This document shows, piece by piece, positions 1 through 64,000 of a stretch of 64,000 bases of DNA (the stretch's first letter is position 1; each line of letters begins with the position of its first letter). The notes under the pieces were generated by a model. It saw only the letters and a program-made list of their open reading frames with translations, was not told the DNA's origin and did not search any database. The position numbers were made by a program, and so were the translations under genes. The DNA comes from Podaxis mareebaensis (taxonomy: Eukaryota; Basidiomycota; Agaricomycetes; Agaricales; Agaricaceae): contig JAEUWP010000547.1 in NCBI GenBank assembly GCA_018524725.1, forward strand, positions 26,204-90,203, given 5' to 3'.

Positions 1-711
1 TGGAGGTGAACTGCTATGTCCTGTATGCTTTTCTGCTGAAGGCAAGTTAGGATACAGTCCAAATTGAAGTAGGTCAAGTTTTCTAGGGAGGAAAACCCGT
101 CCCAAGAGACGGTGGGCCCGAAGTCAATGTCAAGGTGTGTGAGGTTTCTGAAAAAGGGGAGGTGAAATGACCGATGTTCGGGAGGTAGGGATTCCCAATA
201 AAGGGAGAGTCTCCGTAACCTTGGAAGAGTGAGCGTATGGGGTGAGAGGATAGACTCGAGAATCGTCTGAGTAGTGGGGCTGGGCTGTGCCCAGCACGCT
301 AGACTGATCAAATTGGTACATAGAGGGAGGAATCCCTCTGCGAGATTCCACTTCTGCAAGTCATCGACGAAGATTCTTTGGACATATCGCGTGTAAAAGT
401 CTTTCGGCTTTGATCCTTCGTGAAATGTGGATGCGAATAAGCGAAATTGTCGCCTTTCGGTTTTGCTATACGTGTGACGGTTGAGGTCAATACACTGGTA
501 TATGAGAGGCTCGATCCTGATTCGAGGGGTTAGTGTTGATCATCGCGGAGTGATGGAAGAACGAGCACCAAGACTTGACGTCGTGTGACACGAGGGCAAA
601 GTGGGTAGCTTTCCGACGACTCTCTTCAAAGGCTTCTTCGAAAATCAACCGCTGGATGTCTGTTGGAAACTGAGAGAATAGGGTGAAGCTTTCAGCGGCG
701 TTCGGGGACAT
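1..711 (-). CDS. F-box-like / leucine-rich repeat protein, 3' part outside window
   Basis: Two exons are visible. Exon 1 (711-569) begins at an ATG and encodes an F-box-like motif, FPTDIQRLIFEEAFEESRRK, followed by ATHFALVSHDVKSW. A 52-bp intron (568-517, GTGCTC...CAG) restores the frame into IEPLIYQCIDLNR and then a leucine-rich stretch running to the window edge. F-box-like proteins of this kind are greatly expanded in Agaricomycetes. The F-box usually recruits a target to an SCF ubiquitin ligase through Skp1, and the leucine-rich part binds the target. The start is chosen because the F-box lies at the expected distance of about 15 residues. The 3' end is cut by the window. The substrate cannot be told. 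It lies head-to-tail with the BTB gene, 125 bp apart. Confidence 0.85.
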
Positions 712-835
712 TGGTTCGTCTGACGGGAGACATGGAAGAAGGGTGAAGATATATGGGCGCGCTCAGCGACGAAGGCTTTCGAAGACTATTGCGGCACGTG
801 CGTGACATGCATTATGGCACCCAAATCAAGCCAGA

Positions 836-1768
836 CTACAAAAAGCTACTAAATTTAGGGACATTAGCTACCTCTTTCTGGGCGAATTCGCTCCAGGAAT
901 GTATGATGGGGCGGCAAGAGTTGCATCCTGTAAGATGAAAGAAGATCGTGAATATCTCCCGTAGAGCTTGAATACCCTCGCCGAGGCGACGATAAATAAA
1001 CCGAGATTTCGTTATCAGGCAGGGGCACGGATCATTTGGCCAGGGACAATTGGGGTCTTCAAAGGTGCAGACTCTGCGCAAGGCCGAGCTCCAAGCCTCG
1101 TAAAAATGGATCTGTTATTGACAAGTGAGCTGAAGCAAATTATAACGCTGAATCTGCCACTAACCCAAGGAACAACAAGAGTGGGGGGTAGTGCATCCAG
1201 AGTGGATTTCAATGGCTCGGCGATAACAAGCGGGGCGGCTCGATCGAGTAGTTCGTGATACCCATGCCTTCCTGCGTATATCATCACATCCCTTGGGTGC
1301 TGCAGGACATAATTTCTAAGAATTCTTCGCTCGGTCTTCGTACAACCCCAATATTAGACCGCACGTACGTCATTCTAACATGGCAAATGTTCATCGCAGG
1401 GAACACTTCGTATTTCTCTGCTGCCTCGGCAAGAGGTGCGAGGACTTCAATGACCTCACATTCCAGGGAAGGATGTCGTCGAGGGTAGATGAACTGAAAA
1501 AGTAGCTCCAGGGTGCGAGCGGATTCGGTCAGGTGAACAACTTCTCCACAAGTCTCAAACTCAGGGGGAGGAAAACCGCCTGTAGCCGTCTCCAAATTCT
1601 TTCTGTGTATACGGAGCTGAACGCCGTCACAGGATTGAAATACTACATCTGCAGAAGGGTCGTTGACTAGCAGGAGTCAGTTCCCAAGGGTTAATCTTGC
1701 GAGGAATTAGTCTACCCACAGGCTTCAGACGAACGGATTTCGGGTTTAGAAGCAACTGGGGCATCCAT
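836..1768 (-). CDS. BTB/POZ domain protein (Agaricomycete family)
   Basis: Four exons join in frame. The first encodes MDAPVASKPEIRSSEAC (ATG at 1768). The second carries the BTB core DPSADVVFQSCDGVQLRIHR and continues to about HVRMT. The third covers the ...LQHPRDVMIYAGRHGYHELL region. The fourth encodes FYEAWSSALRRVCTFEDPNC and ends PKFSSFL-stop. All introns are short (50-75 bp) with GT-AG ends. BTB domains dimerise and often act as adaptors for Cul3 ubiquitin ligases. In mushrooms this family is large and mostly uncharacterised. The conserved cysteines in the C-terminal third (CxFEDPNCPWPNDPCPC) are typical of the family. Length is about 240 aa, slightly short but complete. A related but degraded BTB gene occurs inside the transposon at 15.6-16.4 kb. 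Confidence 0.85.
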
Positions 1769-2008
1769 AGTAAGGGGGAAGGGGGTAGTCGCATTCCATC
1801 ATTTATTTCCTCCCCTTTAACCCTTCATCCGCGCATTTGATCAATGACCACTCATGGAGACCTGGTGGAAGACGCGTGCAAGATCTGTGTGGCAAGGACG
1901 CGGCCCCGGCAATTACCGGATTAAACAAGACTAAACAACGCCGGCGTTGAATGATTTGTGTATAGCCCGCCGACATCAAGACCAGCCCCGTTCCCTCAAG
2001 ACTTTCCG

Positions 2009-2748
2009 ATGGCAGTACGTCCGAAATCTCTGCTTGGACTATGCTTGGATCGCATGCAGTTGCATACAGCCAAAAATCAGCGAAATCGCGGTCGAATTCC
2101 GATGGATGGAACTTTGGGACTTTGGATGATGAGCTGATGATGTGTTGGGCTGGCGCTCTTTATACAGCACTCCTGCGATCCAGGTGTCTTGGGTGAAAAC
2201 CAATTGAACTGACGCATATATTCTCTCTACATCTAGGAATCAAATTTCAAGCGTTTCGTCGAGGTCGGCCGAGGTGCGTATGTTGGTGTACAAGAGAATA
2301 TAACATTCTAGACTCACGGTTTTGCAGTTGTCCTCATTAACAACGGCCCCTTCTCAGGAAAAATCGCCGTCATTGCCGAGATCATCGACCACAACCGGGT
2401 GAGCATATCCTCAAGCCATTGCTCTTAAGCCAACTGCTAAGAAGGAACTAGGCAATCATTGACGGTCCTACTACCGGTGTCCCCCGCCAGGCCTTCCCCT
2501 ACAGGCACCTCCTCCTCACACCTCTCAAACTCACAAAATTGCCTCGCGCTGCTGGTTCCGGTGTCATTCGGAAGCTTGTAGAGAAGGAGGGTATCGTTGA
2601 GAAGTGGGACAATTCCGCATGGGCGCAGAAGCGGGCGACCAAGGAGAAGCGGAAGTCGCTGAACGACTTCGATCGTTTCAAGGTCATGTTGGCGAAGAAG
2701 CAGAGGCGGGATGTTGTCCGAAAAGCCCTCAAGAAGGCATCAGCATGA
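2009..2748 (+). CDS. RPL14: 60S ribosomal protein eL14
   Basis: Four exons: 2009-2014, 2237-2273, 2328-2398 and 2452-2748. They total 411 nt and give 136 aa, close to yeast eL14 (138 aa). The first exon is only ATGGCA, followed by a GTACGT donor. Joining it to GAATCAAAT gives MAESNFKRFVEVGR, the conserved N-terminus. The rest reads VVLINNGPFSGKIAVIAEII, a KOW-type beta-barrel, then AIIDGPTTGVPRQAFPYRHL and a lysine-rich helical tail ending RDVVRKALKKASA. It is a structural protein of the large ribosomal subunit. A pyrimidine-rich stretch (CCCGTTCCCTCAAGACTTTCCG) directly precedes the start, as is usual for ribosomal protein genes. The two-codon first exon makes the start easy to miss in automated annotation. 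Confidence 0.96.
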
Positions 2749-3035
2749 GCCGGGCACTTGTATTCACATTGCTATGTCCATGTTTTGTCCATGCATTTAC
2801 GCACATGCAACATGCGTTTCCGTTCTCTCTGTAAGATAGCCAATGCTGCATCATACAAGCCCGTATGACGAAACCAGATGGGCTGTCACAGTTGGCCGAT
2901 CACTAGTAATGATACCTGGAGTACCCACCTCGGGAGGTTACTGACTGCTTCTATCTCATTCTCAATATTTTAGATTAATTGATTTCGAACAATATCGACA
3001 CAGAAAGCTGGCATACGGAAGATGTTGATCTGTCT

Positions 3036-4163
3036 TCAGCGAGCAAAGGAGAAATTGATATTGTTCCCTGACCCGGAAACGTTAAAGCTATCATCTCTGA
3101 CAGTGTGGTTCATATCTCCTCCAACATAGCTATAACTTATGTTGGCGCCCGGAGCAATATGGTTCTGCACGTTTGCAAAACTGTTCGTTCCAGAAGCCGG
3201 GAATCCGGCCGGATCACCCATCGCGACATTCATCAGCTGAGACTGTCGTGCTTCGTCTCGAAGTCGCCGGCGTTCCGCTCTGGCCTGCGATCGTGCAGAT
3301 TTGGGTGGCTGCATAGGTGATGCTTGCGGCTGCGGCACCTCAGGCTGTGGCATTTGGAGAGGGGGCTGTGATGTTTTTTGTTGTTCCAGCAATTCTGCTA
3401 GTTGGGTGCTCAACGTTGCCAGTTGTTTGCGCACTTCAATATCGGATTGTAGCTGAAGCGAGCCTCAGTTTGACAGGACACGTCACCAACAGCAATGCAA
3501 GGAAACTCACTCCAAAGAGGCTGATAGCGTGTTGCAGGCGACTCCGACACTCCAGGATGGTTTCTTGGTCCACTTGATGGTGCAAAATTCTTTTCATTAG
3601 GGAACGCTTCTTCACATGTTTCTTGACACAGGCTTCTATGGCTTGCATATCCCTGTGTGTGAACTGAGCGTCAATTGACTTATCGAGAGGAAAACGGCGC
3701 GACGTACTCCACAAGTTGATTGGCGTCCTGCTGTAGTACTGCAAGGCCAACAGAGGCGATCTGCTCACTCTGAGAAACGTTTACTCTCTGAATGACGGTA
3801 ACCATAATGAGGCAGGAATCCCTTCCTATTGAGATAAATTCCTCTTTGTTGGCCTTCACCGTCTGAAATGCACGTTAAGGATCAGGCTGGGTGACATAAA
3901 CGTGTTATCCTCACCTGGGCAATATTGATGATTGAGAGGGCAATACCAGCTGCCACAGCAATTCCTGGTACTGGGGCGAAGTCGCCCGCAGTCTGGAGCA
4001 ACCGCAGGGCGTGCTCGCCGATAATGACAGCTGTCGACAATATGAAGCCCTTTGAAGTCAAATCATCATTAACGGTATCAAGCAGACCCATACCTGGGTT
4101 ACCCATCGGGCCTTTGAAGACCTGGAGGCAAGTATGATGGGAAGAGGTGTGCAGGAAGATCAA
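3036..4163 (-). CDS. Agaricomycete hypothetical protein with coiled coil and GGDMN tail
   Basis: At least four exons can be joined. Exon A encodes MGNPGMGLLDTVNDDLTSKG and then a hydrophobic GIAVAAGIALSIINIAQ. Exon B has VKANKEEFISIGRDSCLIMV. The next encodes QIASVGLAVLQQDANQLVEY, followed by a basic HRDMQAIEACVKKHVKKRSL segment and a helix ending SRLQHAISLFG. The last encodes VRKQLATLSTQLAELLEQQ, a Gln/Pro-rich linker, an Arg-rich stretch (RAERRRLRDEARQSQ) and a tail containing YVGGDMNHTVRDDSFNVSG. Proteins of this layout are common and unnamed in mushrooms. GGD(M/I)N motifs also occur near the N-termini of fungal NLR-like proteins, so a link to immunity or cell-death signalling is possible but is my inference. 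The 5' end is uncertain: the start could be internal (MGNPGMG) or in a further upstream exon. Confidence 0.6.
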
Positions 4164-4423
4164 CGCCCGCTTATGTCCACGGGTGACAAATATATTAAGA
4201 TGTGGTGCTTCGGGCGTCTATGTAAAGACGCGGGGGGCGATGTGGGAAGACACAACTTGTGATGGGCGATGCATTCTGTCCGTTGAGCTTTTTAAATGAT
4301 GAGTCGGACCTGAAAAGTCATGGTGAGGTAGAAGTGGCTGTGGAGGCGCGTGGACAAACGCAACACAATTGGACACGCGTCTTGCCTTCCTACCATCACA
4401 ATACAATTGGCCAATAATCCGTC

Positions 4424-7400
4424 ATGGGCTCGCTGACCAGTGATGACCACCTCAGGCAACATATCCATCAGCTGTTGTACAACTACGCCAAAACGCACTT
4501 GACGACTGATCACATTGCATTTACCTCCATTATTTTCACTCAAGTCATTCCCGTTATCCACCGTAAAACGTCGACCTCGCGTTCTGACCTATATCCTCAG
4601 CTCCAGCCACACCTCTTGAAAGAAGTTCCCCTAGCCGACCCGGCAGCCTTTACACTACCCACTGATCCCTTTAATGTGCTTTTCAAATTACACAGCATTG
4701 ATCAACTTCCTCGCTATGAAGAACGATTCAGGGCGAATCGTGAGGCGACAATGCTTCTAAAACAGCATCTCCGAACACGCAGTGGAGCGCCGAAAACGGA
4801 GAGAATCATCTACGAGGATGAGCGTATGAACCCATATCTTCCCATTTATGCTTTATTCGCCCTGAATTTGGTTGCATAGATCCACCACTTTGTATCCCGG
4901 AACTGTTGTCTCCTATTCTTACGCGCCGTTCCATTCGTGCAGGTCCTCATCTGGGAAATTCGGGTTGCCTGAGCTCGTTGCCAAGTTCATCTAGCGCCCT
5001 GGTCCGAAGCACTGGTATTTGCCCCGTGCGAGTAGAAGCTGTACAAGAACCAGATATCCCTTATGAACGGACGCTGTACACCCGTTATCTTCCAGCGTCC
5101 GCTTCTATTTCGCTGATCCTCTCACTTCAGCAAAGTTGCATGGGCTTTAAAAGCTGAGGAGCGAGAGGAAGTCCGCGACTTATTGAAGCATGTCACGAAC
5201 ATGCGACGTCCTCAGCCCAATCACAGGAACTCTGTATTGCACAATTATCTCTACGGGGATGAACCCGCCCCTATTGCATCGCCTCTCGAAGAACAGTTCA
5301 CCCCTATTTTCCCGAGAAGTAGGCGATTGGGTCACGGAAAAACGGAGATTGGCGCTGTGCCTCATGGACAAAGCATCAAAGACCTTACAGCAATCCTTCC
5401 TGAAGCCAGATTGGGATCCGATGACTCCGAATTAAGTATCGAAAATGCGAACATGATGATAGTCGATGGCTGGCGTTAGCCCTGTTCCACGTTATGCCAT
5501 TCAATGCTGACTATTTTCTTAGATACACTCAGGGTGTCATCGCCAATGTCGACCGCGACGCCGACAAGCAGTCAAGAGGAAAACAAGATTGACCAATTAT
5601 TCCTGGGTGATTCGCCAATAACCGAACCTATGATTGGCCTGATGAATGAAAAGATAGGCAAGTTGGCGGGCTACACGTGTTTTCTATAAGCGCTAACTTC
5701 ATTGTTTCTTCCTTTCTTGCCCTTCGTTTGGTAGAGGAAATAGAAATCCCACGTTCACGCCGCATTGGAGGAACATATGGAAGGGGAACGCACATACTCT
5801 ACGGACAAAAGTGAGCCGCTTCTCGCCTTAATCAAGATCCACTCTTAATGCCTCTGTTTCCTAGCATAGGGACCTTCCTCTCCCCTTTACTTCAGAACAA
5901 GGCATCGAATCCATCATCTGAGATTAGGGTCAGAGGTTCCAGTCCTGTGCCTGAATCCCTCCTCGGCCAGGCTTCCGTTCACGACAGCATCACGCGAAGC
6001 AACTGCGACAGTGACTGGGATAGCCTCGGTGCAGAAATCGAACGTTTGTGCCCAAATGAAGATCCGTCTGACATCATCATGAAAGTTAAAGTGGAGGAAG
6101 ATAAGAGCGATATGTTTATGGAAGGTTCCCCGCTCATTTTTCAGGAACCATAGCCTCATACTCACTTTATGAGGATTAGTGCCTCAGTTGCCCTCGCCCA
6201 ACGCCCGTGACTCTAATTCTCCCGTCCTCCCAACGAGGCTCAGTGACCTGACACAGGATATCGATACGTCGCATGGCTATCGCCCTGTAAAGAAAGCTTT
6301 GAAGGGTCTATCTGCGTTGAGGCTCTCCCTCTCATGGGTGTTAGGCTTATTGCTATGGTTTTTGGGGGTGTTGGCTCTGACTCTTGCTCAATAGGACCTT
6401 CACTGTCGATGCACCGTTACCTTCTCATCAGGAGGTTTCTGGAGTCTCTGAGCTTTTCCCTGGTTCCTTACTTCGCGAGAATGTCGATCACTTGCTCCAG
6501 CGAGCTCTTGGTGACGCCTCTACCAGCGACAAAGCTCGGTTAGCTATTCTGGACGAAGATCTTGAATTACCAGCTATGGAGCAAGATAAAACGCCTTTCA
6601 TTGCTATCTCTCGAAAGGACAGACGCGCTGGATTTGAAAATAGCCTCCACCGTGGTTACGCATCTCCCGAGCGCAAACGTACAATTCCCGAACCAGATCG
6701 GCTACAACTGCCTGCTGACGGCGCAGTGCGGAATTTCAAGCGCCAGCGGATTCAGACTGAGGGTGACTTTGATGGTTTCTCTTACGAACCCTCCATCTTC
6801 CATTTCCAAGGTCCGGCTGATGCGCCGGTGTTTTGCGAGCCGCCAGAAGTGATACTCATTTTTGTTTGGAAGTGCCTTATGCTGACATTCAACTTGGCCC
6901 ACCTAGTTCGACTCCCCACACTTGTCGTTTGTTGAAGCTACTCTCGCTGATCAGCAACCTACTGACGCCATTCGGATGAACATTTCTAATATGGATACCC
7001 CCGAGGATGAAGCTAGGAACGTTCCCTATGACATGGACATCACTGCGAAAACTCGAGTGGAGCTTAGTTTCGCAGATCTGGTTCCGACCGCGGGTTTCGC
7101 TCCTACTGGGTCGCCTGAACCCTATATAGACTCACGCACTTCCCGTTTGGCCGAGTTTACACACTTACGGGCAAAAGCGGTCTTCGATGTTTCTACAACT
7201 GCGGAAGCCTTAGACCTTCCTCTGAGTTCAAGCACAACAATGCAAACTTCATTAACGGATGATATTGCGGTTATGATTATTGATCAAGCTACTCTAGTTC
7301 TCCCGGAGGATGGAAATAGAGTCAAATCCCCTCATCGGTACATGACTTCCATGGATTTCGTGCAGCGACAATCAATTGTCCGGGCGCTCAGGACACAGGA

Positions 7401-8241
7401 ATGCAACGTCAATTTGGCAGAACGAACGTCTCTAGGCGGTGTGGATGTAATCGTTGACCCTGACTCGGCTATCATCGTGGTTTCCCTGTTCACTCTTCCG
7501 GCACATGGAAACCAGCTAGTGGATCAAATATCGGAGCTCTCTTGGAGGTTTCTACGTATACTCATCATACTCGAAGCTTATCCTGAAACACTTGCGTTGA
7601 GACCGCCGAAATCGACTACGGATACACCGAACATCTCGGCGTATACTCCGCCTATCTTGAAAGCGATCAGGAAGCTGAAGCGGGATATAGTTATAGTAGA
7701 GGCATGCGGGAAAAAGAGAACGGAGTGTATGGTTGAATATGCTTTTGCGAACAATCCGTTGGAGGCGGCGAAGCTCACGAGGTATTTTGGGGACCTTGCT
7801 GAGGAGAGAGATCAGAGTGGTGGTCTTTTGTGGAAATCGAGGGAATGGTTAGAGTTGGAAGTGTTTCCGGTTTGTTCCCATAAACTCTTTGTTGGAAGCA
7901 TTGACGAAGCAGTGGAATGGGTGCGCAGGACGAAGAGGATTTGGCCAAACTCGGGGGAATGAATCGGATGTCCGCTACGATCCTCCTATGCAAAGCGAGT
8001 GGGGACGAAATCTTGAGTATGTTGCCTGAAGAAAGAATGGAAGCATTTGGGCTCTTGGTTGGGTTTGATACTGTGGTATGTCCTCCGTATGTCATGCTGG
8101 ACCTTGCTAATCCATGGACAGAAACTGTTGAACGATGACCTTGACGGTCTATTCAGAACAGATGAACGAGAAGCGGAGCCTTCGGCCATTGCTTTATCGG
8201 AATGTTCCTGGCCAGGTGGAGTCAGCCAGTCAGAAGATTGA
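4424..8241 (+). CDS. Large multi-exon protein with XPF-like and HhH C-terminus; possible SHOC1/ZIP2 homologue
   Basis: The gene begins MGSLTSDDHLRQHIHQLLYN (ATG 4424). Exon 1 ends at 4823 with a GTATGA donor, and exon 2 starts at 4880 (HPPLCIPELLSPILTRRS). Further exons carry VAWALKAEEREEVRDLLKHV, an acidic middle region (CDSDWDSLGAEIERLCPNED), and a long exon from about 6,922. The C-terminal half has GGVDVIVDPDSAIIVVSLFT, a buried strand of an XPF-nuclease-like fold, and later LKRDIVIVEACGKKRTECMV. It ends in a helix-hairpin-helix-like DEEDLAKLGGMNRMSATILL and PEERMEAFGLLVGFDT. An XPF-like core without the ERKxxxD catalytic motif plus an HhH tail fits SHOC1/ZIP2, a ZMM-group protein that promotes meiotic crossovers. 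The assignment rests on fold pattern only. The internal exon count and the junction near 7,900 are not settled. It converges on the minus-strand gene at 8,393. Confidence 0.5.
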
Positions 8242-8392
8242 GAATATGAATCGTCTAATAGTACAAGGCATATGACGATACTGATAGCGTACATAGGTGA
8301 GGGAAACCGATGCATCGGAGACAGCACTATCGCTGTGTAGCAATAATATTCTAAATGGACGTGTAGTGTTTTGAGGCGCTGCTCGAATTCAA

Positions 8393-9705
8393 TCACACGG
8401 CCACCGAGGCGTTCGTGGCCAGTCTCTCCTTTTGAAGTCGAAGTCTCATTCGTTTTTGAGCAATCTCTACCTCGAGTGCCTCCTGCTGCTCTGCCGACAT
8501 GGTTGCAATATACGGAGCTAATTGCTCTAGGGGCGCCTATCAGTTGTGACGTCGAAATGCTTGGCCCAACCGTACCAGATCTCAATGTAGAAGGGAAGTG
8601 ATCCTCTAAGGATGTTGTGTTGATGGGCTGCTCTCCGTTCGCGAACCGATTAGGGGCCTCATCCTGAGGCTCTTCTGCGGATGGTGGTGGCACGGGTGTT
8701 ATTGGGTCCCGGACTGATATTTTCACGCCAACTTTTTGAGCTCCCGCTTCGTGGCTCTGGGTAGGAACTCCCATATTTCCTCCAAGTAGAGCAGCCGGAT
8801 TCGTAGAACCAACAGCGGCGGGTGAATGTTGATCGAATGGCACGGAAGAAATCTGCGGAGGGTCGAATGTTATGCCAGAATTGTTCTGCGTGGGCATAGG
8901 GGCGAAAGGCGGCAATGGTGTTTTGCCGGATTCTTGAGGGGGGAATGCGAACTGAGGAACTCCTGACGGGTCAAGCGGGACTGGTGGAACAAATGGTGGG
9001 AGCCCCTGTTCCATCGGGACATTCAACATTTGTGGTGGGAGAGGAAGCTTCATCCCAGCGGTGCGAAGATCGGGGAGCATCAAGGGATTAAAGTCCGGAG
9101 GTAGCGCGCCAGGTGGGGGAACCATACCTAGATGTGGTCCTGTTAGAGGGAGGCCACCCAAACCAGCTTTCCCTTGGGGGCTCTCAACTGGGACTCCGGG
9201 CCACCTCCCTCCGTTCTTCGCTTCTTCTGCTCTCTTCGCCTTTCGTTCCTTCCGGTCTTTAAGCTGCGCTCTCATATCGGTCAATTGCATATCCAGGTCT
9301 TTTGCCTCCTCTTCGAACATCGGCGATATAAATCCATTGAATGTCGCTAAAGACGATTGGGGATTACCGTCGTGGATATTGAGGGATGGTCGAAGCCGGA
9401 CGTACTGCTTCCCGAGCCTGTCGTCACATACTTGCTGCCCTGCCTCGCTTCCATCGAGAGTGCTTGCGGGGTACCAAACACTATGAAGTTCCGCCAGCAT
9501 GAGCAATGGTTTGGGACTGGATGAAGATTGACAGCGTACTTGTTGATGGAAGCAAATCTCGACCGATAGCTTTGGTAGCCACCTCGACTGCTTGCGATGC
9601 TTTTTGTATCGCGCGTGCCGCCTCTTCCTCAGGATTTGCACTTGGTTTATTCTTTGAGTTGTCACCGTTGGTGATGAAACCATGAGCGCCAGTAAAGAAG
9701 GGCAT
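8393..9705 (-). CDS. Proline-rich hypothetical protein with C-terminal coiled coil
   Basis: The predicted N-terminus is MPFFTGAHGFITNGDNSKNK (ATG 9705), followed by a helical EEEAARAIQKASQAVEVATK. A later exon has FEEEAKDLDMQLTDMRAQLK and KDRKERKAKRAEEAKNG, a charged coiled coil. A long proline/glycine-rich low-complexity region follows (for example PPFVPPVPLDPSGVPQFAFP). Near 8,580 a phase-1 donor (TCTG/GTACGG) joins to an acceptor after CCCTAG. This shifts into MSAEQQEALEVEIAQKRMRL and ends ATNASVAV-stop at 8,393. The uninterrupted 590-codon frame over this region crosses those introns and should not be taken as the protein. The GAHGF opening resembles leaders of other mushroom proteins such as the NLR-like gene at 26 kb. 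Function is unknown. Exon borders around 9,330-9,540 are uncertain. Confidence 0.5.
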
Positions 9706-9983
9706 GATAGCGGAAAGAAAGTAAAAAGGGACGGGTGATGGTTGGGGGGGTTGTGCAAGGGGCTGTTATTGGAACAATCCGCTTCCCCTACCCTACTGGT
9801 CGTTTCCTGGGAAATTCCCTTTCTCAGAACACGACTGGTTGAGCGCTTAATGATTAATGAGCCCTGGTGTCACGCTGAGAAATCCCGGGGTGAACCAAAA
9901 ACGAAAAGAAAAGTTCGGAACCGAACAAGTCAGGGTTTGGTTCGGTGAGATAGTGGCCTGGCACCTCCTGGCACTCGGAGTGC
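9706..9983. other. Intergenic flank left of the nested transposon
   Basis: No gene was recognised. It contains a GTTCGGAACCGAAC palindrome-like stretch near 9,915 and a GGTTCGG repeat about 25 bp later. These may be the promoter of the minus-strand proline-rich gene or the remnant of another transposon end. CpG is still normal here, unlike inside the element that starts at 9,986. Confidence 0.4.
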
Positions 9984-10175
9984 TACAGTCACCTCTCTCT
10001 TAACCCATAGCCCTCGGTGGAAGGGTCGAGCTATGGGTTATGACAGAGTATGGGTTATCAAAGAGGTCGGCTTTTAGCGCCAAATAAATTCATTAAAAAT
10101 CGAAAAAAGAATCATTTCCGTGCTATACTACGCAAAAGACTTCCATGAGCGAAGAGACAAGGCATAACTCGTATA

Positions 10176-10588
10176 CTATATGGCTTTCCGGGGAAAATAG
10201 TCAAGGATACTCGTATCCTTTAGGTTTTCTACCTCCTCCAGATGAAGTTGATGGTTGAACATCGCCAAAATCTGTTCCATTGACCTTGAGAGTGAGTGGT
10301 TTGTGGTGGAGAGATACCCATTGATGAGCATAGAGGCCTTGAGTAAGCTTTGACGGCTTGCGACAGTGACTGGTTCCAATGAGTCATCATCGACATCACC
10401 ACCACCACCATTAATTTCACTGTCTGTGCAAGTGTTGCATTTACGTGCTTCAACTTTGATTTTGCCTTGGTCTTTGAGTTATTTGTTGACCCTTGACGGC
10501 AGCACCGTCATTTCCAGGGCCTGGAAGAGTAGTTATTTTAAATAGAATCCACTGAATTCACATACGTTTCTGCTTCTTGCCCACTGTC
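10176..10588 (-). pseudogene. C-terminal part of outer transposon ORF
   Basis: The minus strand encodes an acidic run (EINGGGGDVDDDSLEPVTVA), then SRQSLLKASMLINGYLSTTN and LEEVENLKDTSILDYFPRKA, ending at a stop at 10,176. The pattern of acidic linker, helical repeat and a short final (T-x-I-x-D-Y-F) motif matches the C-terminus of ORFs carried by pogo/Tigger-like elements in mushrooms, recalled from family knowledge. Its upstream end (GKKQKRM, next to 10,588) continues exactly the sequence broken off at 24,151. The central DDE region is not visible, so I infer an internal deletion that preceded the insertion. Confidence 0.6.
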
Positions 10589-10594
10589 ATAGGC
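10589..10594. repeat. Left 6-bp target-site duplication (ATAGGC) of inner element
   Basis: ATAGGC directly precedes the left inverted repeat and is found again directly after the right one (24145-24150). Removing the inner element and one copy restores a continuous reading frame in the outer transposon ORF, which independently supports this boundary. Confidence 0.8.
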
Positions 10595-11230
10595 TATGGT
10601 GGGCCATTGGCCTAAAAAAGATTTGGCCCCCGCAGAACTTAATAATGTGCTTGTGCAGTATTTACATACTGCCTAGACCTAAAGTATACTCAGTAGTTTA
10701 CAAAATCTAGTTATTACCTTGTCTCATGGGGGGGGAAAACCACATGCACAGGATTTTGAAAATCCCACATGCAACAGTAACCCTCCCTAGAAGAAGTTAT
10801 GTATACAAAATTCATGCATGGAATTATAAATATTTTGCATGGGGTTTTCTGAAAGTCCCACACACATATCATGTATGTTGCATGTATGTTCTGCACAGGA
10901 TTTTCTCAAAGTTCCATGTGTGCCTGCTGTGTATGTTCTGTGTGTGGGATTTTCTAAAAGTTCCACATGTGTTTGCTGTGTATGTTCTGTGCACAGGATT
11001 TTCTGAAAGTTCCACATGCACTTGCTGTGTATGTTCTGCATGTGGGATCTTCTGAAAGTTCTGCATGCACTTGCTGTGTATGTTCTACACATGGGATTTT
11101 CAGAAAGTTCCATTCACAAGCTTGGTCTCAAGATGAAAGGTTGACATTATGTGCATTCAGACTCTGATAGGGATGAGGGCATAAAGGAGTGGCTTCAGTG
11201 ACTATGAAATGGGTATGATGAAACTACTAT
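10595..11230 (+). repeat. Left long terminal inverted repeat of inner element
   Basis: It aligns to the complement of 23,650-24,144 over its whole length. It differs mainly in the number of 49-bp tandem units and at former CpG sites. Landmarks shared by both copies are TAAAAAAGATTTGGCCCCC, AGTATACTCAGTAGTTTAC, a G-run followed by AAAACCACATGC, and AAGCTTGGTCTCAAGATGAA. The inner border is approximate. Confidence 0.8.
10840..11115 (+). repeat. 49-bp tandem repeat, about six units, in left inverted repeat
   Basis: Units share the core GGATTTTCTGAAAGTTCCAC followed by TTGCTGTGTATGTTCTG. Successive TATG landmarks (for example 10981 and 11030) are 49 bp apart. The spacer positions alternate between TG and CA (for example CACATG, TGTGTG, GCACAG), as expected if the ancestral unit held several CpGs. 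The array may be transposase-binding subterminal repeats, but that is inference. Confidence 0.8.
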
Positions 11231-11680
11231 GACCAGAGGTCTGCTATCCTAAGTTGGACAGAACATTCTACATGGCACAGTTGGAGGCTACCTATAAGGT
11301 CAGAAGCAATAATCAAAGAAAGTTGAACTTGCAATCTGGTTTCCACCACTGGTTGGTGACTCCAGGACCAGGAGAAGACAGACACTGGTCAAGGACCAAG
11401 GAAGAATTGAAGACATCAGCAATTGTCTCACTACTATCAATGGGAGTTGGGGATCTTCTAACTGGTGTGTTGGGTAACTCAACTGCAGGAGCAGAGGTTG
11501 AACTACCAGAGGCTGCCATAGTCAATGAAGCACTAGATGATGGCTCAATGATTTCTACATCTGGTGTATACTATTAGCTAGATGATATGTGCAATATGAG
11601 AGGTAAGCAACTCACTACTGGAACTAGTCTCCTTATATGTAACTCAAGGCTTCTTCCAAGTGGAAACTAAGTTATTAAAA

Positions 11681-13112
11681 TCAAATGAGATGCTTAAGGT
11701 GATGGAAGTAAACCAAACATGCACTGTGTGATGGAACTGGCTGCTTCCTTTTCTTATGGACAGCATGATTCAAACTTGGCTTGGAATCAGATTCAGAGTC
11801 AGAGTCAGTAACTTTCAGGACAGGTGAAGAGTCAGGTTTGGTAGGGGACTGGATGAGAAGGGGATAGTCAGCTATGTTTTGCTGTTTCCACTTGTCAATA
11901 ACAGGCTCAGGGATACCTCCAGAGAATGCTAACACAATAGGTTTATGTCAGAATAAGACATCAGGGTATAAGGTACAACAACATACCAATGTAGAGTACT
12001 GATTATTTGCTGTTGGTTTTATAGTCACAATGGCAAAGAGTTTGTATATCTTTACCAGTTGGAGTATCACAGTTGTCAACATGAAGTGTGTGTTGTACCT
12101 TGCAGAGAATCTGCCAGGAAGGTCCAAACAAATGATTGCTTGAGCTAGCTGGAATTGCCTCATTTTGCAACCATGCAAAGGCAATTGGAAAAAGAGCCAA
12201 AAGTTTCTCTTCAACCTGTTCATGAGTCCAGGAAGCTTGGAAGATGATCAGATTATCCTCCATAGCCCTAATGACAAGCCCAGCCTCCTCCAGGTTCCTC
12301 AAGTCAAGAATAGTAAAGTTTGTCTTTGAGATTCAATATCTCTGTCCCATGATAGGAGCAGGAATAACCTATTCAAAATTAAGCAAGGGGCTCCATTGCA
12401 TATAGATACAGAAAATAGACATACCAATTCAATCTTCTCAGAAAGAATAATTATCTTTCCAATTTGGACTTCTGCACTGGTCATGGAGACTGCCTTGAAG
12501 AAATGTGAGCATTTGGACCCAAAAAGATATAATCAATCTTACCTGCTTTTTCATCTGAACCTTCTTCCCACCTTGAATAGATGCTCTGGTGACTTTATGA
12601 AGGCCCACCTTTGTCTCTTGCTGAGCACAAGTTATAGCATTCTGAGCAGAGGAAGGTGATGCAAAGGGGAGAGCATCCAAGGACTTGAATAAATCCCATG
12701 ATGCTCCATCACTACTCTGATTGCTGTGGTGAGAAGACCTCCAGTCTCACAAGGTATCCAGAAGTGAAGATGATTGAAGCTGAGTAGACATAGGAGTAGG
12801 TGAGGAAGAGGAAAGAGAACTGAATAAAAGTGATGATGGTAGCTAGGAAGATGCCTTCACAGCTTGAGGCTGTGTAACTGGACCAAATACATCAGAAGTA
12901 GAAGAGAAAGAACCATCAGCAGAGTCAGAGTCGGGTTCACTTTCCTGCTATATGGTGAGGTATGGTTGTTGAATTTGAGAGGGTGGAGGGGCTGTATCAT
13001 GTTGAATACACCTTCACTGAGGTCACTGGGTAGTGTAATGCTGAGTCCAGTGGGGTGTCTGGTTGGAAGTAGAACTGTAGTTGTAGGAACCAAACTGTGG
13101 CATTGTCAATGA
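11681..13112 (-). pseudogene. Degraded Agaricomycete transposon-associated ORF, unknown function
   Basis: The minus strand opens MPQFGSYNYSSTSNQTPHW near 13,110. It continues in pieces through ITCAQQETKVGLHKVTRASI and then EEAGLVIRAMEDNLIIFQAS, with WTHEQVEEKLLALFPIAFAW. It ends with AFSGGIPEPVIDKWKQQNIA and a Ser/Glu-rich tail. The middle part, a short alpha/beta stretch with an ASWT..VE..L..LFP motif, resembles an unnamed family often found beside transposon genes in mushrooms; I know no function for it. Several stops and probable introns break the frame. It lies about 250 bp downstream of the integrase gene on the same strand, so the two could have been expressed together. Naming it a transposition partner would be speculation. 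Confidence 0.4.
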
Positions 13113-13367
13113 AGGAGAAGCAAGAAAGTGAGCCAAATGAGTGAGTAATTAGGAAGAAAAAGTAGGTAGATAGGGGAAAAAGAAATCACTAGAATATTTT
13201 GTATATATATGCCTTTAAGCCCTACTTTCTAAGATATATGTCAGTAGATAGAGAGCCTGAACCCATAACTCAGATCATTTCAGCCACACTGCATTGGATA
13301 AGCTAACACATATAGAACTACATCCTTGGCCAACAGCAATATCACCATAGGGGAGGTATGGAGAAGT

Positions 13368-15190
13368 CTATTCTGAAGGATGAATGCCATAACCTAAGGG
13401 TATACAGTGCTCTAACTGAAGCTTCTCCAATCCAGAAGCAAACAGGATCTTCTCTGCCTCTGTAAATGGACAGTCATGGTGTGGAACAGGGACAGGATGA
13501 GAATAGATATTGGGCAATGCCTCATGCTGAGCATCAATTTGTTTCTGCTCTTCATCAATGTCAATCCACTCATTATCAGGATCTTCATCAAGCAGATGAC
13601 CAGCACCCATCCATCCTGGTTGTCTCATAACTGGAGCTCCAAATGTTCCATAATGTTGGTGTATGATATGTTCTGGAACACCCTCACAGTCATTATATAC
13701 ACTATGATGCAATTGGCCTATAAACTGTAGATCCTGACAGGAGAAAAATCAATATCATGATATACATATTACTGCTAAGTAAAACATACCAGTAGACATC
13801 AGTTATGACCCTCTCCTGACAATAGGTGATGGTTCTACATGGTTTGAAATAGCTCAGTCTTCATTCAGGTTACCCAAAAAGAGAAAGTGGAGGAGCCAAA
13901 GATGTCAAGGATCTTTTCAGTTCAACCCATGTTGGTGTTCCAGGTGGAGAAAAAAGGCTTTCCACTGGTGACTAAATTGGGTTCCAACTTCAACCCATAA
14001 CCTTTCTATCCAGGTATTATGAGTAGAGGACCCCCACATAAAGCTTACATGGTTCTGCCCATGGAGAAGAATCATTAGCACAGACACATCACAGTTCTCT
14101 CCCCCTTGGTCCTCTCTAACCCTTAATGGCACTCCAAACTCATTTGTTGCATCAAGAAACATTTGTAAAACAGTTGATGGAAGATTATTAGTACTAGCTT
14201 TCAGGCCAGTGACCTGTCAGAGACTGGTATGAGTAAGAGAAGCAAATTTGATTGATTACATACTGTCTGAGAAAGCCCATCTATGTAGCCATGAATAACT
14301 ATCCCCCAGTGAATGAGTTTGTAATGCCCATCAATATGCCAAAGCACATTAGGATGGGTTACTGCATATAGTTGGCATGGGATGGCCACTGTCTGCTGAT
14401 GATACTGGATACTGGAGCCCAAGGAGTTAATACAGTTCATAGATGAGCAGAGCTGATGTCTTAAAATTCTAATGCCTTGAGCTAATAGAAGACCTGTCAA
14501 GTAGCATTGGCCTGAGTCAGGATGCTCCTGAAGGTATTGATGAATGACCACATCCAGTGTTGAGTTGGAGATGACTGAATATGTTTTCTTGATTCTATAA
14601 AGCTTAGCATACTTGTTAAGAGTATTCTGGTTAACATTAAAGATCTTGGCCAATTACTGCTTTGAAATGTTCTGGTTTGGACCAAGTACATTTCAAAGAA
14701 GCTCTGGGTTGATGACCTTAAGGGGGTGGCCTTGCTTTCCATTATGAACACATAGAACTGTTTGTATGGAATGAATGCCTTTCTCATCCCTGTATAGTCC
14801 ATTGAGTATAGAATTTAATATTTACTTCATTTGAAGGGTACATACTGTCCTTGTGATGCCAATCTTCCCTTCTCCAGCTGACACACAAGTGTGATAAATG
14901 CCACTGTACACTCCTGAATCCAAACTTCAGGAATACCATCAGATTGAATAGAGCTGTGAAGGCCCTCTAGAAGATCTGTTGCTGTCTGTGCAATGCAGTG
15001 TTCATGAAAACATATTTGGTGCAGTTCTAGGCTACCTTGTGATAGAGCTTGGAATGCACTTGTATAAATGTTTTGTAATGTTTGTATGGCACTGTAAATG
15101 CCTGCTGGCCAGATCCTGTCTGTGGGTAAAGAGGGAAGACTCATTCTCTGGAAGTGATGAAACAGAGTAAGAGTAAGAGGAATGATGGGA
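13368..15190 (-). pseudogene. DDE integrase-core transposase, degraded
   Basis: The N-terminal part (from about 15,190) encodes helices such as GIPEVWIQECTVAFITLVCQ. A helix-turn-helix-like segment follows, MAKIFNVNQNTLNKYAKLYR. The catalytic core then reads VLWHIDGHYKLIHWGIVIHG (first Asp), VREDQGGENCDVSVLM (second Asp), and SFMWGSSTHNTWIERLWVEV (Glu), a D-D-E order spread over about 14.4 to 13.97 kb. The C-terminus (YGTFGAPVMRQPGWMGAGHL, 13.4-13.7 kb) also belongs to the same family. This is the integrase-core family widely annotated in Agaricomycete genomes, with a retroviral-integrase-like RNase H fold that cuts and joins DNA ends. Family members often have W-G-S-S-T-x-N-T-R-I-E-R; here the Arg is Trp. 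Stops and frame breaks (for example after 14,201) mean this copy is dead. It is the best candidate for the enzyme that moved the inner element. Confidence 0.75.
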
Positions 15191-15585
15191 GTAGTGCAAG
15201 ACAAATACTCATAGGAATATTATGTTTATCATTCTGGTGATAAAGGTATATCAAGCACTCATCTTTATGAGCAATGGATGCTCCAATACCCCTCTAGCTT
15301 TCATCTAAGCTCATATCTTCTATTATTACCACCTTGACCCCCATTTATCTCCATAGTCCCAATGGGTGATCTATCTCAAAATAATTGCTATAAGTCTAGA
15401 TATATCTGAGATAAGCCTAGACTGATAGTCCAACTCATGAAAACTAGCAGGTCAATACCTAACCCCTCCACCAACCTGTGTCAGATATCCAGATCCCAAG
15501 TGTTGGATACAAAACAAAGATTTGGTCTTTTATGTAGGTTTTCTAAAGACTCAACCATGCACCATACTGACTAGCAAATTTCAAG

Positions 15586-16430
15586 GTGGAGAATTTCATG
15601 TTCAATATTGATGTTAGATGTCTCAAGCACTACTCCACTGTTATCAACTATATTTTCAACATACCTGCCTCTGGTGAATATTCTGAGGGCACAAAATCCA
15701 ATCCAATCCAGCTTGAAGGTATTAAGGCTTCTTCAGTTGCATCTTTTATCAAATGGTTTAATCACTTATATGTTCTCAACCCCTTGCAAAGGCTCCAATA
15801 TATTGGCTTAACAACTTTTGGTAGTGACTGGGAGCCTTTACCACTACAAGAGGACCTATTGGTAGATATTCTTAGTGTTTCACATATGTGGAATGTTGAG
15901 GCTGGCATAAGCTTTGCCATTGCAAAGTTGGGAGAGCTTTAACCTCCTCTTAGCCCAACTCAGCAGCTTGAACTTGCAATATAGTTCCAAATTCAAGATT
16001 GGATTCACCCTGCAGTGGCAGCTCTAGTTACAGACTCACTTGGTAAGCTTACAAGTGAGGACATTGAGTGAGTGCCATACCAGTCCTTTGCAATTATCTC
16101 AAAGGCTAGGGAAGCATTTCTCTCCTAGAGAATTTGGGTTGCACTATTTCTGCTGCCTTTTCAGTACAGTTGTCAGAGTAGCTCACAGTGTGGATGGAGG
16201 TGGAAGGATGGCTGGAGAACTAACATTGTGCCAAAGATTATGGATTCAGAACTCATTATTCTCCTGTATGATATCCCAGATCTTATCAGACAAACACAAT
16301 TTCCAGAAATCTCTGATGGTTGTCTCTTCTCTGCTGTTAACTACTTGAAAGACCATGATGTATTTTGTAGTGAGTCAATTATTCTTTCTGAAGCATCTAC
16401 AAGTATTTGTAAAGTCTATAGTCTAATTTA
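15586..16430 (+). pseudogene. Transposon-borne BTB/POZ domain gene, degraded
   Basis: The first 119 codons read FNIDVRCLKHYSTVINYIFN, SNPIQLEGIKASSVASFIKW and EPLPLQEDLLVDILSVSHMW, the BTB core of the mushroom BTB family. The frame continues past a stop-rich zone with LSPTQQLELA and IQDWIHPAVAALVTDSLGKL, then KLTSEDIE and SFAIISKAREAFLS. It ends with a C-terminal region containing SAVNYLKDHDVFCSESII. Several breaks are TGA or TAG at places where the family usually has Arg, in keeping with CpG decay. It lies divergent from the integrase gene with about 400 bp between them. BTB proteins are host adaptor proteins, so this looks like captured cargo, although it could be a chance older insertion into which the element grew. 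The start is not certain. Confidence 0.6.
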
Positions 16431-16432
16431 AT

Positions 16433-17480
16433 TTACATGCTTGGACAATACAGCTTGAATTCACCACTCTTTACTGGGTTACCTTCCTCATTGACATAGT
16501 ATCCAATCCATTGACCAACCAAGTTATATAAGGGACATGTCCCAACCTGGCTCCCTGCAGTCACAAAGATGGATTCCTTGATCTGTTCAAACACATCTTT
16601 TCTATTGCATTTAGAGCTCTGACACTTCAATACAACTGCATCTGATACTGAAGAATAAGCCACAGAAAAGTATGAGAATTATCCCCATACCTTGCTTGGA
16701 TACTCCAGTCTAGAATTGCCTGACTTTGGCTTCTTTGAAAAGCTGGATACAAGAAGCCATGGACTAAGTACATGACAACTTGGGCAAGATTGAGAGAGGA
16801 GTTGGCCATTTGGTCACTCTAGGTCTGGTGACCATTGAAGAATAAATGGATAGGCCTCCCCACCCTGAATGAGGAGGATACTTTCAGTACTAGTGCCCAA
16901 GTCAGGATGCAGATACAATATGTTCTAAAAGTCTGAGGGTTTGTGGTAAACAAATACCTGGTAGCAAAACTCCAGCATAAAGGTATGACAGGAGGTGGGA
17001 TGGAAGTCTGGATGAACAAAAGCCATAGTGAGCCAAAAGTGTCTATTGGAATTAGAACCTAAGTAAGCCTCAGTATAATTGAAGAGCCTTACTTTGAAGC
17101 AAAATTGAAAACTTCCATATGGTGTGTAGGGAGAATAAACAGACCCCTACATGTGATAAGAAACAATCCAGCCATAGGATCTCAGTTGAAATGTTGTAAA
17201 ATACTGGGGGGAAATAGCTGTGAAAAGAACTGGATAATTATTGAGTTGTAGAGAATACTGATTAATGAACAAAATTTTATACTGATATTGGTGTCTGTAA
17301 TCCCATATATGGTTCTGGTGACATCCAAAACATTCCCAAATCAATGGTTGAGTGTGTCCAGATGAAGACAATAAACTGGTTATAGCTACCAATGGGAATA
17401 AGTCAGGGGTAGTGGGAGAATATGGAATGGTAACTCACCCCTTAAGCATATCTTCTACCCCCTTTATTTGCATCTGAAAG
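16433..17480 (-). pseudogene. Unrecognised degraded ORF in inner element
   Basis: One minus-strand frame stays open with few stops from about 17,400 to 16,830. It includes PLIWECFGCHQNHIWDYRHQ, then NNYPVLFTAISPQYFTTFQL, and past one stop YGSFQFCFKVRLFNYTEAYL and HFWLTMAFVHPDFHPTSCHT. A further piece (16,663-16,433) holds CQSSKCNRKDVFEQIKESIF with two close cysteines. I do not recognise the family. The length and single-frame openness in an otherwise decayed element suggest a former gene rather than chance. It converges on the BTB gene. Confidence 0.35.
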
Positions 17481-17489
17481 TGATGCTCA

Positions 17490-18660
17490 CCTCCAGGACC
17501 ATGGAGGTCCAGTTCAATCTCCAGAAAATGGATGGATGATGGAGGAGTGGGATTAGGGAAATATACCTTCAAATGACTATAAATAAGCCTTGAGATACAC
17601 ATATCAGGGTCTAAGCCCTTGAGCCAATAGACTAGAATGCAGATGGAGTCAAACTATATATAAAGATAGTGCCCATGGGTATATGGAGTTGATTTGACAA
17701 AGATGGAGGTTGGAATGGCAGAAAAGGGCTATAAAATCCAGTAGTCCCATGATTATGCAGTTTGAGTATATAACATACCTTATATGGATCATTGAGAGAG
17801 TGTTCTAGCTAGCATTTTGGACATGTAAAGTCACCAGTATCATCATCATATTGGACCCCAGGCATCAAGAGGCAGTGGTCAAGACACATTGCCCTTTGGC
17901 AATTGCAGATAACAATCCTGCCATCATTCCCACAGTACATATAAAACTATTGTGTGTTAGGCACTGGGATATGCACTTTGTCAAATTGCTCATATTTCCA
18001 CCCAAATCATTGGAAATCATCTGGGGATCATTAGTTGAATGGCCATTATCTATATCCTGATCTTCCAGGTTTTCCAATTGTTTGAAAGCCTAGAACTCAA
18101 CCCTCAACCTCTTTCCAGTTGTCTTGTTATCAGGCATGAATTTGTGCTGAAGGTGGGTGGCAAGTTGGTACAAGAAGACGAGTGATGATGGTAGAAGATA
18201 AGGTTTTTACAGCATTTTCTCACTCAGTATTAAATAGGTGCCCATATATGAAAAAATAAGACCTGATAGCAGATATTACATTATTCAATGACAAATTAGC
18301 ACAAAAAAATAAAAGATCAAAGATACAATCTACACTAAAAGCTCCTTCCACCACTATTTTCAAGGGAGTGGCCAGCTACCCCTGAAAACATAGGTGGAAC
18401 AGGGAGAGGAAAAGAATGAAAGAAAAGATCATACAAATAGACATATCTCCAAAAAAAAGTATATGCTGTTGTGAACACATGAGTATGGCAAACCATAGAA
18501 TGAATAACAACACTGACTGGAAATGCAATAAACCCATGAAGAGAACCTGCAGAGCAGGTGAGTAAAAGATCACTGATCAGCAAAACAAATTGGCAGGCTT
18601 ACCACAGGAAGGGATAGAGTGGGAAGGATAGACCAACTATATACAACTAAGTGGACATAC
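17490..18660. other. Inner element spacer without a recognisable gene
   Basis: CpG-depleted, AT-rich sequence. Open frames here (for example 17,851-18,060) show no domain I recognise, and no clear repeat structure is seen before the tandem duplication at 18,664. Confidence 0.5.
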
Positions 18661-18663
18661 AAA

Positions 18664-18908
18664 GGGACAACTGACAAAAGGACATAGGAGTCAGTATGGA
18701 TCCAGGATGACAGTAAAATAATATACACAGCTGGGGTGGGATATAGGTCAAGCAAAGGCAGCTGGGAGATAGGTAGGACCCAGGACTGGTGAGTGCAACT
18801 GACAAAAGGACATGGGAGTGAGTACAAATCTGGGATGACAGTATAACAGTATATGCAGCTAGGGTGGGAGTAAAGGCAGTCAGGAGATAGGTAGGACCCA
18901 GGCCCTGG
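18664..18908 (+). repeat. Tandem duplication, two diverged units of about 120 bp
   Basis: Units start at about 18,664 and 18,790. Both contain AACTGACAAAAGGACAT, GGGATGACAGTA or its close variant, GCAGCT, and AGATAGGTAGGACCCAGG in the same order. The second unit is a few bases shorter. No function is evident. Confidence 0.7.
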
Positions 18909-19660
18909 ACAAGTGTGGTCAGTGAAGACATACTTACTATATCCAAGCAAAATGAACTCACCTAAGATGGACATGGAAACACCTGTGTAGCACCAGCCCC
19001 CCACCCTTACAGTCAGTCAGCATATGTGAATATGATTTTGACACTGCCTTACACAAAATGCAAGTAAAAGTGTAAACAAATGCACAGAAGAATCCCCTGA
19101 ATACCTGACTTGCATAGAAAATGCAAGTAATCCCCCTATGATGCAGGGCCCTATATCACTGCAATAGGCCCACAAGTTAGCCAGGGGGGCACCAGCAAGG
19201 ATGAACTCCATTTTAAAGGAGTCACATGCAAGGATGTTTTATAACCCAAGTACAGCCTTGTAGTGGTGATTGGCCATCCCTCCACAAAGCCATTCTGCCT
19301 TACAACCATGTAGGTTATGCAGATGGCATGTTTTGTGGACACCCTTGGCCCCTTGTCTGTAGCCACCCAATTGTGCTTCACCAGGTCATTGTAGCACCCC
19401 AGACAATAGGTATTACACAGAGGTTCTGTGTGACATGGGCAGCCAGGGTTGCTGGTAGATGGGAGTGTGAGAGAAAGAGAAGACAGTCATGCCCATGACA
19501 AGTTGATGACCTGGGAAATTCCAGGAGGGGGGGTGTTGCCATGTATGAACAAACAACAACACAGGCCAAGTCCAACTCAAGTTTCATTTTCCCTACTACT
19601 CCATTACTAACACAATCTATCAATACAGGTATGAATTAGCCAAGTAAAGCCTAGGGTAGC
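18909..19660. other. Inner element spacer without a recognisable gene
   Basis: CpG-poor sequence with short open frames only (for example 19,151-19,381 minus). No conserved domain, RNA gene or repeat array was recognised. Confidence 0.45.
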
Positions 19661-19664
19661 AGAT

Positions 19665-20520
19665 TCCCCTCTTGGACATTTAGTACAGGGCCCACCCCCT
19701 CCTGCCAACAATGACATATTCAGTTTTGCTATCAGGCCCCTATGCAGCCACCCACTAATAATGATGATTTCAGTTTTGGTACCAGGCCCCCATGCAGCCA
19801 CCCACTGATGATGACAATTTTGGCCTTGGTACCAGAGCCCCATACAGCCACCTGCCAATAACAATAGTGATGATGATGACCTGGCTCTGGTACTAGAGCC
19901 CTACACAGCCACCTACTAATAATGATAGCAATGATGACAATGATGACTTGGCTCTGGTACCAGAGCCCTACACAGCCACCCACTAATAACAATGGTGATG
20001 ATGATGACCTGGCTCTGGTACCAGAGCCCCACACACAGCCACCTGCCAATGATCCATTGATTCATGCATTCCTCCTTCCCCCTGTCATGAAATGCCCTGA
20101 GTCAAGTTTCTCACAGTCTCTAGGGACCAACAAGTTGACATACTGATGCAGTTGCAACTTGGGGTTCAGCTGTTACAAGCCCAAGCACATCTGTGGGTTC
20201 AGTTTTACATTGTGAATTATGACAGTGTTATCCACTTTTGTCACATAATTTGTGTAAGTGCACCAGTTTCCTCACTGAACAGGCCACTGAGAGAGATCAT
20301 CATCAATAATGGCAACAATGACAACAATGACAACAACTTGGCTCTGGTACCAGAGCCTCATACAGCCACCTGCTGATGATGATGATGACAACAACAACAA
20401 CAACTTGGCTCTGGTACCAGAGCCCCATACAGCCACCTACTGATGATGATGATAATGATGATGATGACAACAATGATGATGATGACAACAACAATGACAA
20501 CAATGATGACAACAATAACC
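19665..20520 (+). repeat. Palindrome satellite array, left block
   Basis: About seven copies of a 50-70 bp unit: a spacer of GAT/GAC or AAC/CAA triplets, the 18-bp palindrome GGCTCTGGTACCAGAGCC (perfect at about 19,953, 20,013, 20,340 and 20,406; imperfect in the earlier copies), and CACACAGCCACC. The block ends in an almost pure (TGA)n/(CAA)n tract at 20,430-20,520. Open reading frames crossing this block are low-complexity artefacts. Confidence 0.85.
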
Positions 20521-20649
20521 ATTGCTTGGTATGTAAATTCATGCACAAAGGGTGCCATCATATCTATTGAGTAGTCTGTAATGATCAGTGTCATGTGAAG
20601 ACAACCCATATTGCCTTTCTTATATCAGGAATCAAAGTCCCCAAATCCA

Positions 20650-21039
20650 TTAGACCAAACCAACAATAAACAAGTAAGCATGACTACATACCCCAAAATC
20701 TGGATTCACTTTCTTACATTCTTCCAAATTACTCTGCACCATAAATGCCAACACCTTTGTTACAAACTCTGCCTCTACAGCCTTGTATGCACACACATCA
20801 GCACCCCTTGCTAGGTTTGTCTGCCAGTGGGCAGTGCTCTCTGGTAGAGGTGGTGGACACACTGAGGCATGTGGTTTGAGTGGACCTAAGGGAGGGTGGT
20901 TCAGTGGCATGTAGTACCAGATGTATGGGAACTCATTAAGCATGATGCAAACATTTGTTATCTTCATAAAATATATCAATTGTCTTGTTATGACCATGAT
21001 TGGGTAGGGAAAAGTCATACCATCTTGCTGGTAAACCAC
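20650..21039 (-). other. 129-codon open frame between satellite blocks, unknown
   Basis: An uninterrupted minus-strand frame with TRQLIYFMKITNVCIMLNEF, a proline-rich PLNHPPLGPLKPHASVCPPP and AHWQTNLARGADVCAYKAVE. It is the longest open stretch outside the simple repeats in this part of the element. I recognise no domain. It could be a piece of a former gene separated by the satellite blocks. Confidence 0.25.
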
Positions 21040-21231
21040 ATATCCTCAATCAAACAGTCCTTTGTGCCTTTATATGCTCTCTCTGACCATGGAGGACTAT
21101 AAATGCTAAAAAAGAAACTCAGCTCATTTATCATAAATGTCTGCACCTCAATCACTAATACACACACATCAAAAGTGTCATTCATTGGTAAATCAACCAA
21201 GTAATATAGTATACTTCACTCACCCCAGAAA

Positions 21232-21665
21232 TTAATGAACAATTCTTTCCATGATGGCAATGACAATGATGGCAATGACAACAACAATGATGGCAATGAT
21301 GACAACAATGATGATGGCAACAATGATAATGGTAACAGCAATGATGGCAATGACAACAATGGTAATGACAACAATGGCAATAATGATGATGGCAATAATG
21401 ACTTGGCTCTGGTACCAGAGCCCCACACCCACACAGCCACCCACTGACAACAATGACAATGACAATGGCTTGGCTTTGGTACTGGAGCCCTGTGTAGCCA
21501 CCTGCTGACAATGATGATGATGACAATGGCTTGGCTTTGGTACTGGAGCCCTGTGCATCCACCCACTGATGATGATGATGGCCATGATGGCTTGGCTTTG
21601 GTACAGGAGCCCTGCACAGCCACCTGCTAATGACAATGACAATGACAGAGACTTGGGTTTGGAAA
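21232..21665 (+). repeat. Palindrome satellite array, right block
   Basis: It begins with about 160 bp of ATGATGGCAATGACAACA-type triplets. Four palindrome units follow: one perfect GGCTCTGGTACCAGAGCC at about 21,405 and three variants of the form GGCTTTGGTACTGGAGCC at about 21,473, 21,533 and 21,595, each followed by a GCAGCCACC-like tail and a GAT/GAC spacer. Confidence 0.85.
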
Positions 21666-22300
21666 AAACCTCACTGAGTATGTATATTCATTTTGTCATA
21701 TGCTGACTTACAGCTGTTGCTGATCCCCCATTCACTCCAGAGAAGCTGCTCCTTATTTGCCCACTGATATGATCACTACAGAAGAAGGCCTCCTCCACCA
21801 TTGACATGCTACCTTGGACCTCATGATGCACAAACACAGGTAGAGATGCAAATACTTGATGTATATCCCATAGGTATGCAACTCAATTTGTTTCTCTTCA
21901 TTGTGTTAATGTTTCCTTACCCTTAGCTGATTTCCTCCCAGGAAGTAATGCACATGTCTTGACCCCCACCACCTCCTCTATGTACTGTCTGTATGTATGT
22001 ATTTAGTTATGGGAAATTTTTCATGTCACTTGACTGTGAGACTTGAGTCACTGTGTAAGGCCTTAGGCCTCATAGAAGGGTGTTGAGAGTCTTAGATCGT
22101 TGTGCCCAAGTGTGTAAGACCAGTTATATAGGTGCTGGCTACACAAACATAGGGCAAGTTGACAAAAATAAAGACCTAAAGAAAAGAAAGCTACAAAAAT
22201 GATGGCTACTTATAAGTCCATCACAACTGTGAGAAAACCTGACCTAAGCATTCCTACACACTGTTCACTTGCATCTTTGCTTTCACCACATTTGCTGTCA
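21666..22300. other. Inner element spacer upstream of the dioxygenase gene
   Basis: CpG-depleted with no gene recognised. A CTTAGGCCTCATAG stretch near 22,060 and the AT-rich segment before 22,300 could hold the promoter of the next gene, but no motif is convincing. Confidence 0.4.
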
Positions 22301-22306
22301 TCACAA

Positions 22307-23628
22307 GATGGAGAGACAACCAGTACATGAGTGGGGCAGTGACAAGAAGAAGAAACACAACCAGGCAAAGACTAGCTCTAAGGAAATCCAGGAAAGCTTC
22401 TGCCAAAGGTTGAAATACATTAGTGCTACTGGGCAGTAAGTGTTTACATATACAGCATTGTACTAGTGTTTTCATGCATTCTATCCCCATATTTTAGTCC
22501 AGCCCTTATACAAACATCTGGGGCTGCAGTTGGCCCTGGTAGATACAGATCAAACAATAAAAATGACCAATAGCAGCTTGTTCAAACTGTGGCAGCAGCC
22601 TTATTGAACCAAGGTATAGACTCTCTTCCACTGACTTGATATACAAGCTGACTTAAAGCCACAGTATACTTGAACTGTGATGTTTCAATGCTCAAACCAC
22701 CTCAGCCTATAACTCACATCCTTAAAAATCCTGAGCTGGGAAGGCTGTCTAATCCCTCAGTCATTGTGGATAGTGAGGGTCATATCCTGGTTTGGTACCT
22801 GCCAGGTTTGCTTTCTGAAAGTCAACAGGTGATGTTAATTGATTGTTTCCTTGCATTCTCTAACTGATTGTCCTATAGAATGAATTGATCACTGCAACAA
22901 AACACCTTGATCCAGTTCTAAAAGGCACAATCAATGGGAAGACCTAGTGAACAGCACCAGATGCATTCATGGATAATGATGGAACTCAGCATATGCAGAA
23001 TAGAGCCCAAATATTCTCCCCTGGATGGTTTCCCTTAGGTCATGGGGTATGGCCAGTTCTCTCATTCCTTACTATTCAAGCCTAACATTTGCAGAGCAAT
23101 CCCAATGTAGTCATCAACACATCAGTCTCAATCCAAAAGCACTTGGACCATAGTGCATGTAAATGGCTTCAAGGTATCTGAAATACAGGAGAATTCCTCA
23201 ATCTTGCCATTGCCTTCACACATCCAGACCTCCATGATGCTGGTGAAGAAGCACTGCAGAAACTCCAGGCCAGGGAACCAACCAAGAAGTATGCAGAAAT
23301 CTGGACTTCTATTTTTTCTGGTATGGCAGTCATCACCAATCAGAAAACTAAAAAGCATCATGACTAACATGGAGTATATGAATGGTATGATCAACTTGTA
23401 TCCATTGGATCCTACAAAACAGCATCTTTTTGCTTGCCTGAGTTGGGAGCAACATTGGATTATGGGCCAGGCACTATAATCCAATTGTGTGGAAATCTCC
23501 TTCAACATCAAGTGAAGTCATGGGGTCAAGGTGACTGTATATGTTATGTACATTTTATTAGGAAGGATGTCTTTCACAGATTAGGCATCTTTCACCCAGA
23601 TTGGTCCAATACTGCAGAATATCTGTAA
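22307..23628 (+). pseudogene. TET/JBP-like 2-oxoglutarate/Fe(II) dioxygenase gene, degraded
   Basis: The C-terminal half reads in one frame to a stop at 23,626. It has IWTSIFSGMAVITNQKTKKH, then HHD (the H-x-D iron ligands), YEWYDQLVSIGSY, LPELGATLDYGPGTIIQLCG, LLQHQV (distal His) and GDCICYVHFIRKDVFHRLGI. The order H-x-D...H...R and the (ER)ICYxHFMR signature match the fungal TET/JBP family, which oxidises 5-methylcytosine or related DNA bases and is repeatedly associated with transposons in mushrooms. Here the Arg expected to bind 2-oxoglutarate is Cys (TGT, from CGT). The upstream part has PITHILKNPELGRLSNPSVI and ILVWYLPGLLS, then a GTGATG...CTATAG intron (22,829-22,878). A lysine-rich opening (MERQPVHEWGSDKKKKHNQA, 22,307) is probably the N-terminus. 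About six internal stops make it inactive. Confidence 0.6.
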
Positions 23629-23649
23629 TTATTGATTCTGATCTGGTAG

Positions 23650-24144
23650 GTAGTCTTCCAGTTTTAGTGGTTTCATTGTATGCCCTTCATCATCACCAAA
23701 GTCACTCCTTTATGCCCTCATCCCTATCATAGTCTGAATACACATAATGTTGACCTTTCATCTTGAGACCAAGCTTGTGAATGGAACTTTCTGAAAATCC
23801 CATGTGCAGAACATACACAGCAAGTGCACACAGAACTTTCAGAAAATCCTACACACAGAACATACACAGTAAGTATGCATGGAACTTTCAGAAAATCCTG
23901 TGCAAAATATTTATAATTCTGCACATGAATTTTGTACACATAACTTCTTCTAGGAAGGGTTACTGTTGCACATGGGATTTTGAAAATCCCATGCATGTGG
24001 TTTTCCCCCCCACAAGACAAGGTAATAACTAGATTCTGTAAACTACTGAGTATACTTTATGTCTAGGCAATATGTAAATACTGTGCAAGCACATTATTAA
24101 GTTCCATGGGGGCCAAATCTTTTTTAGGCCAATGGCCCATCATA
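23650..24144 (-). repeat. Right long terminal inverted repeat of inner element
   Basis: Complement of the left repeat, about 140 bp shorter because it has three instead of six copies of the 49-bp unit. It is the better preserved end for the AAGCTTGGTCTCAAGATGAA landmark and the AGGGATGAGGGCATAAAGGA segment near the inner border, which is approximate. Confidence 0.8.
23783..23910 (-). repeat. 49-bp tandem repeat, about three units, in right inverted repeat
   Basis: Same unit as the left array in opposite orientation: GGAACTTTCTGAAAATCCCA and two further copies of the ...CTTTCAGAAAATCC... core. The copy-number difference (six against three) accounts for the length difference of the two inverted repeats. 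Confidence 0.75.
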
Positions 24145-24150
24145 ATAGGC
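24145..24150. repeat. Right 6-bp target-site duplication (ATAGGC) of inner element
   Basis: Matches positions 10589-10594 exactly and abuts the last base of the right terminal inverted repeat (24144). Confidence 0.8.
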
Positions 24151-24428
24151 AAGTCACCTGCAGCTTCCCACAACTTCTTTACTGTGAGTTGCTGCACTTC
24201 ATCAGGGGTATCAACTTGCTTTGTCAGAGACTCCTTGAACAGAGCAACAATACAAGTTTCTTCCACAAGGTTGCTCTCATTATCAAGCCATTCTTCATCT
24301 GCAGTTGTAATTTTTTCACCTCTGGACAACCAGGACCTGAGGGAAGTCTTCCAAGCTGATACCTGGTGTTTAAGAACACATAGGCTCTTTTCCAATGTCT
24401 CAAGAAGGGTGGCTGGCTTGGGTGGCAT
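24145..24428 (-). pseudogene. N-terminal part of outer transposon ORF, interrupted by the inner element
   Basis: It starts MPPKPATLLETLEKSLCVLK (ATG 24428) and continues through RGEKITTADEEWLDNESNLV to KKLWEAAGDLP. At that point the inner element begins. The frame runs on into the inner element as a chimeric tail (MMGHWPKKDLAP...) to a stop at 24,063. Joining P at 24,145-24,150 to the sequence left of 10,589 gives GDLPMTVGKKQKR with no frame change, so the insertion is clean. The start at MPPKP is preferred over the upstream MSTMV because related proteins begin there. Confidence 0.6.
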
Positions 24429-24745
24429 GAGGTAGGCAGTCACAAAAAAACACTCTGACACATTTTTTTCTTTCTTTTGGCTGCTCAGTACCATTGTTGA
24501 CATATGAGACTTGCTGTGTTGGATGTGAAGATCATGCTATTGGTCATATTTTGATATAAATCTATTGTATTATGTCATGGGTGCTATGGGTTTTTGGCCC
24601 AGATGACCTATGGGTTATGGGGTATAGTAAAGTTATGGGTTATGGGTGTAGAACCCCCATGTACCAACTCAGTGGAAGGAAAAAGCTATGGGTTACTGGA
24701 GAGTATAGGTTATTAGAGATATGGGTTAAGAGAGAGGTGACTGTA

Positions 24746-26015
24746 CACAACTGGCACCAGCCTCCACCAATCCTTCAACTAGTGCATTGGTGGTCAGGTT
24801 GGGGTTAGTTTTGGGCACATCAGGTCCTGGCAGGGCAGGACTGTCCTGCCCTCAGGGTCTAGCAATGTGTGCTTGGCCTGCTGGATATTGAGTAGTAGGT
24901 GGACAGTCTAGACGTCCACTAACATGTATCCCAATAAGTATTTGAATACACCAATGCTCAGAGGAGCAGTTTTTCCAAGCTCTATACCTCAAATATTCTG
25001 CAGAATTTTCTTGCATGAGTTCAGCTCCCCATGGTGGGTTGTTCAAGGTATATCCAAAGTCAACCTTCGGCTGCTCAAGCAGTTGAGGAATTGGTGCCTT
25101 AGCACAGGCACAGATCTAAAGCCATCCCTAGTTTTCTTGTTATATCATTCGTAGTTCCAGCTCTTCACATTTCTTAGAGAATTACCACTATGCAAGCTAC
25201 AAGTAGCACTGGTATGTATTATGTACAGTGTCATATAGGACCATACTGACTTGTGACTGTATCGGATGAAGTTATTATCATCAATGACAATCCACTGTTG
25301 TTCCCAAAAGACTTCACTTGATACCAAGTCACACCACAGCTCAGTGTCAAGACCACTATTCACATAGATGAATTTTAAGCCCTCGTTCAGTAGTACATCC
25401 ATTATTCTCATGTAGTAGATGTTTGTTTATAGATAACTTCAGCAATTACCTAAGAATTACATGAAGGGGCAGCTCGCAAACATGAGGTGTCTGGGGATAT
25501 TCAGTTCATACAGGAGGCTCATTCAGGAGACGTTGCGGGAAAGCGGCGGTTCAGCGCCAGTCCTTACCGACCGCCGGAGCAACAACGGGAACCACCCCGT
25601 TATCAGCCGTTATATCTCCTGCGCTTGTTCGGATCCCCTTCACTTCCGAACCTTTCTTTTCGATTCTGGTATATACCCTTTCTCGTTGACATGTTCCAAA
25701 AAGTTTTTTGGCTTTCAAAGTATTGGAGAAAGTCGTACAGATCTCGGGGGATGCAACGCCTATAGGGATAATCCGCGTTTTTGGAGAGACCTGGCACCAG
25801 GCGCTTGAGCACGGGAATTTGAACCTCGGGCATCTCACCGACCGTAGAGTATTAGTCGCAGCAAAACAAGATACAACAGAGGATGGCCATTTAACAACCC
25901 TAACAAGGTCATGCCGCATGCGGTCCTTATCAATCTATCAATATCAGGCGAACAACCATACTTTCACTGTCCCCTTCCCGCACCCCCCAATCCCAGAACC
26001 CTATCCGCTTTTTGA
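24746..26015. other. Right flank of the transposon and NLR upstream region
   Basis: 24,746-25,400 is CpG-poor and probably also transposon-derived. Minus-strand open frames (24,852-25,046 and 25,145-25,411) show no domain I recognise. From about 25,450 CpG rises sharply. The 25,460-25,920 segment has overlapping open frames on both strands (for example MSGDIQFIQEAHSGDVAGKR) but none looks like a known family; it may hold the promoter or a first exon of the next gene. Confidence 0.4.
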
Positions 26016-28468
26016 ATGAAAAAAATAAACCGCATCCTTTCGAATACTATATCACGGCGCCTAGGTACCCCATCACAGGCCTTACGAAATGAGACCCGCC
26101 GTGGCTTTTTCTCTTATGCACATGATTTCTCAATTCGAGGGGCGCTCATGATAGATCAACTCATTATCAACGAACAGGAACTGTTTGCTGGTAAGCCTTC
26201 CATCACCGTAGCCACAGTGTAAATTAAGTGAACCGGCATTGGAGCTCTAAGCTGGCTCCGTATTCATACAATGCAAGGAGTTGAATATCACTCACAAGAA
26301 CGTGACCCTCCTCCACGTTGCCACCCAGATACCCGTCCAGAACTCATTACCATGGTCCTGGATTGGTTGTGCAATGCAAATTCAAAACAGAGGCTTCTAT
26401 GGCTTTGTGGACCCCCGGGTGTCGGAAAATCTGCGATTGCGCAGAGTCTTGCGGAGCTTGAAGCGGCGCGGAAGGGTGCTACTATTTTCTTTTCTTGGTC
26501 GCCTCCAATTTCGGTTGATTCCCGCCCTCGCGGTGGAGAACCCGCGCGAGTGTGGACCACGATCTCCTACCGTTTGGCTACCAACGAACCATCTTATCTT
26601 GCTTATGTACAACGGGAGATCCGTCGAGACCCGAAACTGGTAGAGCAGAGCATGGAACACCAATTTCGTGTGTTGATCACCGAACCAATTGGTCGGAAAC
26701 GATTGGTTAAGCCCAGGGCCTCCCCTCACTTTACCCCTATCATTCTAGACGGCTTGGATCAATTTTGTGATCCCGATTTGCAAGAGCTGGTCATCCGACT
26801 CATCCTCGACTTTATTCGCACATACCCCGAAGCACCTGTCGCCTGGATCCTCACAAGCCGCCCGGAAAGATACCTGGCGCAGATGCTTGATGATTGTCGA
26901 TGCCTCGGAGAGTCCTTCAACATGGTACCTATCGGTGTCAATACCGAGGATTCTCGTAGAGACGTTCAAAATTTCTTGAAAAGCCGATTCAAAGCCATCC
27001 AACGGAGGTATGAAGTTGTCGAACCATCGCCATGGCCCATAGAAAACGACTTCAGCCGCCTCCTTGTCGCGGTATCTGGCCTTTTCATCTTCGCCTGTGC
27101 CATTGCGTCCTTCGTCGGAGATCGTGAGGTCGCTAACCCTGTGGGCCAGTTCAATGTCGTCCTCCCATTGATAACCTCCACTCCGTCAAATACCCCCCTT
27201 CAAGAGAACGCTAATCCTCTTGACTCGGTTCACAAGATCTATACGCAAATTCTACAAAGGATGTCCACCAAGGACTATTGCATAACCAGAAGGATACTTG
27301 GATTCTTCCTATTGCCCAATGGTTTCGGTCATTGGGCTCGAGATTCTACCCCGTTCTGGACCTTGTGTAATATCCTCAATATTGATCAGCACACCGCATA
27401 TGCCTCACTGTCCAAACTCCACTCGCTCCTTGAAATTCCAAGGCACCATGATGCCATTTCCTCCCCGGTCCGATTCTTTCATCCTTCCTTTGCCGATTAC
27501 CTTACCAACCGTTCAGCCTCCAAAGACTTCTGGATTGACACTAGGGAGATTGTAGCAGACGTATGGCAATGTCACTTCCGTGCACTTCAAGAAATATATA
27601 CTGCCGGTGCGCCCTGGATAATTTCGCAAGGCTATGTTTTCGCTTACAGATTCCATATACGATCCCACAGACCATTCGACCCCTCAACCCTCAAATATAC
27701 GTCTGGCTTGGCCATCATCTCCTGAGAAAAACCGAGAATTCCGGAATGACTTTTGGGAAAATGCTAGACGAGTGTTTTTGCACCACCTTCTACCTTGTCC
27801 TCGTAGCCGCTGTACATTTGGGATTCACTACAACGACCTTTCCAACGCTGAAAGTCCCACCAAGCTGATCGATGTCCTACGAGAAATGCACTTTAACCGA
27901 CTTGTCGAGTGTTACGTGTTTCCCGATGTTCCCTACCGTTTTCTTGCTTTTCTGGACTGGCTCGTGCAGGATGTGAGTACATTTTGGCGCGTTTTTGATT
28001 AACACTGAGTTTTATGTTTGTCGTAGGGACACACCCTCCTCCAAGAACACGGCCTCCTACGTGAACTCGAGTTCACAGGTCCAGAACGATTAGCGTGGCT
28101 CGATAGTAAGGAACCGTCGTTCAAAGTCCAGGTTGCGCACTCAGATGATGGCGGCTGTATCATTGAGTTCACAGCTTACACAGATCGGGTCTTGGCCAAT
28201 CCAGTGGGTATTTGACAGCCTTCTCCCCCTGAAACTTATTACTAGCGTGCAAATACAGGATCAGATTGACCCTAGTCGACTCTTCTCCACAGGGGAACGA
28301 CCGTTGCCGCTCAGTCAGCTTCAGAGCGATCTCATGGAGCACCGCGACGGCTTCGCCATCGCTTTCGTGGTGGGGTCAGAGATGGCAGGACGATGTGTAT
28401 TATTGATGGATACATCGCAGGAGCACCACACCTTTTACTATGTGCTACCTTACAAAACCGTGGGTTAG
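26016..28468 (+). CDS. NACHT-domain NLR-like protein
   Basis: The N-terminal exon encodes FFSYAHDFSIRGALMIDQLI, the short leader typical of mushroom NLR-like proteins. A GTAAGC donor at about 26,191 joins to CTCTAAGCTGGCTC, giving LSWLRIHTMQGVEYHSQERD and then PPPRCHPDTRPELI. The NACHT P-loop is LWLCGPPGVGKSAIAQSLAE (Walker A), with PIILDGLDQF (Walker B) and WILTSRPERYL (sensor). After 27,627 a GTGCGC...TTACAG intron leads to DSIYDPTDHSTPQPSNIRLA. A GTGAGT intron follows LVQD, and a last GTGGGT...ATACAG intron leads to DQIDPSRLFSTGERPLPLSQ, ending PYKTVG-stop at 28,468. NACHT ATPases oligomerise to signal in self/non-self recognition and cell death. No WD, ankyrin or TPR repeats are seen, so this may be a short NLR. 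The start codon is tentative: the leader may be joined to an upstream exon. Confidence 0.8.
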
Positions 28469-28646
28469 AACGTCGACTGGGGAGTGATACTATTATGCGC
28501 GGTCTATTAGCTACATATCAGTGATGTACATATTCCTTATTATGTACCATTCTTCACTCTACTATAATGGGCGAAAACAGAGATCAACGTTAATTGAATT
28601 GACACATGTTATTAACAAATTCGCCGAAACCTCAGCAGAGATAGCA

Positions 28647-30097
28647 TTAGGCGGTTTCAAAACCTAATATTTGCCATGAGGTTGCCCTATCTGGGAACTC
28701 CTTACAATACTCCTTCACCCGCTCCTTCGTTAGCTCTTGAAACTCCTCGCTGAAGAGTTCACGATTTGTCCAGGGCCGAGTCTGCTGCAACTCCTTCATC
28801 ATCCCCTGCATCGCCAAGAGTCGTCGAACATCAGCCGCATCCTGACTTTGTTTGCGTTGTTTATGTTTCTCTGGCGCGGCGCGGTGGTCTGTCCAGCCCT
28901 GAAGCTTGTGGAGAAGTAGTAAAGAGAAGGGGACGAGCGGTATACCGGAGATGAACGTGAGATGGTTGCGAGGAAAAGGTGAGGCAATGTTAGTAGCGAG
29001 AGGAGCCAAGGAAGCGCCAGGAGTGATGGGGACAGGCGCAGGCGTGCTAGTACTACTACTAGACGCAGAGCTGCTGTCGGAAGTTCCAGGGAAGGAAGAA
29101 GAGGGTAAAGGGATGTTTGGAAGGTGCATGGTGCCGGGTATGAGGATGTCGACTTTACATTCGGGCCCAAGGTATTCGGAACGGTAGTAGAGGATACGAT
29201 ACGTCGCTTCTGGGTCTCGTGGGAGTTTGAGATAGAAGTGGCGAGGATTGGTGTCGAGCATGAGGGTTTTGATTTGTTCAGCTGTGAGAAGAGGCGTCTC
29301 TGGGTCTGATGATGGTGGTTGCAAGATGAGGAGATCGACGTCCTGGGCACGATATGGCCATTCGTAAGGCTCTCGTGATAGAAGAGACATGATGTACTCA
29401 CTTTGGGATATCGGAAATGGCCATATAGTCTGCAGGCGAGGCTTCCAAATGCTGCGCACGAGATGCCATGCTGGCGTAGAGCGGCTATGGTGGCCTCTGC
29501 AGCTGCAAGCACGAGTTGAAAATGTTCCTCCCTCTTCTTCGCCCTTTCTTTCAGTTTGCGTTCATGTTTAGCGGCCTTTATAACTTTCTTCTCCTCGGCT
29601 GTGAGGGTTTCGTCAGTTTTCTCTTTCTCCTTCTCCTCAACGTCAGCATCAGACTCGGGTTCATCATCCATTCGGGCTTTAGATTGGGGTAGCAGCGTTG
29701 GGGAGACGTGGGTCTGGAGCTCCTGCGGAAGTTGAACTGGAGATCCACCAGAATTTGAGGGCAGAGGTTGTGTAATTGTGGTCGTGGGGTTCCTCCCTTT
29801 CGCGCTCTTCTTCCGGTGTCTCCTCCTCCACTGCCTCTTCTCGTTTGTCGTCGTTGTACCTGTGGTCGACGTAACCTTGATAACAGGAGCCACGCTCATA
29901 GGTGTTGATGCAGATGGCTGAGTGGAACTAGGTCCTTCGGTAGGAACACTGCTACCAGCATCTGGTTGGGTACTTGGTATGCGAGCGCCACGGTTTCGCG
30001 TTTGACGTTTGCGAAAGCGCGGTTTCCGTGAAGCAGAGAATTGTGGTTGATTTACTACTGTCGAAGGCAGTGTAGAGGTTTGAGCTATCGTGGACAT
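28647..30097 (-). CDS. Nucleotidyltransferase-fold-like protein with disordered N-terminus
   Basis: The N-terminal 160 residues are disordered and Ser/Thr/Pro-rich with basic clusters (RKPRFRKRQTRNRGARIPST, KRQWRRRHRKKSAKGR). A charged coiled coil, EEKKVIKAAKHERKLKERAK, follows. Then ISCAAFGSLACRLYGHFRYP, a GTGAGT...CAG intron (about 29,402-29,342) and DVDLLILQPPSSDPETPL give a G-S-x-A-C...Y-G...P-x-D-V-D pattern. This resembles the GS...DxD signature of nucleotidyltransferases and is widespread in unnamed mushroom proteins. The second exon adds DPEATYRILYYRSEYLGPEC and a low-complexity Ser stretch, then VRRLLAMQGMMKELQQTRPW. The start at 30,097 (MSTIAQTSTL) is preferred, though a frame open to 30,241 allows a longer form. 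Whether it still transfers nucleotides is unknown. It converges on the NLR gene, 178 bp apart. Confidence 0.6.
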
Positions 30098-30690
30098 GGC
30101 TGGAGTACAGGTGGTTGCTGGTTGTGAGGTGGACGTAGTCAATATATGAACATGGGCGGTGTTCGGATGTTTTGATATTTTTGGAATATTAATAGCAACA
30201 AGTGTCACAGCTCGATCATCACGCGGTTGGTGCCTGATCAAGGTCCTGCAGTCCTGTTCGAGAGCCTTGGTCTTAGAGACTGGATCTGTACCATGCCTAC
30301 GTCAAATGTGGACAAGTGAGAGAGAGGGAGGGCCCGCTTGTTCGAGGAAAAATTTTCCAACGAGCGGAGAAAAGCCTCATCTCAGGATAAAAGTTCTTGT
30401 GATGATCATTTGTGCCGGTCGTAGTTTGATCTGAAGGATTTGGTGGCCAAACCCATATGCGTAGTGTAGCAACGTACTGAGCACTCACTACAGCAATAAA
30501 AACCTATTTGTTGTGTCGTGACCTAGATACGCGCGTCAGTCGAGATATTTGTCCAGCTGGGTAACGTAACACCCGCCGTCAAGCTTCAAGCGGAAGAAAA
30601 ACGAAACAGCAGAATCTTATCTTGGTTACTACTTTAACCTTCAAACAAGGTTGTCATTTGGACGAACAATCCTTCTGTTCTACAGAGAGG
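30098..30690. promoter_or_regulatory. Divergent intergenic region
   Basis: This segment of about 590 bp separates the minus-strand nucleotidyltransferase-like gene from the plus-strand gene at 30,691 and must hold both promoters. No clear TATA box or other motif stands out, and no further gene is seen. Confidence 0.4.
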
Positions 30691-31688
30691 ATGAAAGACT
30701 CTGTGAAACACAGGCAATACTCGCTCAGGTCGCAGTCAAGAGCGTCATCAGCGCTCACTTCGTTAAGCAGTTCATCGTCATCCAACAGGACTGATGCGCG
30801 GCCTGCTTACCAGAGGCAACGGTATGTTGTTATGCTTGATGCATGTCCGAACACAGCACCTGACTGAATGCCAACTCTACAGAGATCTCGCTGGGTCAGT
30901 TGATCCTGACACACCGGGTAATACAAGAAGGCGTGCACCTGCTAATCTTGAACAACGTCGTCAAGTCAGATACCTGACACGCCACCATCCTCACCTCAAC
31001 CCCAATCAAATAGCCAAGATCGTTGGTTGCGCGTATTCGGCCGTCGCTAAGATATTTGCAAATACGTATGGTGGAGGAGACACTGAACCCGATGCACCAC
31101 CTAAGGATAAGGCCTTCCTGCGGAAATATAGGGTGCGCGATGAGAACGTGAGTGGCTGATGCTTGCAGAAAACGAAGGGCTGAATGAGGTTTAGGAACGA
31201 GTAGGGGTGGCCGTATCGGTAGAACACGAGACGGACTCGGACGATGATCGCCCAATTGGTAGGGATATTGATGCACCGAACGTCAGCGAGGTACCCAAGG
31301 AGATGGTGAGTCAACATTTGGGTGCTGGATCTGCATGAGTTTCTTATGTGACTAGCATCTACCCCCAGTCTCACTGGTAATTGCCGAGGAACACACTGTA
31401 CATGAATCAAACCAGGCAGATATGGAGTGGGTCTCCAGGTTCTTCAACAGCCAAAGTATAGGTGGTCTAAAGCTCCCTACACACGTTATCAGGGAAATGG
31501 TAGCGGCAGGATTCAAGAAATACACGGTCCTGCATATGATGAGAACATATACTCACAAGTTGGAGGTGGCAAATTATTTGGCAACCGTACTCCGTGTCAC
31601 GCAGCTTGAACGAGATGTCATAGCAGGATTGATAGTAGAACGTAGGGGTTGGTTTTTCCACGAGTTGAAACAAGAGGAGGCTGAATAA
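30691..31688 (+). CDS. Small protein with HTH-like segment, unknown function
   Basis: Four exons (30691-30821, 30883-31147, 31195-31305, 31356-31688) join in frame to 279 aa; all junctions are GT-AG. Exon 1 is Ser-rich (SLRSQSRASSALTSLSSSSS). Exon 2 encodes RRAPANLEQRRQVRYLTRHH and PHLNPNQIAKIVGCAYSAVA, a helix-turn-helix-like pattern (Q-I-A-K-I-V-G-C-...-V-A-K-I-F). Exon 3 is acidic (SVEHETDSDDDRPIGRDIDA). Exon 4 is helical (MEWVSRFFNSQSIGGLKLPT, EVANYLATVLRVTQLERDVI) and ends KQEEAE. The HTH suggests DNA binding, but this is inferred from sequence pattern and I do not recognise the family. The clean exon structure argues for a real host gene. Confidence 0.65.
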
Positions 31689-31857
31689 ATATTGTGCTTG
31701 GGGCTTGAAGCCTGAAGCCTAAATACGACTTGACGGATGTTCATAAAGTGCACAGGAAAGCGAAAGGCAATCAAATTGCGACGATCTTATGACATATGCG
31801 TACATGTTGAGTAGAATAGCAGTATCCATAAACCATCGCTCGTGAGGCGCGCAACCA

Positions 31858-42681
<10,824 letters not shown>

Positions 42682-45600
42682 ATGCCCTACTCGACACCTG
42701 CGCCTGCGCCTGCCCCCGCGCCGCTCCCCGTCCACTCGACCGGACGGCCAGGCCACCGTAGGTCCTATACCACTTCGTCCTTTACCCAGGAGCGCGGGCC
42801 TGGTGCTTTCGCTCCCCTCGGAGCACTGCCCCGACGGCGTTCCGGGCAGCCGTCGAAAAAGACGGTGTTCCACCTGAGTCATGAAGACGACGACGACGAT
42901 TCTCGAGACGAACCTCACGACGCAGAAGATGACGATGTTCTTCACAACATCCCTCCCGCTCTCAAACTCAATCCAAACAACTCCTTCCGTCTCTCCATAT
43001 CTACCGCACCCGACGACGATGACGACAGCTCCCCCGCCCCACTGCGCACTAAGCAGTCCTCCCCAAGGGCCAGCCCAACAAAGGCCACCGCTAGTGTGCC
43101 CTTTCCACGCTCATCCCCACTCTCTCCTCCATTGGCGCCCCTCCCACCACCAAATATGGGAGCCACCTCTCCAGCGCAGAATGCTCCACGACCCAACGTG
43201 ACGCGGACTACGTCGACACCCATCCTGCTCTCCAACGGAAAGCCTCTCAAGTCCTCACTCAAATCGTCGTCTTCCTCTCCACAGATCTCATTCCCGCCCC
43301 AGTCTCTCGTCCCATCTACCCAGCCACAAGGCCATCTCCGTGCACGCTCCGCTCCATCCACGCCAAGCATCGACCACCCTGTCCACAAGAACGTCCATTT
43401 CCCCAGCAACGAGGAAGGTGGCCTCGCCACCGTCCGCATCTTCAACCGCTCGGCCAAGCCCGCCAGCCTCTCCCGCCCGCCTGGCGAAGACACTGAGACT
43501 GAGACGGAAGGCGAGTTGTCCACCGGCTCAAACTCCGGTTTCATCCGCGGTTCTTCTGCCGTATTCCCTTTCCCTCGTTCCCCCCTCGGACAAGACAAGT
43601 CTGTCAAGTACGAGGTGGACCCTACGGCATCATCCCCCATTCCCGCGCAGAACCCAGCACCCTACGCCAATGTCTACCTCGAATCCTTGACCTACAACGC
43701 GGCCCTTCCTGGAGCCAGTTCAAAGGTACTCCCAGGGCTGTCTGGCACCCTTCTCGTGCGAAACATTGCATACGAAAAACAAGTTGCTGTTCGGTTTACA
43801 CTAGATGATTGGCAAACGACGTCAGAAGTCTCTGCCCGCCACCTCGTCTCCCTGCCCACCCTCCCATCCACCTTCCTTGCAAGCCAGCAACTCACCTATG
43901 GTGATATCGCCGCACAACCCGCTCCTCCCACCATCGATAACCCGCAATGGGATCGTTTTTCTTTCCATATCAAGCTCGAGGATTATGCCTTCAATCTGGC
44001 ACAGCGGACCTTGTATCTAGTTGTTCGGTACACTGCGACCACGGCCATTGGTCCTGTGGAAAGCTGGGATAATAATCTTGGCTGCAACTACAAGATTGCT
44101 TTCCGGGAGGCTACCAAGCCCCATCAGCAGTCCAACCCGCCCGCACCCGTCCCCAACCCTAGGGGTCGAGTCTTCGCAGTATCTTCACCTCGTGTGTATT
44201 CTTTTGTCTCGTATTGATCTAATAGAAACAGAGTTCTCACAAACGACCATCGGGATTTTTTTCCGGTTTTCTGTTTGGTTTTTTATTTTTAGCTTCGTTC
44301 GCTCCAGCGACGACGTCAAAGCCGATGACGGTACCTACGACGACCCAACCACAACATGCGCAAATGGTGGCACAAACGACGCTTTTGCGGCTCAAGAAGC
44401 TCAACCTGAGGAATTATGCGGCCCCGGGTTCGACGGTTGTTCCGAGTCCGGTCACGGCTACCAGTCCGAATGCGAACGATCCTTCTTCTGTTGGCGGTAG
44501 CGAGGCTCAGAATCAGGGACGAATGATACACGGTCGGGTTCCTGCAAACATCGACACCGAGGCGAAGAGGACAGTGAAAGAGGATGAAAGCGAGAGTGAG
44601 AGTGAGAGTGAGGAGGATATTAAAACACCTACTGGGCCACGCTCACGTACGTCTTTGCCTCCTGGTGTTGACCAAGATCCGGCCGTTCAACGTTCAGGTT
44701 CGTTGTGATGCACCATATTACAATTTTGCTTTTGCGCTTAACCTTGTTTTTTGCTTTGCTCCTCAATGTTACATAGGGTCACCGACCAAGGCGCCACGCT
44801 CGCCTCCCCTGCCGATTCCCCTCTTGTCGTTCTCTTCGTCCAGCGCGTCATCCAGTGCGTCGTCGACTCCACCTACCGGTGGCTCGTCGCCCCAGTTGGA
44901 CATGGGCATGAACATGGACGTGCTCACGCCTGCCTCGATTGATATCCATCGACCCTCGGTGTTGAGTCCTTTGGAAATGGGAACGAGTCCTCCGTTTTCG
45001 ATGTTGGCGGATCTGGGACCTAACTTGGCAAAACGGAAAGATGCACACCCGTTATCTCCCTTTTATCGCACCGCGAGCTCTACTCCTACTGCAACGACTA
45101 CCCCCACTATTGCTTCGAGCCTGGCTCCGACCGCAGATGTGAAAGACAAGGAGAAGGAACAGAAGCAGGAGGGTTATTGGCCTTGGGATGGAAAAGAGAG
45201 GAGTGAAGAGGAGGTTAGGAAGGTGTTGGCTGGGATTCGGGAGAAGAGTACGAGTTCGCCTGTGAGGCGCGTTTCGCCGAGTGGGAGGACGAGTCCTATC
45301 AAGTCGGGGGGTAGCGGACGGAGTAGCCCGTTGAAGCAGACTGCGACTGTGGAGGGAAGGAGTAGTCCGGTTAAGGATGAGAGGGCGAGCCCGGTGAAAC
45401 GGGATGCGGAGGGTGCGACGGCGGTTGTTAGTCCACAACCACGTATGCCGGATTGGTCGAGGGCGGGTAGTGGGTGGAATAAGACCTCGACTACTGCTAT
45501 TGCTGCTCCGAGGGCGTCGCCGATTTATCTCAATGCGACTTCGATGAACAGGACTGCGGTGACGACCGTTACCTCGGCTTCTGCCACGACTACAGCTAGT

Positions 45601-45855
45601 TCGTCTTCGGCTGGCCAGAACAGTCAGTCATATACGCCTCCTTACACGCCTCCTGTCAATGCAAACGGGAGTGCAAGTGCGAATCATCAGGATTCGGTGT
45701 ACCAGGCGTTTGTGCGGCAGTGGTGTTTTGCGCAGGGTCCTAGTCCTGTTCCTAGTCATGGGCATGGGCATGCTACGCGATATGGACATGGACATGGACA
45801 TGGGAGGCATGAGAGGGAGGGGGAGGGTGTTGGTGGAGGGCAGTTGGTTGTTTAA
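42682..45855 (+). CDS. Protein phosphatase 1 regulatory subunit with CBM21 domain (GAC1-like)
   Basis: Three exons (42682-44191, 44293-44697, 44777-45855) give 2,994 nt and a 997-aa product, with both introns GT-AG and in frame. The first exon has an Ala/Pro-rich start and Asp runs. A PP1-docking motif, KNVHFPSNEEGGLATVRIFN, lies near residue 235. A CBM21 carbohydrate-binding domain (about residues 330-490) includes YANVYLESLTYNAALPG, VRFTLDDWQTTSEV, WDRFSFHIKLEDYAFN and ESWDNNLGCNYKIAFR. Exons 2 and 3 are Ser/Pro-rich and disordered. They include repeated (S/R)SP motifs, a Gly-His repeat near the end (GHGHGHGRHE), and a conserved VYQAFVRQWCFAQGP. Such subunits bring PP1 to glycogen and activate glycogen synthase. 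Four SP sites in GRTSPIKSGGSGRSSPLK-like repeats suggest phosphoregulation. Family and role are well supported. Confidence 0.9.
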
Positions 45856-48800
45856 ATGAAGGCCGTTCCATGTCAGCTGTCGAGTGGGCTGTCAAGCTCT
45901 GGACGGCGCTCGGTGACATTGTTAGATTTTTGACTTTGGTGGTGGAAGCGAATAGCACGCGCGATGCGGATGCGGGAGGGCGGTTTCTGGTTCGTCGCTT
46001 CCTTGTCAATATTTTTCTCCTTTTCCTATATTTTTTTCTCCCGTCCCTTTTATCACCCACACCCCTTCGATGGACTTATACCCTCGCACAACCACACACA
46101 TACTATCCACGCCGCAACTACACGCTGCTTACAACACAACTCAACAACCACAAGCACTACTTTCACCCATACACGCACGCAATAACCGTTTCCAACACGC
46201 TATACATGATTCTCCTCTCTTATCATATATGAACGATCACTTCCTCTCTCGTCTCTTTCTTTTTTTTTTTTCACTTACCTTTTTTCTCTTACTCTCGTCT
46301 CTCACATCTGCTCTCGCCTCGTTTCTTTATTCCGTCTTTATCTCAAGCTTGTGCTCGCTGTCGTATATGCAATACCTCTTCTCTCCGTAGTCCCTTCCTG
46401 CATTGTAGTTTTTTGTTCCTCTTTTTCTTTCTTATGAGGGTTTTGGGTTTTCGTCTCCGCCCCATCGCACGAGTTTTCGTTGCTGTTGTCTGTCGAAGGT
46501 ATTTGGAGGCTTAGGGGATGTGTAGAGTCGTGGTGGTCGTTTCTTAAAAAAAGTCCCCCGGAGTGGGGAGTAGTTTCTAGGCTGACTTAGATAGGTTTTT
46601 TGTAGACTTTGAATGAAGCGTTTTTTCTCTGATTGTGATTTGTTGATTATATCGGTGAAAATGGCATACTGAGTTGGGAAGGACCTTACTTAAATGTAAT
46701 AATACAAATCTCAAGTGACGGTGCTGCGACTTATCAGCGTACACATTCAATAATCAATCCCTTTGCCGATACACGGCTCAAAAGTAGTCCAGTGATTTGG
46801 CTGGTTACACAAAAGATAAGAATAAGGCTAATGATTGATGGGCTGATGACGCCTCCGATACGGAGATAGTCATAAGGCTTGTGAAGAGAATCCAAAGAAG
46901 CGCGTGTCGTAGGAACTGCTTAGTGCTCATTGGTGAAGGCTGGGAATAGTGTATGTGCCAGGGAGGTCGTTTTGAATAGTTACATTGGTTGATCTAGTCA
47001 AATGTATCAGCGATGTAGCTGCCAATCGGAGTTTTGAATTCGTGTGTTCTGAGTTTCGACGGATGAACCCGTATACAATAGGTAGCTTAGTGGGTTGAGT
47101 GCATGGAGGGGTCGGTAAGAAGGGAAGAGGTGGGGAAGGGATCGTGTGGAGAAGGCGAAGGGGCGGTCAAAGTAGAAAGTGAAAGCAAGGGTCTGTTCAC
47201 ATGCTCTCCCCGGAGATGGAGGAACTGCGAATGAGTAAGTTGACAAGTGGACAGAGGAGCATCTAGGAGAGCTTTTTTTTGTGTGGTTGAGTACGGGGAA
47301 AGGGTTCGTTCGATTGGAAATTCGAATCACTGAAGTGTCGAGATGACTGGTGAGCTTGGGGATCTATCTTCCGGGGGTGGTTGACATTTGAATTGGGCCT
47401 TGTGCTATTTGGCTGGGTTTGGGATTGGTGCGCCGTGTTCTCGTGCAGTGTGGTGTGACTGGGAAGGGAAGTTGGCATTTGGAGATGGGACCTTTTTACG
47501 GAAGGGAGCAGCTGCGCTAGGGCGGCTTGGTCGGAATCCGAATTGGCTTCTGTCTTCTGTCTTCTGGCTTCTTGAGATTTTTTCCATTCTCAATGCATGT
47601 CCCGACTTCGGGGTAATAGTTCTTGATGCGTGATTGACTCGGAAGCGTGCGATAACTTTAGCTCAACTTGGATTCTGTTCCCGCCTCGCGTTGTGGAGAA
47701 GGGGAATTCTGGAGTTCTAGGATGCACGCTCTCACTGAACTGGTTATTGTGGAGCCGACGGAGATGAGAGGCGGGTGGAGATAGCCGTGTGTATATGTCG
47801 TTCCTAATTCATTCAACGATTATCGTAGTCATTCTCAATGTTCTGATGTATCGAGGGGAGGGTCCTAGATACATATTCAATACCGTTACAACCGCCACCC
47901 GACTCGATGTCTCGTGGAAAATGATTGTCAAACATCGAACGTTTTGGAGAATCGACAACTCGCCTCCACGAGGACGCAGTGGGCACCTACGCGCATCACA
48001 ACATAAGGAAATGAGGAAACATATCCGATCGTGAACCACAGACATGTGGTCGAGACTATTCAACTCAAATGAATAGAGTACTCGAACACGATCGGAAGCC
48101 AAGGGGACGCACCAACATCGATAGGACGGGAATGGATCACTAGCCGATTCAATTACTATTCATCTGCTGTATTTCGAGACTTTCCACTTTCGGAGAGGTG
48201 AGTGGAGAAGACGAGGGCGCGGTGCTCGATTTGGGAAGTGATGGTTTGGTTGATAAGATGTGAAGTTTCTGTGTACGATGTGCGCCAGTCTTCAAGCTTG
48301 AAGAGATGTTTCGAGTGTTAGGTCTCTTGGCACGGATTCAGACCGAGCGCGGCGAATGGTGTTCTGGAATCTCGACCTGTAATTGAAATGGATGCAAGAG
48401 AACGTGGGTCATCTGGTATTTACTCAGTGGGCATTGCGATACGATCTTGTCGTCGCATATGGCAAATATCTGGATGCTGTCATCAGTGGTGCGAACGGAT
48501 CCTTGACGGTTGGGAAGAGCACGCGTGATGATCCATGTGTTATACTATCATACATACATATGTGTTCGGTGACTGGGAAGTTGATGAGAGATTTGGGGGC
48601 GCTTCCAGGCTCAATCCTCCAATGGAAACCGAAATGGTGGAGAACGGATGCGAATGACTCGATACAGTGACCCTGTTTCCTGTAGCTGGTGCATGTGAAC
48701 AGTCAGGTTCATTGACATCCACAACACGGGTCATGCAGTCCCAAGGGGAAGACAAGGCGAAGAGAAAGGGCCAGTGGGTGGTTGATTGATGACACACACG

Positions 48801-49669
48801 CGGTGACATTGCAGCCGGCATTGGTGGAACTTCGAAGCCCTTGTTTTTGGCGTCGTCGGTAGTTGAGAGAGAGAGCTTTCTCTCAGTCGACAGCGTATGG
48901 GAATGGTGAGGGGTGTCCCTATCTGGCGATCAAGCACGCCATCGAAAATACCATGTATATTATACTGGAATTGAGACTGACAAGTTCGGTTATGGGGTGA
49001 CTTGGCCTTTCGGTTCCAGTTGTCCTAAGGCTCTCGACAGGAATTGTAACAAAGTGTTACATTAAATTACTACCAAAACCAAAGGTCCGCCCCTGGGTCT
49101 AACGTTTGGAATTGATGGAGAAATCCGATGATGCGGCAGCTGGATGATGGAGAATAATTTATTTACTTTTGCATAGCGACCAATGAGGCCTATACAAAGT
49201 ATCCACCTGCATATAGTACTCATGAATGTCAGATAATTGGGACGAGAAGACAAAAAATACTAGTATGGTCATTGGCAGAATGCATATGTAGCAAGATACA
49301 GCTTCGCTGTATCTTTCATCCTATGGTCTGAATGTCATTTGACTATTGAAATATTGAGCGAGCGTCGGTCAGCTGAGATATCGCTGGGTCCTTAAACGGG
49401 GTATCAACCCGCCCACCACGCATCATCTGTTTCGAAGTATTGACTAAAAACTCTTACTTCTTGTTCTTCGAACTCAGGTTCGTGAGGATTCATGGGCCTG
49501 TGGTCGACATCGGCGTTAGGATGACACTGATAAGGGTGATTTCCTCTTGGAAAACCCTATTTGATGGTCGGGTCCCTGAAAGCAGGAGGTGAAAGTACCC
49601 GTTGTTGGAGTGTGACGAGACCTGCTGACTGTCGCTCATGTCCCTATCATCTGCTTTTCTGCCGTCTTG
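45856..49669. other. 3' flank of PP1 subunit gene and intergenic region
   Basis: 45,900-46,400 is pyrimidine-rich and probably the 3' UTR and terminator region of the preceding gene. 46,400-49,669 has only short frames (for example 48,383-48,670), none with a recognisable domain. A perfect ATACAG/CTGTAT hairpin lies at about 49,296-49,312. CpG content is normal until about 49,670, where transposon DNA begins. Confidence 0.45.
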
Positions 49670-50496
49670 TATCAATCACATCACCCCTTGTGTTGCATAA
49701 GCTTTTAAACTTTTTATTGTCATTTTGGGAATGAGTGACTACATGATTGACCCTTTGTGTTGATGTGCATATCACTTTGAGCTCCATCAAGTCCTGAATC
49801 CTGATTATCTCGTGTGCAGCAGTGATGTGTACTTGACATTGGAACATTGCACGTGAAGATGCCTATGGCACACTATTACTGAAGGAGAAATGTGGTGGGG
49901 GAGTAGAGCAATTACACCTTATCACTGGTCCACAGCAGACTGCATAGTCGAAGACTACTCCTTTAGCTGTGCAGGCTGGCATGGAGAAGGATCTGAGAGA
50001 ATGATCAGGCAAGGCCAAAGCAAACCAGAGGTTCCCAGGAAGGACAGTGAAAAATATACAAAGGTGTTTATGGAATTGAAAGAGAGAATGAATGTGTGGC
50101 TATCATGGGTTTTCTCTTTTCTAATGCTGACAGCTCATGTTCATTTATAGTGGGACAAAAAGGCCACAACTCAAAACCCCACCTCTTTTCCTTTGAGGAT
50201 ATGATAGTCACATCAGGATCCATAAAACTTTAATATGTTGATGAGATCATAATCTCTCGAGTATTCCCAGCAATCACCTCTATGCTACTTGATGTGTATG
50301 TACTGCAAAACAAGATTCCCAGATATTGTCAAGAGTCATTAGAGTTGTTACAATAGTGGTTCTGGGTTACAGGTCATTTGCACTACCCAACACTGATTGC
50401 TTGTGGGCTTTTTTAATTGATTTCAGTGCCTTCACTAGTGTGCTGATATATACACTACTTTGCTGTTTCCATCAAGCTACTCCCACCCACAGTCCA

Positions 50497-50575
50497 TTCC
50501 TAAGAAAATGGAACACAACCAAAACACTGATAATCTCTTGATAAACCCATTTTCAGCCTCAATTCACCAAAGCAT
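50497..50575 (+). repeat. Direct repeat copy A (about 73 bp)
   Basis: It shares AAGAAAATGGAAC, then ACCAAAACACTGATAATCTC and TTTTCAGCCTCAATTC with 52,385-52,457. The copies differ at GAACACA against GAACATG, again a CA/TG pair consistent with a former CpG. Confidence 0.8.
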
Positions 50576-52384
50576 CAGGAGCATGTGTTGTATAGTGTAG
50601 AGAATGATAATTAGTTGCTTGTGAAAACAGCAACCTCACATTATTCTCTCAATAATCCTAATCACAGAATGTATCTTGTCAGAGCACCTGTTGTCAAGCT
50701 GCCCATTGCCACTTTTGGGTCCTACTATTCAAGTCTTTAAATCTTATCATTGCCATGCCTATGCATATTCATTTCTACATTTCTTCCATCATCACCAGTC
50801 CCATAATTGCATGTTCATCTATTGTCTTATGTGTTGTTATGACCTTTGTATGAACTCAGGTTGCAACTAGGCAAAGACTTGAGGATGAGCAAAGGGGAAA
50901 GAACTAGTTGGTAAAGCATAAGGAATACAGGTGCTCTACCTCAGGTCTATATACTGTGGGAGGGGAGGCTAAGAATAGATAAAACAAGGGGATGAGTCAG
51001 TGGGTGACTAAGGCAAAGTGTAACAAGGGGCTGAAACATAAGATGAAATGGTATGCTGAGTAAGTGTGTTCTAAATATAGCTGAGACTGTAATATCACCC
51101 TCCTCCTAAGGTGTCATGACTACATGAAATTACTGTAAGGGTCTATGTAAGTTATAACATATTAGGAAAGTGAAACATGCTAGGAAATTCTGAGTCTCTT
51201 TGAGGGTTGGTAGGTCTTGTATTCAGTGGGTGATTTTGCAGGCAACATCCTTCTTATTGGGACTGATAAAGAATTGGTTGGTGGCCTTCTTCCAGGCAAT
51301 GAAGAATGGTATGTGATCTAGTCCTCTACTGTACATGGGGATTATGGTGCCTCTGTAGGTAGCACCTGTGTTGCTGTGATCTTCAATTAGGACTTGTAGT
51401 ATCTATTTCCAATATTCTCCATCTTTTTTACCATCCCTCTTCAGAGTTTTGAATAGGACAGGAGGTTTGCATTGTTTGACTATTGTGGGATCTGTACATT
51501 CAGGGGTGAGGAATTTGATCACTTCTTCTTTAATAGTGGGAGCCTCTTCATCTGATTCAACATCTGTCAGGGGAGAGTGGTGCAGTGTGGGTCAAGGGGT
51601 TTGGCATTTATGGGGGAAGGGATCTTTTTCCTGAGTGACTGTCATGAGGCAGGCTATGAGGTTTTCCTTTTCCTCATTGTCAGTCAGAGGAAGCTTGGAG
51701 AGTTGCTCTGCCACTATGACTAGGATGCTGGTGAAACAATCACTTGTGTTGGTTGTGAGGTAGTCATTGGCATCATGAAGGATGATGTGGATGTGTTAGT
51801 TTATCTGGATGGCTCTTCCTGAGCCTCTGGCTGACTTCTGAATTTGTGGGATGACTGCTTGGACTGCTTGGGTGAATAGCTGGATAGCTTTGTGTATATC
51901 ATTGTATACTTGTCAGAGGTGGACAATATCTCATATGAGCTGTATGTGTTCCTCAAACTGCTTGATGGGGTCATTGTTGGTCAACTGTTGCTTGATGTCA
52001 GTGATGAGAGTATTGGTAGGGGGAGAGAGTAGTAGGAATGAAGGTTTGGTTGCTCTGGTCTGCATCCATGTCTGAGTTTGCTTGGTGTATTGTATTGCTA
52101 TAGATGTTGGATACCCCTCCTCTTTATAGGTTTTGCTCCAGAAAACCTTTAGAGATAGTCCTGTAATGCCTCCTAAGCATTCTCTAGTGCTGATTCAGCT
52201 ATCCATGTGTCATGCTCATTGCTGTACCCTTTCCAATGCACCAGATATTGCATTCCTCAGCCTTTCTTGCAATGTCCTTGGATTTCCTCTATCTCATATT
52301 CCTCTTCCCCATTAATGAGTTCCAGTTGTAGTGGTGGTTCAGCTTATTGATTCATGAACTTTGGCAGTTGATATGGACCTATAG

Positions 52385-52457
52385 TCCATTTCTAAGAAAA
52401 TGGAACATGACCAAAACACTGATAATCTCTTGATAAACCTATTTTCAGCCTCAATTC
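52385..52457 (+). repeat. Direct repeat copy B (about 73 bp)
   Basis: Second copy of the repeat at 50,497. It ends exactly where the Gypsy LTR starts, so its right part may have been displaced by that insertion. Confidence 0.8.
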
Positions 52458-53104
52458 TGTTACGATCCTCTTGTTTCCACTGTCATCCATGCCTCTTTTG
52501 CAGTCCTGCCTCATCGTTCATCAACTGTCTTTCCATCTTTCGATTCCAAGTGTTCACCCTGACTCACCTTCCATCATGACTTCGGTCTCATCTCAGATCC
52601 TCCAAAGTCATGCTATGTTTAGCACTCAGGCTCAGTGATACATTGTGTAATAACAGCTTGCCTTCTGTAGATCTCATCTTATCTCGGGCTCAGTCAACTA
52701 TACTTAGAGCACTGAAGTAACTACAAAGATTCTCCTTTAGGACATGTAGAATAGCAATTGCCTTCGTATTTAAATAGCTTGTAAAGTAAGTAGAACTTAG
52801 CTTTATGATCATTTGTACATAGCACGAGAATAGTGAGGACTGTCTTCTGCTTTATCTTCTTGCTGCATGAGAGCTCTACCTGCCTCGACAGGATAACTGG
52901 CATAACAGCTAAACCTATGGAGTAGCCTGTGACCTTACAAGTCATATCTCTCCCTAGGCAGTCCCTGTGAGATTTCCAGCCAGCCTCTAGTTCTCTCTGG
53001 AGAACGGACGGGCATTCTGCTTCAGGAACTTAATAGTGCTGGGTTGTCTTAGGACAGTATCTCTCTGCACTGAGATGACATGTAGAAACTGTCTCTATGT
53101 AACA
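52458..53104 (+). repeat. 5' LTR of Gypsy element (647 bp)
   Basis: It starts TGTTACGATCCTCTTGTTTCC and ends CTATGTAACA, giving the inverted terminal hexamers TGTTAC/GTAACA. It matches the 3' LTR from 61,010 over 579 bp. Differences are dominated by TG against CA at former CpG sites. Confidence 0.9.
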
Positions 53105-53150
53105 GAATCATAAAGCTATACTTCCACTCCTTACCTTCTCTTCTGTCCTC

Positions 53151-54344
53151 ATGGCTACGAGTTGACCCAAGTCTCCTGCAAGATAATTTCAGTGGAGCAC
53201 CCTCAGCCAAAGTCTCCTGCAAGATAACTTCAGTGGAGCACCCTCTGACCTTTCATCTGGACTGTCATCCAACACGTCTCATTTACCCCTGCCTATTACT
53301 AGGCATACACCATCCAATCCATATCCTCGACTCCCTCCTCCTTCCTACCAACCTCTCTCTGACTCTCACTTTGCAGAACTCCAAAACCTTTTCCAGAGAG
53401 CACACTCTGAGAGTGACTTTCAAAATCGACTTGACAACTACACCCATGGTACAGAGAATATAATCCTTATCAACAGCAAATCCTACACAAAATGAGAACT
53501 ACTAGGAGTCTACTACACCCTCTGTTACTCACGAGAAGGTGAAGCAGAACTTCCCGAATCTCCACTTGGTGTTTACCAAGACACTGATATCCTTCTTCAC
53601 TACAAGCTCCAGCACAGCTGGCAGTTTGAGACTCTTCCCACTTTTGTCGAACATCCTACCCTATTCACACAGTTTGAAGAACATTTCCAACAAGCAAAGC
53701 AAGCCCAAAGCCTACATCTCCATTGGACAGGTTCCCCTTGAGAGATTGAACAGGCTGAAGCACTTCTCAGAGCTTTCGAATGCCATTTGAGCCATTGTCA
53801 GTGCACAACTACAATGGTACCCCCTCTCTCAACTCCTACCTCAACCACCTTTCCTTCAGCTGAGCAGATGGCTACCAGAGAGTCTGAACTCTTGAACCCA
53901 CTGCAATGATTCCGAACTATCAAACCACCATCATATCATTCAACACAACCATCAACCCCAGAATCAGTCCTAGACAGCACTATCTGAACTGTTTCACACA
54001 GGCATACCACATCGCTAACTGAGCAGTCAGAATCACAGAGTTCTACATTTGCATCTGCAACAAGTGTACAACCCAAGACCCAGATCGATACACCTTTGCC
54101 CCTATCTCAGCATTCATGGCAAGGACTGGATACACGGCCTTCCTTGAGGTACCCAGAAACGCAAACTTCACACTTAGCAGACACTATCCAAACCTCTGAT
54201 ACCTTTGGAACCAACAAGTCACCATCGTCTTCATCCCAAACCCCAACGCCGACCAATACTACACCTCCGAACCAATCTACTATAGAGATGCAGAGGCCAG
54301 AGTTACCTATCAATCAGACACCCCACAAAGACCGACTCATCTGA
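53151..54344 (+). pseudogene. ORF0 of Gypsy element, upstream of gag, unknown
   Basis: A long frame runs upstream of gag: FSGAPSDLSSGLSSNTSHLP, FAELQNLFQRAHSESDFQNR, KLQHSWQFETLPTFVEHPTL, AEQMATRESELLNPLQ and a Ser/Thr/Pro-rich tail. Stops after 53,220 are all TGA (53493, 53739, 53907, 53985, 54342), the same pattern as in the other ORFs, so this was once coding. Its 5' start is unclear because two copies of a 40-bp repeat (53,170-53,245) lie at the beginning and one contains a TAA. It overlaps the region where the gag frame opens. I recognise no domain. Confidence 0.5.
53168..53245 (+). repeat. Tandem 37-40 bp duplication in leader
   Basis: AAGTCTCCTGCAAGATAA followed by TTCAGTGGAGCACCCTC occurs twice in a row. 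The copies differ by one or two bases. Confidence 0.85.
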
Positions 54345-54457
54345 CACCGAGAGTACCAGGTACTATATCATCGACCTCGACTCTGTTTAATCAACCACCA
54401 TCTCCTCCTCCTCCTAATCCACCACAAGGACCACCTGCTAGTCAACAGAATGCAGCC

Positions 54458-55618
54458 ATGGCTGCTCCAAAAGCCCTGAAGATTCAACTGTTCAATGGTG
54501 AACCTTGCAATTTCCAAACATTCCAAGACCAACTTCAACTCATCTTTGACGACCACTGAGCCACATTTCAAAATGCACAGAACAACATTGACAACAGAAA
54601 GAAGATCCTTTACACTCTCCAGTACATGACCAAGGGCAACACCACTGGATTCCGCAATGCTTTCATGAAAGAAAAGTGGAATACCACCAACAACACCTAC
54701 AAATATGGTACTTGGCACAACTTTAACATTCAACTTGAAGACCACTTCAAACCGAAGATTGAAGCAATGCAAGCTACAGAAAAGCTTCAACACACTTGTC
54801 TCAACATCTCCAAAATGGACATCACTGTCTTCAATCAGATGTTCACTTACCTCCTGAGCCAGGCAAACATCACCGATGACAATCATAAAGTCCATCTCTA
54901 CGTCAACTCTATTCCTGACTGGGTACAGCAACAACTCTATTTAACGACTCAACCTCCTACTACCTATGCCCAATGGCAAGCCGATGTTGCTAGGATTGTA
55001 AACAACTTCCAGCAATATCAAATGCACAAAACTGGCAGAGGACCCTCTTCCCAACTATCCTACTTTAATGATGCCTTCAATGATGCCCCCCGAAACAAGT
55101 TTGTCTACAAAGAGCATCAACTCCCACCAGGTGAACCCATGGACATTGATGCACTTGAAGAATTCTCTTCTGGAGATGAAGAAGAAATCCCTGATTTCTC
55201 TTCAGATGAAGAAGATGACTATGCCAAACAAGGCATTTCAGTAAATGCCATCCTGACAGATCGACAACGAGACTGAATGAAACGTGGAGCATGCATCACC
55301 TGTGGCAACATGAACCACTGGGCATGATCATGCCCCCTTTGTAGGAACCAACAATCCCCAATGAATCAAAGATGGTTCCAGAAAGGAAAATGACCTTCCT
55401 CTCAGCCTTCAGCCTCGACTTCCTTCTCTTCCTCAAATCAACCACATCCTTCCTCCTCTTCTTCTTCCAATCCTTCTCCATCCTGTCTTAACACCCTCAA
55501 TGTGATCAAGGTTGCTTTTGCTGAAATGACTGCCGAAGATCAAAATGAACTGGCAAACCATGCAATGGCCAAGATCGTTGAAGAAGAACAGCAGTCTTTT
55601 CTGCAAGGACCAGAGTAG
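54458..55618 (+). pseudogene. gag of Gypsy chromovirus
   Basis: The start is MAAPKALKIQLFNGEPCNFQ (ATG 54458). A capsid-like helical domain follows (KEKWNTTNNTYKYGTWHNFN, FTYLLSQANITDDNHKVHLY, WQADVARIVNNFQQYQMHKT). An acidic stretch (SSGDEEEIPDFSSDEEDD) precedes a CCHC zinc knuckle, CITCGNMNHWA-x-SCPLC, and a Ser-rich tail ends in TAG at 55,616. It forms the particle shell and binds RNA. Four internal TGA stops are at 54557, 55274, 55325 and 55391; the one in the zinc knuckle sits where relatives often have Arg. The pol frame is in the -1 phase relative to gag. Confidence 0.85.
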
Positions 55619-55626
55619 AGGCAACA

Positions 55627-58600
55627 CCTCTGAGTCCCTCAACACTTTTGAATTCTAGTATGGGCTTTGAACCTCCTTTTGATATACAGAACCATTATGA
55701 TTCCCATTGGACTGCTCGAAAATATCTCACTCATAAAATAGAGAGTAGGAAACTGTCTAGAGAACCTCCTGTACTGGTTACAGATCTGAACTCAGACCAG
55801 ATTTCGACTACCCACTCTTCCACCGAGCCAATGATAGCTGAAATCTGTTTGTCAGCATCAACCAACAACAAGTCCCTGTATATTCTGGCCATACTAAAGA
55901 ATCTGAATTCTTCCACAGTTGCTACTATCTATCTGCTACTCAATAGTGGCACACAAGGAGATTTCATCTCTCCCTCGACTGTTCAATGGCTTGGGTTAAG
56001 AACAATACCCTTGACTAGACCCATACCAGTACGAAATGTCAACGGTACTATGAACATAGGCCATGCCATTACTGCACAAGCAGAGTTGCAGCTACACATA
56101 GATAATCGTGACATAGACGTTACTTGCTACATTGCAGAAATTGGAGAGTGACTGATGATCATCAGCCTCCCATTTCTCAAAAAGCATAACCCTGACATTG
56201 ATTGGACAAAATGTACCTTTCGATGGTGAACCAGGAGATCTAAGATCCCTGCTATAAATATTGATAACATGGATACCAAAAATGAGATCCAGATCGATCA
56301 TATCCAGCTAGCTGAAAAGGCAACTGAGAATGTTCCGCATTCTGTCCACAGGAAAGCTAGACTCAATTATGAAGCTCAGCTTAACCTAGCACATGCCACT
56401 CTAGAGATCAATACCAAGATCTCAGAAGCACAGAAGTCCTATCAGGCATACCACAGCTCAAAGAAGTCTGTGGATCCGAAGGACATCATCCCAAAGGTCT
56501 ATTGGGATTACTTAAACCTATTCAGTGAAAAGGAATCAGAAAGATATCCTCCCTCATGACTGTATGATCACAAGATTGACTTAAAACCAGACTTTAAACC
56601 TGAAGCAGCTAAATTGTACCACTTGACAGACAATGAACTGTTAGAGTTAAAGCAATTCTTAGATGACAACCAATGAAAAGGTTACATCAGGAAATCTGAA
56701 AGCCCGCAAGCCACACCATTCTTCTTCATATCGAAGAAAGATGGAAAGCTGTGACCCATCCAGGATTACAGACATTTGAACCGGTTCACAGTGAAGAATG
56801 CATATCCTATTCCTTCTATTTCTGGAATACTAGATTGCCTCAAGGGCACCAAGTATTTCACTACTCTTGATATTTGTGCAGGATATAATAATATCTGCAT
56901 CCGAGAAGGTGACCAATGGAAAGGTGCCTTCCAAACCCCTTTTGGTCTTTTCAAACTGAATGTCATGTTCTTCAGAATGACTAACAGCCTGGCCACATTC
57001 CAAGCAATGATGGACCATATCTTTTGTGACCTGATAGACAAGCCTGGATGCACCACGGTCATTGTCTACATGGATGATATCCTTATTTTCTCCGACGACC
57101 TCTCTTCTTTACAAAAAGAAACTCATGAAGTTCTGAAGAGGCTAAGAGAGAATGACCTCTATGTCAAGCCCGAGAAATGTAAATTTGAACAGACATCTGT
57201 CGAATATCTTGGGATGAACATTTCTCAGAACCAGATCAGAATGTCGAAAGACAAACTGGCTGGTATCAAAGATTGGCCTAGACCGAAATGTGTCTGAGAT
57301 GTATGGAAATTTATTGGCTTTGCTAACTTTTATAGGAAGTTCATACATCACCATTCCCACCTATGCGCCCCTCTCAACGCACTCCTCCAAAAGAACCAGA
57401 ACTTCGAATGGAACAACACTGCAGAGCAAGCCTTCACAGCCTTGAAGGAGACCTTCCAGAAAGAACCCCTCCTTGGTACACCAGATACATCCAGACCCTT
57501 CATTGTCAAGACCAATGCCTCTGATTATGCCACTGGTGGAGTACTTATCCAGAAAGATGACAATGGAAATGAACACCCCTGTGCATTCCAATCAAAGTCA
57601 TTAACCCCAACAGAGTGAAATTATGCCACTCCCAATAAGGAACTCCTGGCAATCAAGCAAGCCTTCAATGAATGGCACCACTACCTACATTCTGCTCCCT
57701 ACGAAATCGAAGTTTGATCAGATCATGACAATCTCCAACACTGGCAAGATGCCAGAAAACTATCAAAGCAACATGTCTGAACCTGGGTCGAATTGCAGGA
57801 ATACAGTTCCACATCAAACACTACCCAGGTAAAGCAATACCAGTTGCTGATGCACTCTCGAGACAACCAGACCATGAAGTTGACAAGTCAAAAGAGAACA
57901 TCAACAGAGTCCTCCTCCCGAAGGAGCTCTTTGTCGATGCTATCACAGCAGACAGTACATCACCTCCATCACCATCACTCCAGACTGCACCACAACTACC
58001 ATCCACATCACAACCATCATTAGATGAAAAACACAAGATCCTTGTGAGACATCACAATCATCACTCCACAGGACATCCAGGCATTGACGAAACAATTCAC
58101 TGAGTCCATACAGAAACCGATTGGCCAGGCCTTCGAGACTTCATTTGAAATTACATTACAGGCTGCCACACCTGTCAACAATTTAATATTGACAGAAGAC
58201 CCAATCACCCTTCCCTTCACCCCTTGGAACCATCACCATCATTATGTCCCTTCACAGACATGTCCATGGACCTTGTCACAGGTCTACCTGAGACCGCAGA
58301 AGGCTATGATGCCATATTGTCCGTGGTGGACCACAGACTTACAAAGGGGATACTAGTACTACCGACTATGAAAACAGCGACCTTCGAAGACATAGCCACC
58401 CTGCTGACAAAGCACTCCTATCCACACTATGGAATTCCCACTTCAATCATAGCAGATTGAGATCCACGATGGGCAGGGAAAGCTGCTAAAGCATTTTATT
58501 CCACTCTAGGGATTGATTTACAACTATCCACCACCTATCACCCCCAATCAGATGGAGTGACAGAACATTCACATCAAGAACTTGAAGTATACCTATCGAA

Positions 58601-59351
58601 GTATTGCTACAAAGACCCCAAGTCATGGGCCGACAAGTTGTCGCACTTCGAATACAAGTATAACTCGACCACACATGCCAGAAATGAGAAGACGCCATCC
58701 GAGCTCCTCTATGGATACAATCCTCCCCCTATTCCTGAACTCCTCATCTGAACCAATGCCCCTGCATCAAATGAATGACTATTTGATATAGATCAATCCT
58801 GATGCAATGCTGCAGAAGTCATGAAGGAAAACACTAAACGAATGATCACCCAAAGAACGCCTTGAACCGAGACATACGAAAAAGGCGACAAAGTTTGGCT
58901 AGATGCTAGAAACCTCCCATTGCAGGAACAGAAAGTGAAGATTCATCCCAGAAGATACGGGCCCTTTACCATCAAGAAACGAAAAGGACCACTTGCATAT
59001 GAACTCACCCTGCCTGCCGCATGGAAACTCTACCCCACATTCCACGTCTCTCTCTTGAAATGATACAAGAAGACCGACCAGAATATCTCCAAACCTGAAC
59101 CATCCCAACCAGAGTTAAAAGATGGAGAAGAAGAATATGAAATTGAATCTATTATTAACCACAGAATTCGCCAAAGCTGAACTGCCTATCTCGTCCACTG
59201 GAAAGGTTATCTGAATTCAGACAACACTTGGGAAGATGAAGAAAACTTGACAAAGAACACTTCAAAAATCTTAGTAGAATATAAGAAGAGACATTTCATT
59301 CCCCCATTCCAAAAACTCACCGCCTCCAAACTCACTCATGTCAAACGCTAG
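55627..59351 (+). pseudogene. pol of Gypsy chromovirus (protease, RT, RNase H, integrase, chromodomain)
   Basis: Domains in order. Aspartic protease: TIYLLLNSGTQGDFISPSTV near 55,935, with N-S-G instead of D-S-G. Reverse transcriptase: GTKYFTTLDICAGYNNICIR and VIVYMDDILIFSDD, the YxDD box, near 57,065. RNase H: FIVKTNASDYATGGVLIQKD, where the first catalytic Asp is Asn. Integrase: a zinc-binding HHSTGHPG and GCHTCQQF, DMSMDLVTGLPETAEGYDAI, and TTYHPQSDGVTEHSHQELEV. Chromodomain: EEEYEIESIINHRI and AYLVHWKGYLNSDNTWEDEE. It ends at TAG 59,349. Eighteen internal TGA stops and one frameshift (about 57,806) disable it. Several TGAs replace conserved Arg (for example KL-x-PIQDYR, IAD-x-DPRW). Activity is lost, but architecture is intact. 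Confidence 0.9.
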
Positions 59352-60975
59352 CTCCTTCTCTGTCAATGATTATGCCACCATCGAGCCAGCAATGTCCAGA
59401 CCAGAAAGCTTCACAGAGCTCCTCCATGGAGACTCTCTGACCAGAGGATCTGACAGCGACTATGTCGCGATGTCTCCCTCGGACCACCTTGAGTTCGCTA
59501 CCATCCAGAGTGAACCATCCCCAATCACTAGTACCAATCCATTCCATCAACATACATACCATCATCCAGCATCTATGACACCTACCACCAATCCACCACA
59601 TGCCAGTCTTCCAAACTGCACAATGACTGTTCCAGAAGATGAAAACTATCAGAATTTCCTTCAACAAGCCCTTGCCACCACTCCCCAAAGGAACCCAGAT
59701 TGTCATTCATTGGGACAACACCATTGAGTGCTGGACCCACGAGCATCTGGAAATCCGACCGATATCCCCAGTTCATATAACCCCTCGAGTAATATCTACC
59801 AGACTGCTACCTCCCTCACCCAGGCTGCTGGTTATCCAAGTGCAGCCAACATACTCACAGACCTGAGAAGCTGGAATCCACCAGCTCCAGAACCAGGAGA
59901 CAAGTTATGGTTTAATTTCTGAGATGCAGCCACCAGAGCAACACGACCCCTCTACAATGTTGCTTCGCAGTATTGAACCCAACACCAGGTCCAATATGCA
60001 AAGAACCTCATCAGACAGGCATGTACCTTCCTCACTGCTGCCTCAACTGCAGAGACCCCCGCCTTCATCACCTTGCTCCAACAACAGTATGGAAGCAAGC
60101 ACACCATGGCACACTCTTCTGCCTCAAACCCCTCCTCCTCCACTCACACCCAATGCGCAGAGGTGGATCAAGTATCTCAGTCTCGAGAGTCCAGTACAAC
60201 AGATACTGGAAGCCGAACACGAGTTACATCAGAGAACTATCCCTGGCAGTACCAACGAGATCGAGGAATCCTTGTTGCTGAGGGAAGAGCCTATTCCCAT
60301 CAAACATGAACCAACCCCTTCATCCCAGAGACCCTTCAGTCTCGAGCTAAAGCTTCAGTTGAACAGAAGCCTGACATTGCCACCTACCTGAACCTACCAA
60401 CCCTCGTAAACGTCCTGACCTTGCAAGGAGAGCTGAACCCTCTTTCCAAATATCCTAACTGGGAACGACATATTTGACAACAAACCCTCCCTCTCACTGT
60501 TGCGAAACTCCTTCCTCTCAATCTTCTCAGAGTATATGCACAGGGCTGTTGGCTTTGTCTAGGAGTAGGGCATATCACTTCTGACTGTCCCAATCACATG
60601 TGCCAATTCTGCCAAGGATGAAATCACCATTCATGGCAATGTATTCAACATCCTCAGACTCCCATCATTCCATCTTGCTATCAGTCTCCTGTTAATGGTC
60701 CTATGTATGAAGAAGCCAAGAAGTGTGTTCAGTTTCTCACCAACGCTCTGACTCTTGGCCAAAGAGGACGACAGAATATGCTATATGAAGACACCTTCAC
60801 CCTCATCCCTTGACCTGTCCCTTGCGATCGTGGAGTGCTAGAGAATACCACCACCAAGTATACCTTTAACCCCATTACAAAGCAGACCGAAGGATGACAT
60901 GTCACCACCAACAACATTCCCATCCAGAACCAGTCCAAGCAATGTCTTGCAGAGGTCGACACCTGTTATAGGTAG
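59338..60975 (+). pseudogene. ORF3 downstream of pol, with two CCHC zinc knuckles
   Basis: The ATG at 59,338 lies 14 nt inside the end of pol, in another frame. The frame spans 545 codons to TAG at 60,973. The N-terminal part is Ser/Thr/Pro-rich (SRPESFTELLHGDSLTRGSD). The middle is helical (YAKNLIRQACTFLTAASTAE). Near residue 400 are two adjacent knuckles, CWLCLGVGHITSDC and CQFCQG-x-NHHSWQC, each C-x2-C-x4-H-x4-C. Eight internal stops, all TGA, are at 59725, 59920, 59974, 60307, 60475, 60619, 60811 and 60895. A protein with its own nucleic-acid-binding knuckles in the usual env position is unusual for a Gypsy element. It could be a second gag-like or a regulatory RNA-binding protein. I know no named homologue. 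Confidence 0.65.
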
Positions 60976-61009
60976 ATCAATCTGGAGTTCGATCATACAA
61001 AGGGGATGA

Positions 61010-61588
61010 TGTTACGATCCTCTTGTTTCCACCATCATCCATGCCTCTTTCACAGTCCTGCCTCATCATTCATTGACCATCTTTCTGTCTTTTGACTCCA
61101 AGTGTTCACCCTGACTCACCTTCCATCGTGACTTCAGTCTCATCTTGGATCCTCTGAAGTTGTGCTATGTTTAGCACTCAGGCTCAGTGATACATTGTGT
61201 AATAACAGCTTGCCTTCTGTAGATCTCATCTTACCTCGGGCTCAGTTGACTATACTTAGAGCACTGAAGTAACTATGAAGATTCTCCTTTAGGACATGTA
61301 GAATAGCAATTGCCTTCATATTTAAATAGCTTGTAAAGTAAGTAGAACTTAGCTTTATGATCATTTGTACATAGTGCAAGAATAGCAAGGACTGTCTTCT
61401 GCTTTATCTTCTTGCCATGTGAGAGCTCTACCTGCCTTGACAGGATAACTGGCATAACAGCTAAACCTACAGAGTAGCCTGCGACCTTACAAGTTGTATC
61501 TCTCCCTAGGCAGTCCCTGCGAGATTTCCAGCCAGCCTCTAGTTCTCTCCAGAGAACAGACAGGCGTTCCACTTCAGGAACTTAATAG
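61010..61588 (+). repeat. 3' LTR of Gypsy element, truncated by LINE insertion
   Basis: It begins TGTTACGATCCTCTTGTTTCC and matches the 5' LTR up to CAGGAACTTAATAG. At 61,589 a run of T interrupts it. The last 68 bp present in the 5' LTR are not found downstream in the window. Confidence 0.9.
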
Positions 61589-62202
61589 TTTTTTTTTTTT
61601 TTTTTTTTTATATATCAACATTTATTGCAATAGACTAGCTACTACAAATGGGTGCACGATAGCAGTCCCAAGAGCTGAAACCTACAGACACGAGAAGGAA
61701 ACAGAGAGAAAAGAAAAGCAAAGAGAAGTGGGGAGAGGAGTGAGGGAGCTAGTGAGAGGCAACCAACACAAGATAGAGAGTACAACTAATCAAACATAGA
61801 GAGAGAAAAGAGACGAAAGTGAAGTGGGAGGGGAAGGATGGAGCTAGCGAAAGGCAAGCATACATAAGAGAGAAAGAAAAGAAATAGAAAAGGAAAAGAC
61901 CCTTTCAATGAACATCTGGAGCACCATGTAAGGCCAGCCTCTCTCGTCGAGTAAGCTGTCAAGTGTTGTAATCCTCATAAGTGATGGGTCCTTGTATCTG
62001 GTCAGCAAATGAGAATGCCGCTGGGTTTTCATGAAGGAATTGAATGAGCCAATGGATATTTGTATGAATACCATAGGGTTGATGGAAGCAGGGACAGTGA
62101 TGGATGATATGGTCCTGCATCTCAAGTTCCTCGCCGCATGGGCAGGAGGTGATGTAGCACCCTGGAAAGAAGCGCTGTCTGAAAGTGCCTATAGGCACAT
62201 GG
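61589..62202 (-). mobile_element. Non-LTR retrotransposon (LINE) 3' end with poly(A) tail, inserted into the Gypsy LTR
   Basis: A 23-bp run of T at 61,589-61,611, the poly(A) tail read on the minus strand, directly follows the broken LTR. The minus strand from 62,198 encodes FFPGCYITSCPCGEELEMQD and HIIHHCPCFHQPYG. This is a C-x-C...H-x3-H-x-C cluster of the type found at the C-terminus of Tad/R1-like LINE proteins. A short C-terminal tail and 3' UTR follow. The 5' part is missing because another LTR (62,203) interrupts it. Only the last ~80 residues remain. Confidence 0.75.
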
Positions 62203-62922
62203 TGTTAAGAACTGACTCCGGATGGGGGCGGACCACAGGCAGCCAAGGGCGGACGCACGCGGACACAGGGTTGAGGCCTTGGCTTCAACTTATGTGTTGT
62301 GCCCCTCTGATACTGTGGTGGCCTCACTTGACCAACTATGGACTCGAGCAGACAAGTGGACAGAGAACGGACGAAGACAGAACAAGCCCGGACCGAGGGG
62401 CGGACTTGTAGCAGGCAAGCAGGAGAGAGGAGAAAGATCTAGGTTGATATTCTGACTGAGGACTACAAATGGTAGTGATCCTACTTATATACTAGCAGTC
62501 AGGATAAAGTCCGGAGAGTAGTAGTTAAGTGAGAAACAATAGTAACTACTCAAAGGAGAATACAAGAAACATGTGAACTGATAACCGCAGTGAAGATACT
62601 AGAATAGGGAGTCTGTCCGCAAAGTGTCCGGATGTCCGATAGGATGGGGGCAGAAGTGAAACATCAGATAACGGAAAAACCAGGATAAGCAGATGATAAT
62701 CAAGGGTAAAGGGAAAAGCCATGGATAAACAGAAAAACACAAGATAATTGGATAGAAGATCTGATAAGGGAAATAACAGAAGGAACAGGGACGGAGAAAA
62801 GTATTTACAAGGAAAGATATCTGACGGGAATGGAAGAAAGGTTAAACTGAATATGATCCACAGAATCCGGGTTGTAACCAAGGCTCTGAGAGTTTAATGG
62901 ACATGAAGTGAAGTCCGTAACA
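62203..62922 (+). repeat. LTR of a third element (720 bp)
   Basis: It starts TGTTAAGAACTGACTCC and ends AAGTCCGTAACA, with TGTTA/TAACA inverted ends and the TG...CA rule obeyed. It interrupts the LINE coding frame after ...RFFPG upstream. The partner LTR lies outside the window, so the pairing is not proven. Confidence 0.7.
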
Positions 62923-63047
62923 GTATTCCCCCCTTAGGGCTGAGCCTCCGAGGCCCAAGTCTGGACCAGACACCTGCCCTCAACTTTCTCTGCTGGATAC
63001 AAATAGGGTGCCTTCGGAAAACGAACTTCATTCCCCAACTTGCGAAA

Positions 63048-64000
63048 ATGTCCCCTCAAGGCAACCAGAACCCAAATGCCAACCCTCCCTTCGACCCAGC
63101 TATGATGGCGGCCTTCTCTGCCTTCTACCAACAATGGCAGAAGGAACAGGCGTCCGCAGCTACAGAGAGCCCCGCGGCAGAGGTGGGCCCCAGCAAGAAG
63201 CAAGGGAGGACGGAGGAAACGGAGGCGGAGACGTCAGTGGGAAAGGTGGAGAAGAAGAAAAGGAAGGTGAAGAAGGCCAAGGAGAAGCAGAGATGATGAG
63301 AGGCAGAGGAGTTGGAGCAGAGGAGGGTCGAGGAAGAGGAGAGGAAGAGACGAGAGGAGGAGGAAAAAAGGGCAGCAGAGAAGGCGGAGGCAGAGCGGAG
63401 GAAGAGGGAGGAAGAGGAGAGGGAGCAGAAAACGCAGGAGGAGGCGGAGAGGATCTGGAGGGAACAGGAGGAGGAAGAATGACAGAGAGCAGAGGAAGAC
63501 AGGAGGACGGAGGCAGAGTCGGAGGCGAGGAAAAAGGCCAAGGGGAAGGGAAAGGCCGTTTGCCTTGAGTCCGGTGATGAGTTGGATGTCCAGATCGTGG
63601 ACCGTCTGGCTGGGTCGAGGGCACGACTCCCCTTCAAGATGGGGGGTGCAAAGTTATGCTGGCGCTGTCACCAGTTGGGCATCAAATGTGTTCCGCACGA
63701 AAGTAAGTGGTTCTTCCTTGTTCACCAAATCCTACTAACTGTCCTTGTAGAGGAACAAATTCATTCCTGTGCCGGATGCTATCAGAAGAAATCCTGCTGT
63801 GAGCCCTTCCTCACAGAGGAAGAATCAGACCGAAACCCACGTGGGCCACAGTGCCCAATACCCCATATCCTTAACCCGTTCACACGGACGGGTAAGGATA
63901 TCTCTGAGTCCGAGGTCAGGATCATGGGGGCACTCCACGGCATGGTAAGTGCCTATGTGGAGGATGGGGTTGGTGGTAAGCTGACCCAGGAATATGGTAG
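63048..64000 (+). pseudogene. First ORF of third LTR element: charged coiled coil plus Cys-rich Zn-binding-like domain
   Basis: The frame starts MSPQGNQNPNANPPFDPAMM and AAFSAFYQQWQKEQASAATE. It then enters about 110 residues of Glu/Lys/Arg coiled coil (RRVEEEERKRREEEEKRAAE). GDELDVQIVDRLAGSRARLP and FKMGGAKLCWRCHQLGIKCV follow. A GTAAGT...TTGTAG intron (63,702-63,750) leads to EEQIHSCAGCYQKKSCC. The two CxxC pairs (CWRC, CAGC) with flanking cysteines resemble a zinc cluster seen in many mushroom hypothetical proteins. In-frame TGAs at 63294, 63297 and 63480 sit inside the Arg-rich coil and probably replace CGA. The gene runs off the window edge. Frames read over 63,008-63,568 on the plus strand and 63,125-63,637 on the minus strand are shadows of this coil. 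Confidence 0.6.

Follow-up and report, generated by a model that had tools for sequence, protein, structure and literature searches.

The DNA analysed here, a 64-kb window from Podaxis mareebaensis, carries a 13,550-bp element at 10595-24144 with long imperfect inverted ends and ATAGGC flanks. As a whole, it is best explained (probability about 0.8) as a decayed cut-and-paste transposon of the IS3EU/GingerRoot group, which captured an AG-type TET/JBP dioxygenase gene together with a PHD-like gene and was inactivated by its host. The features of the locus are as follows.

9984-24745, no strand: outer repeat of about 1.2 kb, split by the insertion, with 31-bp inverted ends from TACAGTCACC and a 140-codon frame on the minus strand
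10589-10594, no strand: left target-site duplication ATAGGC, present once at empty sites
10595-11242, plus strand: left terminal inverted repeat, beginning TATGGTGGGCCATTGGCC and holding 49-bp subterminal direct repeats
11319-13103 (approximate), minus strand: ORF serine-rich by eye, downstream of the transposase, broken here
13221-15174 (approximate), minus strand: transposase gene with N-terminal helical region, HTH-like stretch and D-D-E core PF24764, with in-frame stops
15586-16425, plus strand: BTB-like gene (domain unproven), placed head to head with the transposase gene; not intact in this copy
16472-17946, minus strand: PHD-like finger gene with conserved THS and C motifs further on, broken here
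19698-21662, no strand: spacer separating the PHD-like gene from TET, low in complexity and made up of degenerate repeats
22308-23628, plus strand: TET/JBP dioxygenase gene with HxD (PF12851), broken by in-frame stops
23652-24144, minus strand: right terminal inverted repeat
24145-24150, no strand: right target-site duplication ATAGGC, matching the left flank

The boundary of the element is proved by four empty copies of the outer repeat (C139, C9, C8 and C146), which read uninterrupted through ...ACTGTCATAGGCAAGT... with a single ATAGGC. The limits and the ATAGGC duplication proposed in an earlier note on this DNA are thus correct. Its argument that excision restores the reading frame of the outer repeat is right in a modest form: in C139, which lacks the insertion, the frame stays open for 140 codons, and the insertion point lies 10 codons ahead of its stop. 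The long inverted repeats were also found, 10595-11242 pairing with 24144-23652 in pieces that are 82-92% complementary with indels between them. The left end is TATGGTGGGCC and the right end, reverse-complemented, is TATGATGGGCC; the variable base of the terminus had therefore been placed one position off.

Six-frame Pfam searches of the window element detected PF24764 on the minus strand, divided between two pieces of exon with E values of 3.7e-28 and 4.9e-12, bearing out the D-D-E integrase-core gene proposed before. Relatives of the transposase match IS3/IS481 models in NCBIfam, and for the divergent copy C93 the top match is IS481 with an E of 7.1e-11, well under the cut-off of the model. 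In a 32-row alignment, D318 and E353 (numbering of protein P0003) are invariant and D261 is almost so. Searching Foldseek with the predicted model of a fungal relative returned IstA, Mu, TnsB and retroviral integrases as best matches, with probability 1.00 and low TM-scores. The transposase profile found no PDB entry at E 0.01. Among the named database matches, similar PF24764 proteins of about 600 aa are common, the genera being mostly those of mushroom-forming fungi. The serine-rich ORF downstream, whose protein pieces are 33-39% identical to C93, may be a separate gene.

Other copies were compared at their ends. A 6-bp duplication flanks all four copies longer than 1 kb with both ends on the same contig (window, C249, C317 and C8), or four of five when the short C287 (264 bp) is counted, the unpaired ends C136, C198 and C29 being left out of this count. 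Matching 6-mers occur at two further end pairs separated by contig breaks (C8/C49 and C100/C9). The TA terminus is present at 18 of 18 ends examined. TAYGG starts eight of nine left ends, including that of C93, the exception being C287; CCRTA closes six of nine right ends, with TCATA in the window and CTATA in C249 instead, and C287, which has TATGA/TCATA ends and no target-site duplication, as the third exception.

IS3EU elements have TA..TA ends and duplications of usually 6 bp (PMC10045372), and TET-carrying IS3EU elements of rusts have 6-bp duplications and TAYGG..CCRTA ends (PMC12730594). Membership in IS3EU/GingerRoot is supported by the TA..TA ends, the 6-bp duplications and the IS481/IS3-like transposase, the placement following published descriptions of these characters. 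Against this background, the suggestion in the earlier note of a distinct superfamily or a stripped relative is not supported: the element agrees with IS3EU in its ends, in duplication length and in the class of its transposase, and IS3EU members with TET cargo are already published for rusts and the truffle Tuber indicum (PMC12730594). A superfamily of its own, comprising large transposons with an integrase-type enzyme, could be argued from the 13.5-kb size, the unusual cargo and two genes lacking a Pfam match, one of which also lacks a protein relative; it is improbable, given ends, duplication length and transposase kin compatible with IS3EU and the abundance of PF24764 proteins of about 600 aa among named matches. 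Still less credible is a stripped Polinton/Maverick. The integrase-type enzyme and the 6-bp duplication, which is also the Polinton length (PMC10045372), would suit it, whereas IS481 is closest to the transposase and the six frames hold no PolB, ATPase or protease domain. The same search, run with E up to 1 on this broken, intron-bearing copy, detected no KDZ domain, so the reading as neither KDZ nor Polinton stands as far as such a copy allows. The KDZ transposase domain PF18758 has at least 28 matches in the genome, none of them on C346, C100 or C93.

The IS3EU/GingerRoot element described here resembles known systems in part. It shares the 6-bp duplication, TAYGG start, D-D-E transposase and TET/JBP cargo with the TET-carrying IS3EU elements of rusts (Pucciniales), in which, in contrast, a PU-type TET sits between the transposase and an alpha-kinase gene (PMC12730594); here an AG-type-looking TET is accompanied by PHD-like and BTB-like partners in an Agaricomycete host. 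The elements of T. indicum are alike in superfamily and cargo class but are of PE type, with the hallmark HxE against HxD here (PMC12730594). Every published TET-carrying IS3EU family has an alpha-kinase gene (PMC12730594), which is not listed as a superfamily feature of IS3EU/GingerRoot in the available part of PMC10045372; that Pfam searches of all six frames of the broken window element (E up to 1) and of the C93 exon proteins found no alpha-kinase match counts against the assignment. GingerRoot itself has mostly TA..TA ends, 6-bp duplications and a transposase clade in common with IS3EU, and the available text of that source makes no mention of TET cargo (PMC10045372). Mushroom Kyakuja and Zisupton carry AG-type TET with CcTET-like residues but have a KDZ transposase, with 7-bp duplications and no TIRs in Kyakuja and 8-bp duplications in Zisupton (PMC12730594). 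The combination of an IS3EU transposase with TET and PHD-like/BTB-like cargo was not found in the literature searched.

That these genes belong to a single element, not two nested ones, is indicated by C100 and C93, in which the element's gene set recurs with its order and orientations unchanged. C100 is a near copy (91-93% identical in the three longest blocks), truncated by the contig end and with a stop within one transposase exon, and C93 is mostly 64-69% identical to the window element, its right end not having been found. The co-residence of integrase, TET/JBP and partner genes is thereby corroborated. Third codon positions are more variable than first and second in seven exons of four genes. 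The genes of the window copy are interrupted by in-frame stops, and this copy is dead. A point against the favoured explanation is that TET is co-present on only three of the 12 contigs carrying the transposase domain. Two smaller nested elements, one with the integrase and the other with TET, could account for the TET and PHD-like pair at C162, C356 and C90, three loci lacking a detected integrase, of which C162 and C356 are cut by contig ends. It is nonetheless very improbable in view of the order and orientations preserved in C100 and C93 and of the search of 9500-26000 for inverted pairs, in which nothing above 26 nt came up besides the element ends and the outer-repeat ends.

The TET/JBP-like dioxygenase gene was recovered by PF12851 on the plus strand (E 8.1e-12, six-frame Pfam of the window element), in agreement with the first description. 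The C93 protein aligns with the solved CcTET (E 7e-19) at His326, Asp328, Gly331 and Asp337, and its motif HCDRHGSYEWYD corresponds to CcTET 326-337, with HxD, Gly331 and Asp337, the residues that define the AG type (PMC12730594). By these CcTET-like residues the protein looks AG type. An 11-row TET tree left four of its eight inner branches open. The motif has a stop in the window copy, and in C100 HxN replaces HxD.

The partner genes are less clear. The BTB-like gene has an open 286-codon frame in C100, and its BTB label was confirmed neither by Pfam, which gave no match, nor by the AlphaFold model (mean pLDDT 37), nor by PDB searches, which yielded KLHL22 alone (E 0.79) with E values allowed up to 10. 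The PHD-like gene has weak PDB matches to the CHD4 PHD finger (E 0.027), PHF21A (0.26) and apyrase (0.25), and in one protein-database search none of 503 candidates qualified as a relative at E 1e-3. A cysteine-peptidase-like reading of its THS and C motifs is speculative.

Only four CpG are left in 13.5 kb of the window element, a scarcity fitting RIP-like CpG hypermutation. Slow decay of methylated cytosines is a serious but somewhat unlikely alternative. Methylation and deamination alone would equally produce CpG to TpG/CpA changes, window and C100 are separated by 673 transitions of which about 300 do not fall in CpG-type pairs, and the C162/C286 pair has only 271 transitions against 134 transversions. 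On the other hand, window and C100 differ by just 47 transversions in 9663 sites, while two of at least 244 ancestral CpG inferred from this comparison are kept in the window, and the outer repeat shows 25 one-sided CpG losses and one transversion relative to C139.

The PHD-like gene is found on six of seven TET-bearing contigs, three of which (C162, C356 and C90) have no detected IS3EU transposase, hinting at a travelling gene pair. C162 terminates inside the PHD-like gene and C356 soon past it, and C90 has a KDZ-associated CxC4 domain beyond the limit of shared homology. C333 carries a PHD-like gene without TET, adjoining a Tf2-like LTR integrase. The end shared on the TET side of the loci without a detected integrase lacks TA..TA. 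Tentatively, and with the odds somewhat against it, TET and the PHD-like gene might form a portable anti-silencing cassette moving jointly among unrelated mushroom transposon superfamilies, here IS3EU, and countered by CpG hypermutation.

In the proposed mechanism, the long ends would be bound by the IS481/IS3-like D-D-E transposase, which would make a staggered cut of 6 bp and insert the element there; that the element inserted and duplicated its target is observed, the chemistry being taken from the IS3EU/GingerRoot family. The element probably captured the AG-type dioxygenase along with the PHD-like gene, and TET would most likely oxidise 5-methylcytosine on the element's own DNA, evading methylation-based silencing. 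At the window locus the host appears to have prevailed, turning nearly all CpG into TpG/CpA and breaking the genes. AG-type TET has been published from Kyakuja and Zisupton only, and a survey from 2025 reported no case of AG-type genes passing from one superfamily to another (PMC12730594). If the present reading is true, AG-type TET carriers in mushrooms gain another transposon superfamily, and, with a TET carrier whose CpG is almost fully erased, it becomes testable whether transposon-borne TET guards against CpG mutation.

The transposon at window 10595-24144, which is assigned to IS3EU/GingerRoot and whose genes are broken, splits an outer repeat of about 1.2 kb (window 9984-24745). The earlier note had claimed these boundaries (13,550 bp), an ATAGGC duplication and an interrupted outer reading frame, and all three are borne out. 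ATAGGC is present at both flanks, the flank-joined sequence with a single ATAGGC occurs uninterrupted in outer-repeat copies, and the reading frame has 140 codons in the copy on contig C139, the insertion lying 10 codons before the stop. Six loci were compared, namely four empty copies (C139, C9, C8 and C146) with 88-95% identity over about 500 bp to the flank-joined sequence, the window itself, and C200, where one side only matches. The inverted repeats of the element (left 648 bp, right 493 bp) align piecewise with 82-92% complementarity and indels in between, and its ends contain subterminal 49-bp direct repeats. The outer-repeat family has the ends TACAGTCACC, and the genome contains 40 scored matches, many partial, to the right half of this repeat.

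A 144-bp query from the left end has 17 matches in the host genome (G000, 36.95 Mb, 429 contigs), both window ends among them. Besides the window copy, four copies have both ends on a single contig.

Short copies whose two ends share a contig
C249: 1231 bp, duplication ACCCAA
C317: 1213 bp, duplication GTTGCA
C8: 1227 bp, duplication TTTTAC
C287: 264 bp, without duplication

Two end pairs split between contigs have a common 6-mer, GCACAT for C8/C49 and GTCGAT for C100/C9; chance matches would be rare, three unpaired left and four unpaired right ends giving 12 pairs at about 1/4096 each. The ends on C136, C198 and C29 are without partner. A second TATGG-ended family, TATGG(C/T)GC(T/A)CCAACGTGGACAAAAATAAAA, was seen at C93:44618, inside the C93 end repeat, and at C217:21134 and 21689; a C93-type end also lies at C217:21398.

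Six-frame Pfam analysis placed the integrase core PF24764 on the minus strand of the element and Tet_JBP (PF12851) on the plus strand, the sole further match being Sec1, below its cut-off. The closely similar C100 copy lies in opposite orientation, with homology running until the contig end; its identity to the window element is 91-93% in the three blocks of greatest length and no higher than 85% where repeats abound. The divergent C93 copy starts TATGGCGTCATATTGGCC and has the same gene order in gene-sized matching pieces, mostly at 64-69%, with identity rising to 75% and 82% in two short pieces; its right end was not found. Between C93 and C100, codon differences reach 0.57-0.63 at third positions, 0.22-0.37 at first and 0.14-0.32 at second. 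The comparison spans seven exons, which belong to the transposase, TET, BTB-like and PHD-like genes (the serine-rich ORF was left out).

PF24764 was found on 12 contigs of the host genome, on seven of which (C49, C217, C424, C343, C93, C100 and C346, the window's contig) it stands head to head with the BTB-like gene, found on four further contigs without PF24764. TET and the PHD-like gene are both present on three of the 12 (C93, C100, C346). The PHD-like gene, oriented opposite to TET, occurs on six of seven TET contigs; C286 has TET without it and C333 the reverse. PF24764 was not found on three of the six TET and PHD-like contigs (C162, C356, C90), but C162 and C356 are broken off by contig ends, so its absence there is weak evidence. 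At C90:80600-80980, about 1.5 kb beyond the shared TET/PHD block, lies the KDZ-associated CxC4 domain PF18717 (E 2.4e-37).

The top NCBIfam match of the C93 transposase is IS481 (E 7.1e-11, 42 bits vs a cut-off of 224), and its relatives match IS3 too. The predicted structure of P0003, a fungal relative of 613 aa (mean pLDDT 84), yields 25 Foldseek matches with E no higher than 0.001; IstA, Mu, TnsB-type and retroviral integrases rank first, and TM-scores are low. Among the 120 listed of 183 protein relatives found, the named ones are, we take it, mostly from mushroom-forming fungi, with exceptions such as a sponge. IS3EU elements are described with TA..TA ends and usually 6-bp duplications (PMC10045372). 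TET-carrying IS3EU are reported from seven rust species, with ends TAYGG..CCRTA, and as one family from Tuber indicum, the TET carriers given there for Agaricomycotina being Kyakuja, Zisupton, EnSpm, Plavaka and Helitron2 (PMC12730594). Annotated IS3EU copies as such are on record for the mushroom Phlebopus portentosus (PMC12411881). No report of TET-carrying IS3EU in mushrooms was found in the open-licence literature searched.

The TET domain of the window copy contains stops, and the C100 motif is HxN. The C93 domain aligns with solved CcTET (E 7e-19), having in line His326, Asp328, Gly331 and Asp337, the CcTET residues with which AG-type enzymes are described in PMC12730594. Five relatives were found for it; Macrolepiota fuliginosa has the nearest one (69% identity across 68% of the query), followed by Agaricus bisporus (45% across 97%), which tentatively suggests a host near Agaricaceae. 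The TET genes of C356, C162, C90 and C286 group apart from it, with 42-46% identity to C93.

The window element has 4 CpG in 13.5 kb (observed/expected 0.01) vs flanking ratios of 0.90 in 1-9500 and 0.71 in 24745-64000, the latter including other CpG-poor repeats. The ratio is 0.32 in C100, 0.35 in C93, and 0.00, 0.40 and 0.30 in three short copies. Window 50001-52000, with 1 CpG in 2 kb, likewise adjoins near-normal stretches and is compatible with RIP-like CpG hypermutation. An LTR retrotransposon probably lies at 54560-57297, where ORFs resemble, by eye, gag and reverse transcriptase (YMDD). Across the four blocks retained for comparison (9663 sites; weaker ones excluded), the window copy and C100 differ by 673 transitions and 47 transversions; CpG is common to both at 2 sites, confined to C100 at 109 and to the window at 0, with 133 opposite TG/CA switches. 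Since 156 transitions fall on CpA and about 110 precede C or T, the substitution pattern is not purely CpG. Between the outer repeat and C139 (1205 sites) there is 1 transversion, and 18 CpG are in both, 24 lost in the window and 1 lost in C139. Across 11 pairs compared, the excess of transitions over transversions ranges from 2-fold (C162/C286) to 41-fold (outer repeat/C139). The pattern of CpG loss fits RIP-like CpG hypermutation.
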